A stretch of 64,000 nt of DNA from Sulfurimonas gotlandica GD1 (GTDB taxonomy: Bacteria; Campylobacterota; Campylobacteria; Campylobacterales; Sulfurimonadaceae), in assembly GCF_000242915.1 (NCBI RefSeq), contig NZ_AFRZ01000001.1:2356001-2420000 (forward strand), in the 5' to 3' direction. Positions 1 through 64,000 of this stretch are shown piece after piece (the stretch's first letter is position 1; every line of letters begins with the position of its first letter). Made by a program: the position numbers and the translations under genes. The notes under the pieces are model-generated. The model was not told the origin of the DNA. It searched no databases and was given only the letters and a program-made list of their open reading frames with translations.

Positions 1-1
1 A

Positions 2-58
2 CTTAAAAATGAGATGCATGTAGACTTTATATACACAGCTTTTGAGGTTCAGTTTTAA
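2..58 (+). CDS. 3' end of an unidentified upstream gene (partial)
   Basis: An open frame enters from the left edge and stops at TAA 56-58, sharing the A with the tlyA start codon (TAATG overlap). Only 18 residues are visible. The last ones alternate polar and hydrophobic residues and end in Phe, as outer-membrane beta-barrel proteins do, but this is too little to identify the gene. The overlap suggests co-transcription and translational coupling with tlyA. Confidence 0.4.
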   Translation, partial: LKNEMHVDFIYTAFEVQF

Positions 59-765
59 TGAGACTCGATAACTATCTTGTTGAAAATTCACTTAGCGAGA
101 GTAGAACAAAAGCCCAGGGTATTATAAAAGATGGACTTGTAAGTGTTAATGGAAATATAATTACAAAGAGCTCACTAAAGATAGATGAAAGTGATGAGGT
201 AAATGTAGCAGAGCATAAAGAGTATGTTTCTCGCTCAGCTCATAAACTTAGTTTATTTTTAGAAGAACTTAACCTAGATGTAACAGGAAATATAGCTCTA
301 GATATAGGCTCATCTACCGGTGGGTTCACTCAGGTTCTTTTAGAAAATATGGTTAAGGAAGTCAGTGCTGTTGATGTTGGCCGTGATCAACTACATAAGA
401 GTCTGCTCAATGATGAACGTGTGTTCTCACATGAAAGCTGTGATATTAGAGAGTTTAAAAGTGATAAGGTCTTTGATATTGTAGTCAGTGATGTTTCTTT
501 TATATCACTACTAAATATTTTAGATGATGTTGACAGACTTGCATCTGATAAAATCATCCTACTGTTTAAACCTCAGTTTGAAGTAGGACGTGAAGCAAAA
601 CGAGATAATCACGGTGTAGTACTTGATGAAAAAGCTATTATGAACGCGATGATAAAATTTGAAGATGCAGCTATGCTAAAAGGATGGGAACTAATTATGA
701 AGTCTCCATCAAAATTAACGGGTAAGGAAGGTAATCTTGAGTATTGCTACTACTATGAAAAATAG
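58..765 (+). CDS. tlyA: TlyA family rRNA 2'-O-methyltransferase (hemolysin A-like)
   Basis: The 235-residue protein has an N-terminal S4 RNA-binding domain (about 1-60, starting MRLDNYLVENSLSESRTKA) and an FtsJ/RrmJ-like Rossmann methyltransferase domain with the SAM-binding motif ALDIGSSTGGFT near residue 80. Family members methylate the 2'-O of cytidines in 16S and/or 23S rRNA and affect capreomycin sensitivity; the 'hemolysin' name is historical. Length and architecture are normal for the family. It overlaps the upstream partial gene by one base and the downstream ribF by up to 29 bases, so it appears to be part of a compact tlyA-ribF-truD operon. Confidence 0.92.
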   Translation: MRLDNYLVENSLSESRTKAQGIIKDGLVSVNGNIITKSSLKIDESDEVNVAEHKEYVSRSAHKLSLFLEELNLDVTGNIALDIGSSTGGFTQVLLENMVKEVSAVDVGRDQLHKSLLNDERVFSHESCDIREFKSDKVFDIVVSDVSFISLLNILDDVDRLASDKIILLFKPQFEVGREAKRDNHGVVLDEKAIMNAMIKFEDAAMLKGWELIMKSPSKLTGKEGNLEYCYYYEK

Positions 766-1576
766 TACTGCCATAGCCATAGGTGGTTTCGATGGTATGC
801 ACATAGGTCATCAGCATCTCTTTGCAGAACTTGGTGAGCATGGAACTATTGTCGTAATTGAGACTGGTTATGCAAATATTACACCTAAAGAAGAGCGTGA
901 GAATTTTTCTCACTATCCTATACTCTATCTTGAACTTGATGAGATTCGTCACCTAGATGGAGATGCATTTATATCTCTACTTAAAAGTGAATTTCCAAAA
1001 CTCAAAAAGATAGTTGTTGGTTATGACTTTCATTTTGGTAAAGACAGAAAGTATTCATTTGAAGACTTGAAAACTCTCTTTAGCGGAGAGGTTAAGGTTG
1101 TTGAAGAAGTGACACTAGAGGGTGATTCTATTCACTCTCATAAGATCAGAGCAAAGGTTAAGATAGGTGACATAAAAGGTGCAAATGATTTTTTAGGTCA
1201 TAACTATACTATAATGGGGGCTTTAGTAGCTGGACAAGGTATAGGTAAAAAAGAGTTAGTAGCAACTATAAACATAGAGGCAACAGGCTTTTTAACTCCT
1301 AAAGAGGGTGTTTATGTGACTCTGACTCGCATCGACGATGAAGAGCATTACCATCCATCAGTATCTTTTGTCGGTCATAGAGTTACAACAGATGGCTCGT
1401 TTGCCATAGAATCGCATATACTCGACGGTGAAGTTATATGTAATAAAAAAGCTAGAATAAGTTTTGTCTCATTTATAAGAGATAATAAAAAATTTGATTC
1501 CATTGCGGAGTTGAAAAAAGCGATAAAGAGTGACATCAATATTGCTTCACAAAAATTAAAGTTGTTACAATTATGA
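737..1576 (+). CDS. ribF: Bifunctional riboflavin kinase / FAD synthetase RibF
   Basis: This enzyme phosphorylates riboflavin to FMN and adenylylates FMN to FAD. The N-terminal nucleotidyltransferase motif is GGFDGMHIGHQH. The C-terminal flavokinase half has GIGKKELVATINI in place of the more usual G-PTAN form, which I recall as a Campylobacterota variant. The start is ambiguous. TTG at 737 is preceded by a strong AAGGAAGG (724-731) at good spacing, whereas the first ATG is at 755 with only a weak upstream GAG. I keep 737, giving 279 residues. The stop overlaps the truD start by four bases (ATGA). FAD supply fits the many flavoproteins of this lineage. Confidence 0.9.
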   Translation: MSIATTMKNSTAIAIGGFDGMHIGHQHLFAELGEHGTIVVIETGYANITPKEERENFSHYPILYLELDEIRHLDGDAFISLLKSEFPKLKKIVVGYDFHFGKDRKYSFEDLKTLFSGEVKVVEEVTLEGDSIHSHKIRAKVKIGDIKGANDFLGHNYTIMGALVAGQGIGKKELVATINIEATGFLTPKEGVYVTLTRIDDEEHYHPSVSFVGHRVTTDGSFAIESHILDGEVICNKKARISFVSFIRDNKKFDSIAELKKAIKSDINIASQKLKLLQL

Positions 1577-2619
1577 GAAAAAGAGAATATTTACAGAGTG
1601 TTGGTGAAGATATAAGTTTCAAGTTTTATCAGACTCCAACTGATTTCGTTGTTGATGAGATATCATCTACTGAGTTTAAAGGTAAGGGTAACTACCTGAT
1701 ACTTCATGTTAAAAAAGTTGAACTAACAACTTGGGACATGATTGCTATCTTTGCTGAGTATATGGCGGTTCCTGCACAGAAGATAGGTTATGCAGGACTA
1801 AAAGATAAGCATGCTACTACTACTCAGTATATCTCCGTAGATGCTTCTTATGAGACACTACTTAAAAAGTTTTATCATAAGCAGATAAAAATACTGAGCA
1901 CTACGAGACATTCACACTCTATTCGTATGGGTGATTTAGCAGGAAATAGATTTAGTATCAATCTTCACTTTGTAGATAACATAGATGCGGGTAAAATAGA
2001 AAAAGTTGCAAGAAGAATAGCTAAAGATGGTCTTCCAAATTATTTTGGTTACCAGAGATTTGGTCGCGATGCAGATAGTATAAAACAAGCACAAGAGATG
2101 ATTCAGGGTGAGCTTTTTATCGAAGACTCTAAACTGAAGAACTTTTTAATTTCTATCTATCAAAGTGTGTTTTTTAACGATTGGCTCAGAGATAGGGTTA
2201 ACTTGACTTTAGAAAATAATGAGACAAAGTTTAAAATTCTTGAAGGTGATGTTTATCTATCAGATGCAGGAAATTTGTCTACACCAAAAATCATGCCAAC
2301 AAAAGAATATGAGAGTAAAAAACTTGTTCCAACAGGACTTTTATGTGGAAGAGATATTTTTCGTGCACGTTCAGATGCTAGAGAAATAGAAAAAAAATAT
2401 GATGATGAGTTTTTACAAGAAAAAGGTTACAGAAGAGAAGCACTTATATATCCAAAAGACATAGAGTGTACATATGTTAAGAAGCAAACACTACTGAATC
2501 TTTCTTTCTCACTTCCAAAAGGTTCTTATGCTACTGTTTTTCTCGAATCTATTGCTGGAAAAAACTATAGTGCCAAAGATGTAAAAGCTAAAGATGCAAA
2601 AGCTAAGGCAAAAAAGTAG
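1573..2619 (+). CDS. truD: tRNA pseudouridine(13) synthase TruD
   Basis: TruD converts U13 of tRNA to pseudouridine. The family motif GYAGLKDKHATTTQ, with its catalytic Asp, is seen near residue 75, and the conserved NYFGYQRFG segment near 155. The 348-residue length is normal. The last 15-20 residues are a Lys/Ala-rich low-complexity tail (KDVKAKDAKAKAKK), probably disordered. The start ATG overlaps the ribF stop, indicating coupling. Confidence 0.92.
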   Translation: MRKREYLQSVGEDISFKFYQTPTDFVVDEISSTEFKGKGNYLILHVKKVELTTWDMIAIFAEYMAVPAQKIGYAGLKDKHATTTQYISVDASYETLLKKFYHKQIKILSTTRHSHSIRMGDLAGNRFSINLHFVDNIDAGKIEKVARRIAKDGLPNYFGYQRFGRDADSIKQAQEMIQGELFIEDSKLKNFLISIYQSVFFNDWLRDRVNLTLENNETKFKILEGDVYLSDAGNLSTPKIMPTKEYESKKLVPTGLLCGRDIFRARSDAREIEKKYDDEFLQEKGYRREALIYPKDIECTYVKKQTLLNLSFSLPKGSYATVFLESIAGKNYSAKDVKAKDAKAKAKK

Positions 2620-2634
2620 GAAATAGAGATGAAT

Positions 2635-2686
2635 TTGCAAAAAAGTATCTACTATTATAATAATTTAATGCAAGTTAGATTATAAT
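2635..2686 (+). promoter_or_regulatory. Candidate promoter region of atpB
   Basis: The 99-base gap between truD and atpB holds two TATAAT hexamers (2656-2661 and 2681-2686). The first has TTGCAA at 2635-2640 but only a 15-base spacer. The second lacks a good -35, which is common in AT-rich Campylobacterota promoters. Either could drive atpB. Confidence 0.35.
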
Positions 2687-2718
2687 CACGCAATTAATTT
2701 GAGACAGGGAGTACACCT

Positions 2719-3393
2719 ATGGGTGAATTATTCACATTTTTTGGTCTAATATCTCACGATAAGACTTTTATCTACATTACGCACATGCTTTTATCTGCTG
2801 GAATCGCTTTACTGATCGTAAGAGCAGCAATGTCAAACCTTCAACTTGTTCCTAAGGGAACACAGAACCTAATGGAAGCATACATCGGTGGTGTTCTTCA
2901 AATGGGTAAAGATGTAATGGGTGCTGAAAATGCTCGTCGTTATCTTCCTCTTGTTGCTACAATTGGTCTTTTTGTTGGTATAGCTAACTTAATAGGTGTT
3001 GTTCCAGGGTTTGAAGCTCCAACAGCATTTTTAGAAATGCCTTTAACACTTGCTCTTGTAGTATTTGTTTACTATAACTTTGAAGGTATCCGTCGTCAAG
3101 GTGTTGTTAAATACTTTAAGCACTTCATGGGTCCAGTTTGGTGGTTATATTGGTTAATGTTCCCAATCGAGATCGTTTCTCATTTTTCTCGTCTTATCTC
3201 TCTTAGCTTCCGTCTTTTTGGAAATGTAAAAGGTGATGATATGTTCTTAATGGTAATCTTGATGCTAGCTCCTTGGTTACTTCCAATGATTCCATTCGCA
3301 CTACTTACTTTCATGGCATTCTTACAAGCATTCATTTTCATGATGCTTACAACAGTTTACCTTGGTTCTGCAGTAGCGATCGAAGATCACTAG
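2719..3393 (+). CDS. atpB: F0F1 ATP synthase subunit a
   Basis: Subunit a forms the proton half-channels of F0. The protein has 224 residues and five to six hydrophobic segments. The essential Arg lies in LSFRLFGNVKGDD (near residue 162), matching the LRLFGN signature of the family. It stands alone here rather than in an atp operon, as in Campylobacter and Helicobacter. An AGGGAG Shine-Dalgarno lies about ten bases before the ATG. Confidence 0.95.
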   Translation: MGELFTFFGLISHDKTFIYITHMLLSAGIALLIVRAAMSNLQLVPKGTQNLMEAYIGGVLQMGKDVMGAENARRYLPLVATIGLFVGIANLIGVVPGFEAPTAFLEMPLTLALVVFVYYNFEGIRRQGVVKYFKHFMGPVWWLYWLMFPIEIVSHFSRLISLSFRLFGNVKGDDMFLMVILMLAPWLLPMIPFALLTFMAFLQAFIFMMLTTVYLGSAVAIEDH

Positions 3394-3409
3394 GTCTTAT
3401 TAAGACAAT

Positions 3410-3673
3410 ATGCAAAAAGATAAATTCGATAGAATTATAAGCTTTTTGCTTGGAGCATCATGGGCAATAGTCATTTTTGGTGCTCTTATAACTTTTAAAG
3501 TTTTCCTCTTCCTCGGCTTTTCTTTAGCTCTTTTCACTACAGTTGTTTTTATTGTTATTGCTTTCTTTCTAATTTTAGGATTAGACTCTTTTGCTATAAA
3601 CAGACTGAGACTTGATGAAGCTAGAAAACAGACTGAACTTTTAGAAAAAATATACTCCCAACAAACCACATAA
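3410..3673 (+). CDS. Small conserved membrane protein downstream of atpB
   Basis: This 87-residue protein has two adjacent hydrophobic helices (about 10-33 and 35-57) and a charged C-terminal tail. It begins 17 bases after atpB. A small integral membrane protein follows atpB in Campylobacter as well, so the pairing looks conserved, but no function is known to me. The - strand frame covering the same DNA is a shadow. Confidence 0.75.
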   Translation: MQKDKFDRIISFLLGASWAIVIFGALITFKVFLFLGFSLALFTTVVFIVIAFFLILGLDSFAINRLRLDEARKQTELLEKIYSQQTT

Positions 3674-3733
3674 AACCCTTTAAAGCAAAAATTGGATAGA
3701 ATCTAATCAATTATTATTTATCCAAGGAAATAT

Positions 3734-5158
3734 ATGTTTGAAGTAGTTATAGGGCTTGAAGTCCATGTACAACTAAACACAAAAACAAAACTTTTTTGCT
3801 CGTGCCCAACGAGTTTCAATCATAAACAAAATACAAATACTTGTCCAACTTGTTTAGCTCTTCCAGGTGCTCTTCCAGTTTTAAATAAAGAGGTTCTTCA
3901 TAAGTCTATTATGCTTGGTAAAGCTATAGATGCAACTGTCAACCAGACATCATTCTTTGATAGAAAGTCTTACTTTTACCCAGATTCTCCGAGTGCATAC
4001 CAAATTACTCAGCTTTATACTCCTATAGTTGAACATGGTACTTTGAAAATAGATTTTGAAGATGGAAGTCATAAAATTATCAGAATTAATCGTGCTCATA
4101 TTGAAGCAGATGCAGGAAAGAATATTCACGATGGTGATATCTCCAAAGTTGATTTAAACCGTGCAGGTACACCACTTTTAGAAATCGTTTCTGAACCAGA
4201 TATGAGTAGTGCAGAAGAAGTAACTTTATACCTCAAAAAGCTTCACTCAATCATCCGTTACTTAGATATCGGCGATGCAAATATGCAGGAGGGAAGTTTT
4301 CGTGTAGATGTAAATGTTTCTATCCGTCCAAAAGGTGATGAGAAACTTTATACTCGTGTTGAGATCAAAAATATCAATAGTTTTAAATTTATCCAAAAAG
4401 CTATAGAAGTTGAAGTTGCTCGTCAGATTGAAGCTTGGGAGGATGGTCTTTATGAGCAAGAGATTTGCCAAGAGACTAGATTGTTTGATCAAGTAAAACA
4501 AGAGACTCGTTCTATGCGTGGTAAAGAAGAAGCAGCTGATTACCGTTACTTCCCAGAACCAGACCTACTAAAAGCTATTGTAACTGATGAGATGCTACAG
4601 ATGTATTCTAAAATACCAGAACTTCCAGATGAAAAAATGGCTAGATTTGTAAGCGAATATGGCATGAATGAATACAATGCAGGCGTTGTAACATCAAGTG
4701 TAGAAATGGCTCACTTCTTTGAGACTATGATGGAAGAAAGGATTAGTGCCAAAAATGCTCTTACGTGGCTTACAGTTGAACTTCCATCTCGTCTGAAAGG
4801 TGATGTAAATATTACTAACTCACCTGTAGATGCTAAAAAGCTTGGGCATCTGGTTAAGCGTATAGAAGATAAAACTATTAGTGGTAAAGCTGCTAAAGAA
4901 GTTCTTGATTACTTGATGGAAAATGTTGAAGATGTAGATGCTACAATAGAAAAGCTTGGTCTTAAGCAAGTTAGTGACAGCGGTGCAATTGAAACTATCT
5001 GTGATGCGATTATTGCAGCAAATCCAGATAAAGTTGAGCAGTATAGAGGTGGAAAGGATAAATTATTTGGTTTCTTTGTCGGTCAAGTTATGAAAGAATC
5101 AAAAGGCAGTGCTAATCCACAAGCAGTTAATGAAGTATTAAAAGCAAAATTGGGGTAG
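3734..5158 (+). CDS. gatB: Asp-tRNA(Asn)/Glu-tRNA(Gln) amidotransferase subunit B
   Basis: GatB is the kinase/tRNA-binding subunit of GatCAB, which makes Gln-tRNA(Gln), and in some organisms Asn-tRNA(Asn), by transamidation. The start [14 protein letters not shown], the zinc-binding CSCP and CPTC cysteine pairs near residues 22-45, [13 protein letters not shown] and the C-terminal YqeY-like tail are all typical. The 474-residue length is normal. AAGGAAA lies just before the ATG. The order gatB then gpsA, here with two K+-channel genes between, recalls Campylobacter. Confidence 0.95.
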
Positions 5159-5162
5159 ATAA

Positions 5163-6728
5163 GTGATTCAGCGTTTGATTGTAGATCTTGCATATTTTAT
5201 AAATACATCGGACGCTTATCAGAGAAAAAAGCGTTTTTTTTATAACCTGCTGGAAAACAGCAGTTACAAATATAAAAAATACTTCGATATTTTTATGATA
5301 ACACTTATTTTTGCAAGTGTTGTTATCCTCATTCGAGAAGTAAAGTCACATGTAAATGACGACCTTCTCTTTTTTAACAACTATATAGTTTCTATTATCT
5401 TTTTTATTGAGTATATGCTGAGGCTGTGGATAAGCAGTAGTGTTACTCAAGTTATTATAGATCAGAGTGAACATGATGTTATGCTTGGAAATAAATTTAA
5501 ACTTCTAAAAGCTATAAAAGATATAATTATTGCCAAATTTAAATATATTTTATCTATTAAAGCAATTATAGATTTACTAGCAATTATACCATTCTTCCAT
5601 CAGTTAAGACTACTTCGTATATTTATACTTTTTAGGGTATTTAAGCTCTTTAGATACGCAAAAAGCATTCAAACATTTACATCAGTAATCTCAGCTAAAA
5701 AGTTTGAGTTTTTCACACTGCTTATTTTTGCATCTATAATCATATTTGTTTCATCGGTACTTATTTATGTAATGGAAGCGAATAACCCTGATTCTCCAAT
5801 AGATACACTGTTTGAAGCAGTATATTGGTCTATAGTTACTATCTCAACAGTCGGTTTTGGAGATATTGTGCCCGTTACACAAGAGGGGCGTGTTGTTGCC
5901 ATGTTTGTAATAGTTGCGGGTATCGGTGTTTTCTCCTTTACAACTTCGCTTATAGTTACATCTTTTACTGAAAAACTCGATGAGATTAAAGATCTAAAAG
6001 TTATTGATGATATATCAAAATTAAAAGAGTTTTATCTCATTTGTGGATATGAAAATGTATCTAAAGAAGTGGCTAAAAAACTTTCTCTTAATAACAAAGT
6101 AATTATTATGGAAGAAGATTTTAATAAGTCAGAATCAGCTAAAAAAGATGGTTTTATTTCACTTAACTACGACCCAGGTTCTATTGAGAGTTATAAGAAG
6201 CTCAATATAAATATTGAAACTCAGGTAAAGGCAATTCTGTGTTTGAGTCATAGTGATGTAGAAAATGTATATACGGCTCTAACTGTTCGTTCTTTTAATA
6301 AAGATGTTTTTATTCTGTCCATTTTGATAAATAAGATGAATAGAAACAAGTTGAACTTCGCCGGTGTAAATGAGCTTTTTTATGAGAAAGAACTTGTTGG
6401 AATAATTGCTAAAGAGTTCGTTGGTCAACCAGTTGCATTTGAAGCTATTCATGCTCTTCGTACAAACTACAATGGCATTGATGTGCAAGAGATGTTAGTA
6501 AGTGATAGAGTTTTAGAAAGCTTTGTAACGGTAGGGCAATTAGAAAATAAAAAGTATAGAATAATACTTTTAGGCATCTATAAAAAAGTTAGAAAGAGAT
6601 TCTTTTTTAATCCAATCGATAGTACAGTTTTAGAAGTAGGTGATTATCTTTTAGTTATTGGTAACACACAGTTTTTAAAAGAGTTTTCTATTTATCTCCA
6701 TAAAAAAGGCTCGAATAATGGAAAATAA
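5163..6728 (+). CDS. Potassium channel with voltage-sensor-like membrane domain and RCK/TrkA domains
   Basis: The 521-residue protein has a hydrophobic N-terminal region resembling a six-helix channel, with an S4-like stretch rich in Arg (RLLRIFILFRVFKLFR). A pore loop carries the K+ selectivity filter T229-V-G-F-G-D234, where GFGD replaces the commoner GYGD. Residues from about 275 form a cytosolic TrkA-N/RCK domain, followed by a TrkA-C domain. It starts with GTG behind a GGGG ribosome site and sits four bases after gatB. It overlaps the next gene, a second RCK protein, by 11 bases, suggesting joint gating. The ligand is unknown. Confidence 0.88.
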   Translation: MIQRLIVDLAYFINTSDAYQRKKRFFYNLLENSSYKYKKYFDIFMITLIFASVVILIREVKSHVNDDLLFFNNYIVSIIFFIEYMLRLWISSSVTQVIIDQSEHDVMLGNKFKLLKAIKDIIIAKFKYILSIKAIIDLLAIIPFFHQLRLLRIFILFRVFKLFRYAKSIQTFTSVISAKKFEFFTLLIFASIIIFVSSVLIYVMEANNPDSPIDTLFEAVYWSIVTISTVGFGDIVPVTQEGRVVAMFVIVAGIGVFSFTTSLIVTSFTEKLDEIKDLKVIDDISKLKEFYLICGYENVSKEVAKKLSLNNKVIIMEEDFNKSESAKKDGFISLNYDPGSIESYKKLNINIETQVKAILCLSHSDVENVYTALTVRSFNKDVFILSILINKMNRNKLNFAGVNELFYEKELVGIIAKEFVGQPVAFEAIHALRTNYNGIDVQEMLVSDRVLESFVTVGQLENKKYRIILLGIYKKVRKRFFFNPIDSTVLEVGDYLLVIGNTQFLKEFSIYLHKKGSNNGK

Positions 6729-7389
6729 TGCCTTAATCTTCGGATATAATGATTTTACATTTGAGATAGAAAAAAACATATCATCAGAATATAAAAATGT
6801 ATATATTTTTAAACTAGGTCAAGATGGTGAAGATAGTTTTGATTTAGGTGATAATTGGGATAACTTAAGTAGCAAAGTTGATATTAGTGACTGTGTTGCA
6901 TTTTGTGTTCTTGAAGATATGGCTGAAAATATATTCTTAACTATCTCCCTTCGTGATGCTTTTAAAGATTTGATTATTGTTGCTCTTGCGCAAGATAAGG
7001 AGAGTGCGGATAAGCTTACTTTAGCTGGTGCAACCAGAGTCCTTCCAACTACTCAAACTACTGCAAATGTCATTGTTGAGATGCTTGAAAAACCGATAGT
7101 CACAGAAGTATTGCACGATATCTTATATGAAAAAAGTGCTTTGCAAATAGCTCAAATAAAAATAGAAGATCATACTGTTTTTGATGGAAAATATCCGGCA
7201 GACATTGAGTGGAGTTCAAAGCATGGAATCATAGTGATTTCAGTTGTACATGAAGATATGAGCAGAGAGTTTATCTACTCTTCAAAAGCAAAACATCACA
7301 TCATAAAAAGTGGAGATATTTTTGTTGTAGTAGGTTACGAACACGATATCAAAGAGTTTGAAAAGTTAATAGGGAGTAAGTGTGAGTAA
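6718..7389 (+). CDS. Stand-alone RCK/TrkA-C type K+ channel regulatory protein
   Basis: This 223-residue cytosolic protein has an N-terminal TrkA-N-like Rossmann fold (about 1-110) and a C-terminal TrkA-C domain (about 135-220, ending in KSGDIFVVVGYEHDIKEFEKL). It has no membrane segment. The overlap with the channel gene suggests that it assembles with the channel's own RCK domain into the gating ring. The N-terminal Gly motif is weak (FGYNDF rather than GxGxxG), so nucleotide binding may be lost. Function is inferred from fold similarity and context. Confidence 0.7.
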   Translation: MENNALIFGYNDFTFEIEKNISSEYKNVYIFKLGQDGEDSFDLGDNWDNLSSKVDISDCVAFCVLEDMAENIFLTISLRDAFKDLIIVALAQDKESADKLTLAGATRVLPTTQTTANVIVEMLEKPIVTEVLHDILYEKSALQIAQIKIEDHTVFDGKYPADIEWSSKHGIIVISVVHEDMSREFIYSSKAKHHIIKSGDIFVVVGYEHDIKEFEKLIGSKCE

Positions 7390-8272
7390 AATAGGTGTAA
7401 TAGGAGCTGGAAAATGGGGCTCTGCTTTAGCTTTTGCATTAGGTCAAGAGAATGAAGTTTATATAACTTCAAGAACACCTAGAGATGTAGAAAATTTTGT
7501 ATCTTTAGAAGAAATTTTAAAGCTAGAGTATTTAGTTATTGCTATTCCAGCACAGCAGATATCATCATGGTTAGAAGATAATTTTGTATTTAACAATCAA
7601 AAAATATTGGTAGCGGCAAAAGGTATAGAAGCAACAACAGGCAGATTTTTAAATGATATCTATAAGCCATACGTTCCAGATGAAAATATCGCCTTTTTAT
7701 CTGGTCCATCGTTTGCTGCAGAGGTTATAAAGTCTCTTCCTACAGCACTTGTAATCAACTCTCATAACGAAAATCTGAGTGCAAAATTTGCTACTTTTTT
7801 TCCGCCATTTATAAAAACATATACTTCAACAGATGTAATGGGTGCTGAAGTTGCGGGAGCTTATAAAAATGTTATTGCTATAGCTGCAGGGATATGTGAA
7901 GGTTTAGGTCTTGGTAAAAATGCCGCGGCTTCACTTATCTCTCGTGGTTTAGTAGAGATGCAGAGATTTGGCTATGTTTATGGGGCTAAGGAAGAGAGTT
8001 TTGTGGGTCTTAGTGGAGCAGGGGATCTTTTCCTTACTGCTTCATCGACTATGAGTAGAAACTTTCGTGTAGGACTTGGCATAGCGCAGGGAAAAAGTCA
8101 AAAAGAGATATTGAAAGAGTTAGGTGAAGTTGCTGAGGGCATTGGAACTACTTATGCCCTTAACAAGATTGCAAAAAACAAAGATTTATATTTGCCAATA
8201 GCAACAGAAGTCTATAAAATGTTAGAGGGCGAAGACCCACATATTAGTCTAAAAAACTTTCTTTCTAACTGA
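7382..8272 (+). CDS. gpsA: NAD(P)+-dependent glycerol-3-phosphate dehydrogenase
   Basis: GpsA reduces dihydroxyacetone phosphate to sn-glycerol-3-phosphate for phospholipid synthesis. The Rossmann motif GAGKWGSALA is at residues 8-17, the catalytic Lys region AGAYKNVIAIAAG near 160, and GLSGAGDLFLT near 210. The 296-residue length is slightly short but normal for Campylobacterota. It starts with GTG and overlaps the preceding RCK gene by eight bases. Confidence 0.94.
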   Translation: MSKIGVIGAGKWGSALAFALGQENEVYITSRTPRDVENFVSLEEILKLEYLVIAIPAQQISSWLEDNFVFNNQKILVAAKGIEATTGRFLNDIYKPYVPDENIAFLSGPSFAAEVIKSLPTALVINSHNENLSAKFATFFPPFIKTYTSTDVMGAEVAGAYKNVIAIAAGICEGLGLGKNAAASLISRGLVEMQRFGYVYGAKEESFVGLSGAGDLFLTASSTMSRNFRVGLGIAQGKSQKEILKELGEVAEGIGTTYALNKIAKNKDLYLPIATEVYKMLEGEDPHISLKNFLSN

Positions 8273-8274
8273 TA

Positions 8275-8637
8275 TTATTTATCTAAAATATACTCAGCAA
8301 TCGCTCTTGCTTCATCTTCTGTAAGAGCGCCTTTTTGTGATGGCATAAGACCAAAACGCTCTTTAGTCTCTTTTGGAAAAAGCATTTTCTCTTCAGACGG
8401 CTCAAGTGTGTAGTTGATTATAAAATTAATTCCATCTAGTCTGTTTGGATAAGCTACTTTTACTTTCTTAGCTAGTGCCCATGATGGCGGCGCTGCCATT
8501 CTATTTAGTTTTTCTTTTGTTATCTCTCCTATAAGGTGACAACTACCACATTTATTTTCAGCTAAACTCTCTATATCAGATGCTTGAACAAGTAGAGAAG
8601 CTGCCATAATGAATGGTATAGCTAATAAGTTTCGCAT
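8275..8637 (-). CDS. Periplasmic monoheme cytochrome c
   Basis: The 120-residue protein has a cleavable signal (MRNLLAIPFIMAASLLVQA) and one heme-binding CGSCH motif near residue 31. A probable distal Met lies in FGLMPSQKG. This is a class I cytochrome c, acting as a soluble electron carrier. It converges on gpsA with a two-base gap. Its upstream region carries an FNR-like box placed at -41.5 from a plausible start, which suggests control by oxygen or electron acceptor. The redox partner is unknown. Confidence 0.85.
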   Translation of the reverse strand: MRNLLAIPFIMAASLLVQASDIESLAENKCGSCHLIGEITKEKLNRMAAPPSWALAKKVKVAYPNRLDGINFIINYTLEPSEEKMLFPKETKERFGLMPSQKGALTEDEARAIAEYILDK

Positions 8638-8668
8638 AATCTAGTCCTTATAATATTTATTTATTACT

Positions 8669-8725
8669 ATTATAATTCAATATTATTTTATTAGCTTTGA
8701 CTTTAATCAAATCATTATGTATAAT
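8669..8725. promoter_or_regulatory. Divergent promoter with FNR-like box between cytochrome c and transporter genes
   Basis: TTGACTTTAATCAA (8697-8710) fits the Crp/Fnr-type TTGA-N6-TCAA box. On the - strand a TATAAT (8674-8669) lies where a class II activator centred at -41.5 would need it, driving the cytochrome c gene. On the + strand the box's TTGACT is a -35 with a 17-base spacer to TATAAT at 8720-8725, driving the transporter. One bound regulator could therefore activate one gene and block the other. This is inferred from spacing only. Confidence 0.5.
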
Positions 8726-8754
8726 AGTTCATAGATTAATTAAAGTAGGTATAT

Positions 8755-10113
8755 ATGAGCGAACACAAAGAGCAGTTTCAAAAAATAGGAATTGGTGTAC
8801 TTATTGGCATCTTTGTATTTGCAATATCACTTTTTTTATTTAACCCGACTCAGGCTTCGCTTTTAGGACTCATAGCTTTTTTAGTTGCACTTTGGACAAA
8901 TGAGGGTTTACCTCTTGCCGTTGTATCTCTGCTCCCTATCGTGCTTTTTCCGGCTTTCTCTATTTTAGACACAAAGGCTACGGCTGTAAACTACTCACAT
9001 CCTATTATATTTTTGTTTTTAGGTGGTTTTTTACTTGCTATTGCAGTTGAGAAAAGTAATCTGCATACATGGATAGCAGACAAGATGCTAGGTCTTTTTC
9101 CTAACACTCCAAGAGGAATGATTTTTTCTTTGGCTATCACATCCGGACTGCTTAGCTCGATTCTCTCAAACACTACGACAACTCTGCTTCTTATGTCTAT
9201 TGCGCTGTTTATTACAGATGATATAAAACTAAAACTCAGATTTGCTCTTGCCATAGCTTATGGTGCTAGTGTCGGTGGGATTATGACTCCTATTGGGACA
9301 CCACCAAACCTTATATTGCTTGGAATTATGTCAGATAAAGGTATGGAGACTATTCCATTTTTTCAGTGGGTTTGGATGGTCGCTCCACTTGCATTTTTAA
9401 TGTTTATTGTGGTGAGTATGATTTTAAGTTTAGGAGTTCCAAATACTCCAATACATAGAAACGGAGAAAAAGTACCACTAAACACAACTCAAAAAAAAGT
9501 TCTATATATTACAGGAGGACTTGTCTTCTTACTGCTTCTAAACGCTCCTATGAAACCATTTTGGGGAGGGTTGGGTCTTAGTGAAGCGGGTATCTTACTA
9601 TCTGCAGGTTTACTTCTTTTTATGCCGCCGTTTAACGTCTTAGAGTGGATGGATGATAAGGCAAAAATTCCTTACAGAATCATGTTCTTATTTGGCGCAG
9701 GTTTTTCTATTGCAAAAGCTTTTAGCGCTACAGGTCTTGCATCTGAGGTTGCATCTTATCTTATTGTAATGACAGAACTGCATCCAATTGTATTACTATT
9801 TGCAGTTGCGACGCTTATAACTTTTACAACAGAAATAACCTCAAATACGGCACTTATATCTATCATGCTTCCAGTTATCTACTCAGTGGCCCAGCAGACA
9901 GGAATAAACACAACCCTATTTATGATGGTAGCAACTCTTTGTGCCAGTTATGCCTTTATGCTCCCAATAGCTACACCTCCAAATGCCATAGCTATGAGTA
10001 GTGGCGTAGTTGACGTTAAGAGTATGATCAGATACGGGATAGTTTTAAATCTTGTAGGAATATTTTTGATAGTTATGATAGCTGAGTTTTTCTGGAAAGG
10101 GATTCTTACTTAA
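8755..10113 (+). CDS. DASS/SLC13 family sodium:dicarboxylate-type transporter
   Basis: This 452-residue protein has about 11-12 hydrophobic segments. The two SNT motifs that bind Na+ and substrate carboxylate in this family are visible (ILSNTTTTLLL near 145 and EITSNTALISIMLP near 365), as is GTPPNLILLG. Substrates in the family are C4-dicarboxylates, citrate, or sulfate; specificity cannot be read from sequence. It diverges from a cytochrome c gene, and its 3' end overlaps a small opposite-strand gene by eight bases. Confidence 0.87.
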   Translation: MSEHKEQFQKIGIGVLIGIFVFAISLFLFNPTQASLLGLIAFLVALWTNEGLPLAVVSLLPIVLFPAFSILDTKATAVNYSHPIIFLFLGGFLLAIAVEKSNLHTWIADKMLGLFPNTPRGMIFSLAITSGLLSSILSNTTTTLLLMSIALFITDDIKLKLRFALAIAYGASVGGIMTPIGTPPNLILLGIMSDKGMETIPFFQWVWMVAPLAFLMFIVVSMILSLGVPNTPIHRNGEKVPLNTTQKKVLYITGGLVFLLLLNAPMKPFWGGLGLSEAGILLSAGLLLFMPPFNVLEWMDDKAKIPYRIMFLFGAGFSIAKAFSATGLASEVASYLIVMTELHPIVLLFAVATLITFTTEITSNTALISIMLPVIYSVAQQTGINTTLFMMVATLCASYAFMLPIATPPNAIAMSSGVVDVKSMIRYGIVLNLVGIFLIVMIAEFFWKGILT

Positions 10114-10321
10114 TATTACATCTGTTGATTTTTTTATTTTTAATCATAGTGTATGCATCTTTTAATATTAAAAACAGACAATAAAACCATAGCCCGCTAA
10201 GTATAAAGTTATTGTCTAACCCGTTCATGTATAAATATGGATAACCAAAAAAGTATGGCCACTTTAAAAAGTAAAAAAATAGTATGCCAACTCCATAGAG
10301 TTCTTTTAAAGTTCTTTTCAT
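10106..10321 (-). CDS. Small hypothetical membrane protein
   Basis: A 71-residue frame with two hydrophobic stretches (about 10-25 and 38-58) and a basic C-terminus. It ends eight bases inside the 3' end of the transporter gene and otherwise fills an intergenic space with no competing + strand gene. Aromatic-rich composition and a Lys-rich tail look like a real membrane peptide. I do not recognise a family. Confidence 0.5.
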   Translation of the reverse strand: MKRTLKELYGVGILFFYFLKWPYFFGYPYLYMNGLDNNFILSGLWFYCLFLILKDAYTMIKNKKINRCNIK

Positions 10322-10361
10322 AAATGTATTATGCTAGAATTGCACTAAAAAAGGTATAAAA

Positions 10362-10652
10362 ATGATAGTACACATAGTAATGTTCAAGTTTAAAGATGAA
10401 AAGAAAGAGGCAAATATAGAAGAAGTGACTTCAAGATTAAACGCTTTAGTTGATTTGATTCCTGCTCTAAAATCAATGGAAGTAGGAGTTGACTTTAACA
10501 AATCTGAGAGAGCATTTGACCTTTCACTATACAGCACTTTTTGGGACAAAGAAGACCTACAAGCTTACGCAGTTCACGCGGAACATCTAAAGGTTGTTGA
10601 ACTTATAAAAGAAGTAACACTTGAGGCTAAGGTTGTTGATTACGTTCTTTAA
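10362..10652 (+). CDS. Dabb (stress-responsive A/B barrel) domain protein
   Basis: This 96-residue protein matches the small dimeric ferredoxin-like Dabb fold. It starts IVHIVMFKFKDE, has a central LNALVDLIPALKSMEVGVDF, and ends in the family's histidine segment, AVHAEHLKVVELIKEV. Plant homologues are stress proteins; bacterial ones mostly lack a known role. The gene is monocistronic, just before a RAYT element. Confidence 0.8.
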   Translation: MIVHIVMFKFKDEKKEANIEEVTSRLNALVDLIPALKSMEVGVDFNKSERAFDLSLYSTFWDKEDLQAYAVHAEHLKVVELIKEVTLEAKVVDYVL

Positions 10653-10680
10653 TATCTAGCTTATATTCCCATTATTCTAG

Positions 10681-10702
10681 TTCCCATCGTCCCCGATGGG
10701 AA
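10681..10702 (+). repeat. REP-like palindrome, left copy
   Basis: A perfect 9-bp inverted repeat (TTCCCATCG ... CGATGGGAA) around a TCCC loop. It is GC-rich against an AT-rich background. The reverse complement of this unit lies at 11298-11319, on the other side of the transposase gene. With one extra flanking G the two copies share a 23-base identical core. Confidence 0.85.
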
Positions 10703-10745
10703 CGCTTATCTATATATTTAAGTAAAAAATAACTATAATGCACAG

Positions 10746-11279
10746 ATGGGAAGAAGTAGATATAAAATACACGAACAAACACATCCACATTTTATAACCT
10801 GCACAATACTTCATTGGATACCTATATTTACAAGAGTAGATACAACGGAGATAGTGTTTGATACACTAGAATATCTTCAAGAAAAAGATAACTTAAAACT
10901 TCATGCATATGTAATATTGGAAAATCACTTGCATCTAATCGCAAGTAGTGATGATATAGCTAAAAGTATGAGAAGTTTTAAATCATATACTGCAAAACAA
11001 ATACTTAAGCATCTGCAAGAGAAAAATGTAAAAACTATACTAGACCAACTGAGTTTTTATAAAAAAGCTCATAAAGTAGATGCAACATACCAACTATGGC
11101 AAGAGGGCTACTCCCCTAAGCTCATAGTAGATGATAAGATGATGATAGATAGAATAAACTATATTCATAATAATCCTGTTAAGAGAGGATATATTGATGA
11201 GGCAAAGCATTGGCGATACAGTAGTGCTAGAGATTATGAAGATATAAAAGGTTTAATATATGTTGAGAGGTTTTGGTAA
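10746..11279 (+). CDS. REP-associated tyrosine transposase (RAYT, Y1_Tnp family)
   Basis: This 177-residue protein has the HUH-type nuclease signature H61-L-H63 and the catalytic tyrosine Y139 in YIHNNPVKRGY, both typical of RAYTs related to IS200/IS605 TnpA. It would nick and join single-stranded REP hairpins. The gene lies between two inverted copies of one palindrome, the classic arrangement for a RAYT and its REPs. TATAAT at 10733-10738 leaves almost no leader, and no clear Shine-Dalgarno is seen, so expression may be low. The active-site residues look intact. Confidence 0.9.
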   Translation: MGRSRYKIHEQTHPHFITCTILHWIPIFTRVDTTEIVFDTLEYLQEKDNLKLHAYVILENHLHLIASSDDIAKSMRSFKSYTAKQILKHLQEKNVKTILDQLSFYKKAHKVDATYQLWQEGYSPKLIVDDKMMIDRINYIHNNPVKRGYIDEAKHWRYSSARDYEDIKGLIYVERFW

Positions 11280-11297
11280 TATGGACTATAGTATGCA

Positions 11298-11319
11298 TTC
11301 CCATCGGGGACGATGGGAA
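11298..11319 (-). repeat. REP-like palindrome, right copy (inverted)
   Basis: TTCCCATCG, a GGGA loop, then CGATGGGAA. This is the exact reverse complement of the copy at 10681-10702, including the loop, so the two face each other across the transposase gene, 18 bases after its stop. Confidence 0.85.
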
Positions 11320-11327
11320 CGAGGTAA

Positions 11328-11489
11328 GAACATTTCGATAGTATACAAACAAGACAAGATAGAAACCTATCTATAATTAACGCATATATGGATGGATATT
11401 CACAAGTAGAAGTTGCAGAATATTTAGGAGTATCAAAATCATTAATATCAAAAGTAATAAAAAGTGGAGATTCATTCACAGGGGTGTAA
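11328..11489 (+). pseudogene. C-terminal remnant of a second Y1-type transposase
   Basis: A 53-codon open stretch following a TAA has no start codon of its own in context. It encodes HFDSIQTRQDRN, then a helix-turn-helix (DGYSQVEVAEYLGVSKSLIS) and a short tail. This resembles the C-terminal HTH tail that longer REP-type transposases carry and the adjacent 177-residue RAYT lacks. The body of that transposase is missing, so this is a relic. A 12-base tandem duplication (11481-11504) spans its stop codon. Confidence 0.65.
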
Positions 11490-11547
11490 TTGGGGGTGTA
11501 ATTGATGAGTGTAACCAATTAGGTGGTGCAGAGTGTGGAGATAGACC

Positions 11548-12252
11548 ATGAGAAAAATAATTAGAAATATGCTTTTAATAAGCGTAGTCTTTTTATTTAC
11601 TGCGTGTAGTTCACCTTATAGACCAGTAAAGCCTAATGAAAAGTTAGAGAGTAAATATTTATCTTATGTTGTGCTAAATACAGATTGGAGAATTGATAAA
11701 GATTATGAAAGAGAAAGAGATAGATATAAAGAAGGTACATATTATTTGGGGCATATTGTTGAAAACATGAAATTCCATATCTACACCGACCCATATCATT
11801 ATAGAATGATGAAAAAACATTTTACTAAAGATGCTTATTATCGTGATAGTGATATTAAAGAAAAAGTATTTACTAAAAATGATAAAGAAACAGGAATAAC
11901 ATATAAAAAAGGTTGGATAACTTATGTCAATTATCTCAAATGTTCAGGAAGTGTTTTTTCAAGAGGCTTTGGAGGAAGTTATTATAGTGGTGGAGTGAAA
12001 TTCTACTCTATAAAGTGTGGTTATTACGATACAACAGAAACCATAAACGATGGAAAGAGAACATTAGTAATAGACTACCGATACACCCACAACACAAAAA
12101 AACCACAAGAAGCTAAAGAAAGAGAACAAATAATAAAAAAAGCAGTCAAAAAAGCCGTTTCAACACTAAAAATAAAAAATATGGATATAAAACGAATGGA
12201 GAAAGAGGGTTTAATGCATTACGATAAAGAGTTTAAATCTACTAAGTGGTAA
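11548..12252 (+). CDS. Hypothetical lipoprotein
   Basis: The 234-residue protein has a lipoprotein signal (MRKIIRNMLLISVVFLFTAC, Cys20). The mature part is highly charged, rich in Lys, Tyr and Asp, and contains a Gly/Ser-rich patch (SRGFGGSYYSGGVKF). I recognise no family. It lies directly after the transposase relic, so it may be accessory DNA carried or trapped there. Confidence 0.65.
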   Translation: MRKIIRNMLLISVVFLFTACSSPYRPVKPNEKLESKYLSYVVLNTDWRIDKDYERERDRYKEGTYYLGHIVENMKFHIYTDPYHYRMMKKHFTKDAYYRDSDIKEKVFTKNDKETGITYKKGWITYVNYLKCSGSVFSRGFGGSYYSGGVKFYSIKCGYYDTTETINDGKRTLVIDYRYTHNTKKPQEAKEREQIIKKAVKKAVSTLKIKNMDIKRMEKEGLMHYDKEFKSTKW

Positions 12253-12278
12253 ATAAGAAAGTTTAAAAAAGGTAACCC

Positions 12279-12746
12279 ATGGCACTAGAAATCGAGAGAA
12301 AATTTCTGATAGATATAGACAAGCTTCCAATATTGGCAAACGGTTACGACATCAAACAAGGTTATATTCAAACTAAAGATAAAACTGCTGTCCGTGTAAG
12401 AGTGAAGGGTGATGAAGCATTTTTGACTATCAAGGGTGAGAGTGTTGGTGCTACAAGACTTGAGTATGAGTATGCTATACCAGTAGTAGATGCAAATGAG
12501 ATGCTAGATATGTTATGTGGTAAACCTATTATAGACAAGACTAGATATTTGCTAAAACATAAAAATCATCTATGGGAGATAGATATCTTTCATAAAGAAA
12601 ATGAAGGCTTGATAGTTGCAGAAGTTGAGCTTGAGAGTGAAGATGAGAGTGTAGAACTACCAGAGTGGATAGTAAAAGAAGTAACGGAGGATGCTAGATA
12701 TTATAACTCTAATCTTTTAGAGCATCCATACTCACAGTGGGGTTAA
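12279..12746 (+). CDS. CYTH domain protein (triphosphate tunnel metalloenzyme)
   Basis: The 155-residue protein starts with the family signature ALEIERKFLI (ExExK motif). It also has conserved basic and acidic strand residues (AVRVRVKGDEAFLTIKGES, WEIDIFHKENEGLIVAEVEL). CYTH enzymes hydrolyse inorganic tripolyphosphate or bind triphosphorylated compounds; the short stand-alone bacterial type is usually a triphosphatase. Its 3' end overlaps the convergent NosD-like gene by 38 bases. Confidence 0.87.
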   Translation: MALEIERKFLIDIDKLPILANGYDIKQGYIQTKDKTAVRVRVKGDEAFLTIKGESVGATRLEYEYAIPVVDANEMLDMLCGKPIIDKTRYLLKHKNHLWEIDIFHKENEGLIVAEVELESEDESVELPEWIVKEVTEDARYYNSNLLEHPYSQWG

Positions 12747-13941
12747 CAATAGGCTTCTTATCTTCAAGCATTAAGATAGGGTCTATAAATGGAGCTACTT
12801 GAGCTAAGAAGTTAAGTAGTGTCATGACAGGTGAGCCGTAGAAAAACTTAACCTTGTTGTTGTAGTGCCAAAGACGGTCGGCGTACTGATACATCTTGTG
12901 AGAGGTGTCACCAATGTTGTCGCCATTAGTATCAAAACCTGCATATCTGTCCCAGTAGTTATACTCAACTACATTTGACTTCGTCTCAAATCCTGCTGTG
13001 CTTTTTACTATGTCGTCTATGTTTCCTACAAATTCATTATGGGTAAAGGTATTGTTTCGTATGGTTAGGTGAAAGTGTATAGCTTCTTTGTTGTAAGATA
13101 TCTCATTATTCACTATATATCTCTTCATACTCATCTCCGTCCACTTAGAGTCTATGTACATTGCCTTAGCGTTGTATCTAAGCGTGTTGTACTCAAAAAG
13201 AATGTTATGTCCACCCTTTAGCATCACTCCGATGCCAGCAGCCCCTTTTGAGCTTTGTATGGAGTTGTTTGTGATTTTAGTGTTTTGTGTCATCATTAGC
13301 ATTAATGAAACAGAGTTGTATCTGAACTCATTCTCTTTGATGAGGTTGTTTTTACTGTGAGCTATTTGTAAGCCAAATCTAGAGTTGAGTATATGGTTGT
13401 TCTCTAGTATGTTGTTATTTGAGTAGTTCATTGTTACATCTCTAACTCTATCTATAGTGTTGTTGCTTATAGTGTTGTTATGAGAGTGCCAGATCTTTAG
13501 AGCATCTCCTCTTAGACCTATATCATTGTTTTTAGAAGTTATGAAATTGTTTGAGATATTAGAGTCTTCTACCATGAGCATATCGATGCCGTATAGAGAG
13601 TTTAAAATTTTGCAGTTACTTATTTGGGAATTTTTAGATTTGTTTATAAATATAGCAGAGTCAAGCTGGTGCATCTGAGTACCGCTATTTGTGATTGTAA
13701 GATTTTCTATGGTAACGTTTGAGCTGTTTATAGTTATGACTTTTCCGATTCCGCCGCCATCTATGATGACACCGTCTTCTTTACCTAAGAGAGTTATAGG
13801 TTTGTTAATTATTATATTACCTTTGTAGATGCCAGCGGGTAGTTTGAGGGTTGCTCCAGAAGGAGCACTATCTATAGTTTCTTGGAGAATACTAGCGTTT
13901 AGTGCAGAGATGAAATATATAAATAGTAAAAGTTTTTTCAT
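12709..13941 (-). CDS. Second NosD-like periplasmic beta-helix protein
   Basis: The 410-residue protein has a Sec signal (MKKLLLFIYFISALNA) and repeated beta-helix rungs rich in N-x-I/N-N turns. It ends in the NosD-type tail (YWDRYAGFDTNGDNIGDTSHKMYQYADRLW is spread over that region; key residues are D, N, H and the terminal FFYGSP). It is clearly a paralogue of the NosD at 19726-20943. This copy has Met-rich rungs (DMLMVED, SLMLMMTQN), which could bind copper. It is the last gene of the nos island. NosD helps insert copper into NosZ; a duplicate may have a divided or substituted role. Confidence 0.85.
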   Translation of the reverse strand: MKKLLLFIYFISALNASILQETIDSAPSGATLKLPAGIYKGNIIINKPITLLGKEDGVIIDGGGIGKVITINSSNVTIENLTITNSGTQMHQLDSAIFINKSKNSQISNCKILNSLYGIDMLMVEDSNISNNFITSKNNDIGLRGDALKIWHSHNNTISNNTIDRVRDVTMNYSNNNILENNHILNSRFGLQIAHSKNNLIKENEFRYNSVSLMLMMTQNTKITNNSIQSSKGAAGIGVMLKGGHNILFEYNTLRYNAKAMYIDSKWTEMSMKRYIVNNEISYNKEAIHFHLTIRNNTFTHNEFVGNIDDIVKSTAGFETKSNVVEYNYWDRYAGFDTNGDNIGDTSHKMYQYADRLWHYNNKVKFFYGSPVMTLLNFLAQVAPFIDPILMLEDKKPIVNPTVSMDALKD

Positions 13942-13959
13942 CTTATAAGGGAGGTAATT

Positions 13960-14484
13960 TTAGTAAAACCTATGGATTTCTTCCATAATATTTGAGAAAT
14001 CTACATCGTCACCTTTGGACTTAAGGAAGTTAACTAAATAGTCTTGAGAAGCCTCAACGCCGTCTTTATTTTCTATTTCTAAAAGCTCTGCATAAAGTTC
14101 ACTGATGATCTCTATTACGTGCTTAGATATTGTCTTTCTAGATGCATGATAACCGATAACAGCACCTGTGTCAGTGTCTTTACGGATTTCAAACTCTGTA
14201 AATATCCAGTAGTATCTACCGTCTTTTGCCAGATTTTTAACAACAGCATTGATATTTTTTCCGGCAGATATAGTTTCCCAAAGTAGTTTAAAAACTACCT
14301 TTGGCATATCTGGATGACGTACGATGTTATGCGGTGCACCTATTAGTTCTTCTTCATTATAACCTGAGACTTCCATAAAGTAGTCATTACAGTACGTAAT
14401 CTTACCTTTAGCATCTGTCTCGCTGACTATGTAGCGTTTTGGATCAAGTACTATCTCAACATTTAGTGGTGTAGGCTTAGTCAT
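13960..14484 (-). CDS. CetB/Aer-like PAS domain redox sensor
   Basis: The 174-residue soluble protein has one PAS domain (about 10-130) of the Aer/CetB type, with YCNDYFMEVSGYNEEELIGAPHNIVRHPDMP, listed here as one known family segment with key residues W, N and HPDMP. A short helical C-terminus follows. In Campylobacter, CetB binds FAD and signals through the separate membrane partner CetA for energy taxis. No CetA-like or methyl-accepting gene is adjacent. It lies two bases from the NosL-like gene, so it is probably co-transcribed with nos genes and could link chemotaxis to N2O respiration. Confidence 0.8.
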   Translation of the reverse strand: MTKPTPLNVEIVLDPKRYIVSETDAKGKITYCNDYFMEVSGYNEEELIGAPHNIVRHPDMPKVVFKLLWETISAGKNINAVVKNLAKDGRYYWIFTEFEIRKDTDTGAVIGYHASRKTISKHVIEIISELYAELLEIENKDGVEASQDYLVNFLKSKGDDVDFSNIMEEIHRFY

Positions 14485-14486
14485 TA

Positions 14487-14957
14487 TTATATCCTTCCGT
14501 TTAAAAGTCTTATAAGTGCATTTGAGATTTCATTGAAGTGCATAATTCTTTTTCCGTTATGAGTTTTAGAATAAGCCTCTGCTAAATCATAAGTTGCAAA
14601 TGGTGTTAAATCATCGCCTGCAGGGGAAGTAACATTAGCACCATAAACATAAAATGCACCCTTTGCGTTGATAGGTTTTAGTGTAGAGAAATCTGTTACA
14701 AGAATCTCTTTAAAGTCATCTTCACTCTTGACTCCAACATCAAACCATTTTCCAGGTTGATGGTAAAACTCAATCATTGATTTAGGGCTAGAGAAAAATA
14801 CTTTCTTTCCGTTATTGAGTTCTATCTTTGCTACCCATTTAGGGTCTTTATACACTTTGAAGTGTCTAACTAAACATTCTGTGTCTTTTGTGTAATCCAT
14901 CTCATATGAAAACAAAACACTCGCTGCTAAAACTACTGCTAAAACTATTTTAATCAT
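14487..14957 (-). CDS. NosL-family protein with altered copper motif (NosL2)
   Basis: This 156-residue exported protein has a Sec signal (MIKIVLAVVLAASVLFSYE) and no lipobox. It matches NosL/NosL-like proteins through VAKIELNNGKKVFFSSPKSM and the following aromatic-rich part. The usual CxxCxM copper-binding motif is reduced to C28-L-V-R31-H, so the second Cys and the Met are lost. The intact NosL is two genes upstream. It may therefore bind another ligand or act as a structural partner. Confidence 0.75.
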   Translation of the reverse strand: MIKIVLAVVLAASVLFSYEMDYTKDTECLVRHFKVYKDPKWVAKIELNNGKKVFFSSPKSMIEFYHQPGKWFDVGVKSEDDFKEILVTDFSTLKPINAKGAFYVYGANVTSPAGDDLTPFATYDLAEAYSKTHNGKRIMHFNEISNALIRLLNGRI

Positions 14958-14981
14958 TTTTATCTCCTTGATTTTTTAATA

Positions 14982-15809
14982 TTAAACTAAATCTTTTTTC
15001 TCAAAAATCTTGTAACCCATAAATGCAAAAAGCAAACCTATAAAAAGAGGGTAACCTATAGACACAAGTACAAAAACCATCTGGCTCATAGAATCAAGTA
15101 TGTAAAATGCAACTGGTCCCATAACCGTTAGTTCAGGATCAAACAGTGATATTGCCGCAACACGGAAAATCTCCATAGGATTTATCATTGCGATAAAGAT
15201 AATAAGTTCTTCATTAAATCTGTTTTGCATCATAAGTGAAATAAGTGCGATATCTATAAAAGCAAGTAAAAATATCCAGATAAAAAATGCAATGCCTAGA
15301 GCAACTTCACTAGATTTTACAAATGAAGATATAAAAAATGCTATACCTAAAAATGCACTACTCATCGCAAATAATAGGCCAGTGTATAAGAAAAATATAC
15401 TCCAAGGGATAGCTGCACCCTTAAAAGCGCCATAAATTATGGCAATAACCATAGCAAAAAGAACAGGAAGATAAACAGTAATAAAACGACCTATAATCTT
15501 ACCCCAGTAGTACTGTTTAAGAGATATAGGAAAAGAGAGCATATACTCTAAAATATGGTTGTCTCTATCTCCAGAGATAGACCTCACCGTAGTTATGAGA
15601 ATAAATATAGGCAAGATTACGATTGTAATCTGTATGTACATTAGAAGCAGTCTGCTAAGACCGCTAAAGCCCATAACCTGAGACTCTGTTACTCCTGCTA
15701 TAAAAAACAGAGCTATCAGCCCTCCAAATACAAGAGAGTAAACAACAAACCATTTAGCTCTAAGAGACTCTTTTAAGTCTAAGTATGCGATTAAATATAA
15801 ATTTTTCAT
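14982..15809 (-). CDS. nosY: NosY, membrane subunit of the NosFY ABC transporter
   Basis: This 275-residue protein has six hydrophobic segments and the ABC-2 permease pattern (SISGDRDNHILEYMLSFPIS). With NosF and periplasmic NosD it forms the complex needed for copper-sulfur cluster assembly in N2O reductase. Its start shares one base with the end of nosL, so translation is probably coupled. Confidence 0.9.
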   Translation of the reverse strand: MKNLYLIAYLDLKESLRAKWFVVYSLVFGGLIALFFIAGVTESQVMGFSGLSRLLLMYIQITIVILPIFILITTVRSISGDRDNHILEYMLSFPISLKQYYWGKIIGRFITVYLPVLFAMVIAIIYGAFKGAAIPWSIFFLYTGLLFAMSSAFLGIAFFISSFVKSSEVALGIAFFIWIFLLAFIDIALISLMMQNRFNEELIIFIAMINPMEIFRVAAISLFDPELTVMGPVAFYILDSMSQMVFVLVSIGYPLFIGLLFAFMGYKIFEKKDLV

Positions 15810-16261
15810 TAATATCCTAGTATCTGTTTTCTAATTTTTGGGTTTGCCATATGCTCACCTCTTAACATTTTTATAGTGACTTCATCAAAGTCAATATGAT
15901 TTTCAACACTGTTTTCATAAGCACAAAATCCGTAAGACATAGGAGTTTTTTCACCTATTTTATAACTTGCACTTGCTGCATCTATGTAGTGAGTTGTATC
16001 TTTAGAAAAGACTTTTGCCTTTTCTGTATTTATGCTGTTCTCATTACTCCATAAAATCATGCATCCTATATCGTCAAAGTAATGTACGATACCATTCTCA
16101 ACTAAAGAAGCACTATGAGCATTTGACTTTTCTACTTCCATATGACACTTTGGACATACTTTTATCTCACTCTTTAGTGCTGTAGTTGATGAACTCTGTG
16201 ATGAGTTACAAGCACTGAAAAAAGTTAGTGTTAATATGAGCAGAAAATTAAATCTTATCAT
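15809..16261 (-). CDS. nosL: NosL copper chaperone lipoprotein
   Basis: The 150-residue protein has a lipobox (TFFSAC, Cys18) and the canonical C36-P-K-C39-H-M41 copper-binding motif. NosL delivers Cu(I) to apo-NosZ via NosDFY. It overlaps nosF by 14 bases upstream and touches nosY downstream. Compare the degenerate NosL2 at 14487-14957. Confidence 0.88.
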   Translation of the reverse strand: MIRFNFLLILTLTFFSACNSSQSSSTTALKSEIKVCPKCHMEVEKSNAHSASLVENGIVHYFDDIGCMILWSNENSINTEKAKVFSKDTTHYIDAASASYKIGEKTPMSYGFCAYENSVENHIDFDEVTIKMLRGEHMANPKIRKQILGY

Positions 16262-16886
16262 CCGAAACCACTTTTCCCATATCCATGTATATCTGTCTAT
16301 TTACCAGATCTTTTACTTCTTCAAGTCTATGCGTTACAAATAGAAGAACTTTTTCTTCTTCATTTTGCTTTAGCAGTCTGTAGAAGTCATCTCTAGCTTT
16401 AGGGTCTAGATTTGCTGTAGGTTCATCATAGATGATTATATTACTCTTTTTTGCTAGAGAGATAGCAATAAGAAGTTTCTGCTTCATCCCGCCACTTAGT
16501 TTAAAAAATGACTTATTCATGTTTGAATTTAAATCAAGTTTCATCTCATTCGCATAGTATTTGATTTTTTCTTTATCTACTTCTGCACTTATACTGATGT
16601 ACTGAATAAGTTCATCAATATTTAGTTTAATCGGAGGAGGCAGTTGAGGAACAAAACTAATCTCTTTTAGAACTTCTACTCTTTGTTTGATTGGATCAAG
16701 TCCATTTATGGAAACATTTCCAGCATCTGGATGATAGTAACCAAGGATAGAACGGATAAGAGTAGTCTTACCCGCACCGTTTGCACCCATAAGTGCTATA
16801 GCTTCATTTTTGTTAAACTCACAAGTTACACTGTCAAGTGAAACGTGAGAGCCAAATTTTTTGGTTAAGTTATTAATTTTTATCAT
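16248..16886 (-). CDS. nosF: NosF, ATPase of the NosFY ABC transporter
   Basis: The 212-residue ABC ATPase has Walker A (GANGAGKTT, about 34-42), the signature KLSGGMKQK, Walker B (IIIYDEPTANLD) and the H-loop His (FVTHRLEE). It is short, like other NosF proteins of this group. Together with NosY it powers maturation of the NosZ copper site. It lies three bases after nosH. Confidence 0.92.
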   Translation of the reverse strand: MIKINNLTKKFGSHVSLDSVTCEFNKNEAIALMGANGAGKTTLIRSILGYYHPDAGNVSINGLDPIKQRVEVLKEISFVPQLPPPIKLNIDELIQYISISAEVDKEKIKYYANEMKLDLNSNMNKSFFKLSGGMKQKLLIAISLAKKSNIIIYDEPTANLDPKARDDFYRLLKQNEEEKVLLFVTHRLEEVKDLVNRQIYMDMGKVVSDDKI

Positions 16887-16889
16887 TAT

Positions 16890-17795
16890 TTACACCAAGC
16901 TTTTTAATCTAAAGTCAAAGTTAAGAGCATCTGCGTGACAAACATCTATACATCTACCGCATAGTGTACAGTCAGCACCAGTGATATACTCTTTTGTGAT
17001 ACTTTTTTCTTCTCTTTGTTTGTCATATTTTGCTTTTGTAATCTCTAATACCTGATTTTCAAAACATACATCACTACAGACCATGCAGTGGTCACAGTTG
17101 TCATTCCACTCAATTCTAAGCGCAGATACCTTACCTATATAACCGTAAGTAGTACCTATTGGACAAATGTAAGTACACCAAGCACGGCGAGAATAAAATA
17201 CTTCTATTGCAAACACAACAACTACCCAGAAAAATGCTAGAGACCATCCATAAGCAATCATTCTACTTAAAATACCAACTACGTTTAATGTCTCAAAAAC
17301 AAGATACCCACTTGTAGCAGAAAGAATTAAAAATATCGCCCAAAAGATGTGTCTGACTCTGTGGTCAAATTTTCTCTCTTTGATGATTTTTTTATTTACT
17401 AAAGTGTTGTGCCATTTTTCACCTATTTCACTTAGGATTCCATAGGGGCATACCCAAGCACAGTAGCTTCTACCACCAACTAGGAGATAAACGATGACAA
17501 TAGTTGCCGTACCTATAATCATGTTTATCGGCATTTCGTGAGTAGCTAAAAAAAGCTGCATAGTGGCATAAAGGTCAATCATATGAAAACCTAGAAATCT
17601 AGAGCCACTCAGTGTACCTTCAAGAAGCTGTAGGTCAATAAAAAATGACAAGAAGAAAAAGAGATGGATAGTAATAACTAATATCCATCTCTTCATTCTA
17701 TAGCTAAATTTCTTTTTGCCATCTTTTGTAGTATCAAAAAATGTAGAGAAGAAAGTTGATTTCTTTATAGTTTCTCTATTGTTATATTTATCCAT
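16890..17795 (-). CDS. nosH: NosH, polyferredoxin membrane electron-transfer protein (NapH family)
   Basis: The 301-residue protein has four to five membrane helices, two cytoplasm-facing CPYG/CPIG cysteine loops (CAWVCPYG near 116, CTYICPIG near 213), and two C-terminal [4Fe-4S] ferredoxin motifs (CDHCMVCSDVC, CTLCGRCIDVC). In Wolinella-type nos clusters NosG and NosH form a proposed menaquinol dehydrogenase feeding NosZ through NosC1/C2. Confidence 0.9.
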   Translation of the reverse strand: MDKYNNRETIKKSTFFSTFFDTTKDGKKKFSYRMKRWILVITIHLFFFLSFFIDLQLLEGTLSGSRFLGFHMIDLYATMQLFLATHEMPINMIIGTATIVIVYLLVGGRSYCAWVCPYGILSEIGEKWHNTLVNKKIIKERKFDHRVRHIFWAIFLILSATSGYLVFETLNVVGILSRMIAYGWSLAFFWVVVVFAIEVFYSRRAWCTYICPIGTTYGYIGKVSALRIEWNDNCDHCMVCSDVCFENQVLEITKAKYDKQREEKSITKEYITGADCTLCGRCIDVCHADALNFDFRLKSLV

Positions 17796-17823
17796 TTAAA
17801 TACTCCGTTTTATTTACTACTAG

Positions 17824-18351
17824 TTACTTTTCTTTTGCCGCTTTTTCTTCTGCCGCTTTTTCTCTTGCTGGAAACTCACCGATTTCTTTAGCAAATCTTT
17901 TTAAGTCATCATCATTAAGTTTAATTAGAAGACCCTTCATAATCATATTCTCTTTTCTGCCAGCTTTGAAGTCTGCTAAGTCTTTGTAAATTTTTTCCTC
18001 AGTTTGTCCGAATAGTTTTGGTCCCATCATTGATTTTCCATTTTGGAATCCTGAACCGTTAACACCGTGACAAGATGAACATTTACTCTTATACTCATTA
18101 CTAACTTTGAATGCTCCAGCATTTCCTGCTTTGTCTCTAAGTGCGTTTAATGCTTCATTTTCTTTTTCTCTGTCAGATTTTTCTTCAGGAGTTGTAGAAA
18201 TTACTATTTTTTGATTTTTACCGTCACCCGTGCCAAAATCTTCAATAACTTTTGAATGCTCTCCACCATGATACACAGGATCATCCATCGCTGTAAAAAC
18301 CATTAAGCCAATTATTATAAGTGTTAAAGCACCTACTATTATATTTTTCAC
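17824..18351 (-). CDS. nosC2: NosC2, membrane-anchored monoheme cytochrome c
   Basis: The 175-residue protein has one N-terminal hydrophobic segment (about 3-20), probably an uncleaved anchor. It has one heme motif CSSCH near residue 94 and a possible distal Met in MMGPKLFG or MIMKGLL. The C-terminus is Glu/Lys/Ala-rich. It overlaps the preceding nosC1 by one base. The paired NosC cytochromes are thought to pass electrons from NosGH to the cytochrome domain of NosZ. Confidence 0.85.
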   Translation of the reverse strand: MKNIIVGALTLIIIGLMVFTAMDDPVYHGGEHSKVIEDFGTGDGKNQKIVISTTPEEKSDREKENEALNALRDKAGNAGAFKVSNEYKSKCSSCHGVNGSGFQNGKSMMGPKLFGQTEEKIYKDLADFKAGRKENMIMKGLLIKLNDDDLKRFAKEIGEFPAREKAAEEKAAKEK

Positions 18352-18974
18352 TATTTATTCCTCATCTTATTTATCTCTTTATTAAATTCAAATATTTCAT
18401 TTGCCATTTGTTTAATCTCATTATCGTTCATCATCTTTACTAAATCATTCATTAATGGATTTGATTTTTCACCAGTTTTAAATGATATTATTTTCTTGTA
18501 TATATAATCTGAATCCTTACCAAGAAGAGATGGACCAATTACTCCATTCGCATAATCATTATGACATGCTGAACACTTTACTATGAATTCTTTTGAGAGT
18601 TTCTTAACAAGCATAGAGACTTGTATTTTCTCATAAGGACTTCTAACGTGCATATTTGCATCTATAATTGTTCTAGGTTTAACACGAACAGATGCATCAT
18701 TATTGGCAGGCATAGAATTTTCATCGTAAGCACTTTTTACGTTGTAGTCATAGTAATAAGATTTACTTTGAGATTTATCATTCTCTTTTACTTCAACTTT
18801 GATAGCATGAGCATCTTTGTTTTGAACAACTTCGATTTTTGGAGCTTCAGCTGCTTTTGTAGAAGGCTCTTTTTTTGTTTGCTTTTCATCAGCACTGTCA
18901 CTACAACCAGTAATTCCTGCAATAAATAAGAAGCTAAGCGTATATGCTAAAGCTTGAATTTTAGATGTTTTCAT
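18351..18974 (-). CDS. nosC1: NosC1, monoheme cytochrome c lipoprotein
   Basis: The 207-residue protein has a lipobox (LFIAGITGC, Cys24) and a charged, Lys-rich linker of about 100 residues. A C-terminal cytochrome c domain has the heme motif CSACH (near residue 138) and GPSLLGK. It sits between nosG and nosC2, as in Wolinella. The long linker probably lets the heme domain reach partners from the membrane. Confidence 0.85.
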   Translation of the reverse strand: MKTSKIQALAYTLSFLFIAGITGCSDSADEKQTKKEPSTKAAEAPKIEVVQNKDAHAIKVEVKENDKSQSKSYYYDYNVKSAYDENSMPANNDASVRVKPRTIIDANMHVRSPYEKIQVSMLVKKLSKEFIVKCSACHNDYANGVIGPSLLGKDSDYIYKKIISFKTGEKSNPLMNDLVKMMNDNEIKQMANEIFEFNKEINKMRNK

Positions 18975-18982
18975 AATATCTC

Positions 18983-19723
18983 CTAGTTTTTACTTGCGTA
19001 ATATTCTTTATAAGTCACTCTCGGTTTAACTACAATCGATGGTACTTTTGTTGGACAAACCTCTTGACAAGCACCACAGCCTATACAGCCGTCATAAATC
19101 TCAGGACGGTTTCCTCCACCCTCATTCGCAACCATGGCAATTGCACTGATTGGGTTTGGAATAGGACACATGTCTGCACAGAGTGTACACTGTTTGCCTT
19201 CATATTTTGAGAATTTTTCTAGAAGATCAACTTCTAGTTTGTTTAAGTTTGTAACCGAATCATTAAACTTACTCATTCTGTCTGTATATCCAGCCGGAAC
19301 AGGAGTGTTCGTTATAGCTAAACATGTATCTGGAAATTCTAAAACAGCAATTCCCATATGGATGTCTTCTGGTTTCTCACAGTGGTGATCTAAGGCGCCA
19401 CTTGGACATGCAAGAACACAAGGAACAGCACTACAAGCATAACAAGCACGCTCATTAGCATCTATATATGGTGTTCCAATACCATGACCTTTTACCATGT
19501 CTGTTAGTTTTATAGAATGGTAAGGACATACTTGAAGACACTGTCCACATTTAATACATAGAGCAAGAAACTTCTTCTCATCTACGGCCCCTGGAGGTCT
19601 TAGTCTATTTTCTGCTCTAAGGGTATAAGGGCTAAATATTATTCCTCCACCAAGAGCAAGGCCTAATATTCCAAGTGTAGAATATTTAACAAACTCTCTT
19701 CTATCTGTTTGTACTGTTGCCAT
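18983..19723 (-). CDS. nosG: NosG, periplasmic [4Fe-4S] ferredoxin (NapG family)
   Basis: The 246-residue protein has a twin-arginine-like signal (TDRREFVKYSTLGILGLALGG) and four iron-sulfur cysteine clusters: CIKCGQCLQVCP, CYACSAVPCVLACP, CTLCADMCP and CIGCGACQEVCP. It presumably acts with the membrane protein NosH as a quinol dehydrogenase. It is two bases from nosD and is co-directional with it. Confidence 0.92.
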   Translation of the reverse strand: MATVQTDRREFVKYSTLGILGLALGGGIIFSPYTLRAENRLRPPGAVDEKKFLALCIKCGQCLQVCPYHSIKLTDMVKGHGIGTPYIDANERACYACSAVPCVLACPSGALDHHCEKPEDIHMGIAVLEFPDTCLAITNTPVPAGYTDRMSKFNDSVTNLNKLEVDLLEKFSKYEGKQCTLCADMCPIPNPISAIAMVANEGGGNRPEIYDGCIGCGACQEVCPTKVPSIVVKPRVTYKEYYASKN

Positions 19724-19725
19724 GT

Positions 19726-20943
19726 TTATCCTTTAATCCTAACTTTAGGTTTTTCATCTTCAAATAAGAATACTGGTTTTGTAAATGGAGCTAGTTTAGC
19801 TAAAAAGTTTAGTAGTGAGATTACCGGTGAACCATAGAAAAATTTAACATCTGGATTATAAACCCAAAGTTGATCAGCATACTGATAAACTTTATGAGGA
19901 GTATCTCCGATATTATCTCCATTTCTGTCAAATCCTGTGTAGTTGTCCCAGTAATTTCCAACTATCTCATTTTCATTTGTTCTTGCACCTCTACTGTCAT
20001 TAACAACGTCTTCTATATTTCCCATAACAACATTTTCTTTCATAACATTATCTATACTTAACGAGTGAAAATGTATTGCCTCAGAGTTATAAAGTACTTT
20101 GTTCCCGATGAGCCAATTCTTTGTGTCAGGTTCAAAAGGAGATCTGTCAATATAGATGCCTTGTGCACAATAAATTACACTATTGTCTTTTAGTATAAAG
20201 TTTGAAACATCTTTAAGACCGATTCCCATACCAGTTGCACCCAAAGAACTTTTTACAACATTTCCAATCGCTGTAGTGTCTTTTGAATACATAAAAAATA
20301 TGCCTACACTGTTAAACTCATACATATTGTCTTTAATAAGGTTTTTACCTGCATACATAAGATGCAAAGAGTATCTACAGTATTTACCATAGTTCTCAAC
20401 AATCTCATTTCCATGAGAGTACCAGACAACCATATCACGTGACTTTATAAGTGAGTTCTTTTTGACAATATTATCATTTGAGTACCAAAGTCTAAGTCCA
20501 TCACCACGCATACCCAAGTCTAAGTCTTTTGAAGTTATTTTATTATTTGAAATAATAGAGTTATTTACCATTTGCAAATCTATTCCAAAAAGGCAGTCTT
20601 CAATAACACAGTTACTTATTTCACAGTGTTTACCTTCTACCATAGTAATAGCTGAATCGATTTTATCGTGTCTATCACCGCTTCCTATTATTTTCAGATT
20701 TTTTAGAGTCACATATGAGCTTTTTACATGTATTACAGTTCCAGAACCTTCGCCATCAATAATTACACCATCTTCTTTACCTATGATAGTAATAGGCTTA
20801 TTGATTTTGATACTTCCCTTGTAAACACCAGCCGGTAGTTTTAAAATAGAGCCCTCAGGCGCATTGTCTATTGCATCTTGCAATATGTTAGCGCTAAGTT
20901 GGCTGTATAAAAAAAGAGAAACTATGAAGATAATTCTAAACAT
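19726..20943 (-). CDS. nosD: NosD, periplasmic copper-maturation protein
   Basis: The 405-residue parallel beta-helix protein has a Sec signal (MFRIIFIVSLFLYSQLSA), PbH1-type rungs and the conserved C-terminal block with YWDNYTGFDRNGDNIGDTPH and FFYGSP. NosD works with NosFY to deliver sulfur/copper components to NosZ. It lies directly after nosB in the Wolinella-type order, so I take it as the primary NosD; the copy at 12709-13941 is its paralogue. Confidence 0.92.
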   Translation of the reverse strand: MFRIIFIVSLFLYSQLSANILQDAIDNAPEGSILKLPAGVYKGSIKINKPITIIGKEDGVIIDGEGSGTVIHVKSSYVTLKNLKIIGSGDRHDKIDSAITMVEGKHCEISNCVIEDCLFGIDLQMVNNSIISNNKITSKDLDLGMRGDGLRLWYSNDNIVKKNSLIKSRDMVVWYSHGNEIVENYGKYCRYSLHLMYAGKNLIKDNMYEFNSVGIFFMYSKDTTAIGNVVKSSLGATGMGIGLKDVSNFILKDNSVIYCAQGIYIDRSPFEPDTKNWLIGNKVLYNSEAIHFHSLSIDNVMKENVVMGNIEDVVNDSRGARTNENEIVGNYWDNYTGFDRNGDNIGDTPHKVYQYADQLWVYNPDVKFFYGSPVISLLNFLAKLAPFTKPVFLFEDEKPKVRIKG

Positions 20944-20963
20944 GTAAAGCCTTAACTCTCAAT

Positions 20964-21746
20964 TTAAGATTGCATTTCTTTTAATGCTTTTTGTTTTGCA
21001 AAAAATGCAAGCAAACTAAGTAATCCGATAGCAACAATCATATAGAAACCAATTGATGGATATGAATGTGTAATAAACTGTGCAATTTTACCGTCTCCAA
21101 ATACTGTCGGCATAAAAGGTTTAATCTTAAATGCTCCCCAGTCATGAAGGTTGTGCCCAAACCAATAAAGCCAGTATGAGTAATCTGCTATAAATAGTAT
21201 TGGCAGAGAAGCTGGAACAAGCATCACATAGTTTAGGATTCTATTGTTATAAGCAATAAAGTATATCATACCAAGAGATAGTAAAAGTAGGGCATAAATA
21301 CCGATTTCTCTCTCAAATATACCACCAATCCACATAGGATCCATTCCTACATAGTGATTAATAGTATTCATCTCATGAATTTCTCCACTATATCCATCAA
21401 AATGGAAATATACAGGGATACCTTCAGGAAAAGCTTCTTTTGGATAATTCGGTGCTTCTAGTGAAACAGCCCATATAGGCAGAGAAGCAACCCCAATCTC
21501 AGAAGCAGATTCAATCATCTGCTCTAAGTTGTTATGAGCTTCTTTAGGCGTAGATATACTCTTATATCTTCCTTTGTTGTAAAAGTTCCATACTTTTGCG
21601 CTAAATGAAGAGACTTGACTGCCCTCTTGATTGTCAATCTGGGTAAGTACTCCGTTAAAAGCAATCATTGGGAATGTGAATGAGAATGTTAAAATAATCA
21701 AAGCTAGTAAAGCAAATAATCTTGCTTTTTTTATACTTGGATGCAT
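20964..21746 (-). CDS. nosB: NosB-like integral membrane protein
   Basis: This 260-residue protein has an N-terminal helix (about 12-32), a periplasmic loop of about 115 residues, and four C-terminal helices. It occupies the position of nosB between nosZ and nosD in epsilonproteobacterial nos clusters, a protein of unproven role in N2O reductase function. A sigma70-like promoter with an overlapping FNR-like box lies about 240 bases upstream. AAGGAAA precedes the ATG. Confidence 0.8.
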   Translation of the reverse strand: MHPSIKKARLFALLALIILTFSFTFPMIAFNGVLTQIDNQEGSQVSSFSAKVWNFYNKGRYKSISTPKEAHNNLEQMIESASEIGVASLPIWAVSLEAPNYPKEAFPEGIPVYFHFDGYSGEIHEMNTINHYVGMDPMWIGGIFEREIGIYALLLLSLGMIYFIAYNNRILNYVMLVPASLPILFIADYSYWLYWFGHNLHDWGAFKIKPFMPTVFGDGKIAQFITHSYPSIGFYMIVAIGLLSLLAFFAKQKALKEMQS

Positions 21747-21967
21747 ATGTTTTCCTTGTTGTTAAAAAAATAACACTAAATTTCATTAAATATCTAATTA
21801 TTATAAAAATAATTTTAGATATCCAATAAACCTCTAATTATTATAGTTATTATTTAAATTGATTATATCAAAAATATTAGTTAAAAAACTAGATTTAAAT
21901 CAATAAAAGATTAATATCAATAATAATAATTTTAATTATATTAATAAACTATAATTAAAAGTAAAAA

Positions 21968-21996
21968 ATTATAATAGAATAATTGACGCAAGTCAA
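21968..21996 (-). promoter_or_regulatory. nosB-operon promoter overlapped by an FNR-like box
   Basis: On the - strand TTGACT (21996-21991), a 17-base spacer and TATAAT (21973-21968) make a near-consensus sigma70 promoter. Its -35 lies inside the palindrome TTGAC-GCAA-GTCAA (21983-21996), which fits TTGA-N6-TCAA. A bound regulator would cover the -35, unlike the -41.5 placement at nosZ. Confidence 0.5.
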
Positions 21997-22111
21997 GTAA
22001 ATTTAAATAAATTTATGATATAGGCATTTCTAGTTGAAAAGTGACAAAATTCAAATTTAATGATAATTAGTTAATGTTGATTAAGGTTGTTATGTAGTGG
22101 TGTACTGGAGT

Positions 22112-22133
22112 AAAGGAGGGAAATCCCTCCTTT
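22112..22133 (-). terminator. Hairpin after nosZ
   Basis: A 9-bp perfect stem (AAAGGAGGG / CCCTCCTTT) with an AAAT loop starts 29 bases after the nosZ stop. The - strand 3' side has no long U run, so it may be a partial terminator or an RNA-stability element that keeps nosZ message apart from nosB onward. Confidence 0.6.
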
Positions 22134-22162
22134 GTAAATAAGCCTAAATCTTAATCTATTGT

Positions 22163-24790
22163 CTAGAATAAGTTAGCATTCTCGTCTATCCATTTAAGGT
22201 ATTCGATAATGTCTTTAGTCTCTTGTTCATTCATATGTTGGTTAGGCATTTTAAGATTGAAGTAGTCAATCATGCTTTTTACATATGGATCATCGTACAT
22301 TTCTTCTGGATTTAAAATGAATTTACTAACCCATTTTTCACCATTTTCATGTCTTTGTAGTGCACCTGTAAGGTCTGGACCAGAAGATACTTTACCAATA
22401 ACGTGACAACCTGAACAACCACCTTCACCAAATGTTCTTTCACCAGCTTGAGCTGAAGCAGATTGTTTAGTAGCAACTAGTCTAACTAGAGCGTCTTTTG
22501 CTCTAATACCAACGTCAGCTGTTTTAACCATTAGTTGCCAAATCATATTTTCAAAAAGGATAGCTTTTTCAATGTCACCTTTTTTATATGCTTCGTCTGC
22601 TAATTTTTTCTGTGCAGGTATTTGACCATATTGGTCGAATGCATCAGTTACAAGAGCAGCAACAGTTTTGTGGTCACCGAATTTGTTTGCTTTTAAGAAA
22701 GCAACAACTGATTGGATTACAGCATCTGTAGCATCATTTACAGCAACAGTTTTTTTGTATTCAGCATCTAGTTGTTCTTTATTCATTGTTCCCATTTTGA
22801 TTTTTTGAGCACTAACATATTTTTTGTTAGGATCTTTAACCATAAGGTAACCCATCATTTCTAAGTGTAGTGCAGAACAGAACTCAGTACAATAGTAAGG
22901 GAAAACACCCTCAATATCAGCTATAAAGTTAATTTCAGCAGTTTCACCTGGCTCTAATGAAGCGTGAACGTTAAAGTTATCTACAGTAAACCCGTGAGTC
23001 TCATCTTGAGCTCTCTCTAAGTTAGTCATGTACATAGTAACATTGTCACCTTTGTTTACAGTGATTCTCTCAGGGTTAATGTGAGATCTTACAAATGTAG
23101 AATAAATAAAAACATTTTTACCTTTAGGATCTATCTTACCTTTAGCATTACGTCTTTCAATTCTTTCTTGACCTGCTAAAGTTTTACCAACATGTTCTTT
23201 ACCAGTTTTAGAGTTTGTACCCATTTTGTATCTTACGTGTGGGTGCAGTTTCTCAGCTCTGATTGCTACAGCTTGGTGAGGCTCACCTAGAGGTAAAGGC
23301 ATATCTACTAATAAATCCATAGTCTTACCACTAATATCAATCAACTGGTGATTTTGTGGGTGAAGAGGACCAACATTTTGGAATCTATCTATTGCTAGTT
23401 TATTAAGAGCAATGATATATTTACCTTGAGGATCAGCAGTTTTACCTTCCATTCCACAAAGGTGACCAATGTTATAGTGTACATTCTCTTTATCTAGAAC
23501 TTTAAGAGTCTTGTAATTCCATTTTACAACTTGAGAATCAACATAAAGTGAAGTATAGATCTCGCCATCAACTGGAGAGTACTGATTATGTAATGGCCCA
23601 AGACCTAATTCAACTTGACCGTGTAAAGATGATTTCATATCTAAGATAGGAATACCGTATGGATCTTTACCAGTGTATTTTTTGCTTTTGATAAGTTCTT
23701 TAATTTTGCTCCATTTATAAACAGAAGCGTGAGTATCTAGTTTACCACAAACAGTGATATATTCACCATCAGGAGAAACATCTACACCGTGAGGAGATTT
23801 AGGCTCAGGAATTAAAAATAATGCATCATTCTTAACAGCCACTTCAATTGGAATAACTTTGTGTCCATTAATAATTTTTACATTTTTCTTGTCTTTAGCT
23901 AATTTAGCTAATTTTTCCCAATTATATACGTGTAAGAAGTCAGTATCATTTCTTGACATACCAGCTTCATTTGGCGGCATACCAACTTCGATACCACCTG
24001 TATACATTTCAGTGTTAAATGAGTTTGTGAAACCCCAACCGTTAGAAACACCTTTACCAGAATCACTTAAATCCTGCATATATGGAGGCATCTCAACAGT
24101 AAAAGAATCTTTCTCTATAATTTTACCTATTTTATCGTCGAATTTCCAGATAGTTACACCACCACGGTATGACTCTTTGTACTCTTCAATTGGGTGATAG
24201 TTATTATCAAATGGTGCAGCATATTGTGCAGCATCAAGGATATACTCTGAGTTTGGTGTAAAGAATGCACCACCGTGAGCAGATTTAAATACTTTGTTAG
24301 AAACAATTTGTTTTGTCTCAAAGTCATGTAAATCGATAATAGCGATACGTGGATTAGCTTTATCGTTGATAGCTAACCATCTACCGTCATATTTACCATC
24401 TTTTTCAGAAAGTGCAGGGTGGTGAGTATCACCCCAGTTAATTTCACGACCACGAATGTTACCTTGTCTTAATATTTTAAGACTGTCAACATCATAACCG
24501 TACCCTTGCCATGGCTCAGGTGTAAAAACAGCGATATATTTTAAAATTCTCATTGATGGAACACCATAAACAATTACTTGTCCAGATTGACCACCAGAAC
24601 TAAATACGATAAACTCATCTCTACCACCAGTAGGGTTGTAAGTTTTCGCAGCACGAATTACATCGTTTTCTGTTAAGCCTCTTGCCTTCATTACTTTTTC
24701 TAGTTCACCACCACCAGCAGCGGACGCAACTGTCGCAACTAATGTAGTTCCTAAAACAAGTGAAGTAAGCTTATTGAAATGCTTAGTCAT
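22163..24790 (-). CDS. nosZ: Nitrous oxide reductase with C-terminal cytochrome c domain (clade II cNosZ)
   Basis: NosZ reduces N2O to N2 in the periplasm. The 875-residue protein has a Sec-type signal (ending TVASA) rather than the Tat signal of clade I. The seven-bladed propeller carries CuZ histidines, including H123-H124. The cupredoxin domain has the CuA ligands C634, C638, H642 and M645 in CTEFCSALHLEM. A monoheme domain follows with C792-S-G-C795-H796 and a late distal Met. The heme extension, found in Wolinella-type enzymes, lets NosC-type electrons enter directly. It has its own FNR-box promoter upstream. Confidence 0.96.
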   Translation of the reverse strand: MTKHFNKLTSLVLGTTLVATVASAAGGGELEKVMKARGLTENDVIRAAKTYNPTGGRDEFIVFSSGGQSGQVIVYGVPSMRILKYIAVFTPEPWQGYGYDVDSLKILRQGNIRGREINWGDTHHPALSEKDGKYDGRWLAINDKANPRIAIIDLHDFETKQIVSNKVFKSAHGGAFFTPNSEYILDAAQYAAPFDNNYHPIEEYKESYRGGVTIWKFDDKIGKIIEKDSFTVEMPPYMQDLSDSGKGVSNGWGFTNSFNTEMYTGGIEVGMPPNEAGMSRNDTDFLHVYNWEKLAKLAKDKKNVKIINGHKVIPIEVAVKNDALFLIPEPKSPHGVDVSPDGEYITVCGKLDTHASVYKWSKIKELIKSKKYTGKDPYGIPILDMKSSLHGQVELGLGPLHNQYSPVDGEIYTSLYVDSQVVKWNYKTLKVLDKENVHYNIGHLCGMEGKTADPQGKYIIALNKLAIDRFQNVGPLHPQNHQLIDISGKTMDLLVDMPLPLGEPHQAVAIRAEKLHPHVRYKMGTNSKTGKEHVGKTLAGQERIERRNAKGKIDPKGKNVFIYSTFVRSHINPERITVNKGDNVTMYMTNLERAQDETHGFTVDNFNVHASLEPGETAEINFIADIEGVFPYYCTEFCSALHLEMMGYLMVKDPNKKYVSAQKIKMGTMNKEQLDAEYKKTVAVNDATDAVIQSVVAFLKANKFGDHKTVAALVTDAFDQYGQIPAQKKLADEAYKKGDIEKAILFENMIWQLMVKTADVGIRAKDALVRLVATKQSASAQAGERTFGEGGCSGCHVIGKVSSGPDLTGALQRHENGEKWVSKFILNPEEMYDDPYVKSMIDYFNLKMPNQHMNEQETKDIIEYLKWIDENANLF

Positions 24791-24844
24791 ATTCTTCTCC
24801 TTAATATTCCTTTGAATATATGAAATATATCCAAATGATTCAAA

Positions 24845-24886
24845 ATATTATTACAATTGGGCGATGAATAATTTGACTAAGGTCAA
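24845..24886 (-). promoter_or_regulatory. nosZ promoter with FNR-like box at -41.5
   Basis: The palindrome TTGAC-TAAG-GTCAA (24873-24886) fits TTGA-N6-TCAA. A TAATAT (24850-24845, - strand) is spaced so that the box centre is at -41.5 for a start near 24838, the standard class II activator position. There is no -35 match, as expected for an activator-dependent promoter. The Crp/Fnr gene at 25874-26530 is an obvious candidate regulator. Confidence 0.6.
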
Positions 24887-24908
24887 AAAAAAAGATTAAT
24901 TTTATATT

Positions 24909-25881
24909 TTAAGATTGTTTATGATTCTGGTGGGAGATTAGATTATCTAAATCTGCTTTTAGATTTTCCAACTTGAGTGTTGATGAAGTTAATTCTTCTA
25001 GAGATTGAATAAGAGCATCTTCTTTTTTGGTTAGTTCTTTATCTATACCTTCATTATTGTCCATTACATATAGTAGTTCTAATAAGTCTTCTATATTATT
25101 TTCTACAAGTTCTAATGACTTGTATGAGTGTTCTATTGATTTTGCTGAGTTATATATGGAATTATTTATTTTCTCTACTAAGTAGTTAAAGTTATTACTA
25201 GCTTCGAGTAGCTCACTGGAATTGTTATTAATTTTAATTGGTTCTAAATCTTTGATACTTGAATTTGTAATAATCTTTTTTGAAGTATGAATAAATTTTT
25301 GCATAAAAGTTATTACATCTTTGATTTGTGTAAATAGATATACAAGTAACAATACTAGAGTGAAAAGAGTGTGTACTGTATGTTTTATGGCTATTAATAG
25401 TTTCTTCAAAATAGAGATTATGCATCTCAATAAGCTTGTTAAATTCAACTACTAGTTTTATATTCGTATTATAGATGTCATTTACAACTTGCTCTAAAAG
25501 AATAGAAGAATATGTTGAAATAATTTTATTTTTATCTCTGAAATCTTGAACATGTTTATAAAATTTGTTCCACAAAATAACAATTTCGTCACTTTTATTC
25601 TTGATTAAAGCAGAGTCAATAGGATTTAATAGTTCGTCTCTGTTTTCTAAATTTTTTATAAATTTTTTAATAGAGTCATCAAGTTGTATCGTAGAAGCAT
25701 TTTGATTCTTGTATATGTAGAAAATATTTTTAGAAATCTCTTGAGTAAAGCCTTTTTGAGCATTAATAGTGTCAAGAAGTTTATTATTGGTTTTATTTTC
25801 GTTAGAAATATAGTTAGACAAAATTGCTAATGCAATAGATAATATAAAAACTAGTACACCAACTATTTTTATCTTAGTCAT
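24909..25881 (-). pseudogene. Frameshifted two-helix membrane sensor (PilJ/nitrate-sensor-like)
   Basis: Two overlapping frames (25881-25234 and 25448-24909) look like one gene. The first has an N-terminal helix (about 6-25) and a periplasmic helical domain beginning LLDTINAQKGFTQEISKNIF, reminiscent of PilJ/nitrate-sensor N-termini (INxxGRQRMLTQ). The second frame supplies the missing membrane helix (HTLFTLVLLLVYLF) and a coiled-coil tail. Removing one base from the A4 run at 25383-25386 (T on the + strand) would join them into a protein of about 320 residues. No kinase, HAMP-MCP or GGDEF output is visible. It overlaps the Crp/Fnr gene by eight bases and lies upstream of nosZ. It could be a sequencing indel, a broken gene or a slippery site. 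Confidence 0.65.
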
Positions 25882-26530
25882 TTCCTATCTCCCTTAATGC
25901 TATTGTATCCAATATTGTGACCTTTCCCTGCATTATATCAATAATCTTATTGCGTTTTAATCTATTTAGTACACGAGAGAGAGTTGCAGGCTGAATATGT
26001 AAAATAAGGGAAATATCGTGTCGTTTTAGTTTATTGAACATATCTAAATCAGAGTATAACATCATTGCTACTTTTTCTACTGAGTCAAAAATGAACTCTC
26101 TATTTATAAGTGATTCAATCTTTTTAGATCTTAAACTGATTTCATTTACAAGCTCTAAGCAGAGTAGATTCTTCTCTAAGAAGTGCTTTTTAAATTCTTT
26201 ATAATCTATACTAAGAATTTGAGAATCTTCAACAAGTGCAACATTAGAAAATGATGTTAAAGTCTCATTTTTTATGTTTGTAATCTCTGAGATTAGAGAT
26301 TCCTTATATATATAGTATAGAAAGATTTCGTTTGAGTGTTTATCTATCTTATATGTTTTTGCTAGTCCACTAACTAAAAACAGTAAGTTATTACTCTCTT
26401 CTTTTTCATAATAGAGTACATATTCACTATTGTATGATTGAAGTGTAGAAATGGAAGTTAAAAGTTCAACATCTTGAGTCTTTAAAGTGCTGAAAAAATC
26501 TAAAGACTCGATTGTACTTTTGATTGACAA
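25874..26530 (-). CDS. Crp/Fnr family transcriptional regulator
   Basis: This 218-residue protein has a cyclic-nucleotide-binding-like N-terminal domain (about 10-120), a dimerisation helix, and a C-terminal winged helix with HISLILHIQPATLSRVLNRLK-like composition, described here by its key PATLSR recognition residues. It lacks an N-terminal Cys cluster of the FNR type, so it is not an obvious oxygen-sensing Fe-S protein; an NO/heme or other signal is possible. The recognition helix keeps Ser-Arg but has Ala where FNR has Glu. Its position beside nosZ, with FNR-like boxes, suggests nos control. Confidence 0.8.
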   Translation of the reverse strand: MSIKSTIESLDFFSTLKTQDVELLTSISTLQSYNSEYVLYYEKEESNNLLFLVSGLAKTYKIDKHSNEIFLYYIYKESLISEITNIKNETLTSFSNVALVEDSQILSIDYKEFKKHFLEKNLLCLELVNEISLRSKKIESLINREFIFDSVEKVAMMLYSDLDMFNKLKRHDISLILHIQPATLSRVLNRLKRNKIIDIMQGKVTILDTIALREIGND

Positions 26531-26538
26531 AGCAAAAC

Positions 26539-26976
26539 CTAGTTAATATTCGTTGGACAATCTTTCTGGGCAATGTCAAACTGAAATAGACGTACTTTCG
26601 TTTTAGCACTAACATATACATACGAAGTATTAATACCAGCCTCTAGAAATTTTCTTGATGATTGGCAGATCCCTGTTGTTACAGCCTGTTTCATTCTTGT
26701 TCTATCTTCTTTTTGTACAGTTTCATCACTCTTTACACCAGTGTTTATTTCAAATGTATAAACTAGCGTAGTGTCATTATTCTTTACAGAAGATAGAGTC
26801 GTATATTTGTCTATTATTTGCGGTAGTGTACTTGAGATTTCTTTTGCAACCATCTGTGCAATTTCTTTGTTTTGAGTTTTCATCTCTTTTTCAGGGAATG
26901 TACCAGTTCTTGTTTGTGTTTCAGAAGCTATTAAAGAAATAGATAATGCAAGGAAGATAGAAGATAGTTTTTTCAT
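26539..26976 (-). CDS. Hypothetical exported protein
   Basis: From the ATG at 26976 the 145-residue protein starts MKKLSSIFLALSISLIASETQ, a good Sec signal; the longer start at 27006 would put ten residues before it. AAAGAG lies upstream of the chosen start. The mature part is mostly polar and has Cys residues in GICQSS and KDCP, perhaps a disulfide. No family is recognised. It is nine bases before the Crp/Fnr gene, so it may be co-transcribed with it. Confidence 0.65.
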   Translation of the reverse strand: MKKLSSIFLALSISLIASETQTRTGTFPEKEMKTQNKEIAQMVAKEISSTLPQIIDKYTTLSSVKNNDTTLVYTFEINTGVKSDETVQKEDRTRMKQAVTTGICQSSRKFLEAGINTSYVYVSAKTKVRLFQFDIAQKDCPTNIN

Positions 26977-27038
26977 GGTAATACTCTTTTTTAGAGCATT
27001 ATACACAAGAGAAGGTAAATATATTATATTAATTATAA

Positions 27039-27068
27039 GACTAAAACCTATTTTTTAGGTTATTAGTC
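27039..27068 (-). terminator. Hairpin terminator overlapping the ftsZ stop
   Basis: AACCTA (27045-27050) and TAGGTT (27056-27061) pair around a T5 loop, and the stem is extended by GACTAA (27039-27044) with TTAGTC (27063-27068) after a one-base bulge. It overlaps the last codons of ftsZ and probably separates the division genes from the downstream exported protein. Confidence 0.5.
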
Positions 27069-28181
27069 TTGTTGTTGTCTCATGTAAGAAGGAATATCTA
27101 GATAGTTGTCGTCAAAGTCACCACCAACTACTAGTTTTGGACGAAGAATTACTTTTGGAGCCGGAGTGTCATTTACAAAATCTTCGTTGTTTGTACCACT
27201 TTTAATATCTTTTTCAAAACCAGTTGCAACAATAGTGATTTTGACATAGTTTGGTGCTATAGTTTCGTCTGTTGAAGTTCCAAATATAACTTCAGCATCC
27301 TCATGAGCACTCTCATGCACAACATTCATAGCATCTGAAATTTCCATTAGTGGGAATTCAGGGTGCATTTTAAAGTGTACTAGAACACCCATTGCACCAT
27401 TTATAGTCATGTTATCGAGAAGAGGAGATTCAATAGCCGCTTTAATAGCCTCATAAGCAGCATTTTCACCTTCATATTCACCAACACCCATAAGTGCCAT
27501 ACCTTTATGACTCATTACCGTTTGTAAATCGGCGAAGTCAAGGTTGATGTCATTTTCTCCACTTGAGAGAATAACACCGGAAGTTCCACTTACTGCTTGA
27601 GCTAAAACACTATCTACAATTTTAAAACTCTCTTTTAAACCAAGTTTTCTGTCAATAATTGAAAGTAGTTTATCATTAGGAATAACTACTATAGAGTCAC
27701 TCTCTTTCTTTAACTCTTCAAGACCAGCTTCTGCAAGCTTAAGACGTTTTCTACCTTCAAATGCAAAAGGTTTAGTAACGATAGAGATAGTTAAAGCACC
27801 AACTTCTTTTGCAATCTGAGCAACAACAGGAGCAGCACCTGTACCAGTACCACCACCAAGACCAGCAGAGATAAATACTATGTCAGCACCCTGAAGTGCA
27901 TTCCTAATTTCATCATAGTTTTCTAATGCAGAGTCTTTACCGATAGCCGGTCTCATACCTGCCCCAAGACCTTTAGTAAGCTTAGTTCCTATTTGAATCT
28001 TAGAAGCACTCTCTGCTTCATAAAGAACTTGGGCATCTGTATTGATCATTATCATTTCGATGCCAGTAACACCCTCTTTAATCATATGACCAATCATATT
28101 ACCACCGCCGCCGCCAACGCCGACTGCTATAATTCTTGCTCCGCTTACGTTGCTTGCTTCTTCAATTAAAAATGGTTCCAT
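27063..28181 (-). CDS. ftsZ: Cell division GTPase FtsZ
   Basis: FtsZ polymerises at midcell to form the Z ring. The tubulin signature GGGTGTGAAPV (about 108-118) and N-terminal GVGGGGGNMI are present, as is the T7 loop NDINLDFADLQTVM. The 372-residue length is normal. The C-terminal peptide LDIPSYMRQQQD is the conserved tail that binds FtsA and other partners. It is 11 bases after ftsA. Confidence 0.97.
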   Translation of the reverse strand: MEPFLIEEASNVSGARIIAVGVGGGGGNMIGHMIKEGVTGIEMIMINTDAQVLYEAESASKIQIGTKLTKGLGAGMRPAIGKDSALENYDEIRNALQGADIVFISAGLGGGTGTGAAPVVAQIAKEVGALTISIVTKPFAFEGRKRLKLAEAGLEELKKESDSIVVIPNDKLLSIIDRKLGLKESFKIVDSVLAQAVSGTSGVILSSGENDINLDFADLQTVMSHKGMALMGVGEYEGENAAYEAIKAAIESPLLDNMTINGAMGVLVHFKMHPEFPLMEISDAMNVVHESAHEDAEVIFGTSTDETIAPNYVKITIVATGFEKDIKSGTNNEDFVNDTPAPKVILRPKLVVGGDFDDNYLDIPSYMRQQQD

Positions 28182-28192
28182 ATCTCACTCCT

Positions 28193-29551
28193 TTAAAATA
28201 ACTGGGTTGCCCAGTTCCAAAACTTACTAAATGCTCCAGCTTCGTCACTCTTTTTCTCTTTTTTAGATGGTAGAGTAACCATTTTTTGTACTTGTTCTTC
28301 TTCACTAGAAGGAGCAATCGGTATTTCAGGCTCACTTGAGAAGTCAACGCTACTTTGCGCTACTGGGGTCTCTTTTGAGTGACGTACTCTTTTGTTTACA
28401 TCTATTTCGTAAGGAGTGTATGCACTCGCGCTATACATTACAAGACCAATAGCACTAGAAAATTCAGCACTTCTTAGATTGTCAAATAGTCCATCCATCT
28501 CTATTGGACGAGCAAGACGCACAGGTACAGAACCAAAAGTAGCTATTGCTAAATCTCGTATGCCTTCCATTTTAGAAAAACCACCAGTTAGAACTATTCC
28601 AGCACCTAGTTGATCTTTTAGTCCACTGTTTTCTATAAACTGAGCTAAAATCATCAGTGTCTCTTCAACTCTTGCAAAGATAACATTATGAACAACTTCA
28701 AGAGAGACTTCATGAGTTGTGTTTTCATCACCGATTATCGGGAGTTCTATAAGTTCATTGCTTGGTGTTAAAAGTGAACCATAGCTCAGCTTTACACTAT
28801 CCGCAATATTTAGTGGTGTGTGAAGTGCCATTGAAAGGTCACTAGTCACATGATTGGAGCCAACACCTAAGAAGTCATTGTATCTGATGGAATTACCAGA
28901 GTGAATAGTAATATTGCTAGTGTTACCACCCATATCTATAACTGCAACACCTAATTCTTTTTCATCTTGATTTAGAGTTGCTATAGAAGAAGCGTATCCA
29001 TTTAGGACTATATTTTCTACTTCAACACCAGCTCCGCGAACAGCTTTTTTAAGGTTGTTAAGATTTGATTTTTGAGTAGTGATGATATGAGTCTCTACTT
29101 CAAGTCTTGAAGCATTCATTCCAAGAGGGTCTTCTATGAAATCCTGGTCATCAACTTTAAAGTTAAAAGGAAGTGCGTGTAAAACATCATACTCATTTGG
29201 AATATTAGCATTATATAGAGATGTGTGCATAACACGTTCAATCTCTTTAAAGCTAATCTCTTTATTTTGAATATTTACTATACCGTTTGAGTTCAAACTT
29301 TTTGTATAAGCTCCGGATATAGATACCACGGCAGTTCTTACATCACTACCGGATACTCTTTTTGCGTCATTTAAAGCAGTCTTAATCGATTTAGAAGCCA
29401 ACTCTATATTAGTTATGCTACCTTTTTTTAAGCCTTGTGCCTTAGAAGTTCCTGCACCTGTTATAGCTATTGATCCATCATCAGAAATTTCGGCGATGAT
29501 AGCACATATCTTTGTAGAGCCAATATCTATGGCTAAAACAGTTCTGCTCAA
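28193..29551 (-). CDS. ftsA: Cell division protein FtsA
   Basis: FtsA is an actin-like ATPase that tethers FtsZ to the membrane. The start LAIDIGSTKICAIIAE is the phosphate-1 motif, and VIDMGGNTSNITIHSG the phosphate-2 motif. The C-terminus ends in an amphipathic membrane-targeting helix (GAFSKFWNWATQLF). The 452-residue length is typical for Campylobacterota. It overlaps neither neighbour but is closely spaced in ppiD-ftsA-ftsZ. Confidence 0.95.
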   Translation of the reverse strand: MSRTVLAIDIGSTKICAIIAEISDDGSIAITGAGTSKAQGLKKGSITNIELASKSIKTALNDAKRVSGSDVRTAVVSISGAYTKSLNSNGIVNIQNKEISFKEIERVMHTSLYNANIPNEYDVLHALPFNFKVDDQDFIEDPLGMNASRLEVETHIITTQKSNLNNLKKAVRGAGVEVENIVLNGYASSIATLNQDEKELGVAVIDMGGNTSNITIHSGNSIRYNDFLGVGSNHVTSDLSMALHTPLNIADSVKLSYGSLLTPSNELIELPIIGDENTTHEVSLEVVHNVIFARVEETLMILAQFIENSGLKDQLGAGIVLTGGFSKMEGIRDLAIATFGSVPVRLARPIEMDGLFDNLRSAEFSSAIGLVMYSASAYTPYEIDVNKRVRHSKETPVAQSSVDFSSEPEIPIAPSSEEEQVQKMVTLPSKKEKKSDEAGAFSKFWNWATQLF

Positions 29552-29552
29552 C

Positions 29553-31019
29553 TTAGAGTCCTTCGATAAATATCTCTGTTTTGTACTTGTTTTGTAGGTT
29601 TTTGATTAGACCTTCATTAAACATAGCACTTTTTAATCTAACAATTGGATTGTTTGGATTAGTGTTAGTCTTGTTAAGCAGTTTTTGTTCCAATATGTTA
29701 TATAAAACAACATTTCCATTCTTTAATGATATAAAACCTCTTTTATCTTGTGAAGAAAATAGTGCTATAAGAAATTCATTAGCATCTGCAGGTTCCATGT
29801 TTGTTATTTTAGCAGCATCTTCATTAGTAATAAAGTCTGTTGTAGTACCTGTGAACGTTGCTACAGAATTTTTAGCTAACTCAAGAAGTTTGTTCTTTTT
29901 CTCTTCTTGAACAAACATAGGTAAAACATCTTTTTTTGCTTCTTCGAAAGATTTTGCTTTTGAAGAGTTTACTTTAAGTAGCTCAAATGTAAAGTATTCG
30001 TCATTAACTAAAATAGGTTTTAAGTATGGAGACGTTATAGATAGTTTTGAAATCTGTTCTAAAACATTTTCATTGTAAGGATTGTTTGACGCTGAAATAG
30101 TAGTAGTTGACACTTTTACATCAGAAGCAAGTTTACCTTTTTTATATGCTATATATCCTCTTAAAGCTTCATCCTTTGTTGCTTTAGCATCTAGCTCATT
30201 GATAACGGAACTTCTAGCACCTTCTAATGGTAAAAGTTTGCCTTCAACATCTTTGAAGTGAGTTTTGTTAGCCGCATAGTGCTCGTTTATCTGAGATTCT
30301 TCATACTTGTTAGATACTCTAGATTGTTTAATGAATTTAACTTCATAAGTAACTTCACTCATAAAGTTTTGTTGTCTTGCTTCCCAAAAAGGTTTAAGAG
30401 CAGCATCTGAAGTGTCAATGTTTATTTTTTCATCACTTAAGATTTTATAGTTTATTTTATCAGCAATATTTAGAACGCTACTGATGATGTCCAGCTCATT
30501 TTTACTTACATCCACTGGAAGAAGTTTTAGAGTCTTTTGGATAAGCAATTGTTTCTTTACACTAACTTCATACTCTTTTATACTCATGTTGTTTTGTGAG
30601 AGAACTTGCTTGTAAATCTCTTTATTGAAAACACCATCTTTAAAAAAATACTCTTGAGTTTTTAACTCATTTAAAAGTTCTGCATCATTGATCTCTAAAT
30701 CATACGATAGTGCAAGGTTAATAATTAATGCCTGATCTGTCAGCTGCTTAAGTGCTTGTGATTGAAGACCAAAACTCTTTGCTTTTTCTTCATCAAAATT
30801 ACCTTGAAACATTTTGTTGTATTGAGCATAAAGATTTGAGTATGTTTTTTGAAGTTCGCCCATAGTGACTTCTACATTTCCAACTTTTGCTACAGCTCCG
30901 GCTTTATCACCGTATGAGTATTGTCCCCAGCCAACAAAACCTGCTCCAACGAAAGCGATAGTTGAAATCCAGATAGTAATTATGAGGTATTTTTTATGTC
31001 TTTGCATCCATGTAATCAT
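29553..31019 (-). CDS. PpiD/SurA-like membrane-anchored periplasmic chaperone
   Basis: The 488-residue protein has an N-terminal anchor (ITWMQRHKKYLIITIWISTIAFVG-type; about residues 10-30) followed by a SurA N-terminal-like chaperone domain (YAQYNKMFQGNFDEEKAKSFGLQSQAL in the 65-100 region). A canonical parvulin active site is not clear, so isomerase activity is doubtful. The same gene precedes ftsA-ftsZ in Campylobacter. The likely role is folding of secreted proteins near the Sec translocon. Confidence 0.8.
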   Translation of the reverse strand: MITWMQRHKKYLIITIWISTIAFVGAGFVGWGQYSYGDKAGAVAKVGNVEVTMGELQKTYSNLYAQYNKMFQGNFDEEKAKSFGLQSQALKQLTDQALIINLALSYDLEINDAELLNELKTQEYFFKDGVFNKEIYKQVLSQNNMSIKEYEVSVKKQLLIQKTLKLLPVDVSKNELDIISSVLNIADKINYKILSDEKINIDTSDAALKPFWEARQQNFMSEVTYEVKFIKQSRVSNKYEESQINEHYAANKTHFKDVEGKLLPLEGARSSVINELDAKATKDEALRGYIAYKKGKLASDVKVSTTTISASNNPYNENVLEQISKLSITSPYLKPILVNDEYFTFELLKVNSSKAKSFEEAKKDVLPMFVQEEKKNKLLELAKNSVATFTGTTTDFITNEDAAKITNMEPADANEFLIALFSSQDKRGFISLKNGNVVLYNILEQKLLNKTNTNPNNPIVRLKSAMFNEGLIKNLQNKYKTEIFIEGL

Positions 31020-31226
31020 CTAGTTTAGTACCTTATGTATGATATTTTTGTAATTCTAGGTAAATTCGTATTAAAACTTGATAAATGTGGGTCTGTTATT
31101 TACATAATGGGAATTTTCGAAGCTTAAATAGATTTAAAATATCTATAGTATTTTGTGATACAATAATTTCCAACAGTTTTTTGATTGTAGAATGTCTTTA
31201 AGGATTATTATATAAATAATGTTTAT

Positions 31227-32762
31227 ATGAAAAGAGATGAAATGGATAAGTTGAATATTGTTTTAAGAGTAGTGTTTCCCTTTGTTTTAGGACTGCTTTT
31301 AATTGCTAGTGTATCAATTTTCGGAATGTATTATTTACAAAAACAGCACATAAAAAAACAATCATATAAAGTCTTTGAAAATGTATCTACAATACTATCT
31401 CAAACCATAACAAGTGATATAGAGAATTTTGTAGGTACAATTGAACTGCTTAAAAAAGATCCTAAGATTATAAAATATTTTAAGGAAAAAGATAGAGATA
31501 GACTATTTTTATACTTATATCAGATATATAGTGATTTTAATGAGATGTATAACATAACACATTTTTATTTTCACAATATTGATAAAACAAATTTTATACG
31601 GATACATAATCGTGACAAGCATTCTGATTATATAGACAGAATCACTTTGTCTAAAGCTTTTGAAACAGCTAATTACAGTAGTGGAATAGAATTCGGCATA
31701 TATCATAATCTTACACTTCGGGTTGTAGCACCAATCTTTAATGAAGATGAGTTAATCGGTTTTATTGAGCTTGGCAAAGATATTGACTATCTTACACGAA
31801 GACTTTCAAAAAGTTTAAACGGCGAAATTATTTTCACTATAAGTAAAGATATGATTAGCAAAGAAAACTTTGAAGTATGGACTAAACAAGCTGCAAAAAA
31901 TATATATTACAAGGAACTAGATGATTTTTATGTTATAGACTCTAGTATAAAATATATCAGATCTGAACTTCAGGATTTGCTAAACAGTCGTAATGACATT
32001 AGTAATATTGAAGTAGTTAATGGTAGGCATACTTTTCATGTAAACAGTACTCCTTTTAGAGATGTGACAGGCAAGGAAATCGGCAAACTATATGTGCTCC
32101 TAGATACAAGTGATGAGTTCAAGTTTTTGATATCACTTATAATTGAAATGAGCTTGATAGTTGGGGCAATCATAATAGCTATGATCTTTTACTATTGGAA
32201 GTATGTGAAAAAGACTGAGAAAAAGTTAAATAAAGCTCACGAGAAAATACATTCATTATCAATAAAAGATGGCTTGACAATGCTCTATAATAGACACTTT
32301 TTTAATGATAATGTTCCATTGCAAATAAATAACGCAGCCAGAAACAAGAAAAAGATTACTTTTTTAATGATAGATGCTGACAATTTTAAAAAATATAACG
32401 ATAATTACGGACATGTAAAAGGCGATATAGTACTAAAAGAAATAGCAAATACATGTAAAGAACTTTTTCAACGTTCAACCGATATGTGTTATCGTGTTGG
32501 TGGAGAAGAGTTTGTTGTCGTTTTTGAGAGCGAAAATGATGAATATAGCCATTCAATGGCTGAAAAATTATGTAAAAGTATAGAAAACTTAGACATAGAA
32601 CATAAATATAATGATGGTTATAACAGAGTGACTGTCTCAATAGGAATGTGTACATCAGATGTTCAAGAAATTACAAACTTTGATCATATATATGCAAATG
32701 CAGATAAAGCGCTGTATCTCTCAAAAGAGAATGGTAGAAACAGAGTGACAAAATATTGCTAG
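31227..32762 (+). CDS. Cache-type sensor diguanylate cyclase
   Basis: The 511-residue protein has an N-terminal helix (about 13-33), a periplasmic cache-like sensor (about 40-300) with the segments IHNRDKHSDYIDRITLSKAF and LTLRVVAPIF, a second helix near 310-330, and a GGDEF domain (VGGEEFVVVF; the active GGEEF form). It makes c-di-GMP in response to an unknown ligand. The in-frame ATG at 31242 is an alternative start with AAAAGAG before it. It is related to the protein at 35232-37094. Confidence 0.85.
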   Translation: MKRDEMDKLNIVLRVVFPFVLGLLLIASVSIFGMYYLQKQHIKKQSYKVFENVSTILSQTITSDIENFVGTIELLKKDPKIIKYFKEKDRDRLFLYLYQIYSDFNEMYNITHFYFHNIDKTNFIRIHNRDKHSDYIDRITLSKAFETANYSSGIEFGIYHNLTLRVVAPIFNEDELIGFIELGKDIDYLTRRLSKSLNGEIIFTISKDMISKENFEVWTKQAAKNIYYKELDDFYVIDSSIKYIRSELQDLLNSRNDISNIEVVNGRHTFHVNSTPFRDVTGKEIGKLYVLLDTSDEFKFLISLIIEMSLIVGAIIIAMIFYYWKYVKKTEKKLNKAHEKIHSLSIKDGLTMLYNRHFFNDNVPLQINNAARNKKKITFLMIDADNFKKYNDNYGHVKGDIVLKEIANTCKELFQRSTDMCYRVGGEEFVVVFESENDEYSHSMAEKLCKSIENLDIEHKYNDGYNRVTVSIGMCTSDVQEITNFDHIYANADKALYLSKENGRNRVTKYC

Positions 32763-32825
32763 ACACTCGTTGTTTTAAGACATTGTTATATAAACTAGCA
32801 TAAGTATATTTAAGAGGCAAGCAGT

Positions 32826-34124
32826 ATGAAAAATGAAGAACTTAAAAACCGAGACTTGGACGTTTTATGGCATCCATGTACTCAAATGAAAGACCATGAA
32901 ACACTTCCTCTTACTCCTATAAAAAAGGCTTATGGGGTCTATCTAGAAGATTTTGAAGGCAACAAATTTATAGATGCAGTAAGTAGTTGGTGGGTAAATC
33001 TATTTGGACATACTAATCCTTATATAAATAAAAAAGTAAAAGAACAGCTGGATACGCTAGAACATGTAATTTTAGCTGGGTTTACACATGAACCGGTAGT
33101 AAAACTCTCTGAGCGTTTAGTAAAACTAACTCCAAAAGATTTACAAAAGTGTTTCTACTCTGATAATGGGTCAAGCGCTGTTGAAGTAGCCCTAAAAATG
33201 AGTTACCATGCACATAAAAATGATGGAAAAGATGGCAAAAATATCTTTGTTTCACTAACAAACTCATATCATGGTGAGACAATAGGCGCTCTTAGTGTAG
33301 GAGACGTAGAACTTTACAAACAAACATATGAACCGCTTCTTCTTAAAACTATACAAACACCTGTTCCAATGGATATGAGTATAGAATCTGCAAACATTGC
33401 TGCATATGAGTTTGAAGAGTTATGTAAAGAGAGAGCATCTGAAATAAGTGCAATAATCTTGGAACCTTTAGTTCAAGGTGCAGGATATATGCATATGTAT
33501 CATTCAGAGTTTTTAGTTTTGGTTCGTGATATATGTGACAGATATGATGTACACTTAATAGCTGATGAAGTGATGGTTGGATTTGGAAGAACTGGAGAGA
33601 TGTTTGCATGTCAAAAAGCAAATATTTCACCTGATTTTATAGTTCTCTCAAAAGGCTTGACGGGCGGATATTTACCTCTTTCAGTAGTTCTGACTACAAA
33701 TGAGATTTACGCCAAGTTTTACTGTGATTATGGTGAGCATAAAGCATTTTTACATTCTCACTCTTATACTGGAAACGCTCTTGCATGTGCTGCTGCAAAC
33801 GCGACACTTGATATTTTTGAAAATGATAATGTGATAGAAAAAAATAGAAAAATTGCAAAATATATGGGCGATAAACTTCAAAAGTTTAAAGAGCTTAAAA
33901 ATGTAGCATCTATCAGACAAACAGGAATGATATGTGTAGTTGAGTTAAAAGGTTATTCTCCAGAAGAGAGAATAGGGCTGAAAGTGTATACCCATGGATT
34001 AAAGAATGGAGTTTTACTAAGACCTCTTGGACATGTAGTATATTTCATGCCTCCTTATACTATTACAGATAAAGAGATCGATAAAATGATGGATACAGCC
34101 TATGAGGCAATAGAAAGATTATAG
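32826..34124 (+). CDS. bioA: Adenosylmethionine-8-amino-7-oxononanoate aminotransferase
   Basis: BioA is the PLP-dependent transaminase that converts KAPA to DAPA in biotin synthesis, using SAM as amino donor. The family signatures are present: HPCTQMKDHE at the N-terminus, SSWWVNLFGHTNPYI, the PLP region LIADEVMVGFGRTGEMFAC, and the Schiff-base Lys in VLSKGLTGGYLPL. The 432-residue length is normal. Its end overlaps the convergent thioredoxin-like gene by six bases. No other bio gene is in the window. Confidence 0.94.
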   Translation: MKNEELKNRDLDVLWHPCTQMKDHETLPLTPIKKAYGVYLEDFEGNKFIDAVSSWWVNLFGHTNPYINKKVKEQLDTLEHVILAGFTHEPVVKLSERLVKLTPKDLQKCFYSDNGSSAVEVALKMSYHAHKNDGKDGKNIFVSLTNSYHGETIGALSVGDVELYKQTYEPLLLKTIQTPVPMDMSIESANIAAYEFEELCKERASEISAIILEPLVQGAGYMHMYHSEFLVLVRDICDRYDVHLIADEVMVGFGRTGEMFACQKANISPDFIVLSKGLTGGYLPLSVVLTTNEIYAKFYCDYGEHKAFLHSHSYTGNALACAAANATLDIFENDNVIEKNRKIAKYMGDKLQKFKELKNVASIRQTGMICVVELKGYSPEERIGLKVYTHGLKNGVLLRPLGHVVYFMPPYTITDKEIDKMMDTAYEAIERL

Positions 34125-34448
34125 TCTAGAATCTATAATCTTTTGGATATCTTCAGATAAAATAACGCCTTCCGCATCGTGTAAAATAGTCTCTTTATTT
34201 TTATAGATAATCATAGTAGGCAGTTGATAAACATCATATTCTTCTGCAATTTCAGGAGATTGATCAGTATTAACTGCCACAATTGATATTTTATCATTCT
34301 TACTACTAAGCTGTTCGAGCTCCATATCTAATGCAGAACATGCTTCACAAAACTCTGAACCAAATTTTAATATAACAATTTGACCCCTGCTAAACTCACC
34401 GTCCATTACGACATGAAAATTTTCTTCATCTACTTCAAATATTCTCAT
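34119..34448 (-). CDS. Thioredoxin-like protein
   Basis: The 109-residue protein has a thioredoxin fold with the redox motif C-E-A-C in GSEFCEACSALDMEL, the cis-Pro loop YQLPTMIIYKN, and no signal peptide, so it is cytosolic. The active-site sequence differs from the WCGPC of thioredoxin 1, so its partners may differ. It is followed at 34468 by a class II aldolase-like gene upstream on the same strand. Confidence 0.82.
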   Translation of the reverse strand: MRIFEVDEENFHVVMDGEFSRGQIVILKFGSEFCEACSALDMELEQLSSKNDKISIVAVNTDQSPEIAEEYDVYQLPTMIIYKNKETILHDAEGVILSEDIQKIIDSRL

Positions 34449-34467
34449 TTAAATATTTCCTTTATTT

Positions 34468-35067
34468 CTAATCAAAATTGTAATCTTTTTGAGAGCCGTC
34501 AAGCATTAATAACCTACAGCTTTTTTCTAAGATGGCAAGTTTTTTTGCCATTTCATGCAGGTCTCTGTTAAAAGCATAAACGCCGTAACCGCGTATAACC
34601 ATGATATTTGTTTTTTTTGTTTGAAAATAGTAAGCTATCTCACTTTGTGCTCTGTCATACCAATCTTCAAACTGCTTAGGATCAACTATCTCAATCGAAC
34701 CAAGCTCTTTAAAACCAAAGTAGTCTTTTGGTGTAATAATATTGTGCTCAAGCGAGTAAGCTGTTGTAAATGGAGGCATACTAAAAGATACAAATTTGGC
34801 ATCTGATATTTGAGAGTAGATGCTAAAGTGTATGTTTGAGTCTATACTAGCTTGACTCCATCTATAATCTTTTTTAAAATATAGTTCAATGAGAGAATTC
34901 TCATCTATAGCATCAAAAACTGCTTCTTTTGTATTTATAAGAAAGCGATTTGATTCTGTTTTTGCAGATAAAGAACCGTGATAAATTCCAAAAAAATCTT
35001 TTCTGAACATAGATAATGATAGAGTTGACAATTTATTTTTTAGGTGTTGTCTATTCATTAATCGCAT
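34468..35067 (-). CDS. Class II aldolase/adducin family protein
   Basis: The 199-residue protein has the small aldolase II fold, with the conserved C-terminal VIRGYGVYAFNRDLHEMAKKL segment; its zinc-binding histidines are not all obvious. Relatives include fuculose-phosphate aldolase, ribulose-phosphate epimerase and methylthioribulose-phosphate dehydratase. The substrate cannot be assigned. It is 19 bases upstream of the thioredoxin-like gene and is probably co-transcribed with it. Confidence 0.75.
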   Translation of the reverse strand: MRLMNRQHLKNKLSTLSLSMFRKDFFGIYHGSLSAKTESNRFLINTKEAVFDAIDENSLIELYFKKDYRWSQASIDSNIHFSIYSQISDAKFVSFSMPPFTTAYSLEHNIITPKDYFGFKELGSIEIVDPKQFEDWYDRAQSEIAYYFQTKKTNIMVIRGYGVYAFNRDLHEMAKKLAILEKSCRLLMLDGSQKDYNFD

Positions 35068-35231
35068 CTACCTTTATAATTTTGGGTAGTTTAGCATAAA
35101 TTTTCTTTTAATTTCTTGGCATATTTAAGTTCTATTTCTTTTATCACATGGTATGCTTGTTATTAAATATTATATTTTTAAATGTGAATTGTCCACATTT
35201 GAAACACTATAAAACTGCTGAAGGGTTCTTA

Positions 35232-37094
35232 ATGTTTAGGCTTAATCTCTATTTTCCTCTTATGATTGTTACTGTCCTGATGGCAATACTTACTATTGTG
35301 GCTATTATATATATTCAGGAAAATTCTATTCATAAAAGTAAAGAGAGTATCTCAAGAGATTTTAACGATAACCTAAATGAAAAAGTAAAGCTAGAAGCTA
35401 CTATTTTAGGTGAATATATAGACTTTATCCAAAATAAAGATGATATCTCAAAACTTTTTTTAGAACAAAATAAAGAAGAGCTAAACAACTCTATCAAAAA
35501 GATATATACAAGATTAAACAAAAATGTAGATCTCACACATATGTACTTTATTAAAGCAGATGGAACTGTTCTTCTTAGAGCTCATGAGTATGATAGAGAT
35601 AAAGATATTATTGATAGAACTACCTTTAAAAAATCACAAGAGAATCAATCTCTTTTTTACGGACTTGAATTTGGTCCAAAGAAAAACTATACTCTTCGAG
35701 TTGTTAAACCATGGTTTGTTGAGGGTAAGCTTATAGGTTATATAGAACTAGGAAAAGAGATAGATAAAATCATAAATGAGATATCTACATCTCTAAAAAC
35801 ACTTATATATATAGCTGTAAAAAAAGAGTTATATGCAAATGCTTTAGAATTTGTTAGAAATATACTATTAACAAAGGTTCAGACTAGAGATTATTACATT
35901 GTGTACAATACGTTCACAATTCCAAAAGAGATGGAGTATATACTGAATGAGACTATAATAAATGATGATATATCTCTTGAAAATAGTTCATATTTTGTTT
36001 CAAAGAGTATACTCTCTGATGTTTCAGGAAAAGAGCTTGGATACTTTGTTTTTTTAACAGATGTCTCGCTAGAGCATAGTGTTATGTACGGATCTATAAA
36101 AATACTTGGTACGATTCTTTTTATACTGACTAGTGGTATGCTTATCGGTGGATATTTTTTAATTAGAGACAGAGAAAGAAGTATTCATGCTTTAACTTCA
36201 AAACTGGAAAAGCAAAAAACTGGTCTAGCGCTTTTTAACGTAAAACTTCAAAAACTTTTTGATCTTCAAAAAAATATTGTTATAACTTCTAACGGTAAAA
36301 CTATTAATATGGCTAACAATGCAATGGTTACTTTTTTCGGATTTAAAAATATTAATGATTACTTGAATCATCATAAGTGTATTTGTGAAAAGTTTATAGA
36401 AGATGATAATTTTTTCCATTTAGGTAAAGTAGATGAAGGTGAGAATTGGATAGATACGATAAAGAGTCTGCCGGATGAAAAATGTATTGTTTGTATGCTT
36501 GATTATAATAAGAAAATCCATTCATTCAGTGTTAAAGTAAGTGAAGTTGAAGATGAAAATTATATTATTTCTTTTACAGATATAAGTAATACAATGATTG
36601 AACATACTAACTTAAAAAGAAAATCTACTCATGATAAATTAACCGGTGCACTAAACAGAGAATTTTTTGATAATAATATTAAGTCCATTATTAAAGATAT
36701 GTATCCAGAGAAGATGGGTATAGTGCTTTGTGATATAGATCATTTTAAAGATGTAAATGATACTTATGGACATAACCGTGGTGATAATGTTTTAAAAGAG
36801 TTTACTACTATTATCAAAGATTCTATCCGTGATAGCGATTATCTAATCAGATGGGGAGGAGAAGAGTTTATAGTGCTTATGAAAGTAAACACTATAGACT
36901 CACTTCAAAGGGCTACAGAGCATATGCGTAAGCATATTGAGAGTTATAAATTTGAAGAAGTAGGTACGATTACATCAAGTTTTGGTATAACTCTACACAT
37001 AGAAAATGAAAAGATTTTAGATACTCTTGAGAGAGTAGATAAAGCTCTTTACAAAGCGAAAAACAATGGAAGAAATCAGTTTCAGATTTTATAG
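35232..37094 (+). CDS. Cache-type sensor diguanylate cyclase with PAS-like linker
   Basis: I choose ATG 35232 (AAGGG upstream, then MFRLNLYFPLM) over the earlier frame start at 35148, giving 620 residues. It has a helix at about 8-30, a periplasmic cache-like sensor resembling the one at 31227-32762 (LEFGPKKNYTLRVVKPWF, IGYIELGKEID), a second helix near 290-310, a PAS-like segment (about 330-460) and a GGDEF domain (WGGEEFIVLM). It is likely an active c-di-GMP synthase. The macro-domain gene follows after eight bases. Confidence 0.85.
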   Translation: MFRLNLYFPLMIVTVLMAILTIVAIIYIQENSIHKSKESISRDFNDNLNEKVKLEATILGEYIDFIQNKDDISKLFLEQNKEELNNSIKKIYTRLNKNVDLTHMYFIKADGTVLLRAHEYDRDKDIIDRTTFKKSQENQSLFYGLEFGPKKNYTLRVVKPWFVEGKLIGYIELGKEIDKIINEISTSLKTLIYIAVKKELYANALEFVRNILLTKVQTRDYYIVYNTFTIPKEMEYILNETIINDDISLENSSYFVSKSILSDVSGKELGYFVFLTDVSLEHSVMYGSIKILGTILFILTSGMLIGGYFLIRDRERSIHALTSKLEKQKTGLALFNVKLQKLFDLQKNIVITSNGKTINMANNAMVTFFGFKNINDYLNHHKCICEKFIEDDNFFHLGKVDEGENWIDTIKSLPDEKCIVCMLDYNKKIHSFSVKVSEVEDENYIISFTDISNTMIEHTNLKRKSTHDKLTGALNREFFDNNIKSIIKDMYPEKMGIVLCDIDHFKDVNDTYGHNRGDNVLKEFTTIIKDSIRDSDYLIRWGGEEFIVLMKVNTIDSLQRATEHMRKHIESYKFEEVGTITSSFGITLHIENEKILDTLERVDKALYKAKNNGRNQFQIL

Positions 37095-37102
37095 ATTATA
37101 AG

Positions 37103-37642
37103 ATGAATTTTAAGATAAAATTTGGAAATCTTGTTGAAGCGGAAGCTACTTTTATTGTAAATGCTTCAAACACAGAACTAACTTTGGGTAGTGGTGTTTC
37201 TTATGCTTTTAGTCAGCACTGCGGTGGAGATATTTACCAGAAAGAACTATATAAAATAAAAAAGAGTGTAGGAATTATAAAGCAGGGTGATGTGATAGTC
37301 TCTAGTCCAGGTTCTGCAACAAATTTCAAATATGCTCTTCATGTCGCAGTAATGAACTACAGTGAAGCATCCCAAACACCATCCCCGACATATCAACAGA
37401 TGCAGAGTGCTTTAAACTCTATGCTTGGTATTATTGAAGAGATTGTTCAAAGTGAAAAAATAGAAAAACCAAGAATAGCTATGCCTCTGCTTGGATGCGG
37501 AGTCGGAGGACTGAGTAAGGAGAAAATATTTTTGATAATTAAAAGTATATTTAAAAAATCAGAATTGGATTTAGAAGTCTTGATATATTTTCATAATAAA
37601 AAAGATTATTATGAGTTTGCATCCAAAGAGATTCAGAACTAA
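37103..37642 (+). CDS. Macro domain protein (ADP-ribose binding/hydrolase)
   Basis: The 179-residue protein is a single macro domain. It has VEAEATFIVNASNTELTLGSGV-type residues (FIVNASN and GSGVS are the key parts), and a C-terminal AMPLLGCGVGGLSKE that binds the pyrophosphate. Such proteins bind or hydrolyse ADP-ribose, O-acetyl-ADP-ribose or ADP-ribosylated proteins. It is eight bases after the cyclase gene, but no functional link is known. Confidence 0.88.
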   Translation: MNFKIKFGNLVEAEATFIVNASNTELTLGSGVSYAFSQHCGGDIYQKELYKIKKSVGIIKQGDVIVSSPGSATNFKYALHVAVMNYSEASQTPSPTYQQMQSALNSMLGIIEEIVQSEKIEKPRIAMPLLGCGVGGLSKEKIFLIIKSIFKKSELDLEVLIYFHNKKDYYEFASKEIQN

Positions 37643-39078
37643 GATTTTTTTCTATGATGAAAATAAACAACTAAGAAGTTCAAGAGAAGTCCAACTACAC
37701 CTGCATGAAAGCCAAATGGTTTAGACGGTAGTGATGTTAGCAAAAAGATCAGAGTGATTCCCACACCTGTCAGCAGTCCGTAGAGGATGCTTTTATGGCT
37801 TAGTTTTTTAAAGTGGATACCGAGCATGATAGCAGGTGCGATATGTACTAATATTTCAAGCTTCATCTGAATAAGCCACCAAATAGTAGATGGCAGATTT
37901 ACAGCAAGTACTACCATCAAAGCCATAATAATCCATGAAAAAACTTTACCAACATAAGTTAGTTTCTTCTGGCTTGCTTGTGGATTCTGTTTGTGGTAGA
38001 TATCCTGTGTAAAAAGCGAGGCTATAGCTAACATAGCACTGTCTACGGTTGACATGATGGCTGCTATGGCAGCTGCTACAAAGATAGTGATGACTATACT
38101 CATTCCCTCTATGTGTGTAAGTTTATTTAGCATTAGAAGGATTATCTGCTCACTTCCTGCCTTGTCTAGTTCTGGAAAGTGAGCTGAACCGATGATTGCT
38201 ATGATGATAAGAGGTAGGGTTGTTAGTAGGGGCATGATTATCATCAGACTAAGTGAGCGACGAAGAGTTGACTCGTTTTTAGCTGAGTATATTCTCTGTA
38301 TAGCTTGTGGATAAACAGAGATTCCAAAGAATATTAGTATAAGAACACTTATCCATGTTATCTGATTTGCAGTAGTTACATCTGCAAAGAGATCAGGCTG
38401 GTTTTGTAAAAATAGTGCAGTGTTTGCATCTATAGAACCGTAGTTAATCATAATTACACTAAAGATGATTATAACTCCGACAAAAAGCAGTACACCTTGA
38501 ATAGCATCTGTCCAAGCTACACTTCTCATTCCACCAAGAGTCTCATAGATAACCATGATAATAGCCATAAAGATTATGCCTTCAGTAAATCCGATACCTC
38601 CACCGGTTACGTACTCTATGATGTAACCTATGGCTTTTAGATTTGTTAGCATGTAGTTTGAGAGTGCAAAGATAGAGATTCCGACTATAAGATAAGTAAG
38701 AGTTTGAGAGTTGTATCGAAAGTTAATATAATCACCGACAGTGATAAATCCGTGTTTTTTACTGATAGGGAATAGTTTTGGAGCATAGATGAGGTAACCT
38801 GCGACTATAGCTATCATAAACGTAACGCCTACAAGAAAAAACCAACCATTTCTATATGCGCTGCCTGCGAAACCGATGAGTGAATTTCCACTGTACTGAG
38901 TCGCATACATAGTCAAAAACAAAACTCCTACACCGAAGCCTTTCCCGCCAAGATAAAAGTCTTTAAGAGACTCTTCTTTAGATGCAAACTTGCCTGCAAA
39001 ACCTATGAGTATAAGTGAAGCTAGATAAGCAACTAAGAACCAGATTCCATCTTCTGAGAGTAGAGCCGTATTAGTCAT
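37639..39078 (-). CDS. Sodium:solute symporter (SSS family)
   Basis: This 479-residue protein has about 13 hydrophobic segments and SSS motifs (MYATQYSGNSLIGFAG near 57, GGMRSVAWTDAIQG near 190). The substrate is unknown; the small partner protein just upstream resembles the one found with pantothenate symporters (PanF/YhdT), but that is weak evidence. The ends overlap neighbours: four bases with the macro-domain gene (convergent) and eight bases with the 58-residue gene (same strand). Confidence 0.85.
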   Translation of the reverse strand: MTNTALLSEDGIWFLVAYLASLILIGFAGKFASKEESLKDFYLGGKGFGVGVLFLTMYATQYSGNSLIGFAGSAYRNGWFFLVGVTFMIAIVAGYLIYAPKLFPISKKHGFITVGDYINFRYNSQTLTYLIVGISIFALSNYMLTNLKAIGYIIEYVTGGGIGFTEGIIFMAIIMVIYETLGGMRSVAWTDAIQGVLLFVGVIIIFSVIMINYGSIDANTALFLQNQPDLFADVTTANQITWISVLILIFFGISVYPQAIQRIYSAKNESTLRRSLSLMIIMPLLTTLPLIIIAIIGSAHFPELDKAGSEQIILLMLNKLTHIEGMSIVITIFVAAAIAAIMSTVDSAMLAIASLFTQDIYHKQNPQASQKKLTYVGKVFSWIIMALMVVLAVNLPSTIWWLIQMKLEILVHIAPAIMLGIHFKKLSHKSILYGLLTGVGITLIFLLTSLPSKPFGFHAGVVGLLLNFLVVYFHHRKKS

Positions 39079-39247
39079 TTTTATCTCTAAGCTTATTCCA
39101 CCTTTTTTCTATAACAAAGATAAGCACTATAGCATATATCACAGTCGCACTTAGTGAAGCATAGACCCACAAAGGAAGACCGTAATAAATATCAGAGTTT
39201 AAAAAAGGGATAGTTAAAAATAAAAGTAAGAAGGAAAATTTAAACAT
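39071..39247 (-). CDS. 58-residue membrane partner of the symporter (YhdT/DUF3311-like)
   Basis: A short frame begins with ATG at 39247 and stops at 39071-39073. It encodes two membrane helices separated by a short loop (starting MFKFSFLLLFLTIPFLN; the second helix is LPLWVYASLSATVIYAIVLI, then FVIEKRW). The stop overlaps the symporter start by eight bases (ATGACTAA-type coupling). Small proteins of this pattern precede many SSS symporters and are thought to help assembly. Confidence 0.75.
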   Translation of the reverse strand: MFKFSFLLLFLTIPFLNSDIYYGLPLWVYASLSATVIYAIVLIFVIEKRWNKLRDKND

Positions 39248-39258
39248 GAGAGAGCGGT

Positions 39259-40380
39259 TTATGAAAACCAGCTCTTCATTTTGTCGATAGCAGAGTCTAA
39301 AACACCTTCATGTGGTTTTGACTCGATGCCAAAAGAGTCCTGGAGTTTAGTAAGAAGCTCTTTTTGTGCATCAGTTAGTTTTTTAGGGTAAGTGATGTTT
39401 ACTTGAGCAATTAAGTTTCCTTTGCCATGTCCGTGAACATCTTCTATACCTTCACCTCTAAATGTAAAGTGTTGTTTGTCTTTTGTACCAACATCAAGTT
39501 TAAGTTCTAACTCACCTGTGAGTGATGGGATAGTTAGTGTCTCACCAGCAACTGCCTGCGTAAAGAATACAGGAATTGCAATATAAACATCGTTTCCTTC
39601 TCTTTGGAAATGTTTATCTGGTTTAACTGAGAATGTAACATAAAGATCACCGCGTGAACCTTTTTTACCGATATTACCTTTGCCTGAAACTCTCAGACGA
39701 TTTCCTTCATCGATACCCTTAGGAACTTTGATAGTTACTTTTTCTCTTGTCTCTTCATAACCATTCCCATGACAACTAGCACAAGCATCTGATGGTGCAC
39801 TACCTGCACCATGACATACTGGACAAGTTTGAGAGAAAGTCATAAAGCCTTGTTTCATATAAACTTGACCTTGACCTTTACACTGAGCACATGTAGAGAG
39901 TTTACCATTTTTAGCTCCAGTGCCCTTACAAGGTTTACAAGCTTTTTTATAAGTAAACTCTATCTCTTTTTCACATCCAAAGATTGCTTCGTTAAAAGAA
40001 AGATACATTTCTACATTCATGTCTAATGGATATTTTTCCATGTCTGCAGGGTTTTGACGACGGCTTCCACCACCTCCAAAGCCGCTAAACATCTCTTCAA
40101 ACATTGAACCTAAATCATCAAAACCACCAGATGAACGTCCTCTGCCACCGCCGCCTTGAAGACCTTCTTTGCCGTAACGGTCATAGATGCTTCTTTGTTT
40201 GTCATCACTTAGGCACTGGTATGCTTCATTACACAGTTTAAAGTTGTGTTCAGCATCTGCATCTCCTTGGTTTTTATCAGGATGATATTTTTTTGCCATA
40301 GCTCTATAGGCTTGTTTAATAGTTGTTTTATCAGCACTTTTCGATACTTCTAATATTTCATAATAGCTTAGATCTTGCAT
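39259..40380 (-). CDS. dnaJ: Chaperone protein DnaJ
   Basis: This type I J-protein has 373 residues: J domain with the HPD motif (KKYHPDKNQ), Gly/Phe-rich linker, four CxxCxGxG zinc repeats (CKPCKGTG, CAQCKGQG, CPVCHGAG, CASCHGNG), and a C-terminal substrate domain. It works with DnaK and GrpE. It is 11 bases upstream of the small symporter partner gene and diverges from mltA. Confidence 0.96.
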   Translation of the reverse strand: MQDLSYYEILEVSKSADKTTIKQAYRAMAKKYHPDKNQGDADAEHNFKLCNEAYQCLSDDKQRSIYDRYGKEGLQGGGGRGRSSGGFDDLGSMFEEMFSGFGGGGSRRQNPADMEKYPLDMNVEMYLSFNEAIFGCEKEIEFTYKKACKPCKGTGAKNGKLSTCAQCKGQGQVYMKQGFMTFSQTCPVCHGAGSAPSDACASCHGNGYEETREKVTIKVPKGIDEGNRLRVSGKGNIGKKGSRGDLYVTFSVKPDKHFQREGNDVYIAIPVFFTQAVAGETLTIPSLTGELELKLDVGTKDKQHFTFRGEGIEDVHGHGKGNLIAQVNITYPKKLTDAQKELLTKLQDSFGIESKPHEGVLDSAIDKMKSWFS

Positions 40381-40454
40381 AATAGATTAATACCCTACAA
40401 ATGAATTTTTCGCAATTATATCGTTTTAAATTTAATATCAGTATAATTCTTATT

Positions 40455-41549
40455 ATGACGAAAAAAATAATATTGATTATTACCATTTCAATGCTCTTTT
40501 TTGGGTGTTCTAAAGAGCCTGAAATATTGAATCCAGAGATGCCGAGAACATACTTAACTCAAGCTAGTTTTGATGAACTTCCAAGTTGGGAAGAAGAGAA
40601 TTATGAAGAAGCAATCAGCTCATTTGTAAACAGTTGTCAAAGTATTAGAACTAAAAAAATATACTCTGAGTTATGTCTAAAAGCAGAGGAGCCTCAAGAC
40701 GCTAAAGCATTTTTAGAAAATGAGTTTAATGTTTACAAAATAGCCTCTTCAGATGCTACAGATGAAGGACTTTTAACAGGTTACTATGAACCAAGTCTCA
40801 GAGGTTCTTTAGTGAAAAAAGAACCTTTTATCTATCCAATATATAATGAACCAAATGATTTAATAAGTGTTGATTTAAGCAGCATCTATCCAGATTTAAA
40901 GGACTATAGGCTTCGAGGTCGGATAGAGGGTAAAAAGCTTGTTCCATACCTTACCAGAGCTCAGATGAAAGAAGGAATAATAGATGCTGAGGTTATCTGT
41001 TATACAGACTCTAAAGTTGATCTTTTCTTTTTAGAAGTTCAGGGCTCAGGACGAGTGAACTTAGAAAATGGAGCGAGTATTTTTATTGGTTTTTCAAATC
41101 AAAATGGACATAAATACAGCTCTATCGGAAAGTATTTGATAAATATTGGTGAAATACCACAAGAAGATATATCGCTTCAAAGTATTCGGGCATGGTTTAA
41201 ACTGCATCCTCATAGAGTAGATGAAGTCTTGCATCATAATGAGTCTGTAGTCTATTTTAAAGAGAAAAAACACGCAGCATCTGGCTCTCTAGGAGTTATT
41301 CTTACTCCTGAACGTTCAGTAGCAGTAGACAGAAACTTCATTCCTTTAGGAAGTATGTTGTTTTTAGATGCTAAAATAAACAAAAAAAATGTAAGTAGGG
41401 TTGTAATGGCAGAAGATACTGGCGGTGCTATTAAGGGTGCCATAAGAGCTGATATGTTTTTTGGTTCTTCTGAAGAAGCACAAATAAATGCCGGCGAATT
41501 AAAATCACCTCTTAAATTATGGATATTTTTACCAAAAGGCAAAGAGTGA
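40455..41549 (+). CDS. mltA: Membrane-bound lytic murein transglycosylase A
   Basis: MltA cleaves peptidoglycan glycan strands. I start at ATG 40455 (MTKKIILIITISMLFFGC, lipobox Cys18) rather than the longer frame at 40401. The MltA barrel is seen in TGYYEPSLRGS and LFFLEVQGSGRVNL, and the 3D domain with the catalytic Asp in MAEDTGGAIKGAIRADMFFG. The start has a weak ribosome site. Its stop overlaps the recR GTG. Confidence 0.92.
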   Translation: MTKKIILIITISMLFFGCSKEPEILNPEMPRTYLTQASFDELPSWEEENYEEAISSFVNSCQSIRTKKIYSELCLKAEEPQDAKAFLENEFNVYKIASSDATDEGLLTGYYEPSLRGSLVKKEPFIYPIYNEPNDLISVDLSSIYPDLKDYRLRGRIEGKKLVPYLTRAQMKEGIIDAEVICYTDSKVDLFFLEVQGSGRVNLENGASIFIGFSNQNGHKYSSIGKYLINIGEIPQEDISLQSIRAWFKLHPHRVDEVLHHNESVVYFKEKKHAASGSLGVILTPERSVAVDRNFIPLGSMLFLDAKINKKNVSRVVMAEDTGGAIKGAIRADMFFGSSEEAQINAGELKSPLKLWIFLPKGKE

Positions 41550-42115
41550 GAGGATCGTTAGATAAGTTCAACCGTTTAGTAGATGCTTTGCAAGAACTGC
41601 CGACAATTGGTAAAAAATCAGCAACAAGACTAGCTTACCATATGGTTATGAAAGACAGCTATGTAGGTATGAAAATCTCTCATACTATTGAAGATGCACT
41701 TGGGTCTTTAAAAAAGTGTACAGTATGTGGGGGCATGAGTGAAGATGAACTCTGTTTTATCTGCTCAGATGAGAGACGAGATTCTACCGTACTATGCATC
41801 ATAGAAAATGCTAAAGATATACTTTTACTAGAAGAAAATGGTCTCTTTGATGGTAGATACTTTGTTTTAGATTCACTAGAAGAACTTAGCATCTCTCATC
41901 TTGTTAAAATAGTTGAGAGTGGAGTTAATGAAGTACTTTTTGCTTTGACTCCATCTATTTCAAACGACGCTGTGATTTTATACATCGAAGATAAGCTTAG
42001 CGGACACAAACTAAGTTTTTCTAAAATCGCTCAAGGTGTACCTACTGGTGTTAGTTTAGAAAATATTGACATTCTATCTCTTACAAGAGCTTTAGAAGAC
42101 AGAGTAAAGGTTTAG
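41546..42115 (+). CDS. recR: Recombination protein RecR
   Basis: RecR acts with RecF/RecO to load RecA at gaps. I choose GTG 41546 (overlapping the mltA stop as GTGA, with AAAGG before it) over ATG 41519. This gives 189 residues, the usual length. It has the helix-hairpin-helix (ELPTIGKKSATRLAYH), a zinc motif (CTVCGGMSEDELCFIC), and a Toprim domain (TVLCIIENAKDILLLEE). Confidence 0.94.
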   Translation: MRGSLDKFNRLVDALQELPTIGKKSATRLAYHMVMKDSYVGMKISHTIEDALGSLKKCTVCGGMSEDELCFICSDERRDSTVLCIIENAKDILLLEENGLFDGRYFVLDSLEELSISHLVKIVESGVNEVLFALTPSISNDAVILYIEDKLSGHKLSFSKIAQGVPTGVSLENIDILSLTRALEDRVKV

Positions 42116-42118
42116 TTT

Positions 42119-43024
42119 TTGAAATACTTTTTAATATTATTATTTTTATATACAGCTCTTTTTTCCTCTTCAATAGATATGAGAAAAGGTAAAGAACTTG
42201 ATAAGTATGAAGTAAATGAGATAGAAGATGCAGAGGCCAAAAAAGGTATGCAAAAGTGGTTAAACAGAGACTTTGGACTCAAACCACACAAGGTAAATTA
42301 TATACTCCCTTATGCTTATAGAGAAGGGGTGTATAAGTCTTATGTACCAACAGATGAGTACAGAAATATAGAAGCAGAACTGCAAGTCAGTCTGAAACTT
42401 TATCTTGGAACAGGTCTGTTTGGACTAAATGAGAGTTACTACCTTGCCTATTCGCATCAAGCATTTTGGCAGATTTATTCAGAATCATCTCCATTTAGAG
42501 AGACAAATTACAATCCTGAAGGTTTTGTAGAGTTTCCTGTTTTAAGCAAAGACTCGATTTTCAATATGAAGTCTATTAAGATTGGTCTAGCTCATACCTC
42601 AAACGGTCAAGGTAATAATACAAATGTAGTCTATGCTAATCCTGCTAATAATCCTGGAAACCGTTCAAGAAGTTTGAACTATATGTACTCAGAATTTGCA
42701 TTTCAGCATAATACTCTTCTTACAGAAGTTAGACTTATGTCTCCCTTTCCTGGAACTGCAAATGACTTAGACAATCCAGACATTATGGACTACCTTGGAT
42801 ACATGTCTGTAAAGTTTAACTATTTTACAGGCAGGCAAATGTTCACCCTAATGGGAAGAGGTAACTTCACTACTGGATATGGAGCAGTTGAAACTACATA
42901 CTCTTACCCTCTCATAGATGATGCATACTTTTTCATGAAGATATTTAGTGGTTATGGTGAGAGCCTTATTGACTACAACAACTATATAACAAAGTTTTCT
43001 GTAGGATTTAGTTTTTCAAGATGA
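42119..43024 (+). CDS. pldA: Outer membrane phospholipase A
   Basis: PldA hydrolyses phospholipids in the outer membrane. The catalytic His-Ser motif is in GLAHTSNGQGN (near residue 155). The barrel ends in an aromatic-rich, Phe-Ser-Arg C-terminus. It starts with TTG at 42119 (MKYFLILLFLYTALFSSS, a good signal), three bases after recR. The next ATG would lose the signal. Campylobacter PldA is a related protein. Confidence 0.88.
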   Translation: MKYFLILLFLYTALFSSSIDMRKGKELDKYEVNEIEDAEAKKGMQKWLNRDFGLKPHKVNYILPYAYREGVYKSYVPTDEYRNIEAELQVSLKLYLGTGLFGLNESYYLAYSHQAFWQIYSESSPFRETNYNPEGFVEFPVLSKDSIFNMKSIKIGLAHTSNGQGNNTNVVYANPANNPGNRSRSLNYMYSEFAFQHNTLLTEVRLMSPFPGTANDLDNPDIMDYLGYMSVKFNYFTGRQMFTLMGRGNFTTGYGAVETTYSYPLIDDAYFFMKIFSGYGESLIDYNNYITKFSVGFSFSR

Positions 43025-43060
43025 GTTTTTTTTCGTTATAATGTAAATATTGTTATAAGG

Positions 43061-43990
43061 TTGAAAATGAAAAAAATATTTATATTTATTGTATCTATTT
43101 TACTAGCCTCAATTTTGAATGCTGGTGAACTTGATAAAAGTAAGACTTATACTATAGCTTTCGCACAAGATACTCTCAATAATGACTACAGGCTAAAACA
43201 AGTTAAAGAAGTAGAAAAAGCGCTACTTAAATACCCAAATATTCGTTTCATATACAGCGATGCAAAAGCAAGTGCTTCTATGCAGGTTAAACAGATAGAA
43301 GACTTTATTTCCCAAGGTGTTGATCTCTTAATGACCAGCCCTTATGATGAGGATTCTACAAGACAAGTCATCTCAAAAGCATATAAATCAAATATACCAG
43401 TTGTTTTGGTGAGTAGAAGGGTAAAGGGGAATGACTTTACATCTTATATCCATCCAGAAAATAGGCAAATAGCAAAAGATGCAGCAAAATATCTTGTTAA
43501 GAAGATGAACTACAAAGGAACAGTTTTACTTTTAAAAGGCGTAGCAAAAACTAATGTTGAAAGAATGAGAACAGAAGGTTTTTTTGAAGTAGTAAATAAA
43601 TATCCAAATATTAAAGTGATAGAAAGAACTGCAAACTATCTTCGTCGTGATGCAATTATAGAAGTAGATAAACTGCTAAGTGCAGGACAAAAGTTTGATG
43701 CGGTTATGTCACAGAGTGACAGCATGTTAGTCGGTGTCAGAATGGTTTTTAAAAAATATGGCATTAAACCTTCTTCGCTTGTAACTGTCGGTATAGATTA
43801 TATAAAGCCTGCTCAAGATGCCATTCGTGATGGAGAGCAAAATAGTAGTTTTGTCTACTCTCTTTGTGCTAAAGAGAGCGCTGATATTGCCATTAAGATA
43901 TTATCAGGAGAGAGTGTGGCAAAAGAGATAAAACTAGATACAAATCAGATAACAAGGAAGAATGTAGATGAAATTGAACCAATTTTTTAA
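43061..43990 (+). CDS. Periplasmic sugar-type solute-binding protein (type I)
   Basis: The 309-residue protein has a Sec signal (ending LASILNA) and the two-lobe fold of LacI/RbsB-like periplasmic binding proteins (IAFAQDTLNNDYRLKQVKEVE, DLLMTSPYDEDST, VMSQSDSMLVG). No permease or ATPase gene is nearby. It overlaps the next solute-binding gene by 23 bases and is followed by a GGDEF-EAL gene, so it may be a sensor component rather than part of a transporter. Confidence 0.85.
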   Translation: MKMKKIFIFIVSILLASILNAGELDKSKTYTIAFAQDTLNNDYRLKQVKEVEKALLKYPNIRFIYSDAKASASMQVKQIEDFISQGVDLLMTSPYDEDSTRQVISKAYKSNIPVVLVSRRVKGNDFTSYIHPENRQIAKDAAKYLVKKMNYKGTVLLLKGVAKTNVERMRTEGFFEVVNKYPNIKVIERTANYLRRDAIIEVDKLLSAGQKFDAVMSQSDSMLVGVRMVFKKYGIKPSSLVTVGIDYIKPAQDAIRDGEQNSSFVYSLCAKESADIAIKILSGESVAKEIKLDTNQITRKNVDEIEPIF

Positions 43991-44927
43991 GTACTTTTTT
44001 TCACTATTAAGTGCACTGATAGTTCTTGGTGGATGCAGTCCAAAAGATGAATCTAAACCTCTTCGTATAGGAATGAATACATGGCCAGGATATGAGCCTT
44101 TGGTCCTTGCAAAGGATTTGGGCTATTTGAGTGAAAAAACTCTTATCTCACGTCTTGACTCAGCTACTGATGTTGTAAAATCTTTTAAGAGTGATATTAT
44201 TGATATTGCCTGTTTGACACTTGATGAAGCCATCATCCTTCAAGATAATAGTGAAGATGAGATAAAGATAATTGCTATTATAGACTTCTCAACGGGTGGT
44301 GATGCAGTTATTGCCAAAAAGGATATAGCATCTATGAAAGATCTTAGAGGAAGAAAGATAGGAGTAGAGTCAAGTGCACTTGGTGCATTTATGATTTCTC
44401 GTGCTATTGACTTGACTCCTGAGCTAGATAGAGATGATTTAACTATTGTAAACATTGGTTATGAGCACCATGAAAGTGAGTTTTTAAATGGAAACATAGA
44501 TGCTGTTGTTACGTTTGAGCCTGTAAAGACGAAACTTCTTCAAAGCAATGCTCATATCATTTTTGATTCTACGCAAATCCCAGGCGAAATAGTTGATGTT
44601 ATGATAGTAAAAACAAAGATTATAAAAGAGAAGAATTTGGAGATAGTTAAGCTTTTAGAAGCTTGGTACAAATCAGTTGAGTTTTTATCCAAAAAGGAAG
44701 AAAAAAGTTTAAAGATGATGGCGGAATATGAAGGTATAAGTTATGAAGATTTTAAAATAGCTTATGATGGAATCAAAATACCATCACTAGAAGAGAATAA
44801 AGAGTTTTTTAATTCCAAATTAGAAGATACTATTAAAAAAATCGACGCTATACTTTTAGAAAAATATCTTATACGAGGTAGTGTCGATCCAAAAAAAATA
44901 TACACTACTCAGTATTTAAAAAGGTAG
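43968..44927 (+). CDS. Solute-binding lipoprotein, NMT1/SsuA-like (type II)
   Basis: The 319-residue protein has a lipobox (LIVLGGC, Cys23) and an NMT1/ThiY/SsuA-like fold (LRIGMNTWPGYEPLVLAKDLGYL, IVNIGYEHHESEFLNGNIDAVVTFEP). It would bind a small organic or sulfonate-like ligand. It overlaps the preceding binding protein by 23 bases and abuts the GGDEF-EAL gene with no space. No ABC transporter components are nearby, so a signalling role is plausible. Confidence 0.82.
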   Translation: MKLNQFFKYFFSLLSALIVLGGCSPKDESKPLRIGMNTWPGYEPLVLAKDLGYLSEKTLISRLDSATDVVKSFKSDIIDIACLTLDEAIILQDNSEDEIKIIAIIDFSTGGDAVIAKKDIASMKDLRGRKIGVESSALGAFMISRAIDLTPELDRDDLTIVNIGYEHHESEFLNGNIDAVVTFEPVKTKLLQSNAHIIFDSTQIPGEIVDVMIVKTKIIKEKNLEIVKLLEAWYKSVEFLSKKEEKSLKMMAEYEGISYEDFKIAYDGIKIPSLEENKEFFNSKLEDTIKKIDAILLEKYLIRGSVDPKKIYTTQYLKR

Positions 44928-47423
44928 TTGTGTTTGAATACTAAAGTCTCATTAAAATTTAAACTGATTTTCTACACACTGTTTTTTACTGTAGTGTCAG
45001 TACTTTTAGTCGGTTATATAAGCAACAAATATTTAGAAGAGCATTTTTATGATGATTCGAAAAATGAATTTAAAGAGTCTTTTTTAGATCTCTCAATTGA
45101 ACTTAAAAATACAGAAAAAGACATACTTGAGAGTATCGCTTTAACGTCTCAAAACAAAGAGATAATAGCTTCTATGAACCTTATTAAAAATTATGAGGAT
45201 ATAGATAGTTATGACGCATCTCTTTTTGATGAAGAGAAAAAAAGAATAGTAGATGTTCTAATCCTTGAAGGAAAACACTCCTTAAGTGATCATATATCCA
45301 TATATGACTCAAATAACCGTCTTGTCGCTTTTATTAATCATATGAACAATAATCACTTAGCTACATTTACTTCATATGTAGATTCGAAGTCTGTATATTA
45401 TTCAAAAAATGAAAATGAAGAAACATACACTCTAAGTAACTTGTCAACAAATATCAAAACCAGACTAAAAGATTCAGCTCGTATAGCAGCCTTCGATATT
45501 CAAAGTGGTGGTGTTGTTTATGAGAGAGATGGAGATATCTTAAGACTAAAAGCAAAACATGCAATTCTTAGAAAAATATCTGCAACGAAGAGAGAGTTTC
45601 TTGGCTACGTTGAGATTAGTAAACAGTTTTCTCAAAAAGATATGAATAAACTAATGTCTTCACGTATGATCATCAGTTACGACTTTAAAAACAAAACAAA
45701 TGAAGCTAAGTTTACACATAATGCACCTCTTCTGTTTTCAAAATTTAAAGCAGATGAACTTCACCTACATAATGAAAAAAACATTTTCTTTACAAGAGTA
45801 CAAGTTCCTCTGGAAAATGGTTCACTTTTTTTTAGAATCGAGACGAATAAAGAGGAGTTTGATAAGACACTAAGAAATAACAGACAAAGCCTAGTCGCAA
45901 TTTTATTTTTTATAATCATTGTAACTTTTATAACAAGTCTTGTAATAATAAATAATATGTTATCAATACCATTGAAAAAAATACTAAATGGTATTGAAAT
46001 TATCTCAAAAGGTAACTATGAAAATAGAATAGATATCACTTCTAAAGATGAACTTGGAGCGATATCTTCTCAATTTAATAATATGGCTGATGAAATTGCA
46101 AAACGTGAGACGCAGCTGGATGAATTGGCACATGTTGATCCACTGACAAAAATACCAAACAGGGTAATGTTTATTGAAACATTGGAAAAATCCATAAGTC
46201 GTGCAAAAAGATTAAATACAAAACTTGCAGTTTTCTTTTTAGACCTTGATGATTTTAAAAACGTAAATGATACACTTGGTCATTATGTAGGAGATAAGCT
46301 TCTAATAGAAATAGCTAAAAATCTCTCAATCGTGATGAGAGAGAGTGACACTATATCTAGGATAGGTGGTGATGAGTTTAACATCTTAATAGAAGATTTA
46401 GAATCTCTCTCTCACATAGGTGAAATAGCAGAAAAATTTATAAAACAGATGACTATCCCATTATATATAGAAAACAACGCGATAACAATCTCTGGTAGCA
46501 TTGGTATATCAATATATCCTGATGATGGTGAAGATACTACGACGCTTCTTAAAAATGCTGACCTTGCAATGTATAAGGCAAAAGATAATGGAAGAAACCA
46601 ATACAGTTTTTTCTCAAAAGAGCTGGAAGTATCTTTGAGTAAGCGTATAAATATGCTAAAAGAATTAAAAGAAGCAGTTAATAGAGATGAGTTTAGACTC
46701 TATTATCAACCAAAGTTCTCACTTATAGATGGATCTATAAAAAGTGCAGAAGCACTTATTAGATGGGATTCTAAAGAGTTTGGATTTGTCTCACCTGATG
46801 ATTTTATACCTCTAAGTGAAGATAGTGGCGAGATTGTTAAGATTGGAGCATGGGTTATAAAACAAGCTTGTGAGGATTTTGCCTCATGGAGTGAGCTTGG
46901 ATTGGGTATAACACAAGTTAGTGTAAATGTATCAAATGTTCAGTTTACTCGTGATGATATAGTAAAAGTACTATCAGACAATATCATAAAAAGTGGAATA
47001 TCTCCAGAGTCTATAGAAGTCGAGATTACAGAGAGTTATATGCAAGAAGATAGTGAACGAGCTCTTCAAATACTTCATGATGTTCGAAAAATTGGCGTGG
47101 ACTTGGCTGTTGATGATTTTGGAACAGGTTATTCATCTATGAGTTATCTCAAAAGATTACCTATAAACCGTTTAAAAATAGACCGCTCATTTATTGGAGA
47201 TATTCCTCATGATGTTGATGATGTTGAAATTACTAGAATAATTGTAGCTCTTGCTAAAACAATGGGTTTGGCAATAACTGCTGAGGGTATTGAGACACTT
47301 GAACAGATGCACTTCTTACAAGAGATGGGTGTTGATGAAGGTCAGGGCTATATCTGTTCTAAACCACTGCCTTACGAGCAGTTTGTTGAACTTTTAAAAA
47401 AGAAAAATAGCTGTATAGAGTAG
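44928..47423 (+). CDS. Membrane GGDEF-EAL c-di-GMP enzyme with HAMP domain
   Basis: The 831-residue protein has a helix at about 10-30, a periplasmic cache/CHASE4-like domain (to about 320), a second helix, HAMP (KKILNGIEIISKGNYENRIDI region), a GGDEF domain with intact RIGGDEF, and an EAL domain with AEALIRW, VEITES, DDFGTGYSS and AEGIETLEQ. Both catalytic sites look intact. It starts with TTG (44928, AAAAAGG four bases before; TTG 44934 is an alternative). It directly follows two solute-binding genes, which may supply its ligand input. Confidence 0.87.
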   Translation: MCLNTKVSLKFKLIFYTLFFTVVSVLLVGYISNKYLEEHFYDDSKNEFKESFLDLSIELKNTEKDILESIALTSQNKEIIASMNLIKNYEDIDSYDASLFDEEKKRIVDVLILEGKHSLSDHISIYDSNNRLVAFINHMNNNHLATFTSYVDSKSVYYSKNENEETYTLSNLSTNIKTRLKDSARIAAFDIQSGGVVYERDGDILRLKAKHAILRKISATKREFLGYVEISKQFSQKDMNKLMSSRMIISYDFKNKTNEAKFTHNAPLLFSKFKADELHLHNEKNIFFTRVQVPLENGSLFFRIETNKEEFDKTLRNNRQSLVAILFFIIIVTFITSLVIINNMLSIPLKKILNGIEIISKGNYENRIDITSKDELGAISSQFNNMADEIAKRETQLDELAHVDPLTKIPNRVMFIETLEKSISRAKRLNTKLAVFFLDLDDFKNVNDTLGHYVGDKLLIEIAKNLSIVMRESDTISRIGGDEFNILIEDLESLSHIGEIAEKFIKQMTIPLYIENNAITISGSIGISIYPDDGEDTTTLLKNADLAMYKAKDNGRNQYSFFSKELEVSLSKRINMLKELKEAVNRDEFRLYYQPKFSLIDGSIKSAEALIRWDSKEFGFVSPDDFIPLSEDSGEIVKIGAWVIKQACEDFASWSELGLGITQVSVNVSNVQFTRDDIVKVLSDNIIKSGISPESIEVEITESYMQEDSERALQILHDVRKIGVDLAVDDFGTGYSSMSYLKRLPINRLKIDRSFIGDIPHDVDDVEITRIIVALAKTMGLAITAEGIETLEQMHFLQEMGVDEGQGYICSKPLPYEQFVELLKKKNSCIE

Positions 47424-47479
47424 TGAGTTTTATGGTAAATATGATTTAAAAGTTATATAATATATTAAAGGTTGCGCAT

Positions 47480-49903
47480 ATGAGAGTAGTAATCGTAGGT
47501 GGCGGAATCGCCGCGGTATATTTAGCAAACAATCTTAAAAAACAAGATTCGTCCTCGGATGTAGTCATTGTAAGTGATGAGAAACATCCACCTTATGACA
47601 GGATACATCTTTGTCGTCTTATCGATGAAACAGAAGATGAGAGAGGGATATCTCTACCTCTAGACCCCACAGTAAAACTAGAATTAAACCAGACCATAAA
47701 GAAAATAGATAGAGATGCTAAAAGAGTATTCTCAGATGATGCTATGTTTAGTTATGACAAGCTCATACTTGCTACAGGTTCTATTCCGATAACTCTTTTT
47801 GATATAAGTGAAGTAAAAAATGCTGCTGTATTTAGAAGTGCAGATGATTGTGACATTATTAGAACTGGCACACAAGGTAGAGAAGTAGTTATAGTTGGAA
47901 GTGGACCTATAGGTTTAGAGCTTTTAGAGACTCTAAATGATATGCCAAATATCACGAATATTACTCTACTTATCAGAGGTAAGCATCTATATTCTAAAGA
48001 CCTTTCAATAGACTCCATAAAAACAATAGAAGAGTGTTATACAAAAGATGGAAAGATAAAGATATCTTACGAAGATGAGATAGTAGATAAGATAATAGAA
48101 AATGGTGAGATAGTCTCACTTCAAACAAAAAAACTAAACATCAAAAATCCTTTTCTTATCTTTGGTACTGGTATCAAACCAAATATAGCCTCATTTAAAG
48201 ATTCACTTAAAAGCAATAAGGGAATACTGACTAACCTTTATATGCAGACAGAGGATGAGAGCATCTATGCAGTCGGAGAGTGTGCTGAAGTAGAGAAGTT
48301 TAACTTTGTAGCAGGGCATGTTAAAGAGTGTACGATGCAGGCTGATTGTGCAATTTCGCATATAGTCGGTCGTGAAGTAAAAGAGTTTGAACTTGGAGTT
48401 AGCATTGATATGTTAAAAGTCGGTGAGTTTGATCTCATAGAAGTTAACTCTCCAAAGTTTAGTAGTGATTATGAAAAGATTCTTATCACTTCCAAAGAAG
48501 ATAAGAGAATAGATGAATACTTTTTAAAAGATGACAAACTAACCAGGTTTATAGGGATAAACTCAAATGTAGATGTCGGTTATATTGAGACTCTTGTAAA
48601 TAGTGGAGAAGAGGTAGACATAAACTATCTCTATCAAAACAGGCTAATTGGTGAGAGAGGACGACTTATTTGTAGCTGTGAACATGTTTATCATCAAGAT
48701 TTAGTAGACATAGTAACTCAGACAGGTATAGGCTCATTCTCAGAACTCTCAGACTTCTCAGAAGCAGGTAGAGTCTGTGGAAGATGTAAGATGATGGTTC
48801 AAGATGTTATAAAAGATTCTCAGCATCTCATAGATCCAAATATGCCAAGAAAAACAGCCCAAGATTTAAAACGTGAACGTGAGATAGCAGAGGTTCAAAA
48901 ACGTATAGATAAGTTTAATGCCCTAAACCCTAGAAATAATCTTACAACAGATAATCTAGATGCGGCTATGAACTCCTTAGATATAGCAAAGTCAGAAGTA
49001 AACAGCTGGGTGTCCATGGTTACGGCAAATATGCAACTTCATCCAAACTTTGAGCAAGTTATAGAGGGTGCTGTTTGTGCTCTGAACAAAGTTCCTATTA
49101 TTTGGCTTGAGCTTGCTGATTGTAGCGGAAACTCCGAAGCGTTTATAAAGTCAACCAATCCGGCTATTGAAGATATTATTTTTGACTATGTTTCACTTGA
49201 TTATCATGAGCTTCTTATGAGTGCGAGTGGAGATCAGAGTGAGACTATTTTAGAAGATATCATTACAAATCAAAAGGGTGAATATATTCTTATAGTCGAA
49301 GGTGCTGTGCCACTTGCAATTGATGGAAAGTATCTTCGCATCGGACCAAAGGGTGAGACAGGAATAGACCTTCTTAAAAAGTGTGCAAAAGATGCAGCTC
49401 TTGTTATCTCAGTTGGCTCTTGTGCATTTGATGGTGGAGTAGTAGCCGCTTATCCAAATCCAACAGGAGCTGTAGGTGTTGCCCAAGCACTTCATCGTGA
49501 TGACATCATAAACCTCTCAGGATGTCCGACCAATCCTACAAATATAGTGGGAACACTTCTTTCATACTTGATGTTTGAAGAACTACCTCCGCTAGATAAG
49601 TTTAACCGTCCTCTTTGGGCTTACTCTGGACGCGTACATGATGACTGTGAAAGACGTGGTAACTATGAACTAGGCGAGTTTGTAAAAGAGTGGGGTGATG
49701 AGGGTGCTAAAAAAGGCTGGTGTCTTTTTGAGATGGGATGTAAAGGCCCATACACAAATGTAAACTGTCCGACCATGAAGTTCAACGGTGGAACAAGCTG
49801 GCCTGTTCAAGCCGGACACGGATGTATGGGTTGTGTAGAGATGGGCTTTTTTGATAAGTTTGCTAATGAGAGAAAGTATGAAGAGGAAAAAGATGACTCT
49901 TAG
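47480..49903 (+). CDS. Fusion of FAD/NAD oxidoreductase, BFD-type Fe-S domain and [NiFe]-hydrogenase small subunit
   Basis: The 807-residue protein has three parts. Residues 1-390 are a NirB/rubredoxin reductase-like pyridine nucleotide-disulfide oxidoreductase, with an FAD motif GGGIAAVYL (about 5-13) and an NAD-type GSGPIG (140-145). Residues 390-450 hold the BFD/NirB [2Fe-2S] motif C398-S-C400 ... C433-G-R-C436. Residues 530-807 match a [NiFe]-hydrogenase small subunit: C548-S-G-N551, GSC648, GC682-P, then H720, C723 and a Cys-rich tail (GWC, EMGC, NCP, GCMGC) for medial and distal clusters. No signal peptide means it is cytosolic. It could couple H2 to NAD(P) or a flavin acceptor; the large subunit is probably at 51971. 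Confidence 0.88.
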   Translation: MRVVIVGGGIAAVYLANNLKKQDSSSDVVIVSDEKHPPYDRIHLCRLIDETEDERGISLPLDPTVKLELNQTIKKIDRDAKRVFSDDAMFSYDKLILATGSIPITLFDISEVKNAAVFRSADDCDIIRTGTQGREVVIVGSGPIGLELLETLNDMPNITNITLLIRGKHLYSKDLSIDSIKTIEECYTKDGKIKISYEDEIVDKIIENGEIVSLQTKKLNIKNPFLIFGTGIKPNIASFKDSLKSNKGILTNLYMQTEDESIYAVGECAEVEKFNFVAGHVKECTMQADCAISHIVGREVKEFELGVSIDMLKVGEFDLIEVNSPKFSSDYEKILITSKEDKRIDEYFLKDDKLTRFIGINSNVDVGYIETLVNSGEEVDINYLYQNRLIGERGRLICSCEHVYHQDLVDIVTQTGIGSFSELSDFSEAGRVCGRCKMMVQDVIKDSQHLIDPNMPRKTAQDLKREREIAEVQKRIDKFNALNPRNNLTTDNLDAAMNSLDIAKSEVNSWVSMVTANMQLHPNFEQVIEGAVCALNKVPIIWLELADCSGNSEAFIKSTNPAIEDIIFDYVSLDYHELLMSASGDQSETILEDIITNQKGEYILIVEGAVPLAIDGKYLRIGPKGETGIDLLKKCAKDAALVISVGSCAFDGGVVAAYPNPTGAVGVAQALHRDDIINLSGCPTNPTNIVGTLLSYLMFEELPPLDKFNRPLWAYSGRVHDDCERRGNYELGEFVKEWGDEGAKKGWCLFEMGCKGPYTNVNCPTMKFNGGTSWPVQAGHGCMGCVEMGFFDKFANERKYEEEKDDS

Positions 49904-50259
49904 CTCTTTAAGAGTAGCTCTGCTTTCTCTTTTTTTGTAAGTTTTGAAACTACTAAATCATAAGACTCATCTATCATCGTAGTCAGTATGTTTTCTGGCA
50001 TTGTGCCGTCTAGCGTTATCGTATTCCAATGCTTTTTATTCATGTAGTAACCGGCAGTTACACACTCATAAATATCGCGATAGCCAAGAGCATCTTGAGG
50101 AAGTGATTTTAGTGTTATCTTGAGTGGTTTTTCTTGCCAAGCAACAAGGGCAAACATTTTGTTCATAACTTTAAAGACCATAGCTTCTTCGCCAAATGGA
50201 AACTCTTTTACTGAGCCATTTTTTAGAGTAAGTAATTTTTCTAGCTCTACCAAAGTCAT
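49900..50259 (-). CDS. MmcQ/YjbR family protein
   Basis: This 119-residue protein has the small YjbR/CyaY-like fold with the family pattern MVFKVMNKMFALVAWQEKPLKITLK and NKKHWNTI near the C-terminus. Such proteins may bind DNA, but the role is unknown. It overlaps the end of the hydrogenase fusion gene by four bases and lies ten bases after the SulP gene on the same strand. Confidence 0.83.
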   Translation of the reverse strand: MTLVELEKLLTLKNGSVKEFPFGEEAMVFKVMNKMFALVAWQEKPLKITLKSLPQDALGYRDIYECVTAGYYMNKKHWNTITLDGTMPENILTTMIDESYDLVVSKLTKKEKAELLLKS

Positions 50260-50269
50260 TTTCTTATCC

Positions 50270-51820
50270 TTATATATTTTTAACAGCCGAGTTCATATCA
50301 TCATAAAACTTTACGTTGTCAAAGATGCGTGTTTTGTTTAGTTTTAGTAGTTGAGTCTTGTCTTTTTCTTGTGCAAGTATTATAACTTCTATATTGTCAA
50401 TTTGTAGTTTTGAGATGAGATCTTTTAGAGTGAATATGGCAGTGATATCCATAAACGGCACATCTAAAATATCTATGATAACAATTTTAGTGTCAAGAAT
50501 TGAGTTTGTTTCTCGCTCAAAGGCAGTACTTGAGCCAAAGAAAAAAGCACCATTTATCTTGATGACTCTGACTTTTTTTTCCATTAGATTGAACTGGATA
50601 TCTGCATCTTCATGTTGGGAGTCAACCAGAGTTATTTTAGCCTCTTTAGTTATTCTGTAAACAATAAGTAGGGATGCCAGAACTATACCGACTCCAACAG
50701 CCGTGATGAGGTCAATGAAAACAGTTATTAAAAATACAACAAGCATAACACTTAAATCATTTTTAGGAGAATCTTTCCAGATAGATAAAAATTTATAGTC
50801 TAATATATCAACACCGACTTTTATTAGTATACCGGCAAGAATAGCTAGCGGTATCTTAGATGCTAATGGAGCCAAGAAAAGAACAGTGAGTAGAAGAATG
50901 AGAGAGTGAGTTATACCAGATATCTTATGAGTCCCACCACTTTTTATATTTATGACGGTTCTCATAGTGGCTCCAGCTCCAGGAAGAGAGCCTGTGAGTG
51001 CACAAATAGAGTTTCCTATGCCTTGACCAATTAGCTCTCTGTCTGGCTTGTGTTTGGTACCTGTAATGGAGTCTGCGACTATAGAAGTAAGAAGTGTGTC
51101 TATCATTCCTAAAACCGCAAGAGTAAAAGCTAAAGATATAACAGTTGTGTAGTGTTCTAAACTTAAAGTCGGCATCACAAACGAAGGTAGCGTTGCAGGA
51201 ATCTCACCTATTGTAGCAATGCTCAAGTTTAGGTAGATGCTAATGGGTGTCAGAATACTCAGCGCGATAAGAGGAGCAGGAATAATATTTGATATTTTAC
51301 TTGGTGAGAAAAACATGATAATAATCGTTGCAGTAGCAATAATAGCTGCACTTAGATTTGCATCTGTGATGTTTGATGGAAGAGTTATGAGTATGTGAAC
51401 TATGGAAGCATCACTAGTAAGCCCTAAGAAAGGATTTATCTGTAAGATGATGATAATTACACCTATGCCGCTCATAAATCCTGAAATGACAGGATATGGA
51501 ATATACTGTACAAATTTTCCTATTTTTGAAATACCAAAAATGATTTGAAAAATACCTGCAAGTAAAATTGTTGTGACTATTAAACCAATATCACTATTTA
51601 GACTTATGACTGCCGCAGCAACAACTACCGTCATAGGTCCTGTTGGTCCAGATATTTGAGATGGAGTACCACCAAAAAGTGAAGCAAAAAACCCTAGAAT
51701 AATAGCACCAAAAATACCAGCAGCAGCACCCATACCACTGGCCACTCCAAATGCCAATCCTAAAGGCAGAGCGATTACAGCGGCTGTAATACCACCAAAG
51801 AGATTTTGCTTTAGATTCAC
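50270..51820 (-). CDS. SulP family anion transporter with STAS domain
   Basis: The 516-residue protein has about 10-12 membrane helices, with the SulP motif GGTPSQISGPTGPMTVVVA, and a C-terminal STAS domain (about 410-516) with FGSSTAFERETNSI and DVPFMDITAI. Substrates in the family are sulfate, bicarbonate or other anions. Bicarbonate uptake would fit autotrophic growth but is a guess. It separates the two hydrogenase subunit genes. Confidence 0.87.
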   Translation of the reverse strand: MNLKQNLFGGITAAVIALPLGLAFGVASGMGAAAGIFGAIILGFFASLFGGTPSQISGPTGPMTVVVAAAVISLNSDIGLIVTTILLAGIFQIIFGISKIGKFVQYIPYPVISGFMSGIGVIIIILQINPFLGLTSDASIVHILITLPSNITDANLSAAIIATATIIIMFFSPSKISNIIPAPLIALSILTPISIYLNLSIATIGEIPATLPSFVMPTLSLEHYTTVISLAFTLAVLGMIDTLLTSIVADSITGTKHKPDRELIGQGIGNSICALTGSLPGAGATMRTVINIKSGGTHKISGITHSLILLLTVLFLAPLASKIPLAILAGILIKVGVDILDYKFLSIWKDSPKNDLSVMLVVFLITVFIDLITAVGVGIVLASLLIVYRITKEAKITLVDSQHEDADIQFNLMEKKVRVIKINGAFFFGSSTAFERETNSILDTKIVIIDILDVPFMDITAIFTLKDLISKLQIDNIEVIILAQEKDKTQLLKLNKTRIFDNVKFYDDMNSAVKNI

Positions 51821-51905
51821 TTTTTTTGTCCATATAATTATTTGCGTGTATTATATATCTAGTTTCCTTAAAAATATGAAGACACCAAAGATGTGATATT
51901 TAAAC

Positions 51906-51952
51906 TTGCCTAATCTCTAAATATGATAGTATTATGTAAATATCGATATTTA
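51906..51952 (+). promoter_or_regulatory. Hydrogenase large-subunit promoter with 16-base palindrome
   Basis: TTGCCT (51906-51911) and TATTAT (51930-51935, 18-base spacer) form a possible promoter. Directly after the -10, TAAATATCGATATTTA (51937-51952) is a perfect 16-base palindrome covering the likely start site, 18 bases before the ATG. The 10-mer TAAATATGAT (51918-51927) also occurs at 47436-47445, upstream of the fusion gene. Confidence 0.45.
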
Positions 51953-51970
51953 ATTAAGTAGAGGCGCATA

Positions 51971-53665
51971 ATGAAGAAAATCGTTATTGATCCGATTACA
52001 AGAATTGAAGGGCATCTGAGAGCCGAAGTAATAGTTGATGAAGATGGAGTAATACAAGAAGCTTATGTCAGCGGACAACTTTTTCGTGGTATTGAAATTA
52101 TTCTAAAGGGTCGTGATCCAAGAGATGCAGGGCTATTAGCCGGCAGGATTTGTGGAGTCTGTACAAATTCTCATTTTAGAGGAGCAGTCTCGGCGGTTGA
52201 AGATGCTTACTCTCTGGTCTTGCCAAAAAATGCTGAGATTATTAGAGATTTGATGGCAATGGCACTTTTTATTCAAGACCATGTTGTTCATTTTTACCAT
52301 CTCCATGCACTTGATTTTGTAGATGTTACAAGTGCTCTATGTGCAGATGCAAAACTCACTTCAAAAGAGGCACACAAATATTCAGACAAGCCATTTAGAA
52401 ACTCTCACTCACACTACGAAGAGACTATAAAAAAACTGCAAAACTTTGTAGATGCAGGGAAGCTCGGTCCATTTTCAAACGGCTACTGGGGACACAGTGA
52501 CTATAAGCTCACTCCTGAGCAAAATCTGGTTATGATATCTCACTATCTTGAAGCTCTGAAGTTTCAAACAAAAATTTCTAAAGCTGTAGCCATTTTTGGA
52601 GGTAAGACTCCGCATCCACAGAGCATAGTCGTCGGTGGTATTACCAGTGTTGCTGATATGTTAAATCCTCAAAGACTAAATGACTACCTCTTTGTGATGA
52701 AAGAAGCAAAAGAGTTTATAGACCGTGCATACCTTCCAGATGCCAAGATGCTCGCAACTGCTTACAGAGATGAGATAAAAGCAGCAGTTGGCCGTGCAAA
52801 CGGTAACTTTATGTCAGTAGGCGGTTATGAGTTTGAAGGCGAGCAGAGACTTTTTTGCAATGGCGTAATATATGCACATAACTTTGAAAACATAGAAGAG
52901 TTTGATGAAAACAAAGTTTCAGAAGAGGTTGACCGTGCTTGGTACAAGGTGAACGGCAAAGACAGAGAGGGTGTGGGGTATAAAGACAATGAAGTGTTTT
53001 ATACTGATTTAAATGAAGACGGAAGTCTTAAAACTGCAAAAAATGATGATAAATATTCTTGGATAAAAGCTCCTAGATATGATGGCAAAGTCATGGAGAC
53101 GGGACCGCTTGCTCGTGTTCTAATTAGCTATAAAAAAGATAACAAACTCATAAAATCTTTTGTAGATGAATTTTTGGAAGCTACTGATTTGGAGCTTATA
53201 GACTTATCTAGTACAGTGGGAAGAAATTCGGCTAGAGCTATAGAGACAGGATACATCTGTGAGTATATTTTTAAACTTGTCTCACGTCTCATACAAAACA
53301 TTAAATACTACGACACAGATACCTGGACTAAGTATGATTTTGAAAAATTAGACAAGGACGCAAAAGGTAGAGTTTTTCTTGAAGTACCGCGTGGTACGCT
53401 CTCTCATTTTGTAAATATTAAAGATCAAAAAATAGATAATTATTCAGTAATAGCTCCAACAACATGGAATGCTACTCCTAAAAATTTTGATGGAGTAAGA
53501 GGAGCTTATGAAGAAGCACTAATTGGTGTAAAGATGCAAGATCCATCTAAGCCGCTTGAGGTTTTAAGAGTCCTTCACTCATTTGATCCATGTCTTGCTT
53601 GTGCAGTTCACATAATCGATACTAAGGGGAAAGAACTTAGTAGATATAAGATAAAAAGTTTGTAA
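51971..53665 (+). CDS. [NiFe]-hydrogenase large subunit
   Basis: The 564-residue catalytic subunit carries the Ni-Fe site cysteines C61-G-V-C64 (RICGVCTNSH) and C541-L-A-C544 (DPCLACAVH). The C-terminal 17 residues after H547 would be removed by a maturation endopeptidase. The DHVVHFYHLHALDFVDV stretch is typical of group 1/2 uptake enzymes rather than group 4. The partner small subunit is the FAD fusion at 47480. No maturation (hyp) or protease gene is in the window. The exact HydDB group cannot be set by eye. Confidence 0.93.
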   Translation: MKKIVIDPITRIEGHLRAEVIVDEDGVIQEAYVSGQLFRGIEIILKGRDPRDAGLLAGRICGVCTNSHFRGAVSAVEDAYSLVLPKNAEIIRDLMAMALFIQDHVVHFYHLHALDFVDVTSALCADAKLTSKEAHKYSDKPFRNSHSHYEETIKKLQNFVDAGKLGPFSNGYWGHSDYKLTPEQNLVMISHYLEALKFQTKISKAVAIFGGKTPHPQSIVVGGITSVADMLNPQRLNDYLFVMKEAKEFIDRAYLPDAKMLATAYRDEIKAAVGRANGNFMSVGGYEFEGEQRLFCNGVIYAHNFENIEEFDENKVSEEVDRAWYKVNGKDREGVGYKDNEVFYTDLNEDGSLKTAKNDDKYSWIKAPRYDGKVMETGPLARVLISYKKDNKLIKSFVDEFLEATDLELIDLSSTVGRNSARAIETGYICEYIFKLVSRLIQNIKYYDTDTWTKYDFEKLDKDAKGRVFLEVPRGTLSHFVNIKDQKIDNYSVIAPTTWNATPKNFDGVRGAYEEALIGVKMQDPSKPLEVLRVLHSFDPCLACAVHIIDTKGKELSRYKIKSL

Positions 53666-53677
53666 TAGGAGCCCAAG

Positions 53678-56386
53678 ATGCAGCATCTCATAGGTGAAAA
53701 TTGGCACAGTTTAGAAAGTCAAAAGATAGTTGAACTCTTTGAAAGTGACGTGACAGATGGGTTAGGATCTCTCAGTATTAAGCACCGTGAAGAGTTTTTT
53801 GGTAAAAATGCACTAAAAGAGAAAAAGCAAGACTCCTATCTTAAAAAGTTTTTTATTCAGTTTCATAATGCACTTATCTACATACTTCTTGGTGCATCTG
53901 CTGTTACTGCATTTTTACATGAGTGGGTAGATAGCGGAGTAATCTTTGGCGTTGTAATCATAAACGTTATCATAGGCTTTATGCAGGAAGTAAAAGCACA
54001 AGAAGCCATAGAATCACTTAAGCAGATGATGCATACTGAAGCAGTAGTCATAAGAGACAGTAAAAAAATAACTATAGATTCTGTAGACTTAGTTCCTGGA
54101 GATATAGTTATGCTTGAATCAGGTTCAAAAGTTCCTGCTGATATGAGACTAATCGAAATACGAGACTTAAAGGTTGACGAGTCTATGCTTACTGGTGAAT
54201 CACTCGCTGTTTTTAAAAACATATCTACACATTCTGAGAACAGCATCTTGGGTGACAGAAAGAACATGACATACTCAGGAACCTTTGTTACGTATGGTCG
54301 GGCAAAGGGTATTGTTGTAGCTACATCCAATCATACCGAACTTGGAAAGATCGCACATCTTATAGAAAATACAACAGCGATGCAAACACCTCTTACAAAA
54401 AAGATAGCAGAATTTTCAAAAATCCTGCTCTATGTGATACTAGCTCTTGCTGCCTTTACATTTATCGTAGGTGTGTTAAGAGACAAGAGTGCTGTTGAGA
54501 CATTTATGGCATCTGTGGCTCTTGCAGTTGGCGCTATTCCAGAAGGCTTACCTGCAGCTGTAACAATTACACTTGCTATCGGTGTAAGTCGTATGGCTAG
54601 TAAAAACGCCATCATCAGAAAACTAGCGGCTGTTGAGACACTAGGTAGTGTAACAACAATATGTTCAGACAAGACGGGTACACTGACTCAAAACAAGATG
54701 ACAGTAACAAATATATTTTGTGGTAATGAGTCTTATGAAGTAACTGGGAATGGCTACGAGCCAAAAGGGCATATTCTTAAAAATGGAGAACAGTTAGCAT
54801 CTTGTAACAATAATTTAAATGAGGTTTTAAAAGCAGGTTATCTCTGTAATGAGTCATATCTGGTAAGAAAAGATGGACACTATGATATAAGCGGTGATCC
54901 GACTGAGGGTGCTTTAATAGTCAGTTCAATTAAATGCGGATGGGATGAACATAGATTAAATAAATCATATCCTAGAGTTGATATTCTGCCATTTGAATCT
55001 GATAGACAGTTTATGGCGACGATAAATAAATACGTTAAAAATAATCAAAATATTATTTACATAAAAGGCTCTATAGAAGTTATTTTAGAGATTTGTGATT
55101 TTGAGTTTTTAAATGGAGAGTCTAAAGTAATAGACAAAAAGTCTATTATGAAAAAGGTAGAAGAGTACGCATCTGATGGATTAAGAGTTCTAGCTATTGC
55201 TGAAAAACTAACAGATAAAGAGAAGATAGAAGAGTCAGAGCTAGAGAATGAATTTATATTTTTAGGTCTTCAAGCAATGATGGACCCTCCAAGACCAGAG
55301 GCTATAAAAGCTGTACAAGAGTCTAAAGGTGCTGGTATAAATATCATAATGATAACTGGAGACCATGCTCTTACTGCATTTTCTATTGCCAAGATGATGT
55401 ATATTGTTGATAATGACGCCAAGTTTGAAGAGTCTGTTCTTGTTGGAAATGATTTAATGAAGATTAGCGATGATGAACTTATAAAAAAAGTAGCAACAGT
55501 CAAGGTCTTTGCAAGAGTAGAGCCTGAACAAAAACTTCGAATAGTAGATGCTCTTCAAGCCAGAGGTGAAATAGTTGCAATGACTGGAGACGGAGTCAAC
55601 GATGCACCTGCGCTAAAACAGGCAGACATCGGTATAGCCATGGGTTATGGTGGTACAGAGGTAGCAAAAGAAGCATCTGATATGATACTTAGTGATGATA
55701 ATTTCCGCTCAATCGCACATGCTGTAAAAGAGGGCAGAATAGTCTTTGATAATCTGATAAAGTTCATTACATGGACTTTGCCGACAAATCTTGGAGAGGG
55801 CCTTGTTATCATGGTAGCGATTGTCCTTGGTCTAACTCTTCCGATACTTCCTCTACAAATACTCTGGATAAATATGTCAACTGCTATCTTCTTGGGACTT
55901 ATGCTAGTCTTTGAATCAGGTGAAGGCTACATTATGAAAAGAGCACCAAGAAACCCTAATACTCCAATCCTGACCAAAGAGATAATTCATCAGATGCTGG
56001 TAGTCGGTGTATATATGCTAGTGGCATCTTATGGTATGTTTAATTATGCTCTTTCTAATGGTCACAGCATAGAATATGCGAGAACTATAGCGGTAAATAT
56101 CTTTGTATTTATTGAGCTTTTTTATCTATTTAACTGTAAAGAATTGCAGCGATCAGTTTTTAGAACTAACGTGTTTAGTAATAAATTCTTACTTTTAGGA
56201 GTCGTTCTGATGACTCTCTCTCAGATTGCATTTACTCATACGGATTTTATGAACGACATCTTTAAAAGTGAATCTTTAGATTTATCGACGTGGATAGAGA
56301 TTATAGTTATCTCATTCTCTGTTATGTTTGTAGTTGAAATAAAAAGATATATAGATAGTGTTATTGATAAAAGGTCGAGCAGTTAA
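53678..56386 (+). CDS. P-type cation-transporting ATPase (P2-like)
   Basis: The 902-residue ATPase has the phosphorylation motif D331-K-T-G-T in ICSDKTGTLTQ, the TGES loop (MLTGESLAV), GDGVNDAPALKQADIGIAMG and the PEGLP motif of P2A pumps. In TM6, where Ca2+ pumps have N-x-x-T-D, it has N732-M-S-T735-A736, so a metal-ligand Asp is missing and specificity may not be Ca2+. It starts 12 bases after the hydrogenase large subunit and may be co-transcribed. Confidence 0.88.
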   Translation: MQHLIGENWHSLESQKIVELFESDVTDGLGSLSIKHREEFFGKNALKEKKQDSYLKKFFIQFHNALIYILLGASAVTAFLHEWVDSGVIFGVVIINVIIGFMQEVKAQEAIESLKQMMHTEAVVIRDSKKITIDSVDLVPGDIVMLESGSKVPADMRLIEIRDLKVDESMLTGESLAVFKNISTHSENSILGDRKNMTYSGTFVTYGRAKGIVVATSNHTELGKIAHLIENTTAMQTPLTKKIAEFSKILLYVILALAAFTFIVGVLRDKSAVETFMASVALAVGAIPEGLPAAVTITLAIGVSRMASKNAIIRKLAAVETLGSVTTICSDKTGTLTQNKMTVTNIFCGNESYEVTGNGYEPKGHILKNGEQLASCNNNLNEVLKAGYLCNESYLVRKDGHYDISGDPTEGALIVSSIKCGWDEHRLNKSYPRVDILPFESDRQFMATINKYVKNNQNIIYIKGSIEVILEICDFEFLNGESKVIDKKSIMKKVEEYASDGLRVLAIAEKLTDKEKIEESELENEFIFLGLQAMMDPPRPEAIKAVQESKGAGINIIMITGDHALTAFSIAKMMYIVDNDAKFEESVLVGNDLMKISDDELIKKVATVKVFARVEPEQKLRIVDALQARGEIVAMTGDGVNDAPALKQADIGIAMGYGGTEVAKEASDMILSDDNFRSIAHAVKEGRIVFDNLIKFITWTLPTNLGEGLVIMVAIVLGLTLPILPLQILWINMSTAIFLGLMLVFESGEGYIMKRAPRNPNTPILTKEIIHQMLVVGVYMLVASYGMFNYALSNGHSIEYARTIAVNIFVFIELFYLFNCKELQRSVFRTNVFSNKFLLLGVVLMTLSQIAFTHTDFMNDIFKSESLDLSTWIEIIVISFSVMFVVEIKRYIDSVIDKRSSS

Positions 56387-57777
56387 GATTTTTTAGAATT
56401 AGGGACTTCATTTCTCTTTTTACGCTTCATTTGAAGTCGCTCACGAATACTGTTTAGTTTATCTATATCTTTGGTTTTCATTTTGACTTGTGTATCTGCA
56501 ATGGTTTCACCATGTTTGATATCGAGCATATCTGATTTTTTCATCGCTAGAATCTGTGATGGAAAAACGCTACGATGACCAGTCATTAAAAAGCTGATAA
56601 CTACGGATATCGCTGCATAATGAGCTACTTCAATTCCAAACAACTCCATTGCCATAATAGTTGCTGCAATTGGCGCATTTGTTGTTCCTGCAAGTACACT
56701 AATAAACCCTAGTGCCGCAAAAAAAGCTATATGATCACCCATAACAGAGCCAAAGAGATTACCGCTAGTTGCACCTATGTAAAAGATAGGTGTGACAACT
56801 CCACCACTTCCTCCTACAGCTAAAGTAATAGATGTAAATATTGTTTTAACAATAAAAGCATACCAAGGAATATCTTGGTAAATATTTGGGTCAGGTTGTA
56901 GAGCATTGTCTATTGTTGCAAGCCCCAATCCAAAGTATTGTTCTCCTACTAGCAGTGAAATAAGAACTAAAGTAAGACCACCTAAAAATGCTTTAATATA
57001 AACATTTAAAGGAATTTTTTTAATAGCACTGTTTATTCGTTTTAAGAAAGTTATAGTGATATCAGAGATTAAACCAAAAAATAATCCTGCCAGGACAACT
57101 TGAAAAATAAGAGGAAGATTTATCTCAACTTGATGTTTAAAATTTATGTCAAAATATGTATATTCTATTCCAAGGTATTGTGCAGTTGAAAATGCCGCAA
57201 AACCAGCAATAAAAGATGGAAGAAGAACTTCGTAACGGATTAGTCCAATTATGAGAACTTCAACCCCAAAAATAGCACCTGCTATAGGTGTGCCAAAAAC
57301 AGATGCAAAACCGGCACCGATTCCGCAGATGACAAGTTTTTTTCTGTCTTCTTCACTAAAATTAAATAGCTCTGAGACAAAAGAAGCCATACCTGCACCA
57401 ATCTGTGCTCCTGGCCCTTCTTTACCTACAGAACCACCAGAAAAAATAGTCATGACTGTTGCAAGTAGTTTTACAGGAATTACTGAAAGTTCTATCTTTC
57501 CACTTTTTTTATGCACAGCTTCAATAACTTTTTCTGTACCGTGGCCCTTTGCATCCGGAGCAAATTTATTTACAACCCAAACTGTTGCAACAAGCGCAAA
57601 TGGAAGCAGATAATAGTGTGGAAATGGTAGTGATTCTTGATTTTGTTCTGAAAATTGTAAGATTTTTAAAAATAGTGTAACACTGGCACCGATAATAATG
57701 CCAATCATAGAGGAGAGTAATAGCCACTTTGTAACACTTATAAAGATAGTCGTCTGCTCGATAGTATGTTTTTTCAT
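56383..57777 (-). CDS. ClC family chloride channel/antiporter
   Basis: This 464-residue membrane protein has the ClC selectivity motif GKEGPGAQIGAG (gating Glu present), the GSGGVVTPIFYIGA segment and a conserved Glu in GVEVLIIGLI. These features fit a Cl-/H+ exchanger but do not prove it. There is no CBS domain. The C-terminus is basic. It overlaps the convergent P-type ATPase end by four bases and diverges from the Hyf-like operon. Confidence 0.9.
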   Translation of the reverse strand: MKKHTIEQTTIFISVTKWLLLSSMIGIIIGASVTLFLKILQFSEQNQESLPFPHYYLLPFALVATVWVVNKFAPDAKGHGTEKVIEAVHKKSGKIELSVIPVKLLATVMTIFSGGSVGKEGPGAQIGAGMASFVSELFNFSEEDRKKLVICGIGAGFASVFGTPIAGAIFGVEVLIIGLIRYEVLLPSFIAGFAAFSTAQYLGIEYTYFDINFKHQVEINLPLIFQVVLAGLFFGLISDITITFLKRINSAIKKIPLNVYIKAFLGGLTLVLISLLVGEQYFGLGLATIDNALQPDPNIYQDIPWYAFIVKTIFTSITLAVGGSGGVVTPIFYIGATSGNLFGSVMGDHIAFFAALGFISVLAGTTNAPIAATIMAMELFGIEVAHYAAISVVISFLMTGHRSVFPSQILAMKKSDMLDIKHGETIADTQVKMKTKDIDKLNSIRERLQMKRKKRNEVPNSKKS

Positions 57778-57792
57778 ATGTTATGTATTGTA

Positions 57793-57807
57793 CTCTATTT
57801 AATAGAG
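57793..57807. promoter_or_regulatory. Palindrome between ClC gene and Hyf-like operon
   Basis: CTCTATT-T-AATAGAG is a perfect 7-bp inverted repeat with a one-base centre, in the 90-base divergent region. It could be an operator or a short hairpin; no matched copy was noticed elsewhere. Confidence 0.3.
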
Positions 57808-57867
57808 ATTAGTGTAAGCTAAGTGATAATAGTTTAGAATAGTGTATAAATTGTTTCAAAGGTATCA

Positions 57868-59637
57868 ATGCGAATGTATGATGTTTTGATTATTTCTCCC
57901 TTAATATTTGCACTAATGGTTATGCTAAACAGGTATGTCATGCAAAACACAATGGCAATTGTTTTTGTTAGCATCTTAGCTATTGTAAGCCTTAGTCATC
58001 TGTTCACTACAATTGACGTTTTACAAGCTTCACTGCCGCATCTCTTTCATAATATATTTATGTTTATTGATTTTATTTTACTAGCATACTTTCTCTGGCA
58101 GGGTATAGCCAAAAAACACAGCTTAGTTACTATGTTTGCCGTAATCCAGATGCTACTTTACACTTATGTTATATCTCTATCTCCAACTCTGCTCTCTAGT
58201 GATATTTTAGTCGATAAAGTATCTTCTATAATGTACTTAGTCATAAATATAGTCGGCGGAGTTATTATTATATACGCTCTTGAATATATTAAAAGTGAAG
58301 AGTTTAGTAAGTTTAAAAAGAGTGGATTTATTGCAATGTTATTTCTCTTTTTAAGTGTGATGAACTTTATTGTCTCTACTAACAACATAGAAATATTTTT
58401 TATGCTCTTTGAATTGACAACTCTCTTTTCTTATCTTCTAATAGCTTATCGCAGTGATGAACTCTCAAACAACAACGCTTTAAAAGCACTATGGATGAAC
58501 CAGATAGGCGGAGTGGCAATACTTCTAGCTTTAGTCGTTTCCATAACCAAGTATGACACTCTTTATTTTGACATACTCATAAAAAACATAGATTCTACCT
58601 ACTTACTCCCCATAGCTCTTTTAGCGATAGCAGGATTTGTTAAGGGGGCTAGCATCCCGTTTGATAAATGGTTACTTGGAGCTATGGTAGCACCGACACC
58701 AGTTAGTGCCATACTTCATAGTGCGACGATGGTAAAGATTGCTCCGTATCTAATGCTAAAGCTTTCTCCTGCCATTATAAGTAGCGGATTTGCATCTATA
58801 ACTATAACTCTCATAGGAACATTTGTTTTCTTCGCAGCATCTATGCTCGCTCTGAGCAAAGACTACTTCAAAGAGATACTTGGTCTCTCTACCATTGCTC
58901 TTCTTGGTCTCATGATGGCTCTAGCGGCTATAGGGAGTGAAGAATCCATAACAGCTTGTCTGGTTCTCATAGTCTTTCACGCTATCTCAAAAGCACTTCT
59001 TTTTTTTCAAGCCGGAATCTTAGAAAAAGTAAATCATCTGAAATATGTAAAAGAGATAAATGGACTGGTAAATCACTCGCCGATATTAGTCTTTTTTATC
59101 ATCATAGGTTTTGCATCTCTGACACTTCCTCCATTTGGAGCTTTCATAGCAAAGTTTATGGCCATAGAGTCAATAGCAACAGAGATAACAAGAAACCCTC
59201 TATATGTTCTAGCTCTTATATTCATAGCTCTTGGAAGTGTCTTTTTAACACTTCTCTACTTTAAAGTCGTTACAAAACTCTTTGCTAAAGATGTTAGTTC
59301 TAAAGAAGACAACCATACTCCTCTGCCAAAACTCTACATGATTCCATCAAGTATATTAGTATCTCTTCTTATCATAGGCATACTTGTAAGTTATGATATG
59401 AAACTCTTAAGCTCAACGGAGATAATAGTCCCATCACTACTAATAGCCATAGTCCCCATACTCTTCGTATCTGTGCTGTTTAAAAAAGCCCATAGAGTAA
59501 AAGAGTATCACTGTGGGGAAAAGGATGAGTTAGAGTTAAGTATGTACTATTTTGCTGTATCAGATGGTTATAAAAAAATCATAACTGCTGTGGCTATACT
59601 CCTTATACTTATCTTGGTTGTAGGAGCGGTGTTATGA
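57868..59637 (+). CDS. HyfB/NuoL-like proton-antiporter subunit
   Basis: This 589-residue membrane protein has about 14 helices and the Proton_antipo_M signature (KGASIPFDKWLLGAMVAPTPVSAILHSATMVK-type; key parts WLLGAM, APTPVSA and HSATMVK). It matches HyfB/HycC/NuoL subunits that pump ions in group 4 hydrogenases and complex I. The four-base overlap with the next gene shows an operon. It begins a four-gene membrane module. Confidence 0.88.
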   Translation: MRMYDVLIISPLIFALMVMLNRYVMQNTMAIVFVSILAIVSLSHLFTTIDVLQASLPHLFHNIFMFIDFILLAYFLWQGIAKKHSLVTMFAVIQMLLYTYVISLSPTLLSSDILVDKVSSIMYLVINIVGGVIIIYALEYIKSEEFSKFKKSGFIAMLFLFLSVMNFIVSTNNIEIFFMLFELTTLFSYLLIAYRSDELSNNNALKALWMNQIGGVAILLALVVSITKYDTLYFDILIKNIDSTYLLPIALLAIAGFVKGASIPFDKWLLGAMVAPTPVSAILHSATMVKIAPYLMLKLSPAIISSGFASITITLIGTFVFFAASMLALSKDYFKEILGLSTIALLGLMMALAAIGSEESITACLVLIVFHAISKALLFFQAGILEKVNHLKYVKEINGLVNHSPILVFFIIIGFASLTLPPFGAFIAKFMAIESIATEITRNPLYVLALIFIALGSVFLTLLYFKVVTKLFAKDVSSKEDNHTPLPKLYMIPSSILVSLLIIGILVSYDMKLLSSTEIIVPSLLIAIVPILFVSVLFKKAHRVKEYHCGEKDELELSMYYFAVSDGYKKIITAVAILLILILVVGAVL

Positions 59638-60458
59638 TAGAGATTATTCTAATTATATTTGCTCCACTAATCGGTGGTTTGATTTACGGTTTTGAGAGAG
59701 TTGTTCGTGCTCGGATGCAAAATCGTCAAGGGCCTCCTATTTTACAGCCTTTTTATGACATGTACAAACTCCTGGGAAAACAAGCGTTCATAGTAAATCC
59801 GTATCATTCCATCTTGGGAATTATGCACTTTGTTACACTATGGGTAGTTGTTGCTTTTGTCATACTTGGAGAGAATCTTTTATATGTCGTTTTCTTGCAT
59901 CTACTCTCATCTATCTTTATAGTTTTAACAGGCTTTAGTGTCAGGTCAATCTACTCACATATAGGGGCAAATAGAGAACTGCTTTCTATAATCGCTTATG
60001 AGCCTATACTCATCATGCTTGCAGTTGGATTTTTCATGCTCAATGGAACTTTTGATATAGATGCCATAAGAAGTAGTAGTTCAGAACTTGCATCTATGTT
60101 TTTTCTGTTTTTAGCTTTCTTACTTGTTATCCCTGTAAAACTGAAAAAGTCTCCATTTGATGCAGCAGAAGCTCATCAGGAAATAGTCGGTGGTGTTGAG
60201 GTAGAGTTTAGCGGAGTCTTTTTTGAGTTCTTATACATGGCTAAGTGGTTGGAGTATGTCTTTATCTATTCACTGCTTATGCTCTTTGCTGGTAATAGCA
60301 TACTACTCGGAGCAGTTCTGTTTGTCGTAGTATTTTTACTTGTAAACTTAGTAGATAACTCAACTGCCAGAGTAAAGATAAACCACCTGATTAAAATAGT
60401 TCTTAGCATCGGACTGACACTTGGCATGCTAAACCTCATAGGACTCTCTTATGTTTAG
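59634..60458 (+). CDS. HyfC/NuoH-like membrane subunit
   Basis: The 274-residue protein has eight hydrophobic segments with the NuoH-like GFERVVRARMQNRQGPP motif near the N-terminus and KKSPFDAAEAHQEIVGGVEVEFSG (key residues FDAAEAHQEIVGG, EFSG) in the centre. In complex I this subunit lies at the quinone site and membrane entry. It overlaps the previous gene by four bases and the next by eight. Confidence 0.9.
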   Translation: MIEIILIIFAPLIGGLIYGFERVVRARMQNRQGPPILQPFYDMYKLLGKQAFIVNPYHSILGIMHFVTLWVVVAFVILGENLLYVVFLHLLSSIFIVLTGFSVRSIYSHIGANRELLSIIAYEPILIMLAVGFFMLNGTFDIDAIRSSSSELASMFFLFLAFLLVIPVKLKKSPFDAAEAHQEIVGGVEVEFSGVFFEFLYMAKWLEYVFIYSLLMLFAGNSILLGAVLFVVVFLLVNLVDNSTARVKINHLIKIVLSIGLTLGMLNLIGLSYV

Positions 60459-61005
60459 CCTGAAAAAGTACAGAAAAAAATCACCGTGGATACTTCACTA
60501 TAATGCGGGAAGTTGTAACGGATGCGACATAGAAATATTAGCGGCTCTTGGCCCGAAATATGACCTAGAGAGGTTTGGAGTCATAAACACAGGAAACCCA
60601 AAACAATCAGACGTATTTTTAGTGACAGGACCTGTTACATATAGAAGTAGAGAGAGACTTGTAGAGTTATATATTCAGATGCCAGAGCCAAAAGTTGTGG
60701 TTGCATTTGGAAGCTGTACATGTACTGGTGGTGTCTTTAGAGATATGTACAATGTTGAAGACGGCATAGATAGATATATACCTGTTGATGTTTATGTCCC
60801 TGGATGTGCAGCATCTCCAGAACTTTTGATAGACGGGCTTGTTAAAGCTTTAGATATTTTAAAAGAGAAGACAAAAGAGATGGAAAAACCGTTTAAACTC
60901 TTTAGAGAGTCAGCATCTGAGGATGGCATCGTTAGTCGTAGAGATAACGCACTTAGAGTAGGGGAACCCTCAACCAAGGAGGATAAAGAAGATGATAAAG
61001 ATTGA
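60451..61005 (+). CDS. NuoB/HycG-like Fe-S subunit
   Basis: The 184-residue protein has four cysteine ligands of an N2-type [4Fe-4S] cluster: GSCNGCDIEI (two Cys), FGSCTCTGG, and VPGCAASPELL. The usual PGCPPSPE is changed to PGCAASPE. It matches HycG/HyfI subunits of group 4 hydrogenases. A hydrophilic acidic tail follows. It overlaps the NuoC-like gene by 14 bases. Confidence 0.9.
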   Translation: MFSLKKYRKKSPWILHYNAGSCNGCDIEILAALGPKYDLERFGVINTGNPKQSDVFLVTGPVTYRSRERLVELYIQMPEPKVVVAFGSCTCTGGVFRDMYNVEDGIDRYIPVDVYVPGCAASPELLIDGLVKALDILKEKTKEMEKPFKLFRESASEDGIVSRRDNALRVGEPSTKEDKEDDKD

Positions 61006-61339
61006 AGTCTCGTTAGAGAACGTAAGAGATAAGATAAAAGAGTTTTACAAAGAAAAAGAGTGGCATTTTTTGACTCTAAACGGTGTTGCACTTGAAGATA
61101 ATAAGGTCGAGATTCAGTGGATATTTTCAAAGTATGAGGCTATGGATGAGGTAGTTGTATTCTATGCGAAGATAAAGTACTCTGAAATCGTGCCTTCCAT
61201 AGTAGACATAATCCCATCTGCGATAATCTCTCAACGTGAGATAGTTGATATGTTTGGTGTTGAAGTAGAGGGAAGTGAAAAAGGACTCTACCTTGATGAA
61301 GACTCAGAGCTACGACCTTTATCATGTACAGTAAATTAA
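60992..61339 (+). CDS. NuoC/HycE-N-like 30-kDa subunit
   Basis: The 115-residue protein matches the core of the 30-kDa subunit, with FYAKIKYSEIVPSIVDIIPSAIISQREIVDMFGVEVEG; key parts are QREIVDMFGVE and the preceding beta-strand. It ends soon after (RPLSCTVN). In HycE and NuoCD this domain leads into the large (49-kDa) subunit, but here a stop follows and the next gene is an opposite-strand TetR. No large-subunit sequence was seen after it. Confidence 0.85.
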   Translation: MIKIEVSLENVRDKIKEFYKEKEWHFLTLNGVALEDNKVEIQWIFSKYEAMDEVVVFYAKIKYSEIVPSIVDIIPSAIISQREIVDMFGVEVEGSEKGLYLDEDSELRPLSCTVN

Positions 61340-61364
61340 AGTTGCGTCATCCTCTGGTCTTATT

Positions 61365-61943
61365 TCATTTTCTCTTTTTTGTTAAGTAAGGTTTCATAGC
61401 GGCTGACGTATACTTTATGACTTTTTGAACTGAGTCAGCATCTACCTCTTGCCCTATTGTGTGTAAAAGTGAACTGTAAAACTGCCAAGATAAAGAGATG
61501 GAATCTACAAGAAAGTCTATATCCTCTTCATCTGTTATAGTAAGTTCTTCATTTATTATAAGGTTATTCAAAACTTGTCTTATGCGTCTACGGTGTGCGA
61601 TATTATCTTTTATGTATAGATCTTCTAGCTCAGAGTCTCGTGCAAAAAGTGAAAGCATCTCTTTAAAGAAGAAGCGGTATTTCCACTGAACTTTTATAAG
61701 TATCTTTTCATGTTCGTGTAAAGTAGCTATAGATTTTGGAAGTTCATCTACAGATAGTGTTGTCTCTTTGCGCATCTGTATATATAATAAACGTATTATT
61801 TCTTCACGGTTTTTATAATGATAGTGCAGATTACCTGGACTAATCCCTATCGCTTTTGCTATATGGTTCGTAGTAGAGGATTGCGTACTTGTTTCATTAA
61901 AAAGTTCACGAGCCGCTTCTAAAATAGCTTCTTTTCTTGACAT
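61365..61943 (-). CDS. TetR/AcrR family transcriptional repressor
   Basis: The 192-residue protein has an N-terminal TetR HTH (AARELFNETSTQSSTTNHIAKAIGISPGNLHYHYKNREE; key parts NHIAKAIGIS and LHYHYKN) and a helical ligand domain. It diverges from yceI. Near-identical palindromes lie upstream of itself and on the yceI promoter, so it probably represses both. The ligand is unknown. Confidence 0.9.
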   Translation of the reverse strand: MSRKEAILEAARELFNETSTQSSTTNHIAKAIGISPGNLHYHYKNREEIIRLLYIQMRKETTLSVDELPKSIATLHEHEKILIKVQWKYRFFFKEMLSLFARDSELEDLYIKDNIAHRRRIRQVLNNLIINEELTITDEEDIDFLVDSISLSWQFYSSLLHTIGQEVDADSVQKVIKYTSAAMKPYLTKKRK

Positions 61944-61967
61944 TTTTATTCCTTATAGTGAAATTAT

Positions 61968-61981
61968 AGTGTAATTACTCT
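61968..61981. promoter_or_regulatory. TetR operator candidate A (tetR side)
   Basis: AGTGTAATTACTCT is an imperfect palindrome around GTAATTAC, 24 bases upstream of the tetR ATG. Its reverse complement is identical to the operator at 62113-62126, so both should bind the same protein; autoregulation is likely. Confidence 0.65.
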
Positions 61982-62067
61982 ATTAAGTCAATGAATTGTA
62001 TAATTCTATATAGTCACCTAGTTAACGATACTTATGGCTTGTATTTATGATATATATTTGGACTATT

Positions 62068-62126
62068 AGAGTAATTGCTCTTGACATTATTTTTTTATTG
62101 GCATATAATTTTAGAGTAATTACACT
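62068..62126 (+). promoter_or_regulatory. Consensus sigma70 promoter of yceI with two TetR operator candidates
   Basis: TTGACA (62081-62086), a 17-base spacer and TATAAT (62104-62109) match the sigma70 consensus exactly. AGAGTAATTGCTCT (62068-62081) touches the -35, and AGAGTAATTACACT (62113-62126) lies just after the -10. The latter is the inverted form of the site at 61968. This is a typical repressor layout. Confidence 0.7.
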
Positions 62127-62167
62127 AAATATAAAAAAGTGTAGATAAAAAATCAAAGGAAAGAAAA

Positions 62168-62740
62168 ATGAAATTAGTTCAAAGTTTAGCACTTAGTGCA
62201 GTAGTAGGTTTAAGTTTTTTAAATGCTGCAAGTTACAATGTAGATGCAAGTCATTCAGACGTAGGTTTTAAAGTAAAGCATATGATGATTAGTAATGTGA
62301 AAGGAAGTTTTGAAAAGTTTGGTGGTACTTTTACTATTGATGAAAAAACAAAACAGTTTTCTGCCATAAATGGTACGGTGGAAGTTGCTAGTTTAACAAC
62401 ACAAGAAACTAAGAGAGATATCCACCTTAAAAGTGGGGATTTTTTTGACGTGGCTAAATACCCACAAATGCACCTAAAATTTCTTAAACAAAATGATGAC
62501 AAGGCAACTTTTGAACTTACTATAAAAGATGTTACAAAAGTAGTAACACTTGATATTGAAGAAATAAGTGGCACGATAAAAGACCCATGGGGTAATACAA
62601 GACTAGCATTTGAACTTCAAGGTAAAATCAATCGTAAAGATTTTAACATCAATTTTAATCAATTACTAGAAACTGGTGGTCTAATTGTTGCAGACGAAGT
62701 AAAGTTTGATATTGTTTTAGAAGGAATTCAAACTAAGTAG
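62168..62740 (+). CDS. YceI family periplasmic protein
   Basis: The 190-residue protein has a Sec signal (MKLVQSLALSAVVGLSFLNAA) and the YceI lipocalin-like fold (YNVDASHSDVGFKVKHM, then DFFDVAKYPQMHLKF near 105). YceI proteins bind isoprenoid or other amphiphilic molecules. Promoter and operators are described at 62068-62126. A pirin and a CDGSH protein follow. Confidence 0.92.
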   Translation: MKLVQSLALSAVVGLSFLNAASYNVDASHSDVGFKVKHMMISNVKGSFEKFGGTFTIDEKTKQFSAINGTVEVASLTTQETKRDIHLKSGDFFDVAKYPQMHLKFLKQNDDKATFELTIKDVTKVVTLDIEEISGTIKDPWGNTRLAFELQGKINRKDFNINFNQLLETGGLIVADEVKFDIVLEGIQTK

Positions 62741-62796
62741 TTAAGTATAGAAAAAATAAATATAGTATTATATATACTTATATAAAGGAGTCTGTT

Positions 62797-63471
62797 ATGA
62801 AAGTGATACATAAAGAAGATTTACACTACGGTGGTTTTGCAGGTCTTAGAGAACATCGAGTAGTAATGGACATCCGTGTTTTTGGTCCGCATAAAAACCA
62901 AGGAACTGCGGATGGTTTGGGTAATCTTCTCTATTTGGCAGATGCCAAATTTAATCCACATGGAGAGACCCATATGCATCCACATCACGAAGTGGATGTC
63001 ATCACCGTTATGCTCGATGGAAGAGTAACGCATGAAGGATCTCTCGAACATGGAAGAAGTATCAACGAAGGAGAAGTTCAAGTCCAACGAGCGGGAGGCG
63101 AAGGTTTTGAGCATAATGAGATAAATCCAGACTCAAAACAGAACCGACTCATTCAGTTGTGGTTCGCTCCTGAAGTTTTAGGTGAAAAAGCAGGGTATCA
63201 ACATTTTGCTAAAAGCGATAATAAAGTTCTCTGCGTTTACGGTGGAAAGGATGGGGATACGTTTGATAGTAAAACCGTAATGGAAATTATAAAACTGAAA
63301 AAAGGAGAAAGCTTCTCGCAAGATGGAGAGTTTCAAGCCTATGTAACGAAAGGCTCATTAAGTGTTCAAACATCTATTCTAAACGATGGCGATTTTTTCT
63401 CTGACAAAAACATTAATATAAGTGCAAATGAAGATAGCGAGTTCATTTTTATAGAGATGCTTGAGAATTAG
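62797..63471 (+). CDS. Pirin family cupin protein
   Basis: The 224-residue protein has the two-domain cupin fold of pirin/YhhW. The metal-binding His set is in PHGETHMHPHHEVDVIT, and later AGGEGFEHNEINPDSKQNRLIQLWF. Pirins act as quercetin dioxygenase-like or redox-linked proteins; the substrate is unknown. It lies 56 bases after yceI and is presumably in the TetR-regulated operon. Confidence 0.92.
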   Translation: MKVIHKEDLHYGGFAGLREHRVVMDIRVFGPHKNQGTADGLGNLLYLADAKFNPHGETHMHPHHEVDVITVMLDGRVTHEGSLEHGRSINEGEVQVQRAGGEGFEHNEINPDSKQNRLIQLWFAPEVLGEKAGYQHFAKSDNKVLCVYGGKDGDTFDSKTVMEIIKLKKGESFSQDGEFQAYVTKGSLSVQTSILNDGDFFSDKNINISANEDSEFIFIEMLEN

Positions 63472-63493
63472 AACAAATATGAAAAGGAATAAT

Positions 63494-64000
63494 ATGAGTA
63501 ATCCAATAGTTGCAGATAACAAACCAGTAAAGGTAAGTCTTTCTAGAGGACAGGAATATCATTTTTGTACATGTGGTATATCTAAAAGCCAGCCATTTTG
63601 CGATGGTTCACATGTGGGTACATCATTTACTCCTAGAGTAATTGTTTCTGATAAAGATGACGAAGCTTATTTATGTGCATGTAAACATACTGCCAATACA
63701 CCTTTTTGTGATGGTACGCATAAACAATTTAGCGCAGAAGATATTGGTAAAGAAGGACCTGGAATAAAATCAAATCCTTCTGATATGCCTAAGGCTGTAT
63801 CAACACCAGAGGAGCCTACGGTAGAGTTTATACACCAGCTTGCACGTGAAGGTTTATCAAAACTAGGACATCATGGTCAAATGGGTTCTATGGGTGTTCC
63901 ACGTCATGTATTACCACACTGGGATGATTTACAAATCATGGCAGCGCAAATAGCTACCAAGCCATTATTTGAAGATGTAACTGTAGGTACACAACTTATT
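63494..64000 (+). CDS. CDGSH Fe-S domain fused to glutamate synthase-like domain (partial)
   Basis: Starting at ATG 63494 (GAAAAGGAA before it), the frame is open to the window edge, with 169 residues seen. Two CDGSH-type [2Fe-2S] motifs (CTCGISKSQPFCDGSH and CACKHTANTPFCDGTH, each C-x-C ... C-x3-H) are followed by a linker and by HHGQMGSMGVPRHVLPHWDDLQ, which resembles the entry to FMN-binding glutamate synthase-like proteins. That second assignment is a guess until the rest is seen. It follows pirin after 22 bases and is probably co-transcribed. Confidence 0.75.
   Translation, partial: MSNPIVADNKPVKVSLSRGQEYHFCTCGISKSQPFCDGSHVGTSFTPRVIVSDKDDEAYLCACKHTANTPFCDGTHKQFSAEDIGKEGPGIKSNPSDMPKAVSTPEEPTVEFIHQLAREGLSKLGHHGQMGSMGVPRHVLPHWDDLQIMAAQIATKPLFEDVTVGTQLI

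What the first reader, a model, noticed from the sequence alone, without database searches (positions are those of the whole stretch)
47480..49903. FAD/NAD oxidoreductase and BFD Fe-S domain fused to a [NiFe]-hydrogenase small subunit
One 807-residue cytosolic protein joins a NirB/rubredoxin reductase-like flavoprotein (FAD and NAD motifs), a CxC...CxxC BFD-type domain and a full hydrogenase small subunit. Normally the small subunit is separate and NAD coupling uses HoxFU-type diaphorase proteins. The fusion would give a direct wire from the Ni-Fe site to a flavin and perhaps to NAD(P)H, ferredoxin or a bifurcating acceptor.
Basis: partly seen in the sequence, partly recalled or inferred. Interest (0 to 1): 0.75.

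Follow-up and report, generated by a model that had tools for sequence, protein, structure and literature searches.

The report
Hydrogenase fused to a flavoprotein reductase
A real, conserved one-piece protein in sulfur- and hydrogen-using bacteria joins a flavoprotein to a hydrogenase subunit and probably passes electrons from hydrogen gas to NAD(P) inside the cell; the fusion itself was already in print, but its function has not been measured as far as I could find.

Summary
One intact 807-residue ORF joins a rubredoxin-reductase/NirB-type flavoprotein (1-390), a BFD [2Fe-2S] domain (396-445), a helical linker and a complete group-1 [NiFe]-hydrogenase small subunit (539-795). It is no artefact: 38 of 397 Campylobacterota genomes carry it intact, and in those genomes the flavoprotein half appears only in this fusion, apart from one broken copy. 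It is not new: Hansen and Perner (2016, PMC4744846) report it in Thiomicrospira crunogena, Sulfurimonas autotrophica and others, and suspected decayed Fe-S sites.

I find conservation instead: 15 Fe-S ligand positions are invariant in 88 of 88 rows (82 distinct). The linker is a fossil Tat export leader without its twin arginines (103 of 103), and the membrane anchor is gone where it could be tested. So an exported respiratory hydrogenase was recaptured for the cytosol. The nucleotide site lacks the NAD-type acidic residue and has Arg166 (86 of 88), which suits NADP(H). A group 4 hydrogenase lies nearby in 21 of 81 loci. Best reading: a cytosolic H2:NAD(P)+ oxidoreductase feeding biosynthesis. 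Activity is untested; XCL-2, which has it, was inactive.

The parts
47480..49903 (+). Whole fusion gene, 807 aa
   Evidence: 110 loci read, 97 distinct proteins
47480..48649 (+). FAD/NAD(P) flavoprotein part, residues 1-390 (rubredoxin/ferredoxin reductase fold)
   Evidence: Pyr_redox_2; AF2 pLDDT mostly about 90; best structural matches Z 35.1 and 34.7
47975..47977 (+). Arg166 of the nucleotide-binding site
   Evidence: R in 86 of 88 rows, position 165 never acidic in 88; the family profile scores T176R-bearing BphA4 mutants above wild type
48665..48814 (+). BFD-type [2Fe-2S] domain, residues 396-445, Cys 398, 400, 433, 436
   Evidence: Fer2_BFD; four Cys in 88 of 88 rows
48884..49093 (+). 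Linker, residues 469-538: fossil Tat export leader, twin arginines lost, predicted helical
   Evidence: HMM of 27 exported leaders hits 103 of 103 linkers parsed (90 distinct); no RR; helices
49094..49864 (+). [NiFe]-hydrogenase small subunit, residues 539-795, ligands for three Fe-S clusters
49130..49132 (+). Asn551, in place of the second proximal-cluster Cys
   Evidence: N in 88 of 88 rows; also in 17 of 27 exported relatives sampled
51971..53665 (+). Partner large subunit, 564 aa, Ni-Fe site motifs RICGVC and DPCLAC
   Evidence: PF00374, 1.8e-195; motifs in relatives
49900..51820 (-). YjbR-like and SulP/STAS genes lying between the two subunit genes; absent at this place in the closest relative (L005)
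57868..61339 (+). First four genes of a group 4 hydrogenase module (ND5-like, NuoH-like, NuoB-like, NuoC-like); its large subunit lies outside the window, at about 66808 in window coordinates. Association with the fusion is inferred from gene neighbourhood.

Best explanation
It is the small-subunit half of a cytosolic [NiFe] hydrogenase that oxidises H2 and reduces NAD(P)+, more likely NADP+ than NAD+. Path: Ni-Fe site in the large subunit (51971-53665), proximal cluster (3 Cys and Asn), medial cluster (3 Cys), distal cluster (His and 3 Cys), then the BFD [2Fe-2S] cluster, FAD, and NAD(P)+. It arose when a NirB/rubredoxin-reductase-type flavoprotein with a BFD domain was joined in front of an exported group 1b-type small subunit; the Tat leader decayed into a helical linker and the membrane anchor was lost. 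Its product would serve CO2 fixation by the reductive TCA cycle, perhaps together with the group 4 hydrogenase beside it, which could make reduced ferredoxin. Shown by sequence: the fusion, conserved ligands, fossil leader, lost anchor (in the tails parsed), purifying selection, neighbourhood. Inferred: location of the mature enzyme, electron path, acceptor, direction and physiological role.
For: Fusion in 38 of 397 Campylobacterota and 6 of 62 genomes of a gammaproteobacterial order. Fe-S ligand columns invariant in 88 of 88 rows, 82 distinct. dN/dS 0.048-0.098 in the 9 of 11 pairs that were not identical (five of the nine have dS above 1, so rough). Leader fossil: 103 of 103 linkers parsed at 17.1-37.7 bits, best of 2163 shuffled or reversed controls 8.1; no RR. 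Exported small subunits end in a more hydrophobic tail (15 of 27 parsed, 19-residue hydropathy maximum 0.77 to 2.06), the fusions in 16-25 residues, maximum -0.36 (61 of 110 parsed). Large-subunit motifs RICGVC in 67 of 68, DPC[LI]AC in 60 of 68. Arg166 in 86 of 88 and no acidic residue at 165; T176R-bearing BphA4 mutants score 90.7-91.6 bits, wild type 87.0 (mutations from the titles). No Complex1_51K in this genome; ATP citrate lyase present. In G126 it is the only large subunit found, with a HycI-type protease, HypB-, HypC- and HypD-type genes nearby (group 4 large subunits would escape that search). Group 4 module in 21 of 81 loci, on either side. S. [quoted passage not shown]
Against: I found no measured activity for any member. 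T. crunogena XCL-2, which has the fusion, consumed no H2 and had no active fraction, soluble included; SP-41, TH-55, L-12 and MA-3 showed activity in the membrane fraction, not what a soluble enzyme predicts (PMC4744846 section 13). The S. autotrophica result fits an inactive enzyme as well. AF2 places the end of the small subunit poorly (718-807 mostly under pLDDT 50), so cluster distances are unknown. Arg166 also occurs in relatives named CoA-disulfide reductase and ferredoxin-NAD(+) reductase (alignments), so NADP preference is only suggested. In this genome the two subunit genes are separated. Of 32 loci with over 8 kb on both sides only 10 have the group 4 module. Tree support for the fusions as one clade is weak (79/68 and 41).
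Confidence: 0.55

Rival explanations
1. H2-dependent reductase of a sulfur substrate: the flavoprotein passes electrons to persulfide, polysulfide or CoA disulfide in the cytosol rather than to NAD(P).
For: Many host records bear names of sulfur-oxidising genera. CoA-disulfide and persulfide reductases are among profile and fold matches. Cys45 and Cys284 are invariant in 88 of 88 rows.
Against: Cys45 aligns with the Ser of the PLSK motif of a ferredoxin reductase, three residues after the redox Cys of CoA-disulfide reductase (my reading of the alignments). The highest structural matches are ferredoxin/rubredoxin reductases, though CoA-disulfide reductases follow within Z 5. The nucleotide motif is intact.
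Confidence: 0.13
2. The reaction runs the other way in life: NAD(P)H-driven H2 release as a redox valve, or a bidirectional enzyme.
For: Nothing in the sequence fixes direction; NAD(P)-linked hydrogenases are generally reversible (recalled).
Against: NADPH is a weak H2 donor by potential (general knowledge), and the genome has an autotrophy marker. No direct data.
Confidence: 0.12
3. H2 sensor: the enzyme reports H2 through its flavin or by signalling, not by metabolism.
For: A GGDEF/EAL protein lies directly upstream here; the proximal site CxGN is also seen in 7 leaderless small subunits that I take for group 2.
Against: The GGDEF/EAL protein clusters with no gene of the other 80 loci (many maps are cut by contig ends). 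In G126 the fusion's large subunit is the only group 1/2-type one found, so there would be no other such enzyme to regulate. The tree separates it from the leaderless ones.
Confidence: 0.07
4. Flavin-based electron bifurcation to ferredoxin and NAD(P).
For: A neighbouring group 4 module could use reduced ferredoxin; H2 to NADP+ has spare energy (general knowledge).
Against: The domain searches show one flavoprotein, one [2Fe-2S] domain and no ferredoxin or second flavin domain in the protein.
Confidence: 0.04
5. Decayed or inactive enzyme, as Hansen and Perner considered.
For: XCL-2 inactive; one copy, G324, is broken; subunit genes separated in the window.
Against: Ligands invariant in 88 of 88 rows, dN/dS 0.05-0.10, large-subunit motifs kept in most rows, maturation genes beside it in G126/L072. 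CxGN also occurs in exported relatives.
Confidence: 0.06

Closest known systems
Flavoprotein-fused small subunit (813 aa) of Thiomicrospira/Hydrogenovibrio crunogena XCL-2 and SP-41, also in Sulfurimonas autotrophica, Sulfuricurvum kujiense, Sulfurovum sp. AR, Arcobacter nitrofigilis, Thioalkalimicrobium microaerophilum
   Same: Same fusion as described in print: pyridine nucleotide-disulfide oxidoreductase domain on a small subunit without Tat signal (PMC4744846; size in PMC6501319). My loci include a record named Sulfuricurvum kujiense (L108) and a Thiomicrorhabdus (L113).
   Different: The passages and sections I read do not mention the BFD domain, the fossil leader, the Asn shared with exported relatives, or NADP. 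In the window the two subunit genes are separated.
Exported, membrane-anchored group 1b-type [NiFe] hydrogenases of Campylobacterota
   Same: Small subunits 41-49% identical in the rows listed, large subunits 43-49% over full length; shared leader ancestry
   Different: No export signal, no anchor tail, flavoprotein in front; separate side of the trees. Class 1b of the exported ones is my label after the papers.
HoxFUYH-type NAD-linked hydrogenase (group 3d)
   Same: Proposed reaction, H2 to NAD(P)+, in the cytosol
   Different: Different flavoprotein; no Complex1_51K in this genome
NirB-family / rubredoxin and ferredoxin reductases, and the FAD subunit of Aromatoleum aldehyde oxidoreductase (8c0z chain E)
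   Same: Fold and nucleotide sites; like 8c0z_E, such a flavoprotein works as the NAD-side module of a larger redox enzyme (the latter recalled)
   Different: Here fused to a hydrogenase subunit

Membership tests
[NiFe] hydrogenase, group 1 small subunit | Small-subunit domains with ligands for three Fe-S clusters | tested here: met
   hydA 359.7 bits over cut-off 179.5; ligands invariant in 88 of 88 rows, second proximal Cys is Asn
[NiFe] hydrogenase, group 1 small subunit | Groups with group 1 rather than leaderless group 2-type small subunits | tested here: met
   100/100 split from the 7 CNGN rows; the group names are mine, no HydDB reference set was available
Exported (Tat) group 1b hydrogenase | Twin-arginine leader | tested here: not met
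   No RR in 103 of 103 linkers, though the leader is recognisable
Exported (Tat) group 1b hydrogenase | C-terminal membrane anchor on the small subunit | tested here: not met
   Tails of 16-25 hydrophilic residues in the 61 of 110 fusions parsed; the window protein ends 22 residues after its last Cys
Exported (Tat) group 1b hydrogenase | HydDB class 1b of the large subunit | not tested
   Taken from PMC4744846 and PMC6501319 for relatives
Hox-type NAD-linked hydrogenase (3d) | HoxF/NuoF diaphorase (Complex1_51K) | tested here: not met
   0 matches in the own genome; 9 of 14 control genomes ring
NirB/rubredoxin-reductase-type flavoprotein with BFD domain | Two nucleotide-binding folds and a CxC...CxxC BFD domain | tested here: met
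NAD(P)-reducing hydrogenase | H2-dependent NAD(P)+ reduction | not testable with these tools
   Needs an assay
Functional [NiFe] hydrogenase | Ni-Fe site cysteines in the large subunit | tested here: met
   Both in the window protein; RICGVC in 67 of 68 and DPC[LI]AC in 60 of 68 partner large subunits; the misses were not examined

The most novel reading that the evidence does not exclude
An exported respiratory hydrogenase was recaptured for the cytosol by capping its leader with a flavoprotein, the dead leader being kept as a structural linker. The result is a further kind of NAD(P)-linked [NiFe] hydrogenase, with a NirB-type instead of a HoxFU-type diaphorase, which with the neighbouring group 4 hydrogenase forms a dedicated module that turns H2 into NADPH and reduced ferredoxin for the reductive TCA cycle.
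Probability: 0.35. Interest if true: 0.72.

Novelty: new member of a known kind. Interest (0 to 1): 0.5.

Why it matters
Surveys of Sulfurimonas list its group I hydrogenases as uptake enzymes, and the passages I saw do not set this type apart (PMC4584964, PMC7952632). If it is a cytosolic H2:NAD(P)+ enzyme, energy budgets of these vent and sediment autotrophs change: H2 could feed biosynthesis directly, without reverse electron transport. It also gives a reason to re-test XCL-2, since the sites once thought decayed are conserved. The fossil leader is a clear case of an export signal turned into a linker.

Tried and rejected
Assembly or frameshift artefact: rejected. Split homologues: none intact at E 1e-35 in 397 genomes. 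G324 has two pieces of the flavoprotein about 2.8 kb apart, the first with a TGA inside; three opposite-strand ORFs lie between, two of them transposase-like by eye, not by a family search.

Asn551 as a sign of decay, or as peculiar to this family: dropped, because 17 of 27 exported small subunits sampled have it and 10 have Cys. Cys45 as a CoA-disulfide-reductase-type redox Cys: not supported by alignment; its role and that of Cys284 stay unexplained.

Direct distance test of the wire: not possible, as the tool gives no coordinates and the small subunit folds poorly without the large one. BFD and small-subunit folds were not searched on their own; the structural list is filled by the flavoprotein, so their absence there means nothing.

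NADP preference of the BphA4 mutants: one search listed ten papers, none holding the term BphA4, so that these mutants favour NADPH is recalled.

Literature on function: searches (open-licence papers only). Of the papers I opened only PMC4744846 and PMC6501319 describe the fusion. Scott et al. 2006 is not held and is cited through PMC4744846. Seen: PMC4744846 (passages and section 13), PMC6501319, PMC12286921, PMC10052474, PMC4584964, PMC7952632 and PMC12943458 (passages only); all other listed papers only as search listings.

Rows left out: A2 holds 88 of 110 fusion loci, chosen by hand with truncated and most near-identical ones omitted; 82 of its rows are distinct. Linkers: 103 of 110 (90 distinct); L062, L063, L064, L069, L075, L078 and L080 did not fit the pattern or are truncated. 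SSU tree: 35 of 110 fusions and 34 of 35 other small subunits; L131 fell out as its proximal motif differs. LSU tree: 31 of 68 fusion partners. Tails: 61 of 110 fusions and 15 of 27 exported ones fit the strict pattern. One search kept 80 of 143 relatives, found by two patterns, one at the start of the flavoprotein and one at the start of the small subunit, so it is biased to fusions; one search is the fairer test. Searches scored only the best 2 to 4 candidates in most genomes.

Full report
What is there. The window holds one open frame of 807 codons at 47480-49903. Pfam families above cut-off place a FAD/NAD(P) flavoprotein at 1-286, a BFD-type [2Fe-2S] domain at 396-445 and a hydrogenase small subunit at 548-795; NCBIfam hydA covers 491-796. 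The best solved relatives of the two halves are uptake-hydrogenase small subunits and reductase-type flavoproteins. An AlphaFold2 model from 88 rows has mean pLDDT 78.6, pTM 0.61; the flavoprotein is mostly near 90, the linker is four helices, the end of the small subunit is mostly below 50. The flavoprotein matches ferredoxin and rubredoxin reductases at Z 33-35.

How widespread. Of 397 Campylobacterota genomes, 38 have the full fusion and 2 a partial one (my count of its rows), 29 of the 40 in the window's own family. With the flavoprotein half alone as query, 39 of 397 genomes match at E 1e-35 or better; 38 are in one frame of 806 codons or more and the other, G324, is broken, with two ORFs that look by eye like a transposase pair in the gap. 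Outside the phylum, 6 of 62 genomes of the order around Thiomicrorhabdus carry it; a spread of 398 genomes over that phylum gave only the centre itself at E 1e-60. In the small-subunit tree the two gammaproteobacterial rows lie inside the Campylobacterota fusions (100/100 for the pair, 94/87 for the next fork), which suggests transfer from Campylobacterota.

Already in print. Hansen and Perner 2016 (PMC4744846) report that the T. crunogena XCL-2 small subunit is 813 residues with a pyridine nucleotide-disulfide oxidoreductase domain and no Tat signal, citing Scott et al. 2006, and that five other strains, among them Sulfurimonas autotrophica, have it too. They found the subgroup-specific Fe-S binding sites not conserved, and no activity in XCL-2. 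The 2019 genome paper (PMC6501319, passages) finds the same size of protein in SP-41 and calls the enzyme group 1b; its large-subunit gene is expressed during H2 consumption there, together with a second hydrogenase. I found no measurement of an acceptor (searches listed under Tried and rejected).

Conserved wiring. In 88 of 88 rows (82 distinct) the proximal site is Cys548, Asn551, Cys648, Cys682; the distal site His720, Cys723, Cys748, Cys754; the medial site Cys763, Cys782, Cys785 (Pro775 in 87 of 88); the BFD site Cys398, 400, 433, 436 (the cluster names follow the known small-subunit pattern, recalled). Asn for the second proximal Cys is not decay: of 27 exported small subunits sampled, 17 have CxGN and 10 CxGC, and 7 leaderless ones that I take for group 2 have CxGN. 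Nei-Gojobori dN/dS is 0.048-0.098 in nine pairs, five of them with dS above 1 and so rough; two further pairs were identical.

The fossil leader. Exported relatives carry a long leader with RR-D/E-F and, six residues after the first Arg, a Trp. A profile of 27 such leaders finds all 103 parsed fusion linkers at 17.1-37.7 bits; the best of 2163 shuffled or reversed linkers reaches 8.1. Trp is invariant in both sets, while RR is in no linker. Exported small subunits also end in a hydrophobic segment (15 of 27 parsed, two of them weak); the fusions that could be parsed (61 of 110) end 16-25 hydrophilic residues after the last cluster Cys. I conclude that the small subunit descends from an exported, anchored enzyme that was turned into a cytosolic one. 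An unfused small subunit in L131 has also lost its RR, so loss of the signal does not need the fusion.

Partner and setting. In 68 of 81 loci a large subunit lies within three genes downstream, next door in 66; in G177 the partner is on another contig, at 76% identity to the window's. Large-subunit and small-subunit trees both put the fusion rows on one side, with weak support (79/68 and 41). In G126, whose contig length and position coincide with L072 (Sulfurimonas sp. STE_9), the large-subunit search finds one large subunit only, that of the fusion (it would miss group 4, as it does in the own genome), and a HycI-type protease, HypB-, HypC- and HypD-type genes follow, after a restriction-modification pair. 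In Thiomicrorhabdus L113 maturation genes flank it on both sides. In 21 of 81 loci, window included, genes of a group 4 module are present, downstream in 10 and upstream in 11; of 32 loci with more than 8 kb on both sides, 10. Its NuoD-like subunit keeps both CxxC Ni motifs in 17 of 18 (the other is cut short). In the window four of its genes are at 57868-61339, and the large subunit is outside, at genome position 2422808.

Acceptor. Position 165 is V, I, S, L, A, G or N in 88 of 88 rows, and 166 is Arg in 86. The family profile scores BphA4 mutants bearing T176R at 90.7-91.6 bits and the wild type at 87.0 (mutations from the titles), as expected if Arg166 stands at T176 and residue 165 at Glu175; that Glu175 fixes NADH and these mutants favour NADPH is recalled. 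Two relatives with the same Arg are named CoA-disulfide reductase and ferredoxin-NAD(+) reductase, so this is a lean, not a proof. The genome has no NuoF/HoxF match and has ATP citrate lyase of the reductive TCA cycle. A direct H2 to NADPH route would therefore be useful; this is inference. S. [quoted passage not shown]

Verdict. Real, conserved, under selection, most likely a cytosolic H2:NAD(P)+ oxidoreductase; the fusion is published, the mechanism is open and testable.

Noticed in passing
57868-61339 and genome position 2422808 (outside the window): A group 4 hydrogenase operon that is contiguous in relatives such as L035 is interrupted here after its NuoC-like gene by TetR, YceI-like, pirin-like and CDGSH-like genes (the last named by eye); its large subunit, 87% identical to that of L035, lies about 5.5 kb further on.
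   Followed up: partly
49900-51820: SulP/STAS transporter and YjbR-like genes on the opposite strand separate the two hydrogenase subunit genes; in the closest relative, L005, the large subunit follows directly.
   Followed up: partly
47612-47614 and 48329-48331: Cys45 and Cys284 of the flavoprotein are invariant in 88 of 88 rows without a known role.
   Followed up: partly
43061-47423: A binding-protein-like ORF (by eye), an NMT1-like protein and a HAMP-GGDEF-EAL protein sit between the phospholipase A1-like gene and the fusion; in 8 of the other 80 loci the fusion follows that gene directly.
   Followed up: no
L131:388-1497: Unfused small subunit of another Campylobacterota genome with a leader that lacks RR and with Glu at the second proximal Cys position.
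   Followed up: no
L138:213-2774: Three opposite-strand ORFs, two transposase-like by eye, between the two pieces of the broken fusion gene in G324.
   Followed up: partly
L072:14254-16946: AccI-type restriction endonuclease and an Eco57I-type methylase between the large subunit and the maturation genes.
   Followed up: no
22163-24790: Nitrous-oxide-reductase-like protein with a cytochrome c domain at its end, in a cluster of NosD-like, ferredoxin and ABC genes (cluster read by eye).
   Followed up: no
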